Made by a program: the position numbers and the translations under genes. Positions 1 through 51,799 of a stretch of DNA of 51,799 bases are shown here, piece after piece (positions within the stretch are counted from its first letter, which is position 1; each line of letters starts with the position of its first letter). This stretch comes from an uncultured Planctomyces sp. (GTDB lineage Bacteria; Planctomycetota; Planctomycetia; Planctomycetales; Planctomycetaceae). Below the pieces are notes generated by a model. That model was not told the DNA's origin. It saw nothing but the letters and a program-made list of their open reading frames with translations, and did no database searches. Location: contig CALGTK010000200.1 of assembly GCA_937904325.1 (NCBI GenBank), positions 1 to 51,799 of the forward strand, in the 5' to 3' direction.

Positions 1-150
1 CTTGCATCCTCGAAACTCAAGAAGCTGCTCCGTGATGGAACGGAGCGAACTGTTGACGCACTTTGGAATCTATGCGGTCGCATCCTCGACCAGTTCTCAA
101 ACGAAGAATGTCGCAACTACTTCAAACACTGCGGCTACCGCTGCGATTAA
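1..150 (+). CDS. IS630-family transposase, C-terminal fragment (cut by window edge)
   Basis: Frame 1 is open from the first base to a TAA at 148-150 and encodes 49 residues. The end reads [20 protein letters not shown] followed by FKHCGYRCD. The pattern 'LW..... EECRNYF...GY' close to the terminus is typical of the tail of IS630/DDE-type transposases. The catalytic DDE region would lie left of the window, so whether the element is complete cannot be judged. I could not identify a terminal inverted repeat just downstream. A tail this short makes the family call likely but not certain. Confidence 0.65.
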
Positions 151-162
151 ATTCGATCGGCT

Positions 163-1656
163 TTAGTTCGAGGCTCGAAGGTCGTAGCACGCGAGGGCAT
201 TTTTCAGGCGGACGTACATTTTGCCGTCGGCGATGGCTGGGGTGGCGCAAGTGAGTGGGCCCTGTTTTCCGATCTTCGACTGGTAGAGTTTTTCGGATTT
301 TCCCTGGCTTTCTTTCGCCAGAGCGTTGACGCCGTGAAGTTCTCGCAGCGCGTCTTCGGTGTTGAGCAGTCCAGAGTTATCGACTTTGGCGTTGAAGAGC
401 GGCGTGAATTCTTCAGGTGTTGCTTCGACGCAAAGTATTCCTTCGAGGGCGTAGTAGACTTTCGAGTCTGCGGCAACAAGCGATGTGTACTGTGGCTGGC
501 CGACGTCCATGGTCGTCATCCACTCGGAGTCGCCGGATTCGAGATTCACGCAGGCGAGTCTTTTTTCACCCTGGACGTAAACATAATCTCCGACCACAAC
601 TGGGCTACTGCCTTTGTCCTGGCAACCGTTGAAGACCCATTGCTCTTCGGCACCGGCGGTCGACATTTTGAAACAGCGCATGCCTTTCTTGCGGCTGTTC
701 GAATAAGTGATGAGACGATCGCCTGAAACGACAGGCGTTGAAAGCCCGGCTTCGGACTTCACTGACCAGACTTCTTTGCCAGTATTGGCTTCGACGCAGA
801 TACTCGTTCCGCCGCCCGCGTTCAGGACGACAAAGTTTGTTCCGTCGTGTTGCCACAACACAGGGCTGGTGTGCGTGCCGCTGGTTTTCTTTGGATCGCC
901 TTCCCACGTGATGCTGCCGTTTTCGAGGCTGACTGCGTAAAGGTGCCCGGCCAGAAAGATGGCCAGGTCATCCGTGATGAGAAACGATGACTGCCAGAAC
1001 TCGTCGCGGAATGAGACTGGGAGTCGGACTTTCCAGATGCTCTTACCTGTTAAGGCGTCAACGCTGCGTACGTGACCGCCAGCTCCGAGAATGTAAAGCC
1101 GTCCGTCGGCGACGGTCGGTGAACCTGACTGCGGGAACCTTGTGTAGACGGAGTCAGTTTCGTTCTTCCAGATTTCTTTTCCATCAGCCGCGTTCAGGCA
1201 GTAGATCGTTTCGCGAAACACGTACGCTTTGGCGATGGCTTCGTCCTCGTCGCGACGCTTGACTTCGTACTCGGCGTATTCAGCATCCGTCATGCCGACT
1301 CGTTTTTGCGGAGCCAGCCAGGGAAACTTCTTTTTGGGAATATCGCTGATCTTCACCCGCTTGTGCGTGAAAAGGTAAACTCGCTGCTCGGCGGTTTCGT
1401 TACCCGGAAAGCTCGCAACGACCGGCGAGCCCCAGCCACCTTCGTTCTTGCCCGAACCGATCGGCTCGCTGATCCATGCCGCCTGCAGTCCATTTTTCGG
1501 CAGGCTATTCAGCAGGGCAGGGGACTCGCTGGCAACTCCATTTCGTTCGTTGCCTCGCCACTGCGTCCAGTCTGCGGCGTTTACTACGACCGCGAGTGTG
1601 AATGTGACTGTGATGGCAGAAGCAGAATGACGGACGGCGTGCGGGAAGAATTTCAC
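163..1656 (-). CDS. Secreted PQQ-like beta-propeller repeat protein (BamB-like fold)
   Basis: A GTG at 1656 is chosen as the start because a GGAGAG Shine-Dalgarno sits 6 bases upstream and the protein then opens with a signal peptide (hydrophobic ITVTFTLAVVVNAA). The open frame extends further upstream to 1758, but that extension looks unlike a signal sequence. The mature part starts ADWTQWRGNERNGV, the 'W.QWRG..R.G' opening common to planctomycete PQQ-repeat proteins. Repeats of the 'A.dG...W' type follow (for example LNAADGKEIWKNE, VDALTGKSIWKV, VEANTGKEVWSV), as expected for an eight-bladed pyrrolo-quinoline-quinone-like propeller. About 497 residues. Likely periplasmic or surface protein; enzymatic activity cannot be inferred. 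It is divergently arranged with the phosphoesterase at 1858. Confidence 0.85.
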   Translation of the reverse strand: MKFFPHAVRHSASAITVTFTLAVVVNAADWTQWRGNERNGVASESPALLNSLPKNGLQAAWISEPIGSGKNEGGWGSPVVASFPGNETAEQRVYLFTHKRVKISDIPKKKFPWLAPQKRVGMTDAEYAEYEVKRRDEDEAIAKAYVFRETIYCLNAADGKEIWKNETDSVYTRFPQSGSPTVADGRLYILGAGGHVRSVDALTGKSIWKVRLPVSFRDEFWQSSFLITDDLAIFLAGHLYAVSLENGSITWEGDPKKTSGTHTSPVLWQHDGTNFVVLNAGGGTSICVEANTGKEVWSVKSEAGLSTPVVSGDRLITYSNSRKKGMRCFKMSTAGAEEQWVFNGCQDKGSSPVVVGDYVYVQGEKRLACVNLESGDSEWMTTMDVGQPQYTSLVAADSKVYYALEGILCVEATPEEFTPLFNAKVDNSGLLNTEDALRELHGVNALAKESQGKSEKLYQSKIGKQGPLTCATPAIADGKMYVRLKNALACYDLRASN

Positions 1657-1857
1657 GGAAAGCTCTCCAGGTAATCGGGCTGGATCATGCGGCGGGCCGA
1701 CTGGTTGCATCGGTCTGGTCGACCGGAACCGGATTTGACTATAACAAAGACGTGGCACTCGGAAACCCGATCCGGTTCATCGACGTCGCCACTGAGACCG
1801 GTTGCTGCCCGATCCGAAGAACACGTTTGATTAAGGTAGCGTATTGGAGAGTTGGAC

Positions 1858-2808
1858 GTGAAGAGTGCTCCGTCGCCACAGAGTATTTCGGAATCGGACT
1901 CGGTTGTGACCGGCTCTGTCGATGATGGCAAGCGATGGTCTCGTCGTCGGTTTCTTGCAACGGGAGTCGCGGGCAGCTTTGCAGCCTGCACAGCATCCGG
2001 AGCGTGGGCGTTGTGGGGAGCACCTCACAACGTCGAGCTCGTAAATGTTCCGATGCCGCTGCGTGATCTTCCTGACTCGCTGATTGGCAAGACGATCGTC
2101 CAGATCAGCGATCTACATGTTGGACCAATCGTCAGCCACGAATATCTGAGGCATTGCCTGGAGCTGGTGTCATCTTTGGAGCCAGATATTGTAGCGGTGA
2201 CCGGCGACTTCGTTTCGTACGACGGACCCGCTCGGATTGACGAGGCCGTTTCTTTGCTCGCCGATATGCAACGGGGGAAACTGGCGACGATCGCCGTCAC
2301 CGGGAACCACGACTTCGGCTTTTCTCGCGATGGATTTACGAATCGCCAGGTGGCCGATGCGCTGACTGAGAAACTCGACGGAATCGGTATTCAATTGCTG
2401 CGAAACTCGGCTATTGAAATTGGCGGCTTGCGGTTGCTGGGCGTTGACGACTTCTGGGGCCCGACTCACGAACTGGACGAAACATTGTCGTCAGGCGATG
2501 GGGATCGGCCATCGGTAATGCTCTGTCACAACCCGGACTTCGTCGACCAGCCGGGGTGGGATGACTATCGAGGCTGGATCCTGGCAGGCCACACGCACGG
2601 CGGTCAGGTTCGGCTGCCGTTCTGCAAGCCGCCGATTCTGCCCATTCGAAATCGCGACTACGCTGCAGGGGAAATCGATCTTTCCGGAAGCAGGACGCTC
2701 TACGTGAATCGCGGACTGGGATATCTTCGGAAAGTTCGGCTTAATGTTCGACCAGAGATCACCGTGTTCGAACTCTCTCGTGCAGCGTTAAATGACCTCG
2801 CTTCTTGA
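1858..2808 (+). CDS. Tat-exported metallophosphoesterase (YkuE/LpxG-like)
   Basis: Calcineurin-like phosphoesterase of about 316 residues. Metal-binding motifs occur in the usual order: SDLH (in QISDLHVG), GDFV, GNHDFGF, CHNPDF and the terminal GHTHGGQ. The N-terminus carries a twin-arginine signal (RWSRRRFLATGVAG followed by a hydrophobic stretch), so export in folded form by Tat is expected. The GTG at 1858 is preferred over the TTG at 1852 because GGAGAG (1846-1851) is then spaced 6 bases away. This subfamily includes YkuE-like enzymes and UDP-2,3-diacylglucosamine hydrolases; the substrate here is unknown. The short gap and divergence from the PQQ gene at 1656 imply a shared promoter region between 1657 and 1845. 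Confidence 0.9.
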   Translation: MKSAPSPQSISESDSVVTGSVDDGKRWSRRRFLATGVAGSFAACTASGAWALWGAPHNVELVNVPMPLRDLPDSLIGKTIVQISDLHVGPIVSHEYLRHCLELVSSLEPDIVAVTGDFVSYDGPARIDEAVSLLADMQRGKLATIAVTGNHDFGFSRDGFTNRQVADALTEKLDGIGIQLLRNSAIEIGGLRLLGVDDFWGPTHELDETLSSGDGDRPSVMLCHNPDFVDQPGWDDYRGWILAGHTHGGQVRLPFCKPPILPIRNRDYAAGEIDLSGSRTLYVNRGLGYLRKVRLNVRPEITVFELSRAALNDLAS

Positions 2809-2830
2809 TCAGCCTTCGGTTTGCGAGTTG

Positions 2831-3010
2831 TTAAACCACCGAGCCGCGGACCTTCTCAAGTTCGTCAGAGAGTTCGACGATTCGTTTCTGCTGGTCTTCG
2901 CAGACCATGCACAGTTCGGCAACGATATTCGCCAGTTGTTTGACGTCCTGATCTTTGACCATCAGGTTAACGGCATTTTGTCGCAGTCGTTGGATGACAG
3001 AAGTAGCCAT
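2831..3010 (-). CDS. Small coiled-coil protein of 59 residues
   Basis: Minus-strand ORF from ATG at 3010 to TAA at 2831, just under common ORF-length cut-offs. A GGAGA ribosome-binding site lies 6 bases before the ATG. The protein starts MATSVIQRLRQNAVNLMVKD and the second half (EDQQKRIVELSDELEKVR) has heptad-like hydrophobic spacing typical of a short coiled coil. It contains two cysteines in CMVC. No family recognised. It lies tail-to-tail with the metallophosphoesterase gene (22 bases apart). Codon use looks like that of neighbouring real genes. Confidence 0.7.
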   Translation of the reverse strand: MATSVIQRLRQNAVNLMVKDQDVKQLANIVAELCMVCEDQQKRIVELSDELEKVRGSVV

Positions 3011-3414
3011 GGCATATCTCCAGATTCTGAGCGTGTAGTGCTTTGAAATTGGAACGTCAAAGGCGGGGATTTCGAGGTGGGACGTCGGAAGGTAGCGATG
3101 TAAAACCTCGATGTCGCGTCTATTGAAACTGCCAGCAGGATTGCTTGCGGTAAGCCGCGACTGAACTTGTCAGAGTCGTCGCTGGATGCCGCCATTCGAA
3201 AGCGGAAAAAGTCGACAGAGCTGAGAATCTCAAACTTCTGCCGGCTTCGGTTTTCCACCATTTCAGCCAATTGGAACATCGGTTAAGAGTCGGCTTTGGC
3301 ATCATTTCTTGAGTATAGTTATGAAAACGTTCGGACAAACAACTATGTGTTCTGCTCGAGGGACTCTGGTCGCAGTGTGACCAGAGTCTGGAATATTCGA
3401 GGAGTGTTTGGCTA
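3011..3414. other. Non-coding stretch with a perfect 10-bp hairpin
   Basis: Contains the upstream region of the 59-residue protein and, at 3362-3388, a perfect inverted repeat. Arms GACTCTGGTC and GACCAGAGTC are separated by 7 bases. It is not followed by a T-run, so it is not a typical intrinsic terminator. It sits just before the DUF1559 remnant. No convincing coding region seen on either strand. Confidence 0.45.
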
Positions 3415-3895
3415 CCGAAGATGAAAATCCGCGACATCGCAGACGGGACAAGCAATACGATCGCCGTCAGTGAACGTGTCAAAGGAACCAGTTCCGGAGG
3501 AACTGGCGAGAATGGAACATAGCGAGTGATCCAATTGGACATGGCCCAAATCAACTGCTGGCAGAACCCATCTTTGGCGTATTCCGGGATCGAGGGCTTA
3601 AGATCGTCTCAGGAAGAGTCAAATTTCGCTCTGGGTGATCGATTTGAGACGGACAGACCCAAAGAAATGGGTTCGTTGCAACCTTCCCACCAAATGGTCC
3701 CAGTTGCTACAACGGAAACAATGGAAATGCCGACTCAGACCATGCTGTTGTGACTGCAACGAACGCACACACCCACCGGATGTGTACACATCCTCTTTTT
3801 GTGCCTGAACGCTTTGCGGATCAGTAAAACCGGCAATCGGCCCAACGTTTCCAATCTGCACGACCGGCCTGGCTGTTTCTAAACACAACACAAAC
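3415..3895 (+). pseudogene. Decayed DUF1559 (prepilin-like, planctomycete family) gene remnant
   Basis: Pieces of a DUF1559 C-terminal half can be read in shifted frames. At 3421 MKIRDIADGTSNTIAVSERV matches the family hallmark 'DGTSNT....E'. It is followed by a TAG after GENGT. Near 3667-3750 the frame reads PPNGPSCYNGNGNADSDHAV then VTAT, the usual segment before the conserved 'HtGGvhvlfaDGSVRF' block. That block survives only as VHILF and, further on, LRISKTGN. Stops and frameshifts interrupt it and no N-terminal pilin-like helix is visible. Intact DUF1559 proteins are about 300-350 residues with an N-terminal methylation-type helix. This is a non-functional relic. Confidence 0.75.
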
Positions 3896-4227
3896 ACGAA
3901 GAGGCACTAAAACGCGTGCGAGCCCATATTCGACCTGACTCGCCTGTCAATCCGGTCCGAAATTGTCAGTTACAAGGATCAGTGATAGTGGGCATTCTGA
4001 AGTTCACTCGAAAGTTCTTGACGAAGGTTTGTCTCAGGATGATTCTGATGCAAACTGTAGGGAACGGGAAGGAAATCCTTCCGCGCGCCGAAAGTTACAG
4101 GAGTCGTTGCGGAACCAGGTTTCTAGTCAACTACTGAACTCACTCAATTATCAGTCCCAGGATTACGGTCTGGATATCTACCAGGCAGACAAGCTGCTGG
4201 CAGATATACCCACCCAGGAGACGAGTT
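3896..4227. other. Intergenic stretch upstream of the DUF1598 gene
   Basis: No gene supported. A plus-strand frame open from a TTG at 3963 runs through into the following gene region, but it has no ribosome-binding site and an unusual composition. The promoter of the DUF1598 gene is expected here, but I see no clear -35/-10 pair. Confidence 0.3.
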
Positions 4228-6231
4228 ATGCAGGTCCGAACGCACCAGCCTCGAATTTTCGCGACTCGACGCGGATCGACAGACGCGACCATAATCGTTG
4301 TCGTGGCTTGTCTCACGCTCGCCGCGGCTGGCGGATTCTTCTATCAGAAGATTGCCCAGACGGCTGTCGCTGAAGAGGAGCAGGCTCGCGCCGCAGAGAT
4401 TGCCGGGCCGCTGGCCGCGTTTAAAGCTTCTGCAGGAGATAACGAACCCGAAGTTGCAGGTGCGAATGAAACTACGACAACGGTCATCTCAGTCGCCGCC
4501 AGCGATCCTGGTAACCTTGACCATCAGGTTGCCCTTGCTTCATTGCGGGAGAACCTTACTGATCGAGACGAACTGGCCGACCCAGTCACCTCGCTCGAAG
4601 ATCAGATTCTGGCTCACATCGAATTCGGCGAATTCACGCGGGCTGTTGAGATTGCCAAAACGTCGACCGACGCTGAAGAGCGATCACAATTGCTGGGGCT
4701 CGTCGCTGATGCTCAACTCAAGATTGGTGACTTTGGTGCGGCTCTGGGTTCGATTCGTTCGATGCCAGACTACAACGAACGGCAGATCGCTCGTGACAGG
4801 CATCTTGACGAGCAGGCTCTGGCTGGCGGCAACGGTGCTGACTTCACACAGCTCATCGATCTGATCATGCAGGAAACGGAAGGCCTCTGGGAAGAAGTCG
4901 ACGGTTCGGGCGGAACGATCTCTGAATTCGAACAGGGTGTTCGGGTCGAACCGAACGGCGTGTTGCGAACTCAGACTGCTCAGGAACAGTCTGGTCGTCT
5001 TAAAGACCTCGGCATTCAGGTTCGCGAAGCTCTGTTGAACAACGAAATAGCTCAAGTCAGCGGCCTGCGAGTCATCTCGCTGCCTCGGCTGGAGGAAGCC
5101 GTTGCCAGGCGGCTTGAGCAGGGCAAAGAACCAACGATTTCAATGCAGCTGCTCGGTGGACTGACTTCGATCAAGCACGTCTTTGTTTATCCGGAGGATC
5201 AGGAAATCGTGATCGCCGGCCCGGCCGAAGGCTGGAAGTACAACGACAACGGCCTGCCGGTCGGTGTCGAAAGCGGCAAGCCAGTCATGCAGCTCGACGA
5301 CCTTGTTACGGTATTGCGAGCGTTCTCGGCCACCGGCCAGAAGTTCTTCTCCTGCTCAATCAATCCTCGGGAAGAGGGTCTTAAGAATCTGAAGGGCTTC
5401 GTCGAGCAGACCAGCTCGCGCCCGCTGCGTCCCGGTGCCGCCGTTCAAAACTGGGTCGGCCAACTTCAGCAGCAGCTCGGACGCCAGGACATCGTCTACT
5501 CAGGAATCAATCCTGAATCGCGAGTCGCTCGAACGATCGTCGAAGCTGACTACCGGATGAAACTCATCGGAATCGGTAAGTACGACTTCGCAGGCAGCTC
5601 AAAGATTCCAAGCATCTTCGACCTGATGACAGCCGAAGAGCAGAAAGCTTCGAAGCTGGACGCTCTGCGCTGGTGGCTGACGATGAAGTACGACGCTGTT
5701 CTGCACACTGCAGACCGCAACGGATTTGAATTCGTTGGCTCGTCAGTGCTCTGCCAGTCGGAGAATCAGTTTCTGAACGCTCAGGGCAAGCAGGTTCAGA
5801 CCGGGCAGTCTGAGGGTTCGAATCTGGTGTTTGCTCAAACATTTACGACAAAGTACGAGGAACTGGCGAAGCAGGACATCGTTTTTGCCGATCTGAAGAA
5901 TGTCTTCGACCTTTCGCTCGTCGCCGCGATTCTGCAGCACGAGGGAGTAGCTCGGAACGTTGGCTGGGATTTGGGAGTCTTCTCCAACGAAGGTTCGTAC
6001 ATCACCACTCGGCACGACGCTCCGCGGGAAGTTGACTCGGTCGTCAACCATCGAGTCTTCCGTGGTCGCGACATCGTTGTTCAGGTTGCCGGCGGTGTCC
6101 GAGCTGACCTTGGCAGCGTGATCGCCGACGTCAGCGTCTACCGTGCAGGCGTTCGTCTGGACGGTACGGCCGACAAGGTTCGAACGGACGAAGAACTGCC
6201 TGCAAACCGCTGGTGGTGGGACGCTCGCTGA
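4228..6231 (+). CDS. DUF1598-type membrane-anchored planctomycete protein
   Basis: 667 residues, starting at an ATG with AGGAGA 6 bases upstream. A single N-terminal transmembrane anchor (TIIVVVACLTLAAAGGFF, about residues 20-38) is followed by an acidic, alanine-rich linker and a repeat-like helical region (about 100-210; EFGEFTRAVEIAKT, KIGDFGAALGSIRSM) resembling TPR units. The long C-terminal domain (about 270-667) contains LRVISLPRLEEAVARRLEQG and ends ELPANRWWWDAR. This layout matches my recollection of the DUF1598 family, which is essentially restricted to Planctomycetes and has no known function. The protein probably faces the periplasm. A terminator follows at 6298. DUF assignment is from memory. 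Confidence 0.7.
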   Translation: MQVRTHQPRIFATRRGSTDATIIVVVACLTLAAAGGFFYQKIAQTAVAEEEQARAAEIAGPLAAFKASAGDNEPEVAGANETTTTVISVAASDPGNLDHQVALASLRENLTDRDELADPVTSLEDQILAHIEFGEFTRAVEIAKTSTDAEERSQLLGLVADAQLKIGDFGAALGSIRSMPDYNERQIARDRHLDEQALAGGNGADFTQLIDLIMQETEGLWEEVDGSGGTISEFEQGVRVEPNGVLRTQTAQEQSGRLKDLGIQVREALLNNEIAQVSGLRVISLPRLEEAVARRLEQGKEPTISMQLLGGLTSIKHVFVYPEDQEIVIAGPAEGWKYNDNGLPVGVESGKPVMQLDDLVTVLRAFSATGQKFFSCSINPREEGLKNLKGFVEQTSSRPLRPGAAVQNWVGQLQQQLGRQDIVYSGINPESRVARTIVEADYRMKLIGIGKYDFAGSSKIPSIFDLMTAEEQKASKLDALRWWLTMKYDAVLHTADRNGFEFVGSSVLCQSENQFLNAQGKQVQTGQSEGSNLVFAQTFTTKYEELAKQDIVFADLKNVFDLSLVAAILQHEGVARNVGWDLGVFSNEGSYITTRHDAPREVDSVVNHRVFRGRDIVVQVAGGVRADLGSVIADVSVYRAGVRLDGTADKVRTDEELPANRWWWDAR

Positions 6232-6297
6232 TTCTTTACAGGACTGGTGTTCTGTACTGAATCAGCCAATGGGAGATTCACAATCAGAATTGAATTC

Positions 6298-6337
6298 AAG
6301 AGGGGCAGGCCATCATTGGTCGTCCCTCTTTTCTTAT
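6298..6337 (+). terminator. Intrinsic terminator after the DUF1598 gene
   Basis: AAGAGGG (6298-6304) pairs with CCCTCTT (6324-6330). An inner helix GGCCA/TGGTC closes most of the loop, and TTCTTATTT follows. It lies 67 bases after the stop codon. Confidence 0.75.
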
Positions 6338-6590
6338 TTGCCGTCGCTTATGCAATACTGAGAACAAACGAGCGCAACGAAGAAGTTCAGGGGCAGGATT
6401 CAGAAGGAAATTCCAGTGTTTGCGGCCGACTCGTCCGGTTGCGTAAGAACCACGGAATCCGTATCCTGCTCGGCCTTGTAGAAACTGTCCCGGACGTAAT
6501 TTGCGCCGGTTTTCAACAACCTCTCAGTAAACAACGAGAGAGGCGATTAATCATGAGCAAGCTCAGTTAGTAAAGAAAAAGGGGCGTTTG
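6338..6590. other. rpsU leader region
   Basis: Region upstream of rpsU. CCTCTC (6520-6525) and GAGAGG (6538-6543) can form a hairpin shortly before the S21 start, a possible site for control of ribosomal-protein translation. A short minus-strand frame of about 44 codons (6400-6534) has gene-like codons but only TTG starts. Nothing else supported. Confidence 0.3.
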
Positions 6591-6779
6591 GTGGTCAAGT
6601 TGCGACTTCGAGACGGGGAGAAGATTCAGGACGCAGTGAAGCGATTTCGGAAGCTCGTAGAGCACGCTGGGATCAAGAAGGAAATGCGTCGTCGCGAATA
6701 CTACGAAAAGCCGAGCGATACTGATCGTCGAGCTCGCCGACGTGCAGAACGTCGCGCACGCCTCAACAAAGCCACATAA
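6591..6779 (+). CDS. rpsU: 30S ribosomal protein S21
   Basis: A 62-residue basic protein, [10 protein letters not shown] then [20 protein letters not shown] and a C-terminal run rich in arginine ([12 protein letters not shown]). The block '[18 protein letters not shown]' is diagnostic of S21, a small-subunit protein involved in initiation. The GTG at 6591 is chosen over the TTG at 6588 because AAGGGG is then spaced 6 bases away and because S21 begins with a single 'MVKL'. The gene is monocistronic, bounded by the terminator at 6806. Confidence 0.97.
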
Positions 6780-6805
6780 TTGGTCTGACAGAATAATTAC
6801 CAGTA

Positions 6806-6846
6806 GGCCGCTTTCTGTATCAAACACAATGAGCGGCCGCTTTTTT
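6806..6846 (+). terminator. Intrinsic terminator after rpsU
   Basis: GGCCGCT (6806-6812) pairs with AGCGGCC (6832-6838), followed by GC and six T (6841-6846). It lies 26 bases beyond the rpsU stop. Its 3' arm is also the start of the short leader ORF discussed for aroF control. Confidence 0.8.
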
Positions 6847-6944
6847 CGACGCGAGTGGCCCACTTCCCTCGAACGTTGAATAAGAGAACCTTGCTGGGCA
6901 GTACCATTGGCACCCTCAATACATCGAGGGTGCTTTTTCTTTTT
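6829..6944 (+). promoter_or_regulatory. Candidate transcription attenuator in front of DAHP synthase
   Basis: A hairpin GCACCCTC (6910-6917) / GAGGGTGC (6926-6933) with a T-rich tract to 6944 ends only 8 bases before the DAHP synthase ATG, so it would stop transcription before the gene. An alternative partner exists: CCCTCGA (6866-6872) is exactly complementary to TCGAGGG (6924-6930), which is most of the terminator's 3' arm. A 16-codon ORF starting at 6829 (MSGRFFRREWPTSLER) covers that alternative partner and contains two Phe codons and one Trp codon. This fits amino-acid-responsive attenuation of aromatic biosynthesis. The ORF lacks a clear ribosome-binding site, which is the main weakness. 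Confidence 0.5.
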
Positions 6945-6952
6945 GGTGAACC

Positions 6953-8011
6953 ATGCCGACTCCCCAGGAACTACGAACCCAGAACCTCCGAATTCGCGGT
7001 ACCGAATCGCTGATTTCGCCAAAGGAACTTAAGGACGAGTTTCCAATCTCCGAAGCCGCGACTAAGACTGTCGTTGCTCATCGCGAGATTCTCCAGAAAA
7101 TCATCTCTGGCGAAGATTCGCGGCCAGTCGCGATCGTCGGTCCTTGCTCGATTCACAACACGAATCTTGGGCTGGAATACGCACAAAATCTGAAGACACT
7201 GGCCGACGAAGTTCAGGATCAGATCTTCGTGATCATGCGTGTGTACTTCGAAAAACCACGCACGACAGTCGGCTGGAAGGGGCTGATCAATGATCCCCAC
7301 ATGAACGACACGTTCGACATCAATACCGGGCTCCGCCGAGCTCGCAAGTTGCTGCTGGACATCAACGAAATCGGTCTCTCTGCCGCGACCGAACTGTTGG
7401 AACCGGTTACGCCTCAATACATCGCCGACCTGATCACGCTGGGAGCGATCGGTGCCCGCACGACGGAATCACCGACGCACCGGCAAATGGCGAGCGGACT
7501 TTCGATGCCGGTCGGATTTAAAAACGGAACCGACGGAAGCCTGCAGAGCGCACTCGATGCATTGCTGTCCGCAAAGACCGAACACAGTTTCCTCGGCATC
7601 GACGAGGACGGCCGAACCTGTATCGTTAACACCGCGGGAAACCCGTGGGGGCACTTGATGCTGCGAGGTGGTCGGTCGGGTCCGAACTTTGGCGCCGAGT
7701 CGATCAACTCTGCCGCCGAGCGACTGGAATCAGCCGGCCTGACACCGAAGATGATCGTCGACTGCAGCCACGCAAATTCCAACAAGGATTACAGCAAGCA
7801 ACACGTCGCCTGGAACGACGTCATCGGGCAGAAAGCCGCCGGCAACGCCTCAATCATGGGCCTGATGCTGGAAAGCAATCTCAAAGCCGGCAATCAGAAT
7901 CTTACCGATCCAGCGAAAATCGAGCACGGTGTTTCCATCACGGACGGCTGCATCGATTTCGCAGAAACCGAGCATCTCCTCCGCACTGCTGCCGCCACGC
8001 TGGCTGGGTAG
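6953..8011 (+). CDS. aroF/aroG: 3-deoxy-7-phosphoheptulonate (DAHP) synthase, class I
   Basis: 352 residues. It condenses phosphoenolpyruvate with erythrose 4-phosphate in the first step of the shikimate pathway, in the cytoplasm. Class I (AroFGH-type) signatures include VAIVGPCSIHN, VIMRVYFEKPRTTVGWKGL, INDPHMN, GARTTESPTHRQMASGLSMP, FKNGTDGS and MIVDCSHANSNK. The length is normal for the Phe/Tyr/Trp-sensitive class I enzymes. Which amino acid inhibits this copy cannot be told from sequence. GGTGA immediately after the terminator T-tract can act as ribosome-binding site. The position directly behind a terminator hairpin suggests transcription attenuation. Confidence 0.97.
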   Translation: MPTPQELRTQNLRIRGTESLISPKELKDEFPISEAATKTVVAHREILQKIISGEDSRPVAIVGPCSIHNTNLGLEYAQNLKTLADEVQDQIFVIMRVYFEKPRTTVGWKGLINDPHMNDTFDINTGLRRARKLLLDINEIGLSAATELLEPVTPQYIADLITLGAIGARTTESPTHRQMASGLSMPVGFKNGTDGSLQSALDALLSAKTEHSFLGIDEDGRTCIVNTAGNPWGHLMLRGGRSGPNFGAESINSAAERLESAGLTPKMIVDCSHANSNKDYSKQHVAWNDVIGQKAAGNASIMGLMLESNLKAGNQNLTDPAKIEHGVSITDGCIDFAETEHLLRTAAATLAG

Positions 8012-8535
8012 ATGGCGACAATGGCTCGCGTGTCTGAACGGTCTTTTGCACAGGGTGTGTCTCGACGCACCACTCCTTCGTGGGTACTGGGTACCAGTGT
8101 CGTGCAGCGACAAGAGGAATTTCTTAGCTGACGGTGCCATGCCTCTTGCGGCCTCGTCGTACTGGTTGCGAGCAACCTGTGCCACCCACTGTCTTCCCAA
8201 CGTCGCTCCTCACCAGTGTTAGACTTTACCGGTTATGACGGTTGTGGGTGACGTAACGGTCCCGAAATCTGCAACGACAGAAGCGGTCGATCTGCTTGCT
8301 GTCGATTTTGAGTTTCGATTATGACGAAGACTCCAGACGTGTCGTTTACGCGGCGGACGTTCTGTCTGTGGAAAGTCCGTCCAGCGGCAACACATCAGCA
8401 GTTCCCAGTTCGAAGAGTCGGGGCTGCTGATAACACTAGGTTGACCGTTTTCGACGTGACAAGTTTGATAAACGGTTTCTGCATTACAACGGCGGGCTGA
8501 GCGGATCGCCAGCTTTCAAGGATACGGTGATTTCT
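8012..8535. other. Intergenic stretch with planctomycete-style inverted repeats
   Basis: No gene seen. The stretch holds GGTTGC/GCAACC with a 2-base loop near 8164-8177, within a longer segment that begins GGTGCCATGCC and ends TGTGCCACCC. It also holds the near-palindrome CTGGGTACCAG around 8087-8097. Similar 'GGGTGGCAC ... GTGCCACCC' intergenic elements are common in planctomycete genomes; another lies at 32641. TTGACC at 8441 could be a -35 element, but the matching -10 is poor. Confidence 0.35.
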
Positions 8536-10224
8536 ATGAAGTCGACTGCAGCCTCCCTGACACTTGCACTGCTGGGAATCGTCGCCGTATCAGGTTGCCA
8601 TCAGACGGCACAGCGTGCCGCGTCCATCGCCAGCAGTCTGCCACTTCCAAGTCAGCAGATTGAAGACTACGAAACCCGCCTCAGTATCGCTCGACAGAAC
8701 GAAAAAAGAGGCAAGACGAAAGTCGCGCAGAAGTCCTACGAGAAGCTCGTCAAAGATAACCCGAAAAACCCTGTGGTCTATCACCGACTCGGGATCATCG
8801 CGGCGGCAAGCGGTGACTTTGACACAGCGAACGGTAATTTCCGGCGAGCCTTTGAACTTTCGTCGGAAGATCCGCAACTGCTTGCAGACTGGGGTTACTC
8901 CCTCTTTCTGCAGGGCGAGTATATCGAAGCCGAAGAGCTGACTCGTCAGGGAGCTGAACTTGCACCTTACGACACGCGCATCGCCAATAATCTGGCGATG
9001 ATCTATCAGAGCTCACCCCTCAGCCCGACAGTTGGACCGCAATCCATGCCGCTCATGCCGGATGACCAGCAGGGAATCGTTGTTGCGGAAGCACTCGACC
9101 CAACTTTTCCGGGTTCAGAAGCTGAGTGGCTGCATTCTCGCTACGCAGACGAAAGCATCCATCCGTTTGAAGATGTGCCGCTGCCGGAACCATATTCTGA
9201 AGCTGAAACAATCGCTCAGGCGTTGTCTGCAGAAACCGCGGTGGAGTCGTTCACAACAGAAGAGCCAACACTCGTCGAAACAGCAGAAGAAACTCCGAAA
9301 GGTGATGTCAGTGATATTGCATCTGTTGAGCCACCAGCCGAACTTCTGATACTCAACGAACCATTCGCTGTCGAGACAGCAGATGCAGTTCCGGTGAAAG
9401 ACGCTTCGCTCGACGAAACGAGCATCGCGCCCGAGTATGTCCGAAAGCTTCTGACACGAGCCCGGCTGGAACTTGCGGCTGGAGACGTCGAGATGTCTCA
9501 CGCCTTCGCCGAAGCCGCTGCCGAGACCATGATTCCACTCAAAGTATTTCAGGAAACGCCTGGGAAATTGCTCGACGAAATCGAATTTGTCACAGGTCAC
9601 AACAGCGTGATGTCTCTTAAGAATCCGGCGTTGACGACGGCCGAGTTCTCTCAAGTCGTTCCACCGGCTCCGGCAGCGTTTGAAGAAGGCACAGCAAGCT
9701 ACGTTTCGACCGCATCCATCTGGGATGAAGCGGCGGCCAACGACCCGGAAGGCTTTCGAGCCATCGGGCGAAAGTCGCTCAGTATTACCCCGAAGCTGGT
9801 CGACGGCGATGGTGAAAGACGATTGCTGCCGGAACGCCGAGCCTACAGGAAACTCAGCCAGGCTCCCGTCGTTCAACACACGGTTGGCTATAGTCGAGAC
9901 TGGACGCCGCTGTCGTACTCGTGGGAAGCTCCTCAGTTGAAATATAACCCACTGTATTTCGAAGACCCTCAGCTTGAACGCTACGGCAACGAAGTCTGTC
10001 TCCTGCAACCGTTTCTGTCCGGCGCCCGCTTCTACGCAACGATCCCGACGTTGCCATATCAAATGATGAGTGAAGGCAACAGTGTCTGCCACACTGTGTA
10101 CGATTTCGGCTACGGCCGACCGGGTGACTGCGTGCCGTACGCGCTGGAAGTGCCAGAGTTCAGTTGGACCGGTGCCTTGGCCAGCGGCGGCTGGGCGTTT
10201 GCTCTTGTTGTGATCCTGCCTTAG
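8536..10224 (+). CDS. TPR-repeat lipoprotein
   Basis: About 562 residues. The signal peptide ends in a lipobox (LLGIVAVSGC), so the protein is expected to be lipid-anchored. TPR units follow (about 50-170), for example NPVVYHRLGIIAAASGDFDTA and DPQLLADWGYSLFLQGEYIEA. Next come a long acidic, low-complexity middle and a C-terminal part with several tryptophans and a tyrosine-rich end. The C-terminal region is unrecognised. GTG at 8527 is an alternative start with AAGGA 4 bases upstream; the ATG at 8536 keeps the signal peptide compact. A role as an envelope scaffold is inferred only from the architecture. Confidence 0.75.
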   Translation: MKSTAASLTLALLGIVAVSGCHQTAQRAASIASSLPLPSQQIEDYETRLSIARQNEKRGKTKVAQKSYEKLVKDNPKNPVVYHRLGIIAAASGDFDTANGNFRRAFELSSEDPQLLADWGYSLFLQGEYIEAEELTRQGAELAPYDTRIANNLAMIYQSSPLSPTVGPQSMPLMPDDQQGIVVAEALDPTFPGSEAEWLHSRYADESIHPFEDVPLPEPYSEAETIAQALSAETAVESFTTEEPTLVETAEETPKGDVSDIASVEPPAELLILNEPFAVETADAVPVKDASLDETSIAPEYVRKLLTRARLELAAGDVEMSHAFAEAAAETMIPLKVFQETPGKLLDEIEFVTGHNSVMSLKNPALTTAEFSQVVPPAPAAFEEGTASYVSTASIWDEAAANDPEGFRAIGRKSLSITPKLVDGDGERRLLPERRAYRKLSQAPVVQHTVGYSRDWTPLSYSWEAPQLKYNPLYFEDPQLERYGNEVCLLQPFLSGARFYATIPTLPYQMMSEGNSVCHTVYDFGYGRPGDCVPYALEVPEFSWTGALASGGWAFALVVILP

Positions 10225-10587
10225 ATCAGTCCTGGGCAACTCGCTTATCCTGATGCCGTGTGGTGTTCTTTTCCGAGCGGACAGGATCGCTGCTTCGAAA
10301 GGCATTGTCGTCGCGAATCGGGACGCTTTCTGAGCTCGATTTATCGAGAGGAAAATCTCACGTTGGATATCGCATTTCTCGTCAACTGAAACGCGATATT
10401 GACGGCGTTTTTCCAGCTACCATACGATCCACCCGCGAAAGCTTACGTCGTCAGGATGGCGACTTTGATGCGCAATGAATCTGGCGACATTTGTCAGGAA
10501 GTGTCCTGCTTGCAGGATTGGGCTGACAGTTCTTAGCCGCGGTGGATTCGTGTCTGAACTCGTACGAAGGGAATCGACAGAGTCAGC
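10225..10587. other. Intergenic stretch upstream of the glycosyltransferase operon
   Basis: No gene supported. A possible sigma-70 promoter is TTGACG (10399-10404), an 18-base spacer and TACGAT (10423-10428), about 160 bases upstream of the glycosyltransferase start. Confidence 0.3.
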
Positions 10588-11919
10588 GTGAAACAGAAAG
10601 TTCTCTGGGTCCTGCTACTGGCGCTGGGGCTCCGCATCGGAGCTGCGCTCTCGGTGCACACCTACCTGGAGTCGGCTGACCAGGAGTTTCTGATTGCGGG
10701 AGACGCTGCGGGATACTGGGAACTCGGTCAAAAGATCGCGGACGGTGACGACTATACGCTTTACACGCCGCCTCGGCAGGCAATGAGAATGCCGGGGTAT
10801 CCGGTCTTTCTGGCCGTGTCCGTCCAGTTCGGTGGCAAGCGACTGCTACCCGTTCGGTTGTTGCAGGCTTTTGTCGGCACCGTGGCCTGCTGGTTCGTTT
10901 ATCTTCTGGGTACGTCGCTTTTAGATGAGCGGGCGGGACTCGTTGCCACCTTGCTGGCGGCAGTTTCGCCGACATTTGTTGGCTTTACCCCACTGATCCT
11001 CAGCGAAACTCTTTTCGCGGCGACGTTACTGATCAGTCTGATTTTGATGGCGAAGCTTGCGGTCGAATGGCCGTTGTCCAGGCAGTCGATCGATGGCCGG
11101 ACCGAAACCTCAGGGACATTGAAATGTCGAATCTGGCTGGCGATCGGAACTGGAATTGCCGTTGGCGTCGCCTGTTATGTCAGACCATCCTGGTTACTGA
11201 CGGCTCCTCTGTTTTGCGTAATCCATTTATTGATGACATGGTTCGGCCGCAGGCACAACGCGACCGTTCCCACCAGAGTGGTGATGACTGCAAAGGCTCT
11301 CGAGTGCGGCTTTGTTGTTGTCGGCCTGGCCGTAACGCTGGCACCATGGACGATTCGCAACTCGCAGGTCATCGGCCATGCGATCCCAACAACGCTGTGG
11401 GTTGGCCCGAGCCTTTACGACGGGCTCCATCCTGCAGCGACCGGTAGCAGTGACATGAAATTTTTCGAAGACGATAACCTGCTCGCGAGAATGACCGAGT
11501 ACGAAATGGACCATGAGTACCGTCGTCGTGCGTGGGAGTTTGTGCGCGAGAATCCCGGTCGCGCCATACAGCTTGGATGCATCAAGGTTGCGAGACTCTG
11601 GAAGCCGTGGCCAAATGCGGCGCAGTTTCGGCAATGGTGGCTATGCTTGATCGTTGCCGCGTTCTTTCTTCCCACAGTTGGTTTTGCATTGTTCGCGGCG
11701 GTGCGTCGCAAGTGCGATGTGCGATGCCTTCTGTTGACGGCTGGCCCCGTGATCTACTTCACAGCGATCCACTCCATTTTCGTAGGATCGCTGAGGTACA
11801 GATTACCTGCCGAGTATCCCCTGCTGATTCTGTCCGCGGCCGGCGGGATCACGATTTATGATCGGCTTCGTCCTCGAACGGAAAATCCGACTGCGGCTGC
11901 AACGGGAGGCATCTCCTGA
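10588..11919 (+). CDS. GT39/ArnT-like integral-membrane glycosyltransferase
   Basis: 443 residues with about ten hydrophobic helices, starting at a GTG. The early luminal loop contains GDAAGYWELG and AMRMPGYPVF. The acidic residue after the first helix and the 'R.PGYP' motif are typical of the dolichyl-phosphate-mannose-protein mannosyltransferase/ArnT superfamily (PMT_2). Such enzymes transfer a sugar from a polyprenyl-phosphate donor on the outer face of the cytoplasmic membrane; acceptor and sugar are unknown here. The stop codon overlaps the next start (TGATG at 11917), indicating translational coupling with the AsmA-like protein. That partnership suggests envelope glycan or lipid work. 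Confidence 0.8.
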   Translation: MKQKVLWVLLLALGLRIGAALSVHTYLESADQEFLIAGDAAGYWELGQKIADGDDYTLYTPPRQAMRMPGYPVFLAVSVQFGGKRLLPVRLLQAFVGTVACWFVYLLGTSLLDERAGLVATLLAAVSPTFVGFTPLILSETLFAATLLISLILMAKLAVEWPLSRQSIDGRTETSGTLKCRIWLAIGTGIAVGVACYVRPSWLLTAPLFCVIHLLMTWFGRRHNATVPTRVVMTAKALECGFVVVGLAVTLAPWTIRNSQVIGHAIPTTLWVGPSLYDGLHPAATGSSDMKFFEDDNLLARMTEYEMDHEYRRRAWEFVRENPGRAIQLGCIKVARLWKPWPNAAQFRQWWLCLIVAAFFLPTVGFALFAAVRRKCDVRCLLLTAGPVIYFTAIHSIFVGSLRYRLPAEYPLLILSAAGGITIYDRLRPRTENPTAAATGGIS

Positions 11920-14900
11920 TGAAGACTCTTCGTCGAACCATTATGTGGCTACTGGCCATCCTGATCGTAGCTATCGGACTCTCTGGATGGGCAGCGCACT
12001 ATTACTGGAAGAATGCCGACAGGCTGCTGCATGAAAAAGTCGCCGAAGTATTCAGGGATTGGCATCCGGATCTGCAGTTTCAGCTCGGTCAGTGCCGACT
12101 CGACTGGTCCGGTCAGATTCACGTCGAGCAGTTTTCGTTGACACTGCCGCAGGCTGAACGACCGTTGATCGACCTGCCAGACACAATCGTTCATCTTGAC
12201 CGTGAAGCGTTGCTGAATCGACAGGAAGTCGTCGTTCAGAATTTGCGTTTGCTGCAGCCACAAATCGAGGCCACACGGCTACCGGACGGGACGTGGGATT
12301 TTCACGAACTGCCTCCGTTACCCAAAAGCAACAAACGTCAAAGTCTTCCGACCGTTGACCTGCAAAACGCTCAACTTGTCCTGCGAATCATGAAGGACGA
12401 TGGCGCTCCACCAGCCACCGTGATTGTTGACAATGCCAATCTAAAGTTGACGCCGAACGGTAAACGCAGCCTTCTGATCCAAGGTGACGCCCAGGTTGCC
12501 AACATTGGTCAGTTGGAACTTGATGGGCGAATTAATGTCGACACAAAGACGGGTTCGCTCAACGGGCAATTGACCGAAGTCGGCCTCGACAACAAGTTGC
12601 TTGGATATGCTGCCAGTTTTGAACCGTCCGTGACCGTGCAAGTAGCCGCTGTCAGACAGAAGCTGTTAGACGAGATGTCAAAGCTGCCGAATCCGCAAGC
12701 GAAGTCGCCTTTCTCGATTGCAGGTCTGGCCAATACATCTGCATTTCGGCCGGCAACTTTCAATAACTCAAATGTAGAGATCCAGCAAGCATCTGGAAGC
12801 CGTACACGAGCGGCTCGCGGCCACAGTATTTCGCCACCAATGATCGGCGACCGGAACTCGATACTCGGGCTTCTGGCCAATCTCGACATTGCCTTCAACG
12901 TGAGTGTGCCGGTTCCGGGGGCGACACCCGATGTTCGCATTCTGGTGGACATCAAAGATGGTGCCGTCACCAACACGGCCTTGCCGTTTCCGCTTGATAA
13001 TCTGACCGGTCAGGTAGAGTACGCCGATCATCTACTGACCATCCGAAAACTCACCGCCGTCAACGGCCCAACAGAAGTTGATATTTCGGGATCAATCCTT
13101 GAGTCTGATACAGGCCAGTCAGGACAGGTGAATCTCAAAATCAAGGGTCTCGTTTGCGATGAACGGTTACGAAGTCGTTTATCTGTCGGCTTTGGAAAGA
13201 TCTACGACATTCATCACCCGCGTGGCTTGCTCGACATGGAAGTCTCAGTTGCTGCGACTCCGGGAGGAAATTGGACTCCGCAGGGCCTGCTGGTTCGAGC
13301 GAATCACGTATCCATCATTCACGAGATTTTCCCTTATCCAGTGAAAGACGCTGTCGGCACGATCGTTCAGGACGGTCGGGATCTAAGGATTGACATGGCA
13401 GGTCGAGTCGGCGATCGACCGATCACACTCAAAGGTTTTGTGCAGAATCCCGGTCCTGAAGCGTGGGTCGTTTTTGAAATCGATGTCGAAGACCTACCAC
13501 TCGACGACAACTTCTACGGTGCTCTCAACTCCAAAATGCGAGCGGTTCTTGATTCAATGAATCTTGGCGGATTTGCGGATGCCCACGTGAGACTGGAGCG
13601 AAAGCCGGGGCCGGGCCAAAAGATGGTCCCAAGCATGACGGGTTATCTGAAAGCCGGCACGATGGCGTTTCGCAGCTTCCCGTACCGTGTGGAAAACTTG
13701 ACAGGCAAGCTCCAGTTTGACGGCCGAGACTGGGACTTTACCTCGCTTCGCGGAACGCACGGCGACGCACTTCTGAGTGCCGACGGGAAGTACATCACCT
13801 CGACCGGCACCAGTGATCTGCAACTGACAGTCACGACTCAGGAAGCTCAGATTGATGAGTCTCTGCGCATTGCGTTGCCGTCGCATCTCAAGAAGCTGTG
13901 GCAGGAGTTTTCGCCGGGTGGAAAGATTCGCCGCATGGTGACCGACGTTCGCATGATCAAAGGTCAGCCCGTCCGAATCACTCTGCCGGAAATTCAGATT
14001 GACGAAGGCACGGCTAACCTTCGCATGTTCCCCTACGAACTGGCCGGGATCAAAGCGAACTATGCCTTTGCTGATGGTATACTAAAGATCAATTCTTTTG
14101 ATGGGTGGCATGCAGGGACATCAGTGTCCCTTGTGGGCACTGTCCAGACTGAACCGAACGGTGACTGGCGTACCACTCTCTCACAATGGTCGGCGAGAAA
14201 TCTGGTAAACGATGCTTCCTTCCAGCGGGCGTTGTCGCCGGGACTGAAGTCGGTCTTCTCGACGTTGGGCCCTGACCAGACGCTTAACGTCGCCGGTTTT
14301 CTGGAGTTGCGAGGGACGCAGGATCCTCAGTTTCCAATCACTGCAGCGTGGGAAGTCGCCACAGACTTGAATAAAGGTACGGTCAGCGCTGGGCTTGACT
14401 TTACAGACGTGACTGGTCGAATCATTTCGACAGGAACGTGGAACGGCTATGAAGCTGATGCCGACGGAATTCTGGATATTTCCAGCCTGAAAGTTTTTGA
14501 CAATTACTCTCTCTACGACGTCCGCGGACCGTTTGCTCTAAAGAATGGCGTATTCAGCGCCGGTTCGCGCGAGGCTTTGGTTCCGAACGGTACGGATCGA
14601 CCGATAGATTCCAGCGAGCAGATTCAGGCCAGGTTTGTCGGCGGGGTTCTGTCTATTAACAGTCAGGCAACGACGTCTCAGCCAACCGATTATCTGGCAC
14701 GGATCAACCTTTCACACGGACAGTTGAAGCGTTTTTCGCAACTCTATGTGGAGAATCGTGATCGCCTTGAAGGTGTGATGAATGGTTGGATGACCGTCCA
14801 GGGGAAAGGGGCTCAGCCCAAAGACCTTACCGGTCGAGGTCAACTGCAGATTAGTCCGGCAGCTTTGTATGAACTGCCTGTCGTCTTTCAGGTGCTTAAC

Positions 14901-15377
14901 ACATTGACCGTCGCTCCGCAGGACAACTCGTTCTTTGAGTACGGTCGAGTCGACTTTCAGATCGCCAACGAACAATTCAACTTCAGCTCTATCGATCTCG
15001 TTGGGTCGCCGATGCAGCTTCATGGAACCGGACGAGCCGGATTCGATGACTCACTCGACCTGACATTCGTGTCGGTGTTGCCGAATTCTCGAACTCGCAA
15101 GTCTCAGATCTGGATTCCCATCGTGACTGAAGTGGCGGGGCTTGTAGGCGGAGTGGCTAACCTTGTCGGAGTCGTCGTCGAAGTAACGGGCACAACGTCG
15201 AACCCGCGGACAAAGGTGATCCCGGCTAAGAATCTCGACGACGCGTTCAAGCAGTTCGTCAGGTCGCTGAAGCCGTTGCCGCTGACGCCACCTCTGCCAC
15301 CAGCATTTCCCCCGCTGGCATTTCCAGGCCAGCAACGCCGTACGCAACAGCCGTTGAAACGACAATCGCCCGGATGA
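11919..15377 (+). CDS. AsmA/TamB-like envelope protein (1152 residues)
   Basis: One N-terminal membrane anchor (IMWLLAILIVAIGLSGWAAHYY) is followed by a very long beta-rich periplasmic region. AsmA-like features are an anchor followed by IHVEQFSLTLP and LRLLQPQIEATRLPDGTWDF, and repeated 'L.G.a.v' units such as VSLVGTVQTEPNGDW. A C-terminal 'LTG.G.l...' type segment is DLTGRGQLQI, and near the end FVSVLPNSRTRKSQIWIPIV. AsmA-family proteins act as bridge-like lipid transporters or outer-membrane biogenesis factors between the two membranes. The proline-rich tail (LPLTPPLPPAFPPLAFPG) is unusual. The start overlaps the glycosyltransferase stop by one base, so the two are cotranslated. Confidence 0.8.
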   Translation: MKTLRRTIMWLLAILIVAIGLSGWAAHYYWKNADRLLHEKVAEVFRDWHPDLQFQLGQCRLDWSGQIHVEQFSLTLPQAERPLIDLPDTIVHLDREALLNRQEVVVQNLRLLQPQIEATRLPDGTWDFHELPPLPKSNKRQSLPTVDLQNAQLVLRIMKDDGAPPATVIVDNANLKLTPNGKRSLLIQGDAQVANIGQLELDGRINVDTKTGSLNGQLTEVGLDNKLLGYAASFEPSVTVQVAAVRQKLLDEMSKLPNPQAKSPFSIAGLANTSAFRPATFNNSNVEIQQASGSRTRAARGHSISPPMIGDRNSILGLLANLDIAFNVSVPVPGATPDVRILVDIKDGAVTNTALPFPLDNLTGQVEYADHLLTIRKLTAVNGPTEVDISGSILESDTGQSGQVNLKIKGLVCDERLRSRLSVGFGKIYDIHHPRGLLDMEVSVAATPGGNWTPQGLLVRANHVSIIHEIFPYPVKDAVGTIVQDGRDLRIDMAGRVGDRPITLKGFVQNPGPEAWVVFEIDVEDLPLDDNFYGALNSKMRAVLDSMNLGGFADAHVRLERKPGPGQKMVPSMTGYLKAGTMAFRSFPYRVENLTGKLQFDGRDWDFTSLRGTHGDALLSADGKYITSTGTSDLQLTVTTQEAQIDESLRIALPSHLKKLWQEFSPGGKIRRMVTDVRMIKGQPVRITLPEIQIDEGTANLRMFPYELAGIKANYAFADGILKINSFDGWHAGTSVSLVGTVQTEPNGDWRTTLSQWSARNLVNDASFQRALSPGLKSVFSTLGPDQTLNVAGFLELRGTQDPQFPITAAWEVATDLNKGTVSAGLDFTDVTGRIISTGTWNGYEADADGILDISSLKVFDNYSLYDVRGPFALKNGVFSAGSREALVPNGTDRPIDSSEQIQARFVGGVLSINSQATTSQPTDYLARINLSHGQLKRFSQLYVENRDRLEGVMNGWMTVQGKGAQPKDLTGRGQLQISPAALYELPVVFQVLNTLTVAPQDNSFFEYGRVDFQIANEQFNFSSIDLVGSPMQLHGTGRAGFDDSLDLTFVSVLPNSRTRKSQIWIPIVTEVAGLVGGVANLVGVVVEVTGTTSNPRTKVIPAKNLDDAFKQFVRSLKPLPLTPPLPPAFPPLAFPGQQRRTQQPLKRQSPG

Positions 15378-15410
15378 CACTCTGTCAGTGGACGATTGCG
15401 GAATCGCTGA

Positions 15411-15830
15411 CTACGACGAAAGCTCGTCGAGCGTTACCTGACTGGCCGTGATTTTTCCTGGTCCGTCGGCATTCAGCACGCCTCGTTGCAGCCGAAGCAC
15501 TGTCGACTGTTTCGCCTTTAGCGAGTTGGCGATGAACTGGCACGCGGCGTGCAAGTGTTGATCTGAGCCGCAAGTGAAGATGTCCACAGCGGCGTAGCAA
15601 TGTTCCGGCCAAGTATGGATCGAGAGGTGAGACTCGGCCAGTAGCCCGACAGCAGTCACGCCTTGCGGTTCAAACTGATTACTCACAATTTTGAGTAAGC
15701 TCAACTCGTATCGATCGGTCGTTTCTTTTAGCTGGTTACGGATCAGATCGTGGTCGTCCAGCAGACCCGCCGGGCAACCATGCAGGTCAACGATCCAGTG
15801 ATGTTCCAGTGTTTTTGGCTCGTCCGACAT
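15411..15830 (-). CDS. speD: S-adenosylmethionine decarboxylase proenzyme
   Basis: 139 residues, prokaryotic small-type AdoMet decarboxylase. The signature LLAESHLSIHTWPE contains the Glu66-Ser67 bond that is cleaved to make the pyruvoyl cofactor from the serine. The conserved His68 and the later Cys (VDIFTCGS) are present. It makes decarboxylated AdoMet, the aminopropyl donor for spermidine. It lies 52 bases downstream of folD on the same strand, probably in one transcript. It meets the AsmA-like gene tail-to-tail with a 33-base gap. Confidence 0.95.
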   Translation of the reverse strand: MSDEPKTLEHHWIVDLHGCPAGLLDDHDLIRNQLKETTDRYELSLLKIVSNQFEPQGVTAVGLLAESHLSIHTWPEHCYAAVDIFTCGSDQHLHAACQFIANSLKAKQSTVLRLQRGVLNADGPGKITASQVTLDELSS

Positions 15831-15882
15831 GGTGCAATCCAGGGATCCATCCAGCAGGCGATATGAAGCGAATTACTCAACA

Positions 15883-16755
15883 TCAGGACGACATGCCAAC
15901 GCTGAGTTGTGCAGCGGTCAGCGTATTCTGAAGCAGCATAGCGATGGTCATTGGCCCGGCGCCGCCCGGAACGGGAGTGATCGCCGAGGCCACTTCGGCA
16001 ACGGGTTCGTAGTCCACATCGCCAACCAGCTTGTTATCCACGCGGTTGATGCCGACGTCGATAATCACGGCTCCGGGTTTCACCATGTCGGCAGTAACAA
16101 ATCTCGGCTTCCCAATCGCCGCGACAATAATGTCGGCTTGCCGGGTAATCTCAGCCAGCCCTTCCGTACGGCTATGGCAGACCGTGACCGTTGCATTGGC
16201 AGTTTCGCCGCGTTGCAGGAGCATCATGGCCATTGGCTTGCCGACAATTTCGCTTCGGCCAAGTACGACAGCGTGAGCACCGGCAACCTGAGTTCCGGAA
16301 GTCAGTAATAACTGCTGGACTCCGTGCGGTGTGCAAGGCAGGAATCTTGGCCGGCCCTGGACCATCAACCCGACGTTCTCCGGATGAAAGCAGTCGACAT
16401 CTTTAAACGGCGTTACGGCGTCGAGGACGACTTGCTCTTTGATATGTTCGGGGAGCGGAAGTTGCACCAGAATTCCATGAACGGTCGGATCTTCGTTGAG
16501 CTGCGTAATGAGGGCCAGCAGGCCTTCTTCCGTGATCTCAGTCGGTAACCGATGAAGCGTGCTGCGGATCCCGGCCTTGTCGCAGGCACGTTGTTTATTT
16601 CGGACATAGACCGCGCTCGCTGAGTCTTCTCCGACCAGTAGTGCTGCAAGGTGAGGCTGCACGTTCGTTTGTTTGACGAACTTTGAGACATCCTTGGCAA
16701 GCGTTGTTCGCAGATCTGCAGCAACGGCTTTTCCATCGATGATCGTAGCAGCCAT
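15883..16755 (-). CDS. folD: Bifunctional methylenetetrahydrofolate dehydrogenase / methenyltetrahydrofolate cyclohydrolase
   Basis: 290 residues of the normal FolD length. Family motifs are SAVYVRNKQRACDKAGI (catalytic Tyr50 and Lys54), VHGILVQLPLP, KDVDCFHPENVG, the Rossmann motif VVLGRSEIVGKPMA and the near-C-terminal PVPGGAGPMT. It interconverts methylene-, methenyl- and formyl-tetrahydrofolate for one-carbon metabolism, using NADP(H). AAGGAG lies 8 bases before the ATG. Sits between an FHA protein (upstream) and speD (downstream), all on the minus strand. Confidence 0.97.
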   Translation of the reverse strand: MAATIIDGKAVAADLRTTLAKDVSKFVKQTNVQPHLAALLVGEDSASAVYVRNKQRACDKAGIRSTLHRLPTEITEEGLLALITQLNEDPTVHGILVQLPLPEHIKEQVVLDAVTPFKDVDCFHPENVGLMVQGRPRFLPCTPHGVQQLLLTSGTQVAGAHAVVLGRSEIVGKPMAMMLLQRGETANATVTVCHSRTEGLAEITRQADIIVAAIGKPRFVTADMVKPGAVIIDVGINRVDNKLVGDVDYEPVAEVASAITPVPGGAGPMTIAMLLQNTLTAAQLSVGMSS

Positions 16756-16873
16756 GTCCAGAGCTCCTTCGCGTCGCCTTCATAAACGTCCACTCAATTG
16801 AAATGAGAGTGGCGTGGCGACGGACTGTAGAGAATCGACCGGCTTCATCCCACTGACGGAGATACCTGATGCC

Positions 16874-17284
16874 TCAAAAAATACTGCCTGCACTAATGGG
16901 CTCGAAATTCGCGATAATCTCTTGCGGGTCGACCACAGTGGCTGCGTACATCAACTTCTGGGAAGCTACCGTAATGCGATCACCTGGGCGCAGCTTCTGG
17001 GTACGCTCGACTCGGTTGCCATTGACAAAGGTGCCGTTCGAGCTTCCCAGATCATCAACGTACCAATGGTCATTGAGCTTCCGGAAAACGCAGTGTTCAC
17101 GGCTGCAACGAACGTCTGAGATCACGACATCGTTATGGCCTTCACGTCCAACCGTCAGCTTTGTAGCGGCAAACAGCGGGAAAACGTCGCACCAGGCACC
17201 GTCTGTTTCCCCGACAATGAATCCTTCCTGAAGGACGGTATCGAGAGAGTCGTGTGGGTTTTGAATCACCATGGGTGAGTCCAT
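16874..17284 (-). CDS. FHA-domain protein
   Basis: A single forkhead-associated domain fills most of the protein. LTVGREGHNDVVISDVRCSR then EHC, and later LGSSNGTFVNGNRV, form the phosphothreonine-binding 'GR......D...SR.H' and 'D..S.NGT..NG' signature. FHA domains dock phosphothreonine-containing partners. The open frame reaches a TTG at 17416, but the extra 44 residues look non-coding and have no good ribosome-binding site, so the ATG at 17284 (137 residues) is preferred; the start remains uncertain. It lies 118 bases upstream of folD and 217 bases downstream of the giant-protein operon. Confidence 0.8.
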   Translation of the reverse strand: MDSPMVIQNPHDSLDTVLQEGFIVGETDGAWCDVFPLFAATKLTVGREGHNDVVISDVRCSREHCVFRKLNDHWYVDDLGSSNGTFVNGNRVERTQKLRPGDRITVASQKLMYAATVVDPQEIIANFEPISAGSIF

Positions 17285-17501
17285 CGGGATCGAGACGCTG
17301 CTACTGCAAATAGCTTTACAGGCGTCTCTAAATCTAGCTTGCAAACACGGCTGAGGAGTCGAAGTCTTCGGATTGCAGACATCGATCGACCTTCGATTGA
17401 CTGCTTCTATGGGCAAACAGGCATAACCGGCGCGTCACGGCACCTTTCGACAGAGGTGTCAGACAGAGGTGGAGGTAATTGATTCGTCAGCGGTCGCCAC
17501 T

Positions 17502-20500
17502 TCAAACTGTTCGGCCAGCCCGGACGAATTGCAAAGCCAAGGCGAGCAGCCCGACCAGAAAACCCACAAATCCCAACGCGTTAAAGCCGCTGGGCAGGAT
17601 CAGGAAGGTGAGCAGGCCACCGACAAACAGGATCCAGACTGCCGGGTGGAGAAGTTCGCGAGGCGTCGAGACTCGGCTGAAGGTCACGATCAGAGTCGCG
17701 GCAATGCCGAGCCAGACCAGCGTCCACACGAAGCCGACTCCCGTGTCGACAAGCTCTCGCGAACGAATTCGCAGTGCAAGTTTTGCTTCGCCACCGACTC
17801 GTGAAAAACTCAGAGATTGCTCGCCGGTTGGAATGTCGATCGGCAGGCTTAAGCCGCCAACTTTGTTCCATTTCGAAGTTGCGGCAGTTCCCGTGCCGCC
17901 ATCGAACATCTGTCCGTTGAGTCGTCCTTTGCTCTTATCGATGAGAGAATGTTCAACAGTCGGCATATCAGCAAGTTGCAAACTAAGCCCCGCCGCATCG
18001 TTTGCCTGCAAGGCCTCATCAGGACGTGGATTACCTGCAGGTGATTCGGTTCGCTCGCCACTTCCGACGCCGAAGTCTCTTCTACCGTCACTTCCAAACA
18101 TGGCCCCGCCGCTGTTCGGCAGGATGCCGTTGCTGTTCTGATCGACCGGAGCCTGGCCGTTGTTAAAGTCGACAAATGAGTTCAAGTTATCGATATTTGA
18201 AAGGCTCTGCTGCCGACGTATGACTCGCGTCCCGGCATTGAACCGTTCGATCTGTTTCTCCGCACTTTTCTTTGACTGTGCTGTCGTCGTCCGTGTCTGA
18301 GCAGTTTCGATGGAGAGGGCATAGCCGTTGATAGATTTGGAATCCTGTGTGAGGACCTGCGTGCCTTTGCTGCGAGTCGCAGCGTCAAACTCCGGAACGA
18401 TTCCAGGACCTGGGCCATCTACCATCGAACCTGGTGAAGCTGTCATCGAAGTTGGTGGAGTAACACTGACGGCACCATTTCCCACGATCAACGCAGAGTT
18501 GTTAGTCAGCACCTGCTGTCGCTGCGAGACGTCGTTCTGCTGTTCGAGATTGACCAGACCGTCGGCGCTGAAAAAGACATCATCAGGCGTGTTGGCGTAC
18601 AGTTCGATCTGATCGTTGTTGTCGACCAGTTGTTGTTCGACTTCGGAAATTTTCCGTTGCAGATCCGCGGATTCTTTGTCTGAACCCGAAAAACTTGAAC
18701 TGTCACGATAATTCTGTAGACCGCGTTCGATCTGCTTCAGATTATTGCTGGCTGCAACCTTCGATTTGCGGGTGTAACGCTTGCCGCTCACGATGGCCAG
18801 CATTTCCGATAAGTCGGAGAGTTGCGCTTTCAGATAAGCTTTCTGGCTTTCTGCATCGTTGCCTTGCACGACGTTTGTTCGGTTTGCTTCATCCAGAACG
18901 CTGTAGTCGACTCCTTTGGGCAGGTGAAGTGTCCAAAGCGTTCGTGCCACGGGAATTCCGAAGTCAGCACTCTTATTTGGTGTGACGACTTTGGGAGCGG
19001 GTATGTCGAGTTCGCTGCTGCGGAACGTGAACCCGCTGGGCAATGCAGATTCAAACTGTCCAGCACAAACGAGCTTAACCTGAAAGGAAACGTCCGAGTT
19101 GCTCGCCTTCGGAAGCGGCACTAGATGGACTACCTGGTCGTCCAGTTTGGTAATCACTGGCCGCGATGGTTGATCTTTCACGAACAGAGACAGCAGCCGA
19201 GACGCAGTCGGCAGACGGACTCCCAGAAACTGGCGGCGGCGATTTCTGATTGTGTAAACGGCCTGCCCACGCCATGTGCCGTCGGCGGCGATCGACAACG
19301 TTAAGTCAGCAACGTTCACTGACGCTGGCGCACCAGCCTGTTGCTCCAGGCGGTCAACAGACCACGATGGCAGTTTTGACTTGTCTTGAACGCGTAGCAG
19401 ATCTGCAGCCTGATCAAGCAGCGATTGACCGACGTTAATCGGAATGTCGGAAGCTGAGACGGATTCGTTCGATGATTCGTGACGGGATGACAATTGCATC
19501 TGCGACTGATTGATCAGCAGGACGTATTGCCGCTGAGTTTCCATTGGAGTGAAGCCGTCTGGGTCTCCGTATTCGTCGAATTTCGGGTCAAGAAATCCGA
19601 TGGCTGGTGTTTCTACTTTTTTCGTTGCAGGCGGGATTGTCGCCGTCGCGAGAACGAAGTATCGATTCTTTACTGCGTTTTGAAGGTGCAATGTCCAGCG
19701 GACCGATTCACCATCCGCTTCACTGACTACTTCGCGGATTGCTCCACCTGTAAACGCAAGTCGATCTTTCAGCCAAAGCGGTGTCGTGAACGTGAACTGG
19801 TCGACGGCCGCATCACTGATTTGCCAGTTTAACGCCAGTGAGTAATCAAGAAACGTGTCGCCGACCGATGTCATGACGACCGCGTCAGCGACGAGTCGTG
19901 AGGTCGCTCTGCCGACTTCGAAACCGATAACTTCGGCTTCGTCCGCGGTGGAACGAAATGCGTACTGCGCAGGCTTTGAATTCTGTTTACGTAATTCGAT
20001 CGGCACCTGCTGAGGATCGACAGCATTCCAGCCATTAGTAACGTCTGGTGAGGCTGCGTAAGCATTGTCGAACCAGACTCCGGCGTACGAAGTCGGCTTG
20101 CCAATTTCGAGCGGGAATGGGGGCGCAACTTCAACGAACAGGTCGTTGGGGAACTTCGTGATTTGAGAATCAAGGACGACTTCAACGTTCCCCAGTACTG
20201 GCTCGTTGAATTCGATCGTCAGTGTTCTGGGATTTGTGCTGTCCGATTCCGAGACGTACCAGTCGGACATCGATGTTGCGTTGACTTTGAGTATCAGCAG
20301 TTCTTCGGCCAGTTCGAATGTCAGGCCCGGCCGCGGAACACCCTTGAGTGAAGCCCGCATCAACGTGGCCATGTGAATTTTGCGGCGTGAAACCTGTATC
20401 GCGTGCTGAATTGTCGCTACAGATTCCTGCTGACGGCGGCCAAGGATCACCTGCAACCCGAACGGGCGACTCGCAAATCGCCAGGCCAGTCGGGTTGATG

Positions 20501-23500
20501 CTGAAGGCGACGTATCGACTGCAGGCAATGAAAGTTTCTGAGTCGAGTCAATTTGCGAGAGTCCAGAGACCTGTCCGCTCCGAACCTGAAAAGTTTCAGC
20601 AGCGAGGACGGCGACCAGACCGGTGTCTCGCGTGACATTCCGTGCCGCGATGACCGGGACATCCAATGTCTGTTCAGCGTCACCCTGCTTCGCATCGAGA
20701 AAGAGTTGAAGGTAGAGTGATGTTTCACTGGTCACTGCCGGGTTGAAGAAAACCCGCAACTGACGATTGCCTTCTTGCTCGTTCAGTTCCCAGCCGGCCA
20801 GATGCGGACCATCAATCTGTCGAACTCGAAGCTCGCCTGGCAGGTCAAACGATAGATCCGAGACGGCACCTTGAGGAACTTTGACGGAAACCTGCGTTGA
20901 TTCTGAGATGCCAACGTCGTCAATCACGACGGCAGTCGAACTATCGACATGGACGATCGAAGCGACGATGCCTTGCTGTTCGGGCGGTCGCCACGAAACT
21001 GTCAGCGGGCTGCCATCACCAACCGGAATTTCGATTGTTGCCGTTCCGTTGTCCGTTGCGCGGCGGTAGACGCTGGTTGAACCGTTGACTCGGACTTCCA
21101 GCCCTTCAGCCGGAAGGCGAAACACGACTCGCCCTGACGGGACGACTTTCAGCGGCAGCGTGAATTGTCCGACGGAACCATTAACCTGAGCGGGAACGGC
21201 GAACTTCACATCCAGCGTGTGCGGGCCTTTACTGCTCACGATGGCGTCGATGTGCTGCCCGGATTTGTCCGAGCGACTGACCAGTGTTGCGGGCTCACCG
21301 TCCAGCAGAGCTTCGCTCAGCGCAACCGTTCTGAATGGAATGGGCAGGCTGATCTGTCCATCCTGAAAACTGTGGATAATAAACGTCGCTGCAACTTCGA
21401 CCGCCGCGTTGCGATCATCAGACTTGACGAGCTGACAGTCGTAGAAAGCCGCGTCAATTTGACCTGTGGTCGGAGCCGGACTGCCAGGTTTCTGATCGGG
21501 ATTTGCCAGATTCCAGAGCTGGAGAAACTGGTCACGAGTCAGCAGGACGCGTTCGGCAGAGTCTGCCCCTGAATGGTAAGGAACAATGACTGAGTTCGCT
21601 GCAGGTTTAACTGGAGAAACGGTCGGTGCCGGTTCCGCAGCCAGTACGTCAGTCGAGTTGCCGAGCACGGCGGCGAAAATCAGCGCTGCAGTAGCTTCTT
21701 TACTTGCTTTGATATTAACTTCGCATCTTTTGAGAAGTTGTCCGGACGCCAGGCAATTCAGACCGGCTCGAATGATCCACAGGCTGACGGCGACGACCGA
21801 TCCCAGGAAGACACCATCCAGAATGGAATGGGTTTCGCCGGGAGCGACAGATACCAGCCCCAGTGGAATCGATATTCCGAGCACAGCCAGGATGGCTCGT
21901 GTTCGGATGGAAAGATTGATCATCAGCCAGAAGAACAAAGCAACGGCGGTCATCAGAGACACTCGCCCAAGATCAAGAGCGTCACGATCCTGCCAGGCAA
22001 CATCGATCCCGATACCAGATTCCGCTGTCCGGTTTCCTGCATACCGAAACTCGACTGACTGGCTGTCCTGCGGAACCTGCAGAGCTATCGACAACGACAG
22101 CAGCCCGGACATGCTTCGACCGCGTTTAGAAAATTGTCTGCCAGATACATCTTGCCCTGCCTGCTCACCGGGTTGCCCGGGCATCGCGTTTTGAAGAGCC
22201 AACTGGTTGGGTTGCGATTCTGATAAGCGATTGGTTGCGACGTCTTGTGGTTCGAATTTTTGGGCTGAAAGCTCGTTTCTGTCTCCGTCCATTGATTCCG
22301 CGGTTTCAGCCTCGACCTGTGCAACAGGTGTTTGGCCAGCGTCCTGCAGTTGGTGGGACAAAGAATCTTTTTTCTGTTCTTGTGAACCGGGCGACGTTTT
22401 CGCAACGGTCGAGGGCTTAGGAAGACGCGGTATCGCTTGGATCCTATTCATAATGGGGACTGAACGTTCCAGTTTGCTCTGTTCACCTCCCGCTGGTGCC
22501 TCTTCCGATTCGGCTGCAAATTCGATCAGCGAGCGGCCGTCATCGACCGTCATGTAAGAGCCGGCCGCACGAGAGCCAGTTACTACACGAGAGTCGGTTG
22601 CTACACGAGAGTCGGCTACAAACGTCGTCGACAACCAGATCAGCATCACGAAACCTGCGATCGATGCTCCGGCCCAACCGGCCAGACCGAAACCCAACCG
22701 TCGGAACGAAAGCGAGATTGCTCCGACAATGGCGAGTAGCGAGGCGGCAATGAATCCATGTTTTACAAGCGACGTTCGGTCGATCTGGGTGAACTGTTCT
22801 CGCAGACTTCCCAGCAGGCTGACTGAGTCAAGTGTGCTGGTCGGCGTAAAGTCTCCTGTGCTGGATGTGAGCATTGTTCCATTCGGGTAGTGCAACGTCC
22901 AACTTTGCTGTAGTGTCTCCAGGCGTTGCTCGGCACCTTCGCTGTGAATGACGGCAACCCCGGGCGGTGTTTGCTGGATTCTGCCTGCGTCGGTCAGCGT
23001 CGGACCAAACGTTCGGTAGAAGAGGACAAGCTTGTGTTGGCAGTCTGGTTCTCCGTCGGTCGGAACAGGCACAATGTAAACGCCGCCTGATGAGCGGACT
23101 TCAATCGGTTTGCCGTCGATCAAAGTCGACCAGAGTTCCGATGGTGAGGTTTCGGAAGACTCTGGTAGTCGAATCTGCAAGCTTTGAGCTCCGACGGCGA
23201 CAAACTGAAACTCTGCACGGTGCTGTACTTCGCCTGTGCGGCCAATGACTGAACGCAGTTTGTTCCGGTAGCAGACGGCGGTGGGCACGGCGACTCGATC
23301 AAATCGAGTTTCCGCCACAGCGACCGAGTGGCCTGGTACGTTGAAGCGGTAGGCACCGACGATTCGCTCACGTGGAGAGTAAAACGAAGGACCTGGGACA
23401 TCGATCGGGTCGACAGTCTGTAATGCAACACCGGCTGTGCTGTTGGTCAGTATTTCGAGTTGTTGGTCTGGTGAACCTTCAACGGCCACGTACCCGCTCA

Positions 23501-25634
23501 TTCGCTCGGCATCGGGGACCGTAATCACGTGAACGTCGTATTCGTTGGTTTCTGTTCGCGGAGTCGTCGCGTTAACAGATAGAACGACGTGTCCACTGAT
23601 CCTCTGGTCAAGATTGAGAGTCCATCGCCGGATTTCGTTTTCGACGTCACCTGGAAGTTGCTCAACGATACGAGCATTCGCTCCGGAAAGAGTGAACTGC
23701 AGATTCTCACCGGCAGACTCCGACAGACCGACGGTCAGCGTTCGTAGTCCGCCGCCAGAAATATCCAGTGTCGTCTGTAAATGTGATTGCAGCACTACCT
23801 GGTCGAGTCGCGTGAAAGTCAACGACTGAGCCGAAACTCGCGACGGCTTTCGCGAAACGGTCAGCAGGCCTTCGTAGTCGGACTGCTGAAAGAAAAACCG
23901 TAGTCGTTCGTTGATTGCAGTGGCTGGTGCAGGATCCAGGTTGAAAAAGTCCGTAGTTTTCAGTTCCAGATCGTCGCCGCCGCGAATGACGAACGTGCCT
24001 TCGACCAGCGATGCTTCCGGAATTTGAACGGTTGGCAGCGTGAACTCGGCGGTGTTTTCTTCGACAGGCCAGTCTTTGATTTCCTGGCTCGACATAAATC
24101 GGAACGAGAGTTCTTTACCTGGCGGGAGCGGTTTTTTCAGGGCGATGCGGTAGCTGTTGAACCCTTCTTCGCCAGGTATGACCTGCCACGGTAGCGAGCC
24201 GCCGTCGACTTCGATCAGTTCAACTCGCCATTCGGACGGCAGTTGAAACGTAACTTCGAACAACGGAGCAAAGTGACTTTCGACCTGTGTCGCTGCAGAG
24301 AATGTCACTCCGGTCGGAGCCAGATCGAGCAGTGACGTGACAGTGGCGTGAAGTTCCCGCTCGCGGGTCTTTGTTTCGAATGCCAGCTCAAAATCTTCCC
24401 GCCACACATCGAACGTTTGCTGGCCTGCTGAACCAGTGGCGGCGCGAGCACCGTCTGATTCTTCCAGGCGAAGACGCACTGCCGCTGGATGTTGAATCGT
24501 GACTCGGCCGACGTGCGAAGTGACGTTTCGAAGTGTCAGGTTCGGGACAGTCCAAGGTGTTCCGGTTTCGGTGGCCATGACTCCACGAAAAATCATGTCG
24601 CGGCCACCATCGAACGCCTGACGATAATTGAGTGCGATGAGCGTCGAATCCGGCGATTCCGGATTGTCAGTCAGTTCCCAGGACTCAAGACCCGTTGATT
24701 CGATATCTGTGATTTCAAGGCTGCTGGGGACCGTGCAGAGAATCTGATTATAAGTGGTGCCGAAAACCTGTAGATTCGTCTTCGCCTGCCAGGTGACTTC
24801 TCCCGGAGAGACATTCAAACCGTAGCCGGTTGAAGCAAAAGCCAGTGAGTCGGCTCGTTGCTCGCCCTGGTGATCGTTGAAGAAAAGTCTCAGGTTAGTG
24901 ACGCCGCCGACTGGAACCGAGTAGACCGCAGGTTCGGAAACCGACGACGGACGATCCAGAGCGTGTGCTCCGACGACGAGATGCCGATCGGCTGGAACTT
25001 CGACCTTGAGCGTTCCGGACGGAACGGAGATCAGCTGAAACGCGGCTGAGCGATCGTTGCCTGAAGCATGGAGCTGTGTCGATAGTTCAAGCTCCAGCGT
25101 CGCATTGCCAACCTGGTTGTGAAACAGTGTCAGGACCGACGCAGGCTTGCCTTTACCTTTGGCAGCGAGCGTGGTTCGTCCAAGCTTCGCCGGTTCACCA
25201 TTAACCGACGCCTTTTCAACAGACAGTTGCCCGAAGGGCAAGGCAAGCGTCGTCCAGCCAGTCTGAAACTGTCGGAAGCGGACCGTTGCTTTGATTAGAA
25301 GATGGTCGCCGGAAATGTTCGCCAGGTATTCGGCGTCAGAAACGACGACGCCCGCGGGCAATCGCGGAGCTGCTGCTTCGTTCGCCTGAGCCTTTGCGTA
25401 GAGAGCCTGAAACTCGTCGCGGCTCAACAGAACGCCTTCGTTGTCACCAGCCAAAACAACATCAAGGTCAGCGACCGGGACAAACGATTTCCGTTGAGGA
25501 AGTTTGCTGTCAGATAGCTGTTGGGCGATTGACGTTTGTGCACCAAAGCTTCCGGTAACAACCAGCAGCGCGATCAGCGCTCGCATGATTGTCCAATAGA
25601 AGTTCATGTGTGAATCAGTTCGGATTGAATTCAT
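17502..25634 (-). CDS. Giant membrane-anchored protein (2710 residues) with two tandem homologous modules
   Basis: The start is the ATG at 25634 with GGGAG 7 bases upstream, only 12 bases after the stop of the preceding giant gene. An N-terminal signal peptide (MRALIALLVVTGSFGAQTSI) is followed by module A, opening VLAGDNEGVLLSRDEFQALY. Hydrophobic helices lie around residues 952-1012 and 1220-1295. A second signal-like segment lies at about 1303-1330 (ATAALIFAAVLGNSTDVLAA). Module B follows from about 1345, opening SAERVLLTRDQFLQLW. A coiled-coil stretch lies at about 2250-2350 and a bundle of C-terminal helices at about 2632-2709. Both modules are beta-rich with recurring short segments such as 'ALLDGEPATL'/'ASVNGEPAKL'. 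No named family recognised. Likely envelope protein controlled by the linked ECF sigma factor. Confidence 0.8.
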   Translation of the reverse strand: MNSIRTDSHMNFYWTIMRALIALLVVTGSFGAQTSIAQQLSDSKLPQRKSFVPVADLDVVLAGDNEGVLLSRDEFQALYAKAQANEAAAPRLPAGVVVSDAEYLANISGDHLLIKATVRFRQFQTGWTTLALPFGQLSVEKASVNGEPAKLGRTTLAAKGKGKPASVLTLFHNQVGNATLELELSTQLHASGNDRSAAFQLISVPSGTLKVEVPADRHLVVGAHALDRPSSVSEPAVYSVPVGGVTNLRLFFNDHQGEQRADSLAFASTGYGLNVSPGEVTWQAKTNLQVFGTTYNQILCTVPSSLEITDIESTGLESWELTDNPESPDSTLIALNYRQAFDGGRDMIFRGVMATETGTPWTVPNLTLRNVTSHVGRVTIQHPAAVRLRLEESDGARAATGSAGQQTFDVWREDFELAFETKTRERELHATVTSLLDLAPTGVTFSAATQVESHFAPLFEVTFQLPSEWRVELIEVDGGSLPWQVIPGEEGFNSYRIALKKPLPPGKELSFRFMSSQEIKDWPVEENTAEFTLPTVQIPEASLVEGTFVIRGGDDLELKTTDFFNLDPAPATAINERLRFFFQQSDYEGLLTVSRKPSRVSAQSLTFTRLDQVVLQSHLQTTLDISGGGLRTLTVGLSESAGENLQFTLSGANARIVEQLPGDVENEIRRWTLNLDQRISGHVVLSVNATTPRTETNEYDVHVITVPDAERMSGYVAVEGSPDQQLEILTNSTAGVALQTVDPIDVPGPSFYSPRERIVGAYRFNVPGHSVAVAETRFDRVAVPTAVCYRNKLRSVIGRTGEVQHRAEFQFVAVGAQSLQIRLPESSETSPSELWSTLIDGKPIEVRSSGGVYIVPVPTDGEPDCQHKLVLFYRTFGPTLTDAGRIQQTPPGVAVIHSEGAEQRLETLQQSWTLHYPNGTMLTSSTGDFTPTSTLDSVSLLGSLREQFTQIDRTSLVKHGFIAASLLAIVGAISLSFRRLGFGLAGWAGASIAGFVMLIWLSTTFVADSRVATDSRVVTGSRAAGSYMTVDDGRSLIEFAAESEEAPAGGEQSKLERSVPIMNRIQAIPRLPKPSTVAKTSPGSQEQKKDSLSHQLQDAGQTPVAQVEAETAESMDGDRNELSAQKFEPQDVATNRLSESQPNQLALQNAMPGQPGEQAGQDVSGRQFSKRGRSMSGLLSLSIALQVPQDSQSVEFRYAGNRTAESGIGIDVAWQDRDALDLGRVSLMTAVALFFWLMINLSIRTRAILAVLGISIPLGLVSVAPGETHSILDGVFLGSVVAVSLWIIRAGLNCLASGQLLKRCEVNIKASKEATAALIFAAVLGNSTDVLAAEPAPTVSPVKPAANSVIVPYHSGADSAERVLLTRDQFLQLWNLANPDQKPGSPAPTTGQIDAAFYDCQLVKSDDRNAAVEVAATFIIHSFQDGQISLPIPFRTVALSEALLDGEPATLVSRSDKSGQHIDAIVSSKGPHTLDVKFAVPAQVNGSVGQFTLPLKVVPSGRVVFRLPAEGLEVRVNGSTSVYRRATDNGTATIEIPVGDGSPLTVSWRPPEQQGIVASIVHVDSSTAVVIDDVGISESTQVSVKVPQGAVSDLSFDLPGELRVRQIDGPHLAGWELNEQEGNRQLRVFFNPAVTSETSLYLQLFLDAKQGDAEQTLDVPVIAARNVTRDTGLVAVLAAETFQVRSGQVSGLSQIDSTQKLSLPAVDTSPSASTRLAWRFASRPFGLQVILGRRQQESVATIQHAIQVSRRKIHMATLMRASLKGVPRPGLTFELAEELLILKVNATSMSDWYVSESDSTNPRTLTIEFNEPVLGNVEVVLDSQITKFPNDLFVEVAPPFPLEIGKPTSYAGVWFDNAYAASPDVTNGWNAVDPQQVPIELRKQNSKPAQYAFRSTADEAEVIGFEVGRATSRLVADAVVMTSVGDTFLDYSLALNWQISDAAVDQFTFTTPLWLKDRLAFTGGAIREVVSEADGESVRWTLHLQNAVKNRYFVLATATIPPATKKVETPAIGFLDPKFDEYGDPDGFTPMETQRQYVLLINQSQMQLSSRHESSNESVSASDIPINVGQSLLDQAADLLRVQDKSKLPSWSVDRLEQQAGAPASVNVADLTLSIAADGTWRGQAVYTIRNRRRQFLGVRLPTASRLLSLFVKDQPSRPVITKLDDQVVHLVPLPKASNSDVSFQVKLVCAGQFESALPSGFTFRSSELDIPAPKVVTPNKSADFGIPVARTLWTLHLPKGVDYSVLDEANRTNVVQGNDAESQKAYLKAQLSDLSEMLAIVSGKRYTRKSKVAASNNLKQIERGLQNYRDSSSFSGSDKESADLQRKISEVEQQLVDNNDQIELYANTPDDVFFSADGLVNLEQQNDVSQRQQVLTNNSALIVGNGAVSVTPPTSMTASPGSMVDGPGPGIVPEFDAATRSKGTQVLTQDSKSINGYALSIETAQTRTTTAQSKKSAEKQIERFNAGTRVIRRQQSLSNIDNLNSFVDFNNGQAPVDQNSNGILPNSGGAMFGSDGRRDFGVGSGERTESPAGNPRPDEALQANDAAGLSLQLADMPTVEHSLIDKSKGRLNGQMFDGGTGTAATSKWNKVGGLSLPIDIPTGEQSLSFSRVGGEAKLALRIRSRELVDTGVGFVWTLVWLGIAATLIVTFSRVSTPRELLHPAVWILFVGGLLTFLILPSGFNALGFVGFLVGLLALALQFVRAGRTV

Positions 25635-25646
25635 GGGTAGGCTCCC

Positions 25647-28600
25647 TTAATTCCCGAACTGTTCACGAAGATCGTCAAAGACGCCCGGCGGCGGAATCAC
25701 AACGGGAAGCGTCGCTCCCACATTGGGGCCCGGCGGCGGCCCCTCGTCTGGCGATTCTGGTGACGAATTGCTGCCACCAGACTTCCACGAGAACACCGTG
25801 TGCAACACCCAGATACCAAACAGAGCATAGATGCCGAATCGTGCCGCGGAGATGACTTCCGCTGACCAGCCAGGCGAACTGAGTCCAAACAGAATGGAAG
25901 CGAATGCGGCGATCAGAATCAGCAGCAACTTCGTGTCCCACGAGAGATCCCGCAACAGAAGTGCGATGAGGAATAACGCTCCGCTGGCAAGCCACGCGTA
26001 ATGCGAGCGACTTGCGGCGGTTAAAGCGATTGAGTTTCTGGTGCCGAGACTACTGAATCGAAAACGGTTCCCCTCAGTGGGAAAATCAATGAAACCGGCC
26101 GTCGGAACTCCCACCCAGTTGTCAGGATTGAAATCGTCGATGTCATTGAGGCGACGGATGGCCAAGGCATCACGAAGCTTTAGCTTCGTTTCATGCGTAA
26201 ACCCTTCTGAGTCACCGACCAAATTGTAGTTTTCCGGTACCCAGATCACAGCTTGCAGTTGCTGCACCACCACTCCCGAATTCTCGATTCCACCGACCTG
26301 AGGCAGCCTCAACTCTGGTTTGCTAACCCACCCGTCAAATGGCGTTTTGACCGTGATTGGAGTCATCATTTGAAGCGTTAAAGAGAACAGATCGTCAGAT
26401 GAACCTGGCCTCGCAACATTCACGAAGTACGAATCCCAGCCCTCGACTTCCATTGGTTGAGCGTTCTTTTCGGGACTGACTTGTTGGCCATCGATAAAAA
26501 CGCCCAGCAATTCAGAACCGCCCGGCACGTCGACTCGCAGACGTTGACGTTCGCTCGATCGAATTCGGTATCGGCATCGGTAATTTGCCTGGGTATCCCG
26601 CCGTGTCACGACTTCGACAAGTGCTCGTGTAACGACTGTTTCGACGACTTTCTGAATCTCATGCTTCGTTGATTCAATGTGGAAGCCGACTGGTTGTTTG
26701 AAGTATCGATAAGCCAGTGAACCGGTTTGAGGCAGAAGCGACAACTCGCGGACATCAATCGCTTCCAGACTTTCATCGAGTGCCTTTGCACTGACCGACA
26801 AAGAACGATCTTTCTTGACGACGATCTCGCCGGAGACATTCGAGAGAGCGACCACACGTTGCTTTTCGTCGCTTCCGTCGAGGCCGAGGACACGGGCCGT
26901 CTGGAAGACGACATCCGATGATCCGGCGTCGGCTGCTGGTTCACCATCGCCGACTTCTGCGGCTCCTGCTGGCTTCGCGTCCCAGGCGAGTTTGAAACTG
27001 TGTGCACCGAGCACGTCTCGCTGCATTGTGATGGTCCAGGTGATCCAGCCATCGACCGCTTCTTCGGCCGGAACTTTCTGTTTGATCGCCGGTGCCGACG
27101 CGTTGCCAAGCGACGTTACCTGGAGACGTTCTGAGAACTCTTCAGGGACAGCAAAGCGGAAGATATCCAGGCCGGCGTACTGAACGAGATAACGCAACTC
27201 GGTGGAAACCTCGATGATTTCTTCTTTAACTTCGACCGTCGTTGCAATCTGAGCTGACAGTCTTGTCGGTCGACGTTTTGTTCTGAGCGGAATCTCAACC
27301 GGACGGCGATTGAACGACCATGCCGCAGCGACTCGTTTGCCGGATCGGCTTTGGCCAGGTCGAACTGGCAGCGGCTGAGCGGCTTCGATGCTTTCCTGGT
27401 CGGTGATTACTTCCAAAGCTTCCGGTGCCGTCACGTAGACCTCGGCAGTCTCCCGCTCGGTGCCCTGCGGTTCTGGAATCGGCAAAGAGAGTTCGAGCGA
27501 TTCTGACGCTTCTTCGAAACTCTGGTGCGCGGTCACTCGAAGACCGACCTGGACATCAACGCCCGTTTTCTTTTGCATGACGACTCGCAGAATTCGTGGA
27601 CTGTCGCCTTCGACATGAAACTCTCGAACGTTGTGTCCGGTTGTTGAGTCAACGCGGTCGACTTCGAGATCATCCGGAAGTGCGATTTTGAATTCAAAAA
27701 CTCCGGCACGTTCCACCTGGTAGCCCAGGTCTGCGGCGAGTTTCAGTTCGTCGTCGCCAAAGTCGAAGCGGTAGGATGATTTCACAACCAGCCGAGCTTC
27801 GACGGGCTTTGCCAGAACCTGCAGTTGTATATTGGAACTGTAGAATTTGAATGTTGCTGCTCCGGCCTGACGGATCGAAGCGTGAATCTCGGCGTCTTCA
27901 ATGCGGACTAAGCCGGTCACCTGTTCAAACTGCAGCGAAAGATCGCTGGCCCCGGCGACAGTCAGTTGTCCGGATTCGCGAACAGCGTCCACGGCGTGGA
28001 TGCCATTGTAATTCCCTTTGTCGTCCTGACCTGCAAGCTGGAGTGTGGTGGTGTCGAATTCCCGCTCGGTGTGAACTTCAATTGAGACTTTGTTTGTAGC
28101 CGGGCTGAGGAATTCGACTCGGACGGTTTGTCGTTGCTCGCCGGGTTCGGCACGCCAGCCGCGAATTTTCGCATCGCTCGACGAGACGCCAAGGATTCGA
28201 TGTCCGACCGGAACGGCGATCGCCAGTTCGGTCATCTCGCCGCGCAGGATGTCGTAGTTGAGGAAAACATCCGTGTGAACAAGGCCGTCTCGTAGCGTCA
28301 CTTTTTGATAATTCGTGACGGCAGCAAGCAGGTCCATGTCTGGCTTCTGGCTGGTCCGAGGATGCCAGCTTGCGGAAATCGTCGTCGTCGCGCCGAGGTT
28401 AGCTTTGACTCGCGTTTCGTTGCCTGCTGATTCAACAGGCATCGCGATCAGGTGTGGCTGCAAGTCGACGGTTTGATCAGCTTCGGGGATTGCCAGTTCG
28501 AAAGTAGTGACGCCAACGGCGGGAATACTAAAGTCGACCTGGCGACCGTCCGGGGATGTCTGAATGGGCGCTGCGAGTTCGATTTCGACCAGGTGCTCAC

Positions 28601-29222
28601 CGGCCTGCCCGAACAGCAGCGAGTAGGTACCATTGCCCGTTCCTTTCAGTAGAAGCTGCTTGCCATCTTCAGCAGTTAGTTTGCCAACGGCGGCATCGCC
28701 AAACTGAATCGGGACTTCGACCCACGGTTTGCCGAGAACCTGAACTTTCAAGCTCGCCTTAATCCGCAGCAACGAGCGATCGACCGTTGCCGTGTAGTGT
28801 GATTCTGTCACGACCGCTTCGACGATGTTTTTCGCAGGAAGCTGGTCGCCCTGCTGCCAGCGTTTGACGTACTCGGCGTACGGCATGAATACCGTCGAGC
28901 CATGTTTTTCGAAAACGTCTTTGAGATTCTTGTACGGCAGGTAGATCAACCGTTCCCAGTCCGCGTCAGCCCTCTCGGCGACTGCCGGTTCTGCAGTCGG
29001 AGGCGGTTCAGGGGTTGAAGTTGCTCCATCGGTTATTACTTCATCCTGAGCAGTGACTGGGGAATCAGCGAAACCGCTGACCAGGAAGATTGACAGAAAA
29101 GCGACGTTCAGGAGTCCTGATAATCGCGATCGGTGCGTCCTCGGAACATGTCCGACACTGTATTCGTCAGTCTGAAACCGCATATTTCGCAGAGATAATT
29201 TGCGAAGTAGCTTGAGACACAT
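25647..29222 (-). CDS. Large membrane-anchored protein (1191 residues), one copy of the same module
   Basis: The ATG at 29222 is chosen because AGGAA lies 8 bases upstream and a signal-like helix follows (LLNVAFLSIFLVSGFADSPV). The open frame extends to 29417, but without features. After an Ala/Pro/Glu linker the module opens around residues 90-120 with DVFEKHGSTVFMPYAEYVKR, corresponding to 'EGVLLSRDEFQALY' and 'ERVLLTRDQFLQLW' in the neighbouring 2710-residue protein. The long beta-rich ectodomain has LTAEDGKQLLLKG where the others have 'NGEPAKL' and 'DGEPATL'. Three hydrophobic helices near residues 1072-1145 anchor the C-terminus. No known family. The gene is cotranscribed with and probably translationally coupled to the next giant gene. 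Confidence 0.75.
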   Translation of the reverse strand: MCLKLLRKLSLRNMRFQTDEYSVGHVPRTHRSRLSGLLNVAFLSIFLVSGFADSPVTAQDEVITDGATSTPEPPPTAEPAVAERADADWERLIYLPYKNLKDVFEKHGSTVFMPYAEYVKRWQQGDQLPAKNIVEAVVTESHYTATVDRSLLRIKASLKVQVLGKPWVEVPIQFGDAAVGKLTAEDGKQLLLKGTGNGTYSLLFGQAGEHLVEIELAAPIQTSPDGRQVDFSIPAVGVTTFELAIPEADQTVDLQPHLIAMPVESAGNETRVKANLGATTTISASWHPRTSQKPDMDLLAAVTNYQKVTLRDGLVHTDVFLNYDILRGEMTELAIAVPVGHRILGVSSSDAKIRGWRAEPGEQRQTVRVEFLSPATNKVSIEVHTEREFDTTTLQLAGQDDKGNYNGIHAVDAVRESGQLTVAGASDLSLQFEQVTGLVRIEDAEIHASIRQAGAATFKFYSSNIQLQVLAKPVEARLVVKSSYRFDFGDDELKLAADLGYQVERAGVFEFKIALPDDLEVDRVDSTTGHNVREFHVEGDSPRILRVVMQKKTGVDVQVGLRVTAHQSFEEASESLELSLPIPEPQGTERETAEVYVTAPEALEVITDQESIEAAQPLPVRPGQSRSGKRVAAAWSFNRRPVEIPLRTKRRPTRLSAQIATTVEVKEEIIEVSTELRYLVQYAGLDIFRFAVPEEFSERLQVTSLGNASAPAIKQKVPAEEAVDGWITWTITMQRDVLGAHSFKLAWDAKPAGAAEVGDGEPAADAGSSDVVFQTARVLGLDGSDEKQRVVALSNVSGEIVVKKDRSLSVSAKALDESLEAIDVRELSLLPQTGSLAYRYFKQPVGFHIESTKHEIQKVVETVVTRALVEVVTRRDTQANYRCRYRIRSSERQRLRVDVPGGSELLGVFIDGQQVSPEKNAQPMEVEGWDSYFVNVARPGSSDDLFSLTLQMMTPITVKTPFDGWVSKPELRLPQVGGIENSGVVVQQLQAVIWVPENYNLVGDSEGFTHETKLKLRDALAIRRLNDIDDFNPDNWVGVPTAGFIDFPTEGNRFRFSSLGTRNSIALTAASRSHYAWLASGALFLIALLLRDLSWDTKLLLILIAAFASILFGLSSPGWSAEVISAARFGIYALFGIWVLHTVFSWKSGGSNSSPESPDEGPPPGPNVGATLPVVIPPPGVFDDLREQFGN

Positions 29223-29545
29223 AATCGAAGTTCCTGTAACACGGAAAGGAACGAGGCGGGTGTAGTGGGGAAAGTCACGCGGCAATGCTTCAGGCCCAAC
29301 GCGAACGACACGCCGTCTCGTAACTTCGATACGAACAAGCCGTTTCGGTAGTTTAGGATGAAGGTACCAACTGTGCCAATTAGATAGTCTTGGCTGTCCG
29401 TCCCTGGCATTCTCCACCTTAGAACTTAGGCTACGACGAGCCGAAGTGGAGAAAGTTTGCCGATTTTTCGGGATGTCTCAGATTAATTGCCTGATCGATC
29501 ACACCGGCTTTGATGGACTTTCGAACGGGTAACTTGCTGAGCCGC
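29223..29545. other. Gap between anti-sigma factor and first giant gene
   Basis: No gene supported. A possible hairpin pairs TCTCCAC and GTGGAGA (minus strand, about 29410-29460). A 100-codon minus-strand frame starting at an ATG at 29410 has AAGGTGGAG before it but overlaps the giant gene in another frame and looks unlike a protein. The length of the gap leaves room for a separate promoter for the giant genes, but I cannot point to one. Confidence 0.25.
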
Positions 29546-30373
29546 CTACGCCGCGGCGGTGCTGAGGTTTCGCTGGATTTGTTCCAGGTCGGCGGCGCTG
29601 CCGAGTACCAGGCAAACGTAAACCTGGTCGCCCTCTTGCCAGACGGCGGCGACCAGGCGGCGGCCATCAATCTGGATGTACCGCGAATCGGCCTGAGAAA
29701 AGCTGCCGGATTCGGGCGGCGGCGCGACTCGGCTGGCGGGGATCGCTGCGAGAATGCCGGTGACTGGAGCGTTCCTCGACGGCGAGTAACTGAAGATGGC
29801 AACCGCAGCGTCGTGGCCGGCCTCGTCGTCCAGATCGATTCCGCGAAATTCACGGCCAACTCGCAATCGAGGATTGGCGGTCCAGGGAGCCGGAAGTACC
29901 AGTTCAAAACCCGTGTCGAATTTCTCAGTTGCTGACAGGTCAATTGGTAAACGCTCGAGCAGCACAGCTTCGGTGAATTGAATCGGCGGAGATTGCCATA
30001 TCCAAGCTGAGACTCCCAGCATTAAGGCACACGACGCAGAAACGGCGACTTGCAACTTGCGTCGTCGAGCACTTGCTGCCGTTTCGTGTTCAATGGTGAC
30101 TTCAGTTATTGGTTTATCGGCGGCGGCAGGTACCTCGACGCTGGTCTCGCCAATCGATGTTTCAAGCAGAGACGAACGAAGGCCGTCAGGCACGTCAACA
30201 TTCTGCACTACGTTGGTCACTGCCCGGTCGAAACTCTGCATCTCAGCAAAGGATTGCTGACAGGTATCGCACGAGTTCAGATGCGCGCGAGCGTCGGCCA
30301 TTTCAGGCAGATCGAGATCGTCCGAATCCGTTCTGACGCAATCCAAAAGTTCAAGTACGTTCTGACAGTCCAT
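29546..30373 (-). CDS. Zinc-finger anti-sigma factor (membrane-spanning)
   Basis: 275 residues from the ATG at 30373; the frame extends to 30421 but the extension is poor. The N-terminal part has the H-x3-C-x2-C zinc-binding pattern of anti-sigma domains (HLNSCDTC, preceded by a paired Cys in MDCQNVLELLDC). A basic stretch (SARRRKL) and one transmembrane helix (VAVSASCALMLGVSAWIW) follow, then a periplasmic sensor-like domain. Such proteins bind the ECF sigma factor encoded next to them and release it on an envelope signal. The gene lies 116 bases downstream of that sigma gene. Confidence 0.85.
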   Translation of the reverse strand: MDCQNVLELLDCVRTDSDDLDLPEMADARAHLNSCDTCQQSFAEMQSFDRAVTNVVQNVDVPDGLRSSLLETSIGETSVEVPAAADKPITEVTIEHETAASARRRKLQVAVSASCALMLGVSAWIWQSPPIQFTEAVLLERLPIDLSATEKFDTGFELVLPAPWTANPRLRVGREFRGIDLDDEAGHDAAVAIFSYSPSRNAPVTGILAAIPASRVAPPPESGSFSQADSRYIQIDGRRLVAAVWQEGDQVYVCLVLGSAADLEQIQRNLSTAAA

Positions 30374-30489
30374 TGATTTGTTCCAAATTCGATGCTTCGT
30401 CCCCAGGCGGGCAGCTTCCACACATCGCAGTGCGGGAATCCTGAGAAAACGAAACTCGGAACTCTGTAATTATCAGTAACTAATTAAAT

Positions 30490-30984
30490 TCAGTAGCTTT
30501 CCGGGCTGATCCGTTCGCGAAGCTGCTTTTTTCCACGCGACAGGCGACTCATCACCGTGCCGATGGGAACGTCCAGTTGCTCAGCGATTTCCCGGTAACT
30601 CAACTCTCGAAAGTAAAACAGTAAAAGAACGGAACGAAATTCCTCGGGCAGCTCATTCAAAACCTGCTGCAGAGACTCGCTGTCGAGGGCCTGCTCAACC
30701 CGTTTGTCGCTGTCTCGTTTTTGGTCAATCGGATCGGCGAGCACTTCCAAGGCGAATTCTCCACGAGTCACCCTGTCGCGAATTCGTCGGCGGTAAAGGT
30801 TACGAACGATCATGAACAACCACGCTCGAACTTTGTCGGGGTCACGCAACGTGTCGAGTTTGCGTTGAGCATCCAGAAACGCCTGCTGCGAAATATCTTC
30901 CGCCTCATGTGACGTTCCTGAAAGCCGATATGCAAATCTGAATACCGGTTCGTAGTGCTGATCGACGAGTTGAGATATCTCCAC
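30490..30984 (-). CDS. ECF sigma-70 factor
   Basis: 164 residues. Region 2 includes VFRFAYRLSGTSHEAEDISQ and the 'D...W.F.IVRN..RR..R' core (AWLFMIVRNLYRRRIRD). Region 4 reads LNELPEEFRSVLLLFYFREL followed by SYREIAEQLDVPIGTVMSRL, the helix-turn-helix that binds the -35 element. Start is a GTG at 30984 with a weak ribosome-binding site. Upstream gene of a cluster with a zinc-finger anti-sigma factor and two giant envelope proteins, which are its probable targets through autoregulation. Confidence 0.93.
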   Translation of the reverse strand: MEISQLVDQHYEPVFRFAYRLSGTSHEAEDISQQAFLDAQRKLDTLRDPDKVRAWLFMIVRNLYRRRIRDRVTRGEFALEVLADPIDQKRDSDKRVEQALDSESLQQVLNELPEEFRSVLLLFYFRELSYREIAEQLDVPIGTVMSRLSRGKKQLRERISPESY

Positions 30985-31309
30985 GGTCGGCCTGCCCTGA
31001 AACCAGTTCCGCTAGAGGGGATGCGTAAACGACTCCGCGTATTCCCGGGAATTTGCGAAGCTTAACGAATTTTTGCGGTTGCGCCACAAAGTCGATTTCG
31101 TCCTGACCAGCGATACTGTCTGTCAGTGTTCTTAGAGAGAACACTGATGCCTGTTCCGGACAAGCTCGCTCGTGTTGTGTCAGATGCGTCCACGTGCGTT
31201 AGATTGTTTCAGATTGTGAGCTTCTGCTCATCGATTCTCTTCGCGGTGATCTCGGGCGTGACGTGGATCTCGCTCCTGATAATCTTCAGCGACGACATTC
31301 TACTCGCCC
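30985..31309. other. Upstream region of the ECF operon; small hydrophobic ORF possible
   Basis: Contains the inverted repeat described separately at 31123-31147. A plus-strand frame from an ATG at 31147 to 31389 would encode 80 residues with hydrophobic helices (LFQIVSFCSSILFAVISG). Its start abuts the palindrome and its end overlaps the SGNH relic, so I do not call it a gene with confidence. Confidence 0.3.
31123..31147. promoter_or_regulatory. Perfect 10-bp inverted repeat, operator-like
   Basis: Arms TCAGTGTTCT (31123-31132) and AGAACACTGA (31138-31147) are separated by TAGAG. It lies about 140 bases upstream of the ECF sigma start on the minus strand. No T-run follows on either side, which argues against a terminator. 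It could be a dimeric regulator's binding site or an RNA hairpin. Confidence 0.45.
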
Positions 31310-31718
31310 TGATTATTGGTCTGTTGGTTTTGCGCGGGAGATCGGCGACACGGTTAATGCCGGACTGCCTTGCTGGCCAGACGATTTGATGATTCACGCG
31401 GTGTAGAACGACGTCATTACCAAAGCCGCGAAACATCGCGACGACTTCTTGCTTGTCAACATGCGGGGAGAGTTCATCGGACACGGGTTTCATTCGCGAC
31501 ATTTCTGGGCACCGTTCTACCATCCCGAAGGGCCTGGATACTTCGACAATCTCGAAGATTCGAACGATCGCGGGTACGATGCTCTCCTGCGATTGTTTGT
31601 TCATGAGATGATGTCGCGAACACGGCCGCCAATGTTTGCTCCGTCGTTGATCGCAATCCGAAAAACTTCACAACAGCCCGGAAAACGGACCGATGTCTCG
31701 ACGTCTGCCAGCCATTAA
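31310..31718 (+). pseudogene. Decayed SGNH/GDSL hydrolase C-terminal fragment
   Basis: In one frame the sequence reads EIGDTVNAGLPCWPDDLMIH then AV, a TAG stop at 31404-31406, and continues NDVITKAAKHRDDFLLVNMR followed by GEFIGHGFHSRHFWAPFYHP and FDNLEDSNDRGYDALLRLF. 'GD..NAGLP.WPD...IHA.YN..I', 'D....F.GHG' and 'NLEDPNDRGY.A.RRLF' is the pattern I associate with the C-terminal part of planctomycete SGNH hydrolases. The conserved tyrosine codon position is occupied by the stop. The catalytic GDS block is absent and the open frame runs on into the next gene. Non-functional remnant. Confidence 0.6.
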
Positions 31719-32628
31719 AGAAGACCTCGCCAGTGACGACTCTGAAGTCGTTACGAAGGCCGTTAATGAGTTGGCCGGTTTGCAGAACGCCGCGGCTGTC
31801 GAGCTGCTTTTCGAAAAGTCCAACGACGAAAAATTCTCTGCGACGAAGCAGGCCAGCGATGCTTTTACGAAGTCAGTTTCGGCGAGTCCGCAAACGGCGT
31901 TGCGACATAAGAGTGCCGAGTTGCGAGTTGCGGCGATCAGACGGCTGATGGCTGCTAAAGTTGTGGCTGCCGTTCCAGAGTTGGCTCGCGTTCTGCATTC
32001 AAAGATGTCTTTGGAGATTCGTTGTCTGAGCGCCGAAGCGTTAGGAGCAATCGGGCAAACATCCAGCGTGCCGCTCCTCGTAGAAGTCAGGCAGGATCTC
32101 ACACCCGAAATTCGAGCCGCAGCACTGCACGGTCTGCAGAAGATAATGCAGGTTGCCGGCGAAGAAGCGGTAATCGAGTTTCTCGACGACGACGACTGGA
32201 CTCTTCGCCAGGACGCGAAGGAGCATCTTGAAAGCACCGGCTGGATGCCGAAAACGAATCGCGAAAAAGTTTTGCGGGGCATCATTCTCGGTCGCTTCGA
32301 CGAAGCCGTGGCGTGCGGTGTGGATTCGGTTAGCTGTTTAGTAAACGCAACATTGCGAGTGAATGATGCCGAAGTACGGCGGTGGTCGGCGGTTGCCCTG
32401 ACGCGACTGAATTCCGAATCAGCGGCTCGCCGACTTCGAAAATCGCTCAAATCAAGAGACGCTGGTGAGCGGCAGGCTGCTGCTGCTGCACTCGCGATTC
32501 TTGGAGCATCGGCGGAAGCTGAAGGTTTCAGCGAAGTGGAAACTGCCGCGGTGTGCGCAACTTCTACTACCCGTGAATCGGTCTTCGCCGCCGCCGCCCG
32601 AATGCTGACCTTGATCGGTCAGCCTTAA
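31693..32628 (+). CDS. HEAT-repeat protein
   Basis: 311 residues made of alpha-helical repeats. Units such as AELRVAAIRRLMAAKVVAAV, LEIRCLSAEALGAIGQTSSV, PEIRAAALHGLQKI and DAEVRRWSAVALTRLN show the 'VR..A..AL..ig......L' HEAT/PBS-lyase-like pattern. No signal peptide, so probably cytoplasmic; HEAT solenoids mediate protein-protein contact. The start overlaps the end of the SGNH relic by 26 bases. A long open frame on the opposite strand here (31668-32450) is a codon-bias shadow. Confidence 0.8.
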   Translation: MSRRLPAIKEDLASDDSEVVTKAVNELAGLQNAAAVELLFEKSNDEKFSATKQASDAFTKSVSASPQTALRHKSAELRVAAIRRLMAAKVVAAVPELARVLHSKMSLEIRCLSAEALGAIGQTSSVPLLVEVRQDLTPEIRAAALHGLQKIMQVAGEEAVIEFLDDDDWTLRQDAKEHLESTGWMPKTNREKVLRGIILGRFDEAVACGVDSVSCLVNATLRVNDAEVRRWSAVALTRLNSESAARRLRKSLKSRDAGERQAAAAALAILGASAEAEGFSEVETAAVCATSTTRESVFAAAARMLTLIGQP

Positions 32629-32640
32629 CGATTAAAAGTC

Positions 32641-32697
32641 TGCAGGGTGGCACCACTTATTAATAATTCTTCTGGTGGGCTGTGCCCACCCTGCATT
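32641..32697. repeat. Intergenic inverted repeat
   Basis: GCAGGGTGG (from 32642) and CCACCCTGC (ending 32695) form the ends of an imperfect inverted repeat with GGCACCAC/GTGGGCTGTG inside. Similar 'GGGTGGCAC...GTGCCACCC' elements recur between planctomycete genes; a related one lies near 8131. It may work as a transcript-end hairpin between the HEAT gene and truA. Confidence 0.5.
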
Positions 32698-32741
32698 TGC
32701 CGATTCTGACACAGGGCCATTTCGACGCTCGAAAGCGAGAT

Positions 32742-33536
32742 ATGCGGAACATTCGATTGACGATTGCGTACGACGGCTCGAACTACGTGGGCTGGCAGAT
32801 TCAGCCGAACGGTCCGACGGTGCAGGTGGCTGTCGAAAAGGCCATCAAGAGACTCACTGGTGAAGCAGCCAGCGTCTTGTCTGCGGGACGTACCGATTCA
32901 GGTGTGCATGCTCTTGGCCAGGTCGCCAGCTTTCAGACGGAATCAGCGATCCCGATTGATGGATTTCGGAAAGCTCTGAACAAGTTTCTGCCCGACGACG
33001 TGATCGTTCGAGATGCTGAGGAAGTGCCGCTGGATTTTCATGCGACGTTTTCGGCCGTGCAGAAACGCTATCGGTACGTGATTCACAACTGCCGGACTCA
33101 CAACCCGTTTCTACGAAACTACGTTTGGCATTTTCATCAGGACATCGACTCGGCGGCGATGCATGAGGCGGCTCAGGAGTTGGTTGGAAAGCACGATTTC
33201 CGCAGCTTCGAGTCTCACTGGCCGAATAAGTCCAGCAGCATTCGGACCGTCAAAGAGGTCACCGTACGACGGCAGAATTTCTGCCCGTTGTGGTTGGATG
33301 AAGCCGATCGACAGCCTTCTGATGGGAACGCGGGAGAGTTCATCTGGCTGGAAATCGTGGCAGACGGATTTCTCTACAACATGGTTCGGGCGATCGTTGG
33401 CTCTCTAATGCCGGTTGCCCGAGGTCGTTGGGACGGCAGAGATATTCGCCGGATTCTGACCGCGATGGATCGGTCCGCAGCAGGCGACACCGCGCCACCA
33501 AACGGCCTCTATCTCGTCCATGTCGACTACGAATAG
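32742..33536 (+). CDS. truA: tRNA pseudouridine synthase A
   Basis: 264 residues from the ATG at 32742 (frame extends to 32682 but the family starts 'MRNIRLTIAYDG'). It isomerises uridines 38-40 in the anticodon arm of tRNAs. Motifs are YDGSNYVGWQIQPN, the catalytic block SAGRTDSGVHALGQV with Asp52, RYRYVIHN and FLYNMVRAIVGSL. Length and order are normal for TruA. GCGAGA directly before the ATG serves as ribosome-binding site. Confidence 0.96.
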   Translation: MRNIRLTIAYDGSNYVGWQIQPNGPTVQVAVEKAIKRLTGEAASVLSAGRTDSGVHALGQVASFQTESAIPIDGFRKALNKFLPDDVIVRDAEEVPLDFHATFSAVQKRYRYVIHNCRTHNPFLRNYVWHFHQDIDSAAMHEAAQELVGKHDFRSFESHWPNKSSSIRTVKEVTVRRQNFCPLWLDEADRQPSDGNAGEFIWLEIVADGFLYNMVRAIVGSLMPVARGRWDGRDIRRILTAMDRSAAGDTAPPNGLYLVHVDYE

Positions 33537-33891
33537 CTGGCAACTACCAGCCACTGGGCTGCGATTTCGTTGCAGAATTCTGCAATTTAAGAATAAATCG
33601 AAGTTTGCTCACCATTTCCGCGAACCTGCCGTCGATTGTTGTGGTCAGAGCAGCAGAAGACGGTGCAGACTGTATCATCAGCAGCCTTTACAGGATGCTC
33701 CACTCATGCCGTATGGTGCGGCGATCAAATTCCGTCCTCGATTGGTCATGGACACACCCGAGCTGACCATAGTTCGGCCTGAGTAAACTCAGACAGTAAC
33801 CTGATCGAGGGCAGTCGGCTCTGGCAAAAATAACGAAAGGTTTTCAGAGCCAACATCCTTCGTTCGCGGGAAGACCCGCAAAGGTGCTCCG
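33537..33891. other. Intergenic stretch with two tandem hairpins
   Basis: No gene supported in most of it. GGCTCTG (33817-33823) pairs with CAGAGCC (33845-33851), with AAAA/TTTT extending the stem after a 2-base bulge. GCGGG (33866-33870) pairs with CCCGC (33875-33879) around an AAGA tetraloop. These hairpins end just before the AAAGGTG ribosome-binding site of the small ORF at 33892, so they may form a 5' leader structure for it. Confidence 0.4.
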
Positions 33892-34212
33892 ATGTTTAAC
33901 GCTCAGATCAACACGATTCAGCCGATCCAAATCAATACCACAACAAATGGTATTCTGGTCAATGGCGTACGTGGTGAAGGCGTAGAACGTCGTTTGAAGC
34001 GCCGGGACTGTGCCTCGAAACGCTCGTTAGACGCCTCACTGATGGCGCCAATGAGTGATTCCTGTGGCTGTCCGATGTCGTCGCATTCAGCGGGGCATTC
34101 GATATCCTGGCAAGGTGGAGCCTATCCGGCCCCTGCTGCCAGATCAGCCGCAGCCAGTATGTCCGCCCCGATATGGGGAAGGCTTGTCGTGCTGAAAGCT
34201 CTCTCGAGCTGA
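33892..34212 (+). CDS. Hypothetical protein (106 residues)
   Basis: ATG at 33892 with AAAGGTG 5 bases upstream, which is the best argument for the gene. The sequence starts MFNAQINTIQPIQINTTTNG and continues with a basic segment (GVERRLKRRD) and a Ser/Met/Cys-containing stretch (DSCGCPMSSHS). No signal peptide, no recognisable domain. Codon use is only partly like neighbours. It lies about 440 bases before the second ECF sigma gene. Could also be a chance frame. Confidence 0.4.
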   Translation: MFNAQINTIQPIQINTTTNGILVNGVRGEGVERRLKRRDCASKRSLDASLMAPMSDSCGCPMSSHSAGHSISWQGGAYPAPAARSAAASMSAPIWGRLVVLKALSS

Positions 34213-34652
34213 AGCAGTTGGCCCAACCCTGCGAGTAGCCTTTCGAAATGTCTTGCAGGATTCAGGTCAAGGCAGGCTGAGGGAGCCCGGTGGCTCAGTT
34301 CAGGCAGTTAGCTCACGCAGCCAACTGCTGAAGACTGAAACTTCCGAGCATCCTCACTTTCGGCTGTGCTGGTTCGAGACCCGTCTGAATCTTTCAGATT
34401 GGACTCTCGATCTCAGTCGGCTTAGCTCGCTTCATTGCCCGTCGAAGTTGCAGGCGTTTCTGCATGCACTCGCCTTTGCCACGCAATTGGCAATGCAACT
34501 TTGACAGACATCTGAAGCAGGCTCGAAAGAAGCCCCCCAGACGACGATTCGGTTCAGGCAAACGATCTTCAGAATGCCTGACTTTTTCACGGTTTCATAA
34601 TTAAATGCCGCGGCGCATCGCGTCGGGGTTAACATAAACGAGGTAGATTAAG
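34213..34652 (+). other. Structured non-coding region upstream of an ECF sigma gene
   Basis: A long-range helix of about 10 pairs (34257-34266 with 34384-34393, core GATTCAG/CTGAATC) encloses smaller hairpins CTGAG/CTCAG and GCAGTT/AACTGC. The 3' strand of the closing helix can instead form a local hairpin TCTGAA(34384-34389)/TTCAGA(34393-34398). This mutually exclusive pairing is reminiscent of a regulatory leader or small RNA. A TTCGAGA loop inside recalls a tRNA T-arm, but no tRNA fold fits. An AT-rich patch (CATAATTAAAT near 34595) might carry the sigma-gene promoter. Confidence 0.35.
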
Positions 34653-35204
34653 ATGGAAGACACTCGAATGATCGAGTTGGTTCGACTGGCTCAGCACCAG
34701 GACCGGGAGGCTTTTGGCCGGTTGGTTGAAGCGTTTGAGCCTGCTGTTTACAGCATCACTTTGCGAAGACTGCGGGACGCTTCCGAGGCTCGGGAGCTGA
34801 CTCAGGAAATCTTCATCCGAGCGATGCGAAAGATCGGTCAGCTGCGTGAGCCGGAACGGTTTGCTGGCTGGCTCCGGCAGATCGCCGTGCGGATGGCGAT
34901 TAACCGGATCGTCCGACGTCCGAAGGAAGCACTGGTCGAGTCTGGAGTATTTGACAGCATTCAGTCGGACACGGTTTCACCTGTGGACAACGTGCTGAAG
35001 ACCGAGCAGGCCGAACTGGTCTGGTCGGGACTGACACGGCTGAAGGAGCTGGACCGTCATACCCTGGTCGCGTTCTACATCAACGGCCAGTCACTGCAGG
35101 AAATGAGCGACTCGTTCAGCAGCCCGATCGGAACGATCAAGCGGCGACTGCACACCGCTCGAAACCGACTGCGAGATGTGATGAGCAACTTTCAGCCCGT
35201 TTAG
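34653..35204 (+). CDS. ECF sigma-70 factor
   Basis: 183 residues. Region 2: AFGRLVEAFEPAVYSITLRR, ARELTQEIFIRAMRKIGQL and the 'W...IA.r.AiNR.R' element (GWLRQIAVRMAINRIVRR). Region 4: LDRHTLVAFYINGQSLQEMS followed by SPIGTIKRRLHTARNRLR, a helix-turn-helix. AGG is 9 bases before the ATG. No anti-sigma gene is adjacent, so it must be controlled another way, unlike the sigma factor at 30490-30984. A bidirectional terminator lies about 140 bases downstream. Confidence 0.92.
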   Translation: MEDTRMIELVRLAQHQDREAFGRLVEAFEPAVYSITLRRLRDASEARELTQEIFIRAMRKIGQLREPERFAGWLRQIAVRMAINRIVRRPKEALVESGVFDSIQSDTVSPVDNVLKTEQAELVWSGLTRLKELDRHTLVAFYINGQSLQEMSDSFSSPIGTIKRRLHTARNRLRDVMSNFQPV

Positions 35205-35347
35205 AAGATCCCCACCTGCAGAATTTTAAATCAGCGGAGTACTGAAAGAACAGAATTATGACGCCGACTGAAGATTGCTTATAACGGCAGAGTTCAGCCA
35301 GCAAACATCCACGACCGCGGAGTCACTCAACTCGACCTTTAAAAATA

Positions 35348-35390
35348 AAGCCTCATCCATAGATAAGATGGATGAGGCTTTTCTTATTTT
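35348..35390. terminator. Bidirectional intrinsic terminator
   Basis: A perfect 13-bp stem (AAGCCTCATCCAT 35348-35360, ATGGATGAGGCTT 35368-35380) with a 7-base loop, followed by TTCTTATTTT. On the other side AAAAATAA gives a T-rich tract on the minus strand. It separates the convergent sigma gene and the pilin-like gene. Confidence 0.9.
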
Positions 35391-35460
35391 GAGGTCAATC
35401 TCAGGGGCTGCCGCAAACAGCCAACCGGGAAGTGGCCTTATTTCAGAAGTTACTTCAACG

Positions 35461-35949
35461 TCAGTGTTCCGATTCGTTGCTGACGTTGTCACGTCGCAGA
35501 TCAGAAAACTGCTGGACCTGCTGAAGCTGAGCAGCATCCAGACGCTGAATCACTCGTCCGGCCAGTGCCTGATCAGCCGCCTGCATTTGCGAGAATTGGA
35601 TGTCGAGCGCTGCCTGCGAAACGGTTGCGGGCTGCTGGGTGTATCCTGAAGCCATCGTTCCCGACATACCGGCGGCACCACCGCTGGATCCGCCAAAGCG
35701 TCCTCCGCCACCGCTGCGTCCTCCGCCACCGCTGCGTCCGCCAAACGATGTTTGGAAACCAGGGGCCGAGAAACTCTGGTCAAAGCCACGGAACGCCTTG
35801 CCCATTTCGCCAAGCTCGCTGTTCACGGCGGTCGCCATTGTTCCGACTCCAGCGGTCATCGCCAGTACGCCCATCGTTCCGAGCATGACTGTCTCCGCCG
35901 ACATGACGACGCCAACTTCGTCCTTCCACAATTTCTTCAAGATCTTCAT
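35461..35949 (-). CDS. Flp-pilin-like protein with a glycine-rich repeat tail
   Basis: 162 residues from the ATG at 35949, preceded by AGGAGA 7 bases upstream; the longer frame to 36183 is AT-rich promoter DNA. The start MKILKKLWKDEVGVVMSAET then VMLGTMGVLAMTAGVGTMAT resembles Flp/TadE-type prepilins ('f..DE.G...sE......'), with one hydrophobic helix. A Gly/Ser/Arg stretch follows (GGRSGGGGRSGGGGRFGGSS), then a Gln-rich C-terminus. Assignment to a true pilin is tentative: no tad genes are in the window. A strong promoter is visible at 36017-36045. Confidence 0.65.
   Translation of the reverse strand: MKILKKLWKDEVGVVMSAETVMLGTMGVLAMTAGVGTMATAVNSELGEMGKAFRGFDQSFSAPGFQTSFGGRSGGGGRSGGGGRFGGSSGGAAGMSGTMASGYTQQPATVSQAALDIQFSQMQAADQALAGRVIQRLDAAQLQQVQQFSDLRRDNVSNESEH
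35701..35736. repeat. Two perfect 18-bp tandem repeats
   Basis: The unit TCCTCCGCCACCGCTGCG occurs twice without change inside the pilin-like gene and encodes repeated Arg-Ser-Gly-Gly-Gly-Gly on the minus strand. Slippage could vary the tail length between strains. Confidence 0.85.
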
Positions 35950-36016
35950 TGCCTGTCTCCTGATATCTCTCTCACAAGATGTCTCTCTGTACCCGCTACG
36001 AGCGAATAACATAGAC

Positions 36017-36045
36017 AATATAGATAAAATAAGAATTGTAGTCAA
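36017..36045 (-). promoter_or_regulatory. Sigma-70-type promoter of the pilin-like gene
   Basis: On the minus strand TTGACT (36045-36040) and TATATT (36022-36017) are separated by exactly 17 bases, five of six matches each. Transcription would start near 36010, giving a 5' leader of about 60 bases before the ATG at 35949. The surrounding 36000-36080 is strikingly AT-rich compared with the rest of the window. Confidence 0.7.
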
Positions 36046-36258
36046 TATAAGGATAGTAACGATTATGATGATTATGGTGATCCGCACGGCAACCAGTCTG
36101 GATGAAGGGCTCCCCAGCGTACTGCCTGACGTAGCGACACTTGCCGATGTGATTTGCAAACGCCATGATCGGGAACGAAACAAACTGTTTCGCCAAAGGC
36201 ACTTGTGGAAGAAACTGTCTGTCCTGAGATTTGAGTTCGATTTCCGAAAGGCTCGCCC

Positions 36259-37629
36259 ATGTTGACCATCAGGCTCTTCACGATGATGTTCATTCAGTTC
36301 TTCATCTGGGGAGCGTGGTACGTGACCGCGCCGCGAGCCCTGACTCCGCTTGGCTTTACCGGAGCCGACTTCGGTTGGACCTATTCAGTAGGCCCGATCG
36401 CGGGGCTGATCTCGCCGTTCTTCGTCGGAATGATTGCCGACCGATTCTTCGCCACAGAACGCGTTCTGGGGCTCATGCACATCCTTGGCGGAGCGGCGAT
36501 GTTCGCGGCTTTGCAAATGATGAGAGGCGAGAGCCCGTCGCCGGACGCCATCAACTTCATGTTCTTCCTGCATATGTTCTGCTACTACCCGACGCTGGCG
36601 TTGACGAACAGCCTGGCGATGCACAGTGTGACGGACTCAGAGAAGCAATTCCCAATCATTCGGGTCGGCGGCACAATCGGCTGGATTGTTGCCGGTCTTA
36701 TCCTCAGTTGGCAGGGCTGGGGCAGTGACACCATGATGTTCCAGCTTGCCGCCTATGCAAGCGTCGGTTTGGGACTCTACAGCCTGACGCTTCCTCACAC
36801 GCCTCCACCTGCCAAAGGGCAGAAGTTTGAGGCAAGGGATGCTTTGGGGCTAGACGCATTCGTTCTGCTCAAGAATCCGTCGTACCTGGTCTTTATCGTC
36901 TGCTCCTTCCTGATCTGCATTCCGCTGGCCTTTTACTATCAAATGGCGGAGCGAACCCTTGTCGCTGGCGAGGTGACCGACACCGCATTCAAAATGACCT
37001 TTGGGCAGATGTCCGAGATTTTCTTCATGCTCCTGATGCCGTTCTTTTTCAAACGGCTCGGCGTCAAGATGATGCTGTTTGTGGCGATGGTTACCTGGGT
37101 AGCCCGATACGTTCTATTCGCGATTGGCACTCCGGATCATGTGACCTGGATGTTGCTCCTTGGAGTGACCGTCCACGGCATCTGCTACGACTTCTTTTTC
37201 GTCACCGGCCAGATTTACACTGATCAGGTCGCCCCCAAGGCAATCCGGAGCCAGGCTCAGGGGTTACTTGTGTTGTTCACTCTTGGTCTCGGCATGATGA
37301 TCGGTGCTCAGGTCGCCGGTCGAGTTGAGGCGCACTACACGCCTCCAGAAACAGGGGAATGGAATGATCAGGCAACGGCGCTGCTGGGCACGATCACGGA
37401 CGATATGGCGGACGACGTAAAAAAGCCCATCGAGGATAAGGCCGCAGCTCTTCAGCTGTCAGCCCTGCAGGCGATCGATTGGAAAGGAATCTGGATGATT
37501 CCTGCTGGAGCCGCTGCCCTGGTTATGGTGATCTTCTTCGTCCTGTTTAAAGATGACCGACCGGGGTCCCAGCCCAAAGAAGAGGTTGCAGCCAGCGGCG
37601 AACCTGAACAGACGCCTGAAGCTGGTTAA
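36259..37629 (+). CDS. MFS nucleoside-type permease
   Basis: 456 residues with about twelve transmembrane helices. It starts MLTIRLFTMMFIQFFIWGAW YVTA, the opening typical of the nucleoside:H+ symporter (NupG/XapB-like) branch of the major facilitator superfamily. Other family-like segments are PFFVGMIADRFFATERVLG (MFS loop 2-3), CYYPTLALTNSLAMH and FFFVTGQIYTDQVAPKAIRS. In planctomycetes this branch is frequent and the substrate may be a nucleoside or a sugar. A poorly hydrophobic insert of about 50 residues (about 355-405) precedes the last helix. AAGG lies 7 bases before the ATG. Confidence 0.85.
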   Translation: MLTIRLFTMMFIQFFIWGAWYVTAPRALTPLGFTGADFGWTYSVGPIAGLISPFFVGMIADRFFATERVLGLMHILGGAAMFAALQMMRGESPSPDAINFMFFLHMFCYYPTLALTNSLAMHSVTDSEKQFPIIRVGGTIGWIVAGLILSWQGWGSDTMMFQLAAYASVGLGLYSLTLPHTPPPAKGQKFEARDALGLDAFVLLKNPSYLVFIVCSFLICIPLAFYYQMAERTLVAGEVTDTAFKMTFGQMSEIFFMLLMPFFFKRLGVKMMLFVAMVTWVARYVLFAIGTPDHVTWMLLLGVTVHGICYDFFFVTGQIYTDQVAPKAIRSQAQGLLVLFTLGLGMMIGAQVAGRVEAHYTPPETGEWNDQATALLGTITDDMADDVKKPIEDKAAALQLSALQAIDWKGIWMIPAGAAALVMVIFFVLFKDDRPGSQPKEEVAASGEPEQTPEAG

Positions 37630-37956
37630 TGATCGTTCACCGGATGTATCTGGACGATGTTCTGGCCAACCTCAGCGGTAGATTGCGCACAGCCATACAG
37701 GTTTGAAGGCTTGAACGTTGTCCGCGCGAGAGAGAGACCGGGTACCATTCCTCAAGTGTCGAACGACTGTTTCGACACCTGAAGCGGCGCCCAGTCGGCG
37801 CAGCGCTGAATTGAAATTTTCAGGATTGTTGGTGACGGAAGGCCCGCGTGAGGAACAGGTTGCGGCTTCGGCGCTTTTGTCGGCGCTGTTGTTTGGCTCG
37901 GTATGTGCATAAGAGTTCCGGTCACCTCACTGATTCCTGTCCGGGATGCACCACCA
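37630..37956. other. Intergenic stretch with an inverted repeat
   Basis: GTGTCGAA (37756-37763) and TTCGACAC (37771-37778) form an 8-bp inverted repeat with a 7-base loop, extendable to 11 of 12 pairs. No T-run follows. The neighbouring short frames show no protein character. Confidence 0.4.
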
Positions 37957-38616
37957 ATGAGAGATGAACTGTTACTTCTGGGCGACTCTGTAACTGTTGG
38001 AACTGGTTTCAGCGGAGTCGATGACGAGAGCTGCTACGTGGCACTTCTAAAGACCGAACTGCGGTGTGCGGGTGCCCGTATGAACATCCGGTCCAGCGCT
38101 TTGGACGGTGCGGACACCGGATACGCTCTCCGCCGATTCGATCGGATGGTGGCCCGGCTCTCTCCTGATGTGATTGTGATTTCGCTCGGCCTGAACGATG
38201 CCCGACCGCCAGGCACTCGAAGCCGCAACTCTCCAGCCGGGTATGCCGGGAATCTCGAGCGGTTAACGGAGAAATCGCTCGCAATCGATGTTCGACCGAT
38301 TCTGTGTACGCCCCCTCCCCGCCTGGACGTTTTCGAAGACGGACAGCCAGCCTGGAAGACGATGCGCCCCTATGCGGAAGCCGTTCGTGGTGTCGCCGAA
38401 AAGTACAACCTGCCTCTGATTGAGCTGTTTGACGAATTCGTTTCTCGGCAGGACCTGGACTCACTACTGCCCGACCGCCTGCATCCCGGCCGTGCAGGGC
38501 ACGAACTCATTGCACGGCAGTTTGCCAGAACTCTGGTCCCATTCTGCACGGGACGAGAACTGGAAGGCCTGCCATCGCGACGTAGTCAGAACTTCGAGTT
38601 CCTGACTACTGATTAG
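37957..38616 (+). CDS. SGNH/GDSL-family esterase
   Basis: 219 residues from the ATG at 37957; an ATG at 37903 would add 18 residues without an evident signal peptide, so the start is uncertain. Block I is LLLGDSVTVGTGF (nucleophile Ser), block III is SLGLNDARP (oxyanion Asn) and block V is DRLHPGRAGHELIAR (catalytic Asp and His). Hydrolyses ester or acetyl groups of unknown substrate; no signal sequence, so possibly cytoplasmic. Followed by a strong bidirectional terminator at 38668. Confidence 0.85.
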   Translation: MRDELLLLGDSVTVGTGFSGVDDESCYVALLKTELRCAGARMNIRSSALDGADTGYALRRFDRMVARLSPDVIVISLGLNDARPPGTRSRNSPAGYAGNLERLTEKSLAIDVRPILCTPPPRLDVFEDGQPAWKTMRPYAEAVRGVAEKYNLPLIELFDEFVSRQDLDSLLPDRLHPGRAGHELIARQFARTLVPFCTGRELEGLPSRRSQNFEFLTTD

Positions 38617-38667
38617 AAATTTGCAACGACGGTTTCGTCGCTTGGGATGTTGGTTACCCAATCGATC

Positions 38668-38701
38668 AAAAAGAGTTCGCAGTTAACTGCGAACTCTTTT
38701 T
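38668..38701. terminator. Perfect 34-base palindromic terminator
   Basis: AAAAAGAGTTCGCAGTT (38668-38684) is followed directly by its exact reverse complement (38685-38701). The flanking A and T runs are part of the stem, so it can end transcription from either side. Confidence 0.85.
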
Positions 38702-38817
38702 CTATGCGCAGGAAATCGGGCTGGTCGGAAAGTAAGCCACAGTTTGAGCCTGTAGCCGATGGTGGCTAAAAGTTTGTCCAGCAATGTCTCAGCAGTCTCT
38801 TTGGCAGGGAGTTTGGA

Positions 38818-39789
38818 ATGTCTCGATTTGTGATCAGTGTGTTGGTGCTCGGTCAAATGCTCGCCAGTGTTGAACGCGGCCTTGTTGCTGAAGAGTCACC
38901 CGTGAATCGCGACTTCGTAAAGGTCGCCGCGGTTCAGATAAACGGTTACGACAAGGGAGACCTTCGCCGTGACGGGTACCAGCCCGAAGACGGCTTCGTG
39001 CCGTACATCGATCGCGCGGGGCGGGACGGCGTTCAGTTGGTGGTATTTCCTGAGTATGTCCTTGGACGGATTTCTGTTCCCGGACCAGAGACTGCAAAGG
39101 TATCCGCCGCGGCGAAGGCGAATTCGATATATGTTGCGATTGGCTGCTGGGAAGTTTTCGCGGACAGTACTTTTGCTAATTCGATCCTCATCTTCGATCG
39201 CGGCGGAAAGATCGTCGGAAAGTATCGAAAGACTCATCCGGCTATCGATCATTTTGATGGAAGTCCGCCGTGGGCTCGACCACCGAAAGGCAAGTCTCGG
39301 GAATGGATGCTGCAGAACGATCCCGAGTGGCTTATGGAAGCTGGCAAGGAATTGCCTGTTTTTGAATTCGACTTTGGAAGAGTCGGGATCATGACCTGTT
39401 ACGACGGCTGGTTTCCCGAGCCAGCACGTGTGTTGTCGCTCAAAGGCGCGGAACTGATTCTTTGGATGAATGGTCGCGGCGGAAGTGTCGAAGATTTCAT
39501 CGTCAGGTCGATCATGTTTCAAAGTCACGTGGCGATGATCGCAACGAACCAGGCTTATGGCAGTGGGACCATGATAGGTGACAATGCAAAGTCATCGACG
39601 GGTCTGCTGGGAAAATGCCCGAACAAGGAAGAGTCGTACATCTCGGCCACGGTCAACCTGAAGCGAATTCGTCAGCAGCGAGCGTCCAGTCGCAACTTCC
39701 AGCAGCGGCGACCTGACCTTTATGGAACACTAGTCGCACCGCAGGACCTGCTCGATCCGGCCGGCGTCCAGAAAGCAGGTAAACGTTAA
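38818..39789 (+). CDS. Secreted carbon-nitrogen hydrolase (nitrilase superfamily)
   Basis: 323 residues with an N-terminal signal peptide (FVISVLVLGQMLASVERGLV). The nitrilase catalytic triad is intact: Glu79 (LVVFPEYVLG), Lys138 (GKYRKTHP) and Cys194 (GIMTCYDGWFPEPAR). Members hydrolyse or form amide-type C-N bonds; the substrate is unknown. Export is unusual for a family that is mostly cytoplasmic, but is seen in planctomycetes. It converges on the FAD/Fe-S gene with a four-base overlap of the two stop regions (39786-39789). Confidence 0.88.
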   Translation: MSRFVISVLVLGQMLASVERGLVAEESPVNRDFVKVAAVQINGYDKGDLRRDGYQPEDGFVPYIDRAGRDGVQLVVFPEYVLGRISVPGPETAKVSAAAKANSIYVAIGCWEVFADSTFANSILIFDRGGKIVGKYRKTHPAIDHFDGSPPWARPPKGKSREWMLQNDPEWLMEAGKELPVFEFDFGRVGIMTCYDGWFPEPARVLSLKGAELILWMNGRGGSVEDFIVRSIMFQSHVAMIATNQAYGSGTMIGDNAKSSTGLLGKCPNKEESYISATVNLKRIRQQRASSRNFQQRRPDLYGTLVAPQDLLDPAGVQKAGKR

Positions 39790-42700
39790 CTTTTCTTCGA
39801 AGCGATGAGCTTTGTTAAGCGTTCGTGCAGTTTTGGCATCAGTCCGTAAGAAGCGGCTAGCAGCTTGATCGGGTGCACCGTTTCGAGCGGCGAATCCTGC
39901 TGCATCTGGAGTCGACAACTGCTGCACTCGGTGGCGCCGAGGATGAAATCCGGCGAGCGCATTTCGTCGATGAGCGGCTGGCCGATTTCGAGGGATAGTT
40001 CAAAGTTGTCTCGCGTCAGCCCGAACGTTCCCGCCATTCCGGAGCAGCCTTTGTCGAGCGTCAGGACGTCGAGTTCGGGGATTTGCTCAAGAAGTTCACG
40101 GAGTGGCCGACCGTTTTGAAGTGCTCGCAGGTGGCAGGGCTCGTGGTAACCGATCCGGAGTGGCAGTGGAGCAAAATCAGTCTTGAGCCGACCCTTTTGA
40201 AAAAGTTCCTGGAGGTAAGCACCAGCTTCGACGGCCAGGCCGGAAATCAGCCGCGTATCCGGATGCTCGACAAGCATTGGGTAATCTTCTTTTAAGCAGA
40301 GTGCCGCGGCCGGTTCTGTGCAGACAATCGGCAGCCCCTCGCGGGCCATTGACGCAAGTTCTCGAACGTTGGCTTCGGCGATTCGGCGGGCGGCGTTCAA
40401 GTCGCCGGTTGAGACCATCGCCATCCCGGATCCGACCTGCCCAGCTGGAACGTGAACTCGGATTCCGTGATGCTTCATCACAGAAATGAATGAGGTTGCC
40501 AGTTCCTGGTCGTGATAATTCGCGAAGTGGTCAACGAAGTAAACGATGGCTTCCTGTCGCGGAGTTGGTACTGAATCAGTGACCTCGGCAGGCAACGTCG
40601 AGAGGTACGGTCGTTGAGAAAATTCCGGCAACTTACGGTCGCGATGGATTTTGATCGTCTTTTCCATCAACCAGCGGGCGGCGCGGTTGTTGAGTAGCGG
40701 ATTTGTCAGCCATGAAGTCTTACAGCCAAGCTCCCCGAAAAAGTGAGCTCGCGAAAGGAACCACGATGTTCGATCTGTGCCTGATGCCTCTCCCGCTTGC
40801 GCCTTCGCCTCGATCATCAAGTGCGGAATCCGTACATTGGTCGGACACTCAATTTCGCATTGTCGACAGTTGAAGCAGAGCGATGCCAGTTTCTCGAATT
40901 CAGGCGAAGATCGCGTTGTCGGGTCCGCCACGCCGCTGACAAGGCTTCGCATGACGTTGGCTTTGGACCGTGGGCTGGACTCCTCAGAGGGGTCGTTTCG
41001 GAAGAACGGGCACATTCGCAGTTCTTCCTGCTGAGTTCTGCAGATTCCGCAGCCATTACATGATTCAGCGGCCACGGAAAGTTCTTCGGGCGACCAGTTG
41101 AGTTGCAGTTGAACGAGGCCGTTATCCGGGATGAAACCGTTTTTGTCGACAAGTTCCGGACGCAACTTGTCGGTGGGCAGAGTCTCGTCTTCGGTGACGA
41201 TCTTGCCGGGGTTCATCAGGTTGTGCGGGTCGAAGATGTCTTTGACCTGCCGAAACACCGAGTACAGCGGGCCGTACTGATTCTTAACGTACGCTGACCG
41301 CGACAATCCATCGCCGTGTTCGCCGCTGATTGTTCCGCCGAGCGAAGTTGCCACGTCGTTGAAGTCTCGAATCAAAGCGTCGAGCCGCGGTCCATCCTGT
41401 TGTCGGGGCATCCTCATGAACGGTCGCATGTGAATCTGCCCGGAAGCCGCATGTGAGTACAACGACGCCGTGACATCGTGCTTGTGCAGCACCTGCTGAA
41501 TTTGAACGAAAAAATCCTGCAAAGCTTCCGGCGGAACGGCGACGTCCTCGATGAAGGGCAACGGCCGAGTCCCACCACGCATGCGAGCCAGCAAACTGAC
41601 GACTCGATGCGGCAGTTCCCATAGAAACTCAACGCCATCGTAGTCCCAAGCCTCGATCGCGACGACGACATCGGCGTGTTGGGCTTTGACGGCCGAGATG
41701 GCCATACCGATCCGGTCACGAGCCTGTTGTTCGTTGTACCCGGTTTGCTCAATTAGCAGGCCGGCCTCTGCTGTAGGTGGAATAAAGTTTTCAAATCGTG
41801 AATCGTTCTCCCGGCCAAGCGTCAGGAGACGGCGGTCAAGCAGGTCACAAGCGCTCGGCTGTTGAGAGGTGACGGCGAGAACTGAGTCGATCGCATCTTC
41901 CATTTTTCCAAAAAGCAAGAGCGCGACACTTCGAAATTCTGGTAGTGGCGACGTGTTTAACGTCAGTTCGGTCACCAGGCCGAGCGTTCCCTCGGAGCCA
42001 GCAACCAGTCGCGGAATGTTGATGACGTTGTTGTTTCTCACTCCGCGGAGATAATACCCGCTGGTGTTTCTGATGAGCGGAGGTTGATGTTCCTGGATGA
42101 GTTCATGGTTGTCTTCAAGAAGCTTCGACAGCCGGCTGACAATTTCACGTTTCGCCGTTGCGGCGGAAATTGAGCGATCTTCTACACTGTCGTCCGGCTC
42201 GACAAAACTGGCGACAATTGGCTGAGTGGCGGCGGTTCCGTGCTGAAAGTCGAGCGACTCCTTTCCGAAGTGCAAAAGGTGCCCGCCGGCGACTGCCATC
42301 TCCAGGCTGATAATGTGGTCTCGCGTGGAGCCGACTCGGACTGCGCGTGAGCCGGCCGAGTCCACTGCAACCATGCCGCCGAGTGTTGTGACTTCAGCAG
42401 TAGAAGGATCCGGTGGGAAGTATCGCCCCTGCTTCCGGAGCTCTCGGTTCAGTTGCGACAGGACGATGCCAGGCTGAACGGTGACGGACGACTCACTTTC
42501 CAGAACGATTTCGTTCATGTAACGCGAGAAGTCGACAATCAATCCAGAGCCGAGTGCCGCGCCGGTCACGCTGGTACCGGCTCCGCGAGCGATCAACGGA
42601 AGGTCAGTTTCGCTGGCGTACCGGGTCAGCGTTGCGACATCTTCGGAATCTCGCGGAAATGCGACGCCCAGCGGTTTGACTTCGAACAGGCTGGCGTCGG

Positions 42701-42797
42701 ATGCGTACATCGCGACGGCGACATCGTCGCAGCGCAGCTCACCACTGAAGTCCCCCGAGAGGTCTTCGATGATGCGTTGCTGCTGCTGCTCGTCCAA
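39786..42797 (-). CDS. FAD-binding and Fe-S oxidoreductase, D-lactate dehydrogenase-like (GlcD-GlpC fusion)
   Basis: 1003 residues. The N-terminal half is an FAD-binding type 4 domain (LIARGAGTSVTGAALGSGLI, TLGGMVAVDSAGSRAVRVGS) plus FAD-oxidase C domain (EHGDGLSRS). Two ferredoxin-type clusters follow: CNGCGICRTQQEELRMCPFF and CFNCRQCEIECP. The C-terminal CCG-type repeats (GYHEPCHLRAL, KGCSGMAGTFGL, ECSSCRLQMQQ) resemble GlpC/HdrB. This one-piece layout is that of Dld-II/YdiJ-type enzymes oxidising D-lactate or a related 2-hydroxy acid and passing electrons to the quinone pool. The start is a TTG at 42797 with AGGA 9 bases before it; a near-by ATG is not available. Confidence 0.9.
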   Translation of the reverse strand: MDEQQQQRIIEDLSGDFSGELRCDDVAVAMYASDASLFEVKPLGVAFPRDSEDVATLTRYASETDLPLIARGAGTSVTGAALGSGLIVDFSRYMNEIVLESESSVTVQPGIVLSQLNRELRKQGRYFPPDPSTAEVTTLGGMVAVDSAGSRAVRVGSTRDHIISLEMAVAGGHLLHFGKESLDFQHGTAATQPIVASFVEPDDSVEDRSISAATAKREIVSRLSKLLEDNHELIQEHQPPLIRNTSGYYLRGVRNNNVINIPRLVAGSEGTLGLVTELTLNTSPLPEFRSVALLLFGKMEDAIDSVLAVTSQQPSACDLLDRRLLTLGRENDSRFENFIPPTAEAGLLIEQTGYNEQQARDRIGMAISAVKAQHADVVVAIEAWDYDGVEFLWELPHRVVSLLARMRGGTRPLPFIEDVAVPPEALQDFFVQIQQVLHKHDVTASLYSHAASGQIHMRPFMRMPRQQDGPRLDALIRDFNDVATSLGGTISGEHGDGLSRSAYVKNQYGPLYSVFRQVKDIFDPHNLMNPGKIVTEDETLPTDKLRPELVDKNGFIPDNGLVQLQLNWSPEELSVAAESCNGCGICRTQQEELRMCPFFRNDPSEESSPRSKANVMRSLVSGVADPTTRSSPEFEKLASLCFNCRQCEIECPTNVRIPHLMIEAKAQAGEASGTDRTSWFLSRAHFFGELGCKTSWLTNPLLNNRAARWLMEKTIKIHRDRKLPEFSQRPYLSTLPAEVTDSVPTPRQEAIVYFVDHFANYHDQELATSFISVMKHHGIRVHVPAGQVGSGMAMVSTGDLNAARRIAEANVRELASMAREGLPIVCTEPAAALCLKEDYPMLVEHPDTRLISGLAVEAGAYLQELFQKGRLKTDFAPLPLRIGYHEPCHLRALQNGRPLRELLEQIPELDVLTLDKGCSGMAGTFGLTRDNFELSLEIGQPLIDEMRSPDFILGATECSSCRLQMQQDSPLETVHPIKLLAASYGLMPKLHERLTKLIASKKS

Positions 42798-43040
42798 GAT
42801 TGTGATTCCTATGGGACTTGCTCACCGGATATGTGTAGACCTGAGAGTAGCGAACAGATTTTTCGTTGAAATGAAAAACGGCCATCGCCTTTGATTTCTA
42901 ACATTAATTTGGCGCATCATGGGCCGCACCAGGGGGTTCCGCAAGCAGCCAGGGCACCGGATGGACTGGAACCGTCATCTCGGGCATCGCTCCGTCAGTT
43001 GTCTCAAGTTCATGAATATCGATGGGGATTCGCATCCGAA

Positions 43041-43337
43041 ATGAACGATCCGCGTGACTACTCAGCTTTCGTGATGTACGGCAACCTTGGTGTGCTGCTG
43101 CTCGGCGTCGGTCTGCTCGGCATTCTGCTTCACACGAAGTCATTGCGGCGGGCGATGTCCGTGGGCGTCGGTCTGCTCGGAATTACCTTGATCGGTCAAA
43201 GCGGCGCATTGTTTCACCGTTCTCAGCTTTCGTTGCGAGGCTCAATCGTGCTGGCAGCGATCGTTATTGCTTCGTGTCTGTTGCTGAGATTCCGGCCAGC
43301 GGCTTCGTCACATGAGAATAAGCAAACCATGCCGTAA
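43041..43337 (+). CDS. Small membrane protein (98 residues, three helices)
   Basis: Three hydrophobic helices (VMYGNLGVLLLGVGLLGILL, MSVGVGLLGITLIGQSGALF, GSIVLAAIVIASCLLLRF) separated by short basic loops. The arrangement recalls NuoK/MnhC-type subunits, but the conserved glutamate in the second helix of NuoK is not present, so I do not assign that function. The frame is open upstream to 42891. The ATG at 43041 is chosen because it precedes the first helix, but its ribosome-binding site (GGGGA, 12 bases away) is weak. Confidence 0.55.
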   Translation: MNDPRDYSAFVMYGNLGVLLLGVGLLGILLHTKSLRRAMSVGVGLLGITLIGQSGALFHRSQLSLRGSIVLAAIVIASCLLLRFRPAASSHENKQTMP

Positions 43338-43556
43338 CGGCCCAATGCGTGAGACGCCACGTGGGCGGGCAGCACCGCAGATTAGTGACTCCCCGATAAC
43401 GGGGGGGATTGCTGCTGGCGGGTTTCCGCGAACACTGTCCGTGTCGGGTCAGAAAAATTCGCCGAACGCGAATCACTGTGAAACACACGGAACCGGTACT
43501 CCGGACACCAATCCGGAAATCGGGCAGACACTCGGTCAGTCTGGCGGCCGGTGAGA

Positions 43557-43574
43557 CACAGTCTTACGACTGTG
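43557..43574. repeat. Short perfect hairpin
   Basis: CACAGTC (43557-43563) and GACTGTG (43568-43574) around a TTAC loop. Elements of the type 'CACAGTCTTACGACTGTG' are scattered between planctomycete genes. It precedes the porin remnant. Confidence 0.5.
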
Positions 43575-43604
43575 CCTTTGTCCCCGAGCCTGTCCCGCTG
43601 ACCC

Positions 43605-43907
43605 ATGAAGCCGACCTCAAAGCTGACGTTTGTGAGTGCTCTACAATGGTTTGAGAAAGCGGAAAGTGCCGAACCACTTTACAACGTGGCGAGTGCACCT
43701 TTCCTCAACCTGGACGCTCCAGGAACTTCCGACAAGAACATCGGAACGGAGATCGACATCATCGCCACTGACCAGGCGACTAAGAACGTGCCGCTTCAAG
43801 CTGGCTACAGTTGGTTCTTCTACGGACACGCGGTGTCGAATTTCGCGGCTATCAATCGCAGCGACGCTTACTTCTTCTAATTCGTGTCAACGTTGAACTT
43901 CTCAACA
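43605..43907 (+). pseudogene. C-terminal remnant of an AlgE-like alginate-export porin
   Basis: The frame reads ALQWFEKAESAEPLYNVASA P, then NIGTEIDIIATDQATKNVPL and QAGYSWFFYGHAV, ending NRSDAYFF before TAA at 43878. Read with a one-base shift it continues YIRVNVEL. This corresponds to the last strands of alginate-export family beta-barrels ('DALYNA.GAPI', 'vG.EiDl....', 'l..GYS.FF.G.f', 'aDFFYvq....F'). The upstream barrel, signal peptide and terminal Phe context are missing. Non-functional relic. Confidence 0.6.
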
Positions 43908-43938
43908 CTGTGGTTTCGGTGCCGGAGAATTTCAATAT

Positions 43939-43976
43939 AAAAAGGGACCAGCGCCAGTGTGTCCTGCTCTCTTTTT
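43939..43976 (+). terminator. Possible terminator after the porin remnant
   Basis: AAAAAG (43939-43944) pairs with CTTTTT (43971-43976) and GGAC (43945-43948) with GTCC (43961-43964), with an asymmetric bulge. It may have belonged to the decayed porin gene. Confidence 0.4.
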
Positions 43977-44002
43977 GTTGTTGGAACCCACAACTCAATT
44001 TG

Positions 44003-44551
44003 TCAAAGCTGATGCATCTTCCGGCCGCTTCGGTCCGTGATCATTGGCGAAAGATTCGCGCGAAACTCACCGGTGGTCGAACTGTAAGCCCATCCATGCC
44101 GACCATCGCCCGAGTAGTGATGTGGTTTGAGCCGATCTGGGATGACGAGGACCTCCGATCTTTGCGTATACGGATTGAGAGGCAGGAACTCGCCGATCGA
44201 TATGTCATTCCCGTTACCGATGCTCGTTGAACGGCCTGATCTAACCGACGCACTTGACAGGTCACGCAGAAACTTTTCGGCTGAGTTTCGCCCCTCGCCA
44301 GGCAGGCAATTATTGTGAGTCTGTCGGAAGTGTTCAATTTGTCCTCGAACGAGGTGTACTTTCTGAAGCAGTTCTCTCTGGGTGAAGGCCTCACTCGATG
44401 TCAGCATTCGTGGTACAAAAGCCGCGGCAACGATCCCCAGTAACGTGATCGCCATTGGTAGTTCAATTGGCGCGAAGCCACTGGCCCCTGCTCCTGCAGG
44501 ATGGACTGTCAGGTTCGCACTTGATGATTCGGTATTCACGGAGATCCCCAC
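44003..44551 (-). CDS. Type IV pilin-like / pseudopilin protein
   Basis: 182 residues, GTG start at 44551 with AGGA 8 bases upstream. The cleavage-methylation region reads GFAPIELPMAITLLGIVAAA. The Gly at -1, Phe at +1 and Glu at +5 are kept, but the usual 'TLIELL' has become 'APIELP', with two prolines. The C-terminal part (NPYTQRSEV, GWAYSSTTGEFRANLS) matches the 'GW.Y...TGEF..N' region of GspG/H-like pseudopilins of planctomycetes. The degenerate motif may impair processing, so the gene could be at an early stage of decay. No secretion-system genes are nearby. Confidence 0.65.
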   Translation of the reverse strand: MGISVNTESSSANLTVHPAGAGASGFAPIELPMAITLLGIVAAAFVPRMLTSSEAFTQRELLQKVHLVRGQIEHFRQTHNNCLPGEGRNSAEKFLRDLSSASVRSGRSTSIGNGNDISIGEFLPLNPYTQRSEVLVIPDRLKPHHYSGDGRHGWAYSSTTGEFRANLSPMITDRSGRKMHQL

Positions 44552-45181
44552 GATCAGATTCCTGTTATTCTTTTCGATTGCCTGTAGCTTGATCGTTCCA
44601 GTGAAGATATCTCTCGCCAGGGTAGAAACGGCGGCTGCTGGCAGACTCCGACCGCGAATGTTGCGAAAATGCTACATGTCCGCATACGCGAGTCAATTAC
44701 CGCAACCGACCGAATTGCTAAACGTCAAATGAGAGCTGACGGATGGAATCGAAACGACACGACGGTCGTACTTCAGGCAATATGCCCGGTTTTTACGTTA
44801 GTCCGGACTGTCCCATGATGAGGTCTGCTGACGCTGTCAGACTTCAGAATTGCGGTTTCCGGTTGCTGGCTGTAGTGAATTTGCTCAATCTTGTGCAACG
44901 AGTCGGTTTTTGACACACAGTGACAGAGCTGCGGCGGTTAATTTCTCGCTGGAAGCCGAGGAACGGCTTTGAGTAGAATTAAACTCGGATATTCTCGGAC
45001 AGTTTGAGTGTCAGGCCGTCTTCCAGGACGGACCGGGATGCGACAATTGGATTACGAACGATCGAGTTCGGCGGATGTCGGAAGTTTCTCTGTGAGTGAC
45101 TTCGGGTTTTCCAGGTGAACGTGGAACCGTCCATTTGATCGGACTGCTTAAGATTTGAAAAGTGCCTCAGGAGGCTTACAG
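44552..45181. other. Gene-free stretch upstream of the DUF1549 gene
   Basis: About 630 bases without a supported gene. It contains TTGACA at about 44909 with no good -10 at the right distance, and a small hairpin AAGCCG/CGGCTT near 44954-44970. A 33-codon frame (44816-44914) is too short and featureless to call. Confidence 0.3.
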
Positions 45182-46915
45182 ATGCGCAACACTGTGAAGC
45201 TATCGCGATGGGTTTTGTTTGGCGTAGTCGCTTTCGGTTTGATGGTGTCCGTTTCCGACGCTCAGTCTCGGTCGCGATCCAGACGGTCGGCAAACGATGG
45301 CCCATTCACGACAGGATCGTCTGGGGAAATTATCAAGTTCATCAACGAACGAATTCGTCAAAACTGGACGGACAACGAAGTTGGGAATTCCTCGATTGCA
45401 GAGGATTCCGAGTGGATTCGCCGAGTGTACCTGGACATCGTTGGCCACATTCCCGAAGGAGACGTCGTTGAGTCATTCCTTAAGGATGACGATGCTGCAA
45501 AACGGTCCAAGATGATCGACAAGTTACTCGACGACGACGCGTACATTCGCAACTTCACGACCGTGTGGACGAACCTTTGCATCGGTCGCCAGACACCTCG
45601 CCGGGTCAGCCGCGCAGGAATGCAGAAATTCTTCCGCGAAGCTTTCGCCCGTAATCGACCCTGGGACGAAGTCGTTTACGACATCATCTCTGCAGAAGGT
45701 CACTTCGAAGAAAACGGAGCCGTTAACTTCCTGCTCGCTCAAATGACGATGCGGGACGAGCAGGTTCAGGCAACCGCCAAGACAACCCGGTTGTTCATGG
45801 GTATCCAGGTTCAATGCACGCAGTGCCACAACCATCCCTTTAATGACTGGCAGCAAAGTCAGTTCTGGCAGTTCAACAGTTTTTTCCGTCAGGCTCGCCG
45901 AGTCGACCACCGAAAGCCTGATCCAGAAACTGGTCGACAGGTTGATGACTACTCTGAGATTGTTTTCCAGCCGTTCAATTACCCGGTGTTCTACGAGAAG
46001 CGAAACGGCCTGATGCAGATGGCAGACCCAGCTTTCATGGGAGATGTAGTCACCAAAGCGGAAGCGATTACTGGCGAAACCAATCTTCGTGAGTCGTTAG
46101 CAAAGATCGCGATTGAAGGTGAGAACCCTTTCGTTGCCAAGGCAATGGTCAATCGAACGTGGGGACAATTCTTCGGGTACGGCTTCACGCGGCCTGTCGA
46201 CGATATGGGGCCACACAACGCTCCGTCTCATCCTGAACTGTTAGAGCGGTTATCTTCGGAATTCGTGAAGAGCAATTATGACCTCAAGCAACTTGTCCGC
46301 TGGATTTGCAACAGCGAAGCGTACAACCTGACAAGTCAATACAAGGCTGGCATCAAAGGTTCCGATGGCGACTGGAAACGTGACGCTGAAGGAATGCCGA
46401 TCGATCCGGGCAACGACATCGATAATCCGTCAGCGGGCGAAATTCCACTTTTCAGCCACCTTTACATTAAGTCGATGGAAGCCGAGCAGCTTTACGACTC
46501 ACTGATCGTCGCGACCAACGCCCATCGTTCCGGTCGCTCAAGTTGGGACCAGGCTGAGCAGCAGCGGCAAAGATGGTTGCAGCAGTTTGTGATTGCATTC
46601 GGAACGGACGAAGGAGATGAGACGACAACCTTCAACGGCACCATTCCTCAAGCACTGATGATGATGAACGGTGATCTCGTCGGAAACGCGGTTAGTGCTG
46701 ACAAGGGTGGGTATCTCCGAGAAGCACTTGCCGGAGAAACAAAAGACACGGCCAGGGTTCAAAAACTTTACCTGGCGACTTTAAGCCGTTACCCCAACAG
46801 CCGCGAAATCAGCACGGCCAGAAAACTGATGGGTGGCAGTCGCGACCCGCTGTCTGCATACCAGGATCTGTTCTGGGCTTTGTTGAATTCCAACGAGTTT
46901 ATCTTTGTGCACTAA
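45182..46915 (+). CDS. Secreted DUF1549/DUF1553-domain protein
   Basis: 577 residues from the ATG at 45182, with a textbook AGGAGG 7 bases upstream. The signal peptide ([18 protein letters not shown]) precedes DUF1549, recognised by [20 protein letters not shown] and the block [20 protein letters not shown] with a C-x2-C-H haem-like motif. DUF1553 follows with [40 protein letters not shown] and, near the end, [14 protein letters not shown]. This pair is one of the most expanded families in Planctomycetes, often next to DUF1501 proteins and thought to act on complex polysaccharides, but its activity is unproven. No DUF1501 partner follows here, which is unusual. Confidence 0.92.
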
Positions 46916-46947
46916 ATCGTTGTTCGGAAAAGTGGAACTACCAATTC

Positions 46948-46990
46948 AAATCGGGCGGTGTTCTGATCTCAGGACGCCGCCCGATTTTTA
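46948..46990 (+). terminator. Intrinsic terminator after the DUF1549 gene
   Basis: AATCGGGCGG (46949-46958) pairs with CCGCCCGATT (46977-46986), followed by further T residues. It lies about 35 bases after the stop codon. Confidence 0.9.
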
Positions 46991-47063
46991 TTCAGGCACT
47001 TGCCTGAGTCCCGTACGAGTCTTCCGGTTCCAGGTCACGCAGTGATTATTTAATCTGCTCGGC

Positions 47064-48719
47064 ATGAAAAGCGGGCCAGATGAAACAATTCTCGCGACGG
47101 ATGAATTTGAGCTTCTTGATGCTCTGGGAGTTCTGCCTCCGAAATGTGAGATTGCTACTTATGTAGCAGCCAGATCACCCGCGCATGGGCTGCTTACCCT
47201 CTGGAAAGAGTGGTTGCGTCTGGCACCAAAACATTTACGTTCACGGGCAGCTCGGACCTGCAGTGGACTGACTGTGGCGGTTGCAGATGGAGCTGAGCTG
47301 ACCTTCATGATTCCTGGCCGTGATCGAAATATTTGCGAACGATGGCTGGGGCACAGGGTCTACTGGTGGCCGCGCGGTGTGATTGACGGGGCACGCGTTG
47401 GGATCGTCGGCTCGCGACTTCAGCGTGATCCTGAGTCAAAGAAATCTATTCTCCAGGCATTACGTCTGTCGATGACGACGATCAATTATAAGTCTGAGCA
47501 GGTTGTCGCGTCCGCCGGAACGTCTCTCTGCGAGTATGTTGGCCAATGCGGACCGGCACTGGGTATTCCATTGCTTCGCGTTTTCGCACCCAGTGAACAC
47601 GTTAGCCCGAAGTCGTGGTTGGACCAGATTGTGCAGCCATCCGATCCATCTCGCGAATATCAACTGTTATTATCACCGGAAATTTCACGATCGAAATATT
47701 TCGTACCGCCAAAAGTTGCAGCGGCGGCAACTTCTTTCAACCATCTGCCACTTCGTGATCGAGCCCTTGCATTGGTGAGCAGTCGCTTGTTTGTACTGAC
47801 ACTTCGGCAAGGCGGAAACTGGTGGAGATTGTTGACCCTGGGAATTACCGATCGTCTTTGGAATGCCGGTTCTGTGCGAGCTGTCGTTGGCCCACGATTG
47901 TGTGCGGAAGACGTCGTGGCGGAGTTGCAGAACCACGGAGTTGTCCCGTGGTATCTCTCGTCCACGGACAAGCACACATTGCCGGCTGATCGGGATACAA
48001 ACGCCGGGCGGTCGGTGGAAGATAGTTCCGCTGCTTTGTCGACCAGCGATCGAGCAATGGCAGAGGTGGTTCTGATTAACGAACTGCTGCGATCTGAACC
48101 AGCAGCTGACTGGCTGATTCACTGGACTCGGTCTCCGTCAGCTGAATGGGCAGGGGAGTCACGCAATGACTATCTCAAGGATGCTTTGCTGGGTGACGCA
48201 AGCCATCATCGAACAGCATTTGCGACACTTCAGCGGATCGTCGTCGAAAGACTTATTCGCGCGACATCATGCAACACGAGGACGCCCGTTGACGTTGTTT
48301 GTTTGTCGGAAACGCCGCTGGTGAATCTCGTGGCACAGCGAATCTTCCGGAAGCATCGCGGGCGTTGGGACTTTGAGCATTACGGGATTGGAGTTCGATG
48401 TAAATCGATCAGAGCTCTTGGTGGTCGGCCGGTTATTTACGGTGACGACAAAGTCTGGCAATCATTGCCTCAAGGCGAGCAACCGTGGTTTCAGCCTCGA
48501 CAAAGTCGGGCGACGAAGACGTCAATCGACTGGACAATCGAGAATGAATGGCGTCTAACCTCAAAACTCAGTCTCGACCGTCTATCTGCCGACGATGTGT
48601 TCGTCTTCTGTGCAACCGAGCGCGAGGCGGCAGAGTTACGGTCAATCTGTGAGTGGCGAGTTGTCTCTGTGCAGACTCTCGACGCTCGATCAAAAAGATC
48701 GGACAACATTGTCAAGTAG
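47064..48719 (+). CDS. Uncharacterised 551-residue protein with possible Rossmann/SLOG-like and AbiGi-like parts
   Basis: No signal peptide, so likely cytoplasmic. Residues about 105-190 carry ARVGIVGSRLQRDPESKKSI and VASAGTSLCEYVGQCGPALG IPLL, which recalls the DprA/SLOG nucleotide-binding fold ('vaIVGSR', 'SGgA.G.d...A...g'). A second piece (VLTLRQGGNWWRLLTLG) fits the later strand of that fold. The C-terminal third has LIHWTRSPS, VVCLSETPL, HYGIGVRCKSI, RPVIYG and ENEWRL. The order 'CfsE.Pl ... YGI ... P.iYg ... E.EWR' resembles AbiGi/DUF2971-type proteins of defence loci. Both assignments are from motif memory and need profile searches. The start has no clear ribosome-binding site. Confidence 0.55.
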   Translation: MKSGPDETILATDEFELLDALGVLPPKCEIATYVAARSPAHGLLTLWKEWLRLAPKHLRSRAARTCSGLTVAVADGAELTFMIPGRDRNICERWLGHRVYWWPRGVIDGARVGIVGSRLQRDPESKKSILQALRLSMTTINYKSEQVVASAGTSLCEYVGQCGPALGIPLLRVFAPSEHVSPKSWLDQIVQPSDPSREYQLLLSPEISRSKYFVPPKVAAAATSFNHLPLRDRALALVSSRLFVLTLRQGGNWWRLLTLGITDRLWNAGSVRAVVGPRLCAEDVVAELQNHGVVPWYLSSTDKHTLPADRDTNAGRSVEDSSAALSTSDRAMAEVVLINELLRSEPAADWLIHWTRSPSAEWAGESRNDYLKDALLGDASHHRTAFATLQRIVVERLIRATSCNTRTPVDVVCLSETPLVNLVAQRIFRKHRGRWDFEHYGIGVRCKSIRALGGRPVIYGDDKVWQSLPQGEQPWFQPRQSRATKTSIDWTIENEWRLTSKLSLDRLSADDVFVFCATEREAAELRSICEWRVVSVQTLDARSKRSDNIVK

Positions 48720-48721
48720 GG

Positions 48722-50752
48722 CTACTCAACTTCGAAGTTGACCTTGGACGTTGCCACTTTTCGGCTCTGCTGGTCGACAACACGGAGCACCAATGTGTAC
48801 TGGCCGGGCTCCAGGTTTGGTGGGATCGAGAACTCGTAGCTGTGGAAGTAGTCTCGACGTTGTGCCCGACAGAAGTCTTCCGTCGTGTCAGAAGCCAGCG
48901 GGATCGTTGCCACAGGCTGTTGTAGATCGTTGGCCTGATAGAGCTCGATGGCAGATTGCAGGATTGTCCGAAATCCATCGTTGCTGCTTCGGCGGCTGGT
49001 GAAGTTTTCCACTTCAGAGTAGAGCAACACGGGTTGGCCTGTCGTGAATCGGTCTTCCTTAAAGCGTTCGTAGTTTCCGAAACTGACGATCCGATGACAG
49101 AACGTCGTGTTTCTTAACTTCAGGTCAGCCGTTTGGCCAAGCTGTGCGATGGCTCCTCGCAACTGCTCGATTGTTTCTGCCGACCGAACGCTGGCATCAG
49201 GCATGCCTTGATCGTCGAAGTAGTTTGAAACGGACCAGATCATCTGCTGCCAGAATTCCTGATCGGCGGATGCTATGCCGGGAATCGGCTCAACGGCCTG
49301 GCTCACGTCATCCGCCACGAGGTGCAGCATTCGAAGATTGACGTGCTTCCGAATGTACTGCACACGTTCGGCGTCTGTCTGACCGGGCGTCGCTGTCACG
49401 AGTTCCGTTTTCAAAGTGCTGATCATGCTCGGAATATCCGCCTGCCCACCGCCCATGGCCAGCTTGGCTGGATTCTGTGCTGATTCTGTCTGGCCAAAGT
49501 TCCGCAACGTGCGGCCCGCAGCATCTTTGATCCGGGGGATAATCTGCTGAACTCCCTGGACGCCGGATTCAAGAACACCTGGAAGTCCAGACTGGCTGGA
49601 GACAGAGTCACCAGGCGGCGGTACCTGCTGATTGGAATCTTCTGGGAACTGTGTAGTTGCCAACCTGGTATTGTCGGGTGGCGACAAACCAGGAAACGCA
49701 CTGGTGTTGAATCCAGGATTGAAGGCAGGTGCTTTCGGTGCATTGTCAATCGCGGAGATTTCGTTCATGAGTGAGACGCCGCCGTTGCCAGGACGGGTGT
49801 TGCCCGGGTTGCTGGAGCCAGCGATGCTGTTGTTCAGAAACGCTCCACCCCCCTGGCGTTCTGCGGGGGTTGAAGCAGATGCTGGACGGATCGGATTCTG
49901 TAATCCAGAGTTACCGGGGCTGATGATCGGGAGTTGACCCGCCGGTTGAGCGTTCGTTCGGCCGACTTCCGGAAACGGATTGGATGTGGCTGGCCCAGGA
50001 GCGGCCCCCGCGATTCCGCTTCGCGGTGGCAGTTCACCAGAGACGGTTCGTAGTCCACCGTCTGTGGCGCCGCCACCGTTGTGACGCGTATCCTCGTTGG
50101 ACGAATCGGGCAGTCGGGGAGCCGGCCCGACCGAAGGTACCGCATTACTCTCGGCAACTATCCAAGGCGATTGAGTGCCGAGTGATTGGCCGCCTGCTCG
50201 AGGATTCGGTGCTGTTCGCGGTTTGTTCAGACCAGCAGCCGATGTCGATGGTTGCGGAGCACCTTGCGGCTGAGACTCGTTAGATGCGAGCATCAATGCA
50301 GAGCCCGCTGCTGCCGGCACAGATTGATTCAGATTTTGCTGTCCAAAGGAAGCTGCTCGTTCGTGTTCGGCCAGGATCTGCTTCAGCTTTGCGGGTGAAT
50401 ACTGAGCGTATCTCTGGCGACCGGATTCTCGTAATGCCGGTGGATCGAGCGAGACCAACTGCTCGACGAGTTTATCAACTTCAGCCGTGTCGGTTGCTGC
50501 GCGGGGCTGCCCCAACGGAATCAGACTGGAATTCGTTTGCCCTGCCTGATCGCTGGCTTCCAGGCGAGCGAGAATCTGGCGTGCTCCGGCGATGTCGCCC
50601 TTTTCGGTGCGAGCGTTCATTTCGGCAATCATGCGGCGCCGTGCCGCTTCCTGCGGATCGGTTTTCGATGCAAGCGGGTTGCGCATCATGGTACAGCCGG
50701 AAGTGATTCCAACTAGAACCAGACCAAGGCACGCTACAGTCAACAGTCTCAT
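48722..50752 (-). CDS. Large lipoprotein with a disordered middle
   Basis: 676 residues. The signal peptide with lipobox (LVLVGITSGC) follows an ATG preceded by AAGGA. An N-terminal helical part (RRRMIAEMNARTEKGDIAGA RQIL) is followed by about 300 residues rich in Pro, Ser, Gly and Asn (about 140-430). A folded C-terminal domain (about 430-676) has MLHLVADDVSQAVEPIPGI and a beta-sandwich-like end (SYEFSIPPNLEPGQYTLVLR VVDQ). The protein is probably anchored at the outer membrane. No family recognised. It meets the 551-residue gene tail-to-tail with a 2-base gap. Confidence 0.75.
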   Translation of the reverse strand: MRLLTVACLGLVLVGITSGCTMMRNPLASKTDPQEAARRRMIAEMNARTEKGDIAGARQILARLEASDQAGQTNSSLIPLGQPRAATDTAEVDKLVEQLVSLDPPALRESGRQRYAQYSPAKLKQILAEHERAASFGQQNLNQSVPAAAGSALMLASNESQPQGAPQPSTSAAGLNKPRTAPNPRAGGQSLGTQSPWIVAESNAVPSVGPAPRLPDSSNEDTRHNGGGATDGGLRTVSGELPPRSGIAGAAPGPATSNPFPEVGRTNAQPAGQLPIISPGNSGLQNPIRPASASTPAERQGGGAFLNNSIAGSSNPGNTRPGNGGVSLMNEISAIDNAPKAPAFNPGFNTSAFPGLSPPDNTRLATTQFPEDSNQQVPPPGDSVSSQSGLPGVLESGVQGVQQIIPRIKDAAGRTLRNFGQTESAQNPAKLAMGGGQADIPSMISTLKTELVTATPGQTDAERVQYIRKHVNLRMLHLVADDVSQAVEPIPGIASADQEFWQQMIWSVSNYFDDQGMPDASVRSAETIEQLRGAIAQLGQTADLKLRNTTFCHRIVSFGNYERFKEDRFTTGQPVLLYSEVENFTSRRSSNDGFRTILQSAIELYQANDLQQPVATIPLASDTTEDFCRAQRRDYFHSYEFSIPPNLEPGQYTLVLRVVDQQSRKVATSKVNFEVE

Positions 50753-50815
50753 GTCGGCATCCTTGCCTGCAGAGAACGCTTCGAAATTGGCCCGCCTGAA
50801 ACGCAGGAAATCGGT

Positions 50816-50995
50816 TCAAGCAAACTGATTGAACGACTGCGTTTTTCGATCACGCTGCTCCAGACGGCCTTTCAAAGTCGAAGCAGTTCGCTCCAAAACT
50901 TTAAAAATGCAGTCGAAAAGCGCGTAGAACAAGCCGCTGAGGAGGGGATTATTATGTGGGATGTCCACCGCATTTCGGCGGAGGCGCGGGACCAT
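50816..50995 (-). CDS. Possible small protein of 59 residues
   Basis: Minus-strand frame from ATG at 50995 to TGA at 50816. The stretch NPLLSGLFYALFDCIFKVLE looks like an amphipathic or membrane-associated helix and is followed by a charged tail (LKGRLEQRDRKTQ). It lies 63 bases upstream of the lipoprotein and 78 bases below the decayed aat gene, on the same strand. No good ribosome-binding site is seen at the ATG; a GTG at 50968 is an alternative. Codon use is gene-like. Confidence 0.4.
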   Translation of the reverse strand: MVPRLRRNAVDIPHNNPLLSGLFYALFDCIFKVLERTASTLKGRLEQRDRKTQSFNQFA

Positions 50996-51073
50996 ACCGA
51001 AAAATCACAAAACTCGGCAATACCAGCAGAACCATCGCTCGTGCGACTCGTGCAGGGTGGCCTTCAAGTGGAT

Positions 51074-51763
51074 TTACGAAGTCTCGAGCGGATCCGCAAA
51101 TGGCATCTCGGCATGATGCAGCACCGATTCCATTTGTGGCTTGCGACACTCGTCGCGCGCGCCCAGTATCGGTCCAAACTGTTCCAGAAACTTCGTCTGG
51201 AACTGCGCATCGTGAATCACAGAATCTGCTGCTTGCAGGATTTTAAACGTTGCAACGAAGGCGGCTTTGCCGATATCGCGGACCCGATGGAACTGGATTT
51301 CCGTCGCGAAGAATCGCTCGATGCAATCGCCGTATAGTCCGCAGACTGACTCGCCGTCCTGCCATGTTTTGACTGAATGGCGAATCCTCGTCGATGTAGT
51401 TCGCAGTAAACTGCAATACTCTCATTGGTGATTCAGATTTCTTCACATATGGGCGCAGGCGTCGATCACGTCTTTGGAACGCGTGTTTACGTAGAGTTCA
51501 GGATTGTACTGTCGATTGAGCCATTTTACGTTTTTCGGGACGTTAAAGTCGTCAATCGGAATTACGCAACATTGCTCGGGATTCCGCTATTGGACTTTTC
51601 CGTTTTCGCCGGGCATCGGGAAGTAGCCGTTGAGAAATCCCTTGATGACCGTTTCTGCCCGAAACGGAAGCGAGTCCAGAGTGACCTGCCGACCGGGTTT
51701 TCCTCCACTTGAAACTTTGAGCAGCATAACTCGAGCAGCACGCCGGACGATTCGAGAAAGCAT
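51074..51763 (-). pseudogene. aat: Decayed leucyl/phenylalanyl-tRNA-protein transferase gene
   Basis: Start region intact: AGGAGA lies 9 bases before the ATG at 51763. The frame reads AETVIKGFLNGYFPMPGENG then KVQ and a TAG (51587-51589) where a tryptophan is expected. It goes on RNPEQCCVIPIDDFNVPKNV and SKDVIDACA. After a frameshift near 51445 it reads EE, I, TGA (again at a Trp position), ITNESIAVYCELHRRGFA. A single-base deletion near 51378 leads to HSVKTWQDGESVCGLYG, then FHRVRDIGKAAFVATFKILQ and DAQFQTKFLEQFG to TAA at 51074. This is the order of L/F-transferase motifs ('FPMP..g...W..P', 'HSVE.W..g.lvGGLYG', 'D.Q..t..l...G'). The usual 'GGAFFGESMF' is degraded. The enzyme normally tags N-terminal Lys/Arg proteins for ClpAP. 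Confidence 0.85.
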
Positions 51764-51799
51764 TTGGGCAAGTCTCCTGCTTCTTCCTGAGCAGGCCTG

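Follow-up and report, generated by a model that had tools for sequence, protein, structure and literature searches.

The window analysed here, the whole stretch of 51,799 nt (forward strand, positions 1 to 51,799) of contig CALGTK010000200.1 in assembly GCA_937904325.1 from an uncultured Planctomyces sp., carries on its minus strand a row of four genes that encode an ECF sigma factor, an anti-sigma factor, and two giant proteins of 1191 and 2710 aa (Table 1). All four genes were recovered as the initial annotation had described them.

Table 1. Features of the sigma pair and the giant genes, in window positions.
Feature	Position	Strand	Evidence
2710-aa giant, in which M1a and M1b are fused	17502..25634	(-)	Two matches per module profile; separate genes in L073, L077, L127, L134
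Module M1b, about residues 1325-2710	17505..21662	(-)	hhalign E 9.7e-87 to M2, E 1.6e-95 to M1a
Segment resembling a signal peptide where M1a joins M1b (KASKEATAALIFAAVLGNSTDVLAAE)	21633..21710	(-)	Sequence; own signal-like segment in separate M1b genes elsewhere
Module M1a, about residues 41-1300	21735..25514	(-)	hhalign E 6.6e-84 to M2; AlphaFold2 pLDDT 81.9
Module M2, the 1191-aa giant, with a signal peptide, then an all-beta ectodomain and TM helices at the C-terminus	25647..29222	(-)	AlphaFold2 pLDDT 76.8; phylum-wide orthologues
Sigma70-like element TTGGCA-N18-TAAACT upstream of M2	29350..29379	(-)	Recurs in 16/41 M2 upstream regions
ECF-like putative promoter element preceding the giant genes, GCAAACTTTC-N12-CGTCGTA	29432..29460	(-)	10 related loci, match to 16-17/17 positions
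Zinc-type anti-sigma factor, membrane-spanning	29546..30421	(-)	H-x3-C-x2-C, one TM; NCBIfam antisigma below cut-off
ECF sigma factor, 164 aa, GTG start	30490..30984	(-)	Sigma70_r2 and Sigma70_r4_2 above Pfam cut-offs; family-wide orthologues paired with anti-sigma gene
Putative ECF promoter for sigma autoregulation, GGGAATA-N16-CATC, 36 nt ahead of the sigma start codon	31020..31046	(-)	Conserved in sigma orthologues

The sigma factor is short and contains sigma2 and sigma4 domains only (Sigma70_r2, E 9e-16; Sigma70_r4_2, E 1e-17), which places it among the ECF sigma factors. Its partner, with an H-x3-C-x2-C motif (HLNSCDTC), a single TM segment at residues 123-141, and a gene beside that of an ECF sigma factor, has the features of a ZAS protein, and its profile matches are weak, all of them falling below the respective cut-offs (DUF3379, 30.3 bits vs 33.2; zf-HC2, E 0.11; NCBIfam antisigma, E 9e-9). 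Orthologues of the anti-sigma factor occur in 34 of 59 relatives, nearly always in single copy, and in the 20 regions examined that contain its gene the sigma gene adjoins in every case except L112, whose sequence breaks off at the anti-sigma gene; the other neighbours of the pair vary. The M2 gene starts at the ATG at 29222; a longer 1256-aa ORF (GTG at 29417) was set aside as probably not the real gene, its extension lying directly behind the promoter-like element and carrying single-base indels in sister species, and a short ORF upstream of M2 was likewise rejected, the region having indels and stops in those species. The stretch of roughly 200 nt that separates the M2 ATG from the promoter-like element (29223-29430, minus strand) is strongly conserved in five sister species and apparently non-coding, and may be a long 5' UTR.

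The proposal that the giants are built from a module repeated three times proved well founded, as blastp and profile-profile alignment with hhalign both find homology among M2, M1a, and M1b. Pairwise blastp gave E values of 5e-11, 1e-12, and 8e-14 over 400-900 residues at about 20% identity, and hhalign aligned about 1000-1150 columns in each comparison (E values in Table 1), vs E 0.3-0.8 for an unrelated VWA anti-sigma control family. The opening motif that had been reported as common is conserved in all three modules in consensus alignments (in M2, 'ERLIYLPYKNLKxVFEKxxSTVFMPYxEYLKLW', with a related motif at the start of each module). The accompanying GEPA element stands in part: NGEPAKL and DGEPATL are equivalent, but VGDGEPAADAG of the 1191-aa protein does not lie at the equivalent position. 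Similarly, each copy does end in helices, as had been claimed, but these form a set of TM helices rather than a bundle, and in M1a and M1b they lie past long linkers. Each module also comprises internal repeats spaced about 170-190 columns apart (self-alignments, E 1e-12 to 1e-14; in M2, domains D2-D3 E 2.5e-9 and D3-D4 E 8e-8), and each starts with a signal or TM segment, continues as a long ectodomain, and closes with TM helices at the C-terminus, with a signal-like relic at residues 1309-1334 of the 2710-aa giant introducing M1b. The signal-like segments and TM helices bear out the envelope location suggested at the outset. Neither giant resembles a named family above a Pfam or NCBIfam cut-off, in agreement with the initial annotation, and Pfam searches of 37 M2 orthologues yielded no match above cut-off; no relatives were found in viral and plasmid collections, and none of the paper titles or abstracts that literature searches brought up describes these giants.

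AlphaFold2 models were made of two of the three modules, M2 (pTM 0.38) and M1a residues 41-1010 (pTM 0.45), and both are nearly all-beta with C-terminal helices. The nearest solved structures to both models, independently, are ribophorin I/Ost1, a non-catalytic OST subunit, through two-domain matches of Z 14.9 (M2) and 14.4 (M1a) at rmsd 22 and 15 A (range about 14-23 A), values at which the domain arrangement is not matched and which go with weak inter-domain geometry in the models. Single domains superpose on the N-domain of M1 aminopeptidases (LTA4H, ERAP1, PepN) with about 140-165 residues aligned at 2.7-4 A (for M2, Z 13.6 with 161 residues at 3.2 A; for M1a, Z 12.7 with 164 at 3.9 A), and this N-terminal beta-sandwich fold is recognizable in both; in M2, fold matches cover residues 133-289, 297-439, and 475-651. 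For these two modules, a fold in common with M1 N-domains and ribophorin I is supported at the level of predicted structure. Ost1 consists of two beta-sandwich domains, and its likeness to the giants lies in secreted or luminal tandem beta-sandwiches followed by a membrane anchor; the giant modules, however, have more domains (three matched in M2) and several TM helices. The M1 aminopeptidases differ in turn, as the giants lack HExxH and GxMEN, to which neither has a match, and present the fold as a tandem array in a membrane protein. Searches of a PDB sequence set with the M2 and M1a profiles returned no Ost1 or M1-peptidase chain and nothing else of relevance, and one paper reports that OST accessory subunits lack BLASTp relatives in bacteria and archaea (PMC4973528). 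Integrin matches in Foldseek were taken as generic beta-sandwich similarity.

M2-like loci were found in 38 of 59 sampled relatives and matches in 69 of 199 genomes sampled across the phylum, typically as pairs of about 1100-1300 aa and 2200-2900 aa; some near-complete family genomes (e.g., G012 and G018) gave no M2 match. Of the 35 named family loci that allow the test, 34 have M1 directly downstream of M2; two family genomes have different neighbours, L053, where an opposite-strand gene follows M2, and L059/L101, where the giant is elsewhere. In two family MAGs (L073 and L077) a stop codon divides M1a from M1b, whose gene then encodes a signal-like segment of its own. In two other families (L127 and L134) M2, M1a, and M1b are encoded separately, in that order, and every one of them has a signal-like N-terminus. 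Because M1a and M1b are separate genes in these four loci, the 2710-aa giant represents a fusion of two subunits, and fusion and gene order together suggest a three-subunit assembly. Judged by this distribution and gene order, the giant set is ancient. The same genome contains a second, diverged giant pair of 1187 and 2099 aa (system B; G000:C250 about 10357-20310, L041 5357-15310), in which homology to each of the three modules is evident (E 7e-67 to M2). In relatives, system B is often preceded by an inositol-monophosphatase-like gene; this gene, and a ParA-like gene found before some M2 genes, were considered as conserved partners and dismissed, their occurrence being local only.

Upstream of the sigma gene, the GGGAATA box is present in 20 of 22 orthologues (0.39 expected after shuffling) and both boxes, GGGAATA-N13..16-SATC, in 16 of 22 (0.03 expected), the pattern expected of ECF autoregulation. 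A resemblance to AAT-N-AGTCGT before sigma genes was rejected, as it occurs in only 4 of 22 (three of the same genus) and coincides in part with the GGGAATA box, which is conserved far better. Scanning the window's own genome yielded 12 sites of the sigma-type motif vs 0 for a reversed-pattern control, several of the 12 lying inside ORFs; GGGAATA-N15/16-SATC stands just before genes for a DUF2784 protein (L167, C21), a DUF4349-lipoprotein (L169, C111), and a VWA-lipoprotein (L172, C209), which are candidate members of the regulon of this sigma factor. The pair thus resembles class-I (zinc) anti-sigma/ECF sigma pairs both in its one-TM H-x3-C-x2-C anti-sigma factor beside the sigma gene and in the conserved motif before that gene, but differs in that its motif is not common to the giants downstream. 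The expectation of one ECF promoter motif for sigma and giants alike had to be abandoned, since none of the 41 regions upstream of giants contains GGGAATA-N-SATC, and the giant-type motif occurs before sigma genes at chance frequency (2 of 22 vs 1.7 expected).

The giants have upstream elements of their own. Their ECF-like element, with a fixed 12-nt spacer, is found in this genus and near relatives, and shuffles reach at least 14 of its 17 positions in 0.16% of cases; a looser AAY-N15..18-CGTC element precedes 26 of 41 family M2 genes (about 4 expected), and TTGG[CA]A-N16..19-TAAACT occurs in 16 of 41 M2 upstream regions (0.0 expected), all of these figures, like those for the sigma gene, referring to motifs found post hoc in related loci, with shuffling of dinucleotide blocks and upstream spans that hang on annotated starts. 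The conserved upstream block remains with M2 even where another ORF separates M2 from the anti-sigma gene, and the elements within it presumably work as promoters.

Comparison of gene order runs counter to the idea that one sigma/anti-sigma operon drives the giants. In 33 family loci the sequence extends more than 3 kb upstream of M2; the anti-sigma gene is there in only three, all of the same genus, and two of these have an ORF of about 850 aa between it and M2. The sigma pair and giants share strand and order in G000 and G003, and are linked with the intervening ORF in G001 and G005. Outside the genus, no anti-sigma orthologue was seen beside the giants; it lies on other contigs or, in complete genomes, megabases away (3.52 Mb vs 0.05 Mb in the single-contig genome G009, 4.70 vs 1.43 Mb in G006). 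The absence of linkage in relatives, which the initial annotation had named as a refuting result, is thus what is seen beyond the genus. The intervening ORF of the sister species carries PRiA4_ORF3 and SEC-C motifs (L046 1313-3892; L125 2022-4571; L124 1-1676, known only up to the contig end).

Taken together, these data favor, at a probability of about 0.6, a reading in which M2, M1a, and M1b form a non-catalytic envelope complex transcribed from its own promoters, with the sigma pair a separate system. The giants would supply three paralogous subunits (M1a and M1b being fused here) to a single conserved complex, each subunit exported and displaying in the periplasm a stack of repeated M1-N-domain/ribophorin-I type beta-sandwiches, and each anchored in the inner membrane by its C-terminal TM helices; complex formation is suggested by gene order and fusion, and the ectodomains would face the periplasm. 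As no M1 catalytic motif is present, a scaffold or binding role, in envelope architecture, adhesion, or surface assembly, appears most likely, a view that draws on genomic context and predicted fold. The giant operon would be transcribed from its own promoter region, and the sigma/anti-sigma pair would represent a self-regulated envelope-sensing unit that came to sit upstream of the giants in this genus. Because the pair is unlinked outside the genus and the giants lack its promoter motif, the sigma factor is probably their neighbor and not their controller. Transcription of the giants as part of the regulon of the adjacent sigma factor, once envelope stress makes the anti-sigma factor let go of it, is unlikely: the linkage kept within the genus and the ECF-like element before the giants speak for it, but the pair is unlinked in other genera, neither motif is shared between the two sets of genes, and the upstream block stays with M2 despite the intervening ORF.

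Control by some other ECF system, for which the giants might alternatively serve as ectodomain sensors, with different pairs recruited in different lineages, is rather unlikely, though less so than control by the adjacent sigma factor. In nine loci of distant families, a gene for a VWA/YfbK_C-type protein lies upstream of the giants at a distance of 0-330 bp. The N-terminus of several of these proteins is an anti-sigma-like zinc or one-TM region, and in at least five of the loci (L146, L147, L152, L154, and L163) the gene is preceded by one for an ECF sigma factor. They thus occupy the same position before a homologous giant operon as the window's anti-sigma factor, from which they differ by the large VWA/YfbK_C region fused on. 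Given this recurrent linkage, therefore, ECF control of the giants, or sensing through them, deserves consideration, and the AAY-N15..18-CGTC-like elements would fit it; nevertheless, no single ECF gene is conserved beside the giants, the distant VWA loci are phylogenetically clustered, and the ECF-like motifs, identified post hoc, share the M2 upstream region with a sigma70-like element. Function as oligosaccharyltransferase-like accessory proteins, or as degenerate peptidases acting on exported proteins, is very improbable: the best fold matches of two independent models point in that direction, but what they reveal is the non-catalytic N-domain fold, and the giants resemble none of the PDB chains of the OST/M1 families in sequence and have no conserved glycosylation or peptidase neighbor. 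It would be a long shot that this planctomycete-wide three-subunit envelope machine, made up of stacked ribophorin-I-like domains, is truly homologous to eukaryotic Ost1 or constitutes a periplasm-spanning structure of a new class.

The fold and the ECF pair are of known kinds, and the architecture, the phylum-wide occurrence, and the fused or split three-subunit layout lie outside Pfam and NCBIfam. About 4000 residues of coding capacity are thus spent on a conserved, unnamed envelope system across many planctomycete families, which offers a defined three-subunit target in the poorly understood planctomycete envelope, and the M1-N/ribophorin-I stack is structurally testable. The locus also illustrates clearly how neighboring genes can pass for one operon when one genome is viewed alone, yet come apart in a comparison of relatives. 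Elsewhere in the window, on the opposite strand, a further envelope gene encodes an AsmA/YhdP-like protein of 1152 aa near the giants (11919-15377, plus strand), and a second ECF sigma factor gene lies at 34653-35204 (plus strand).
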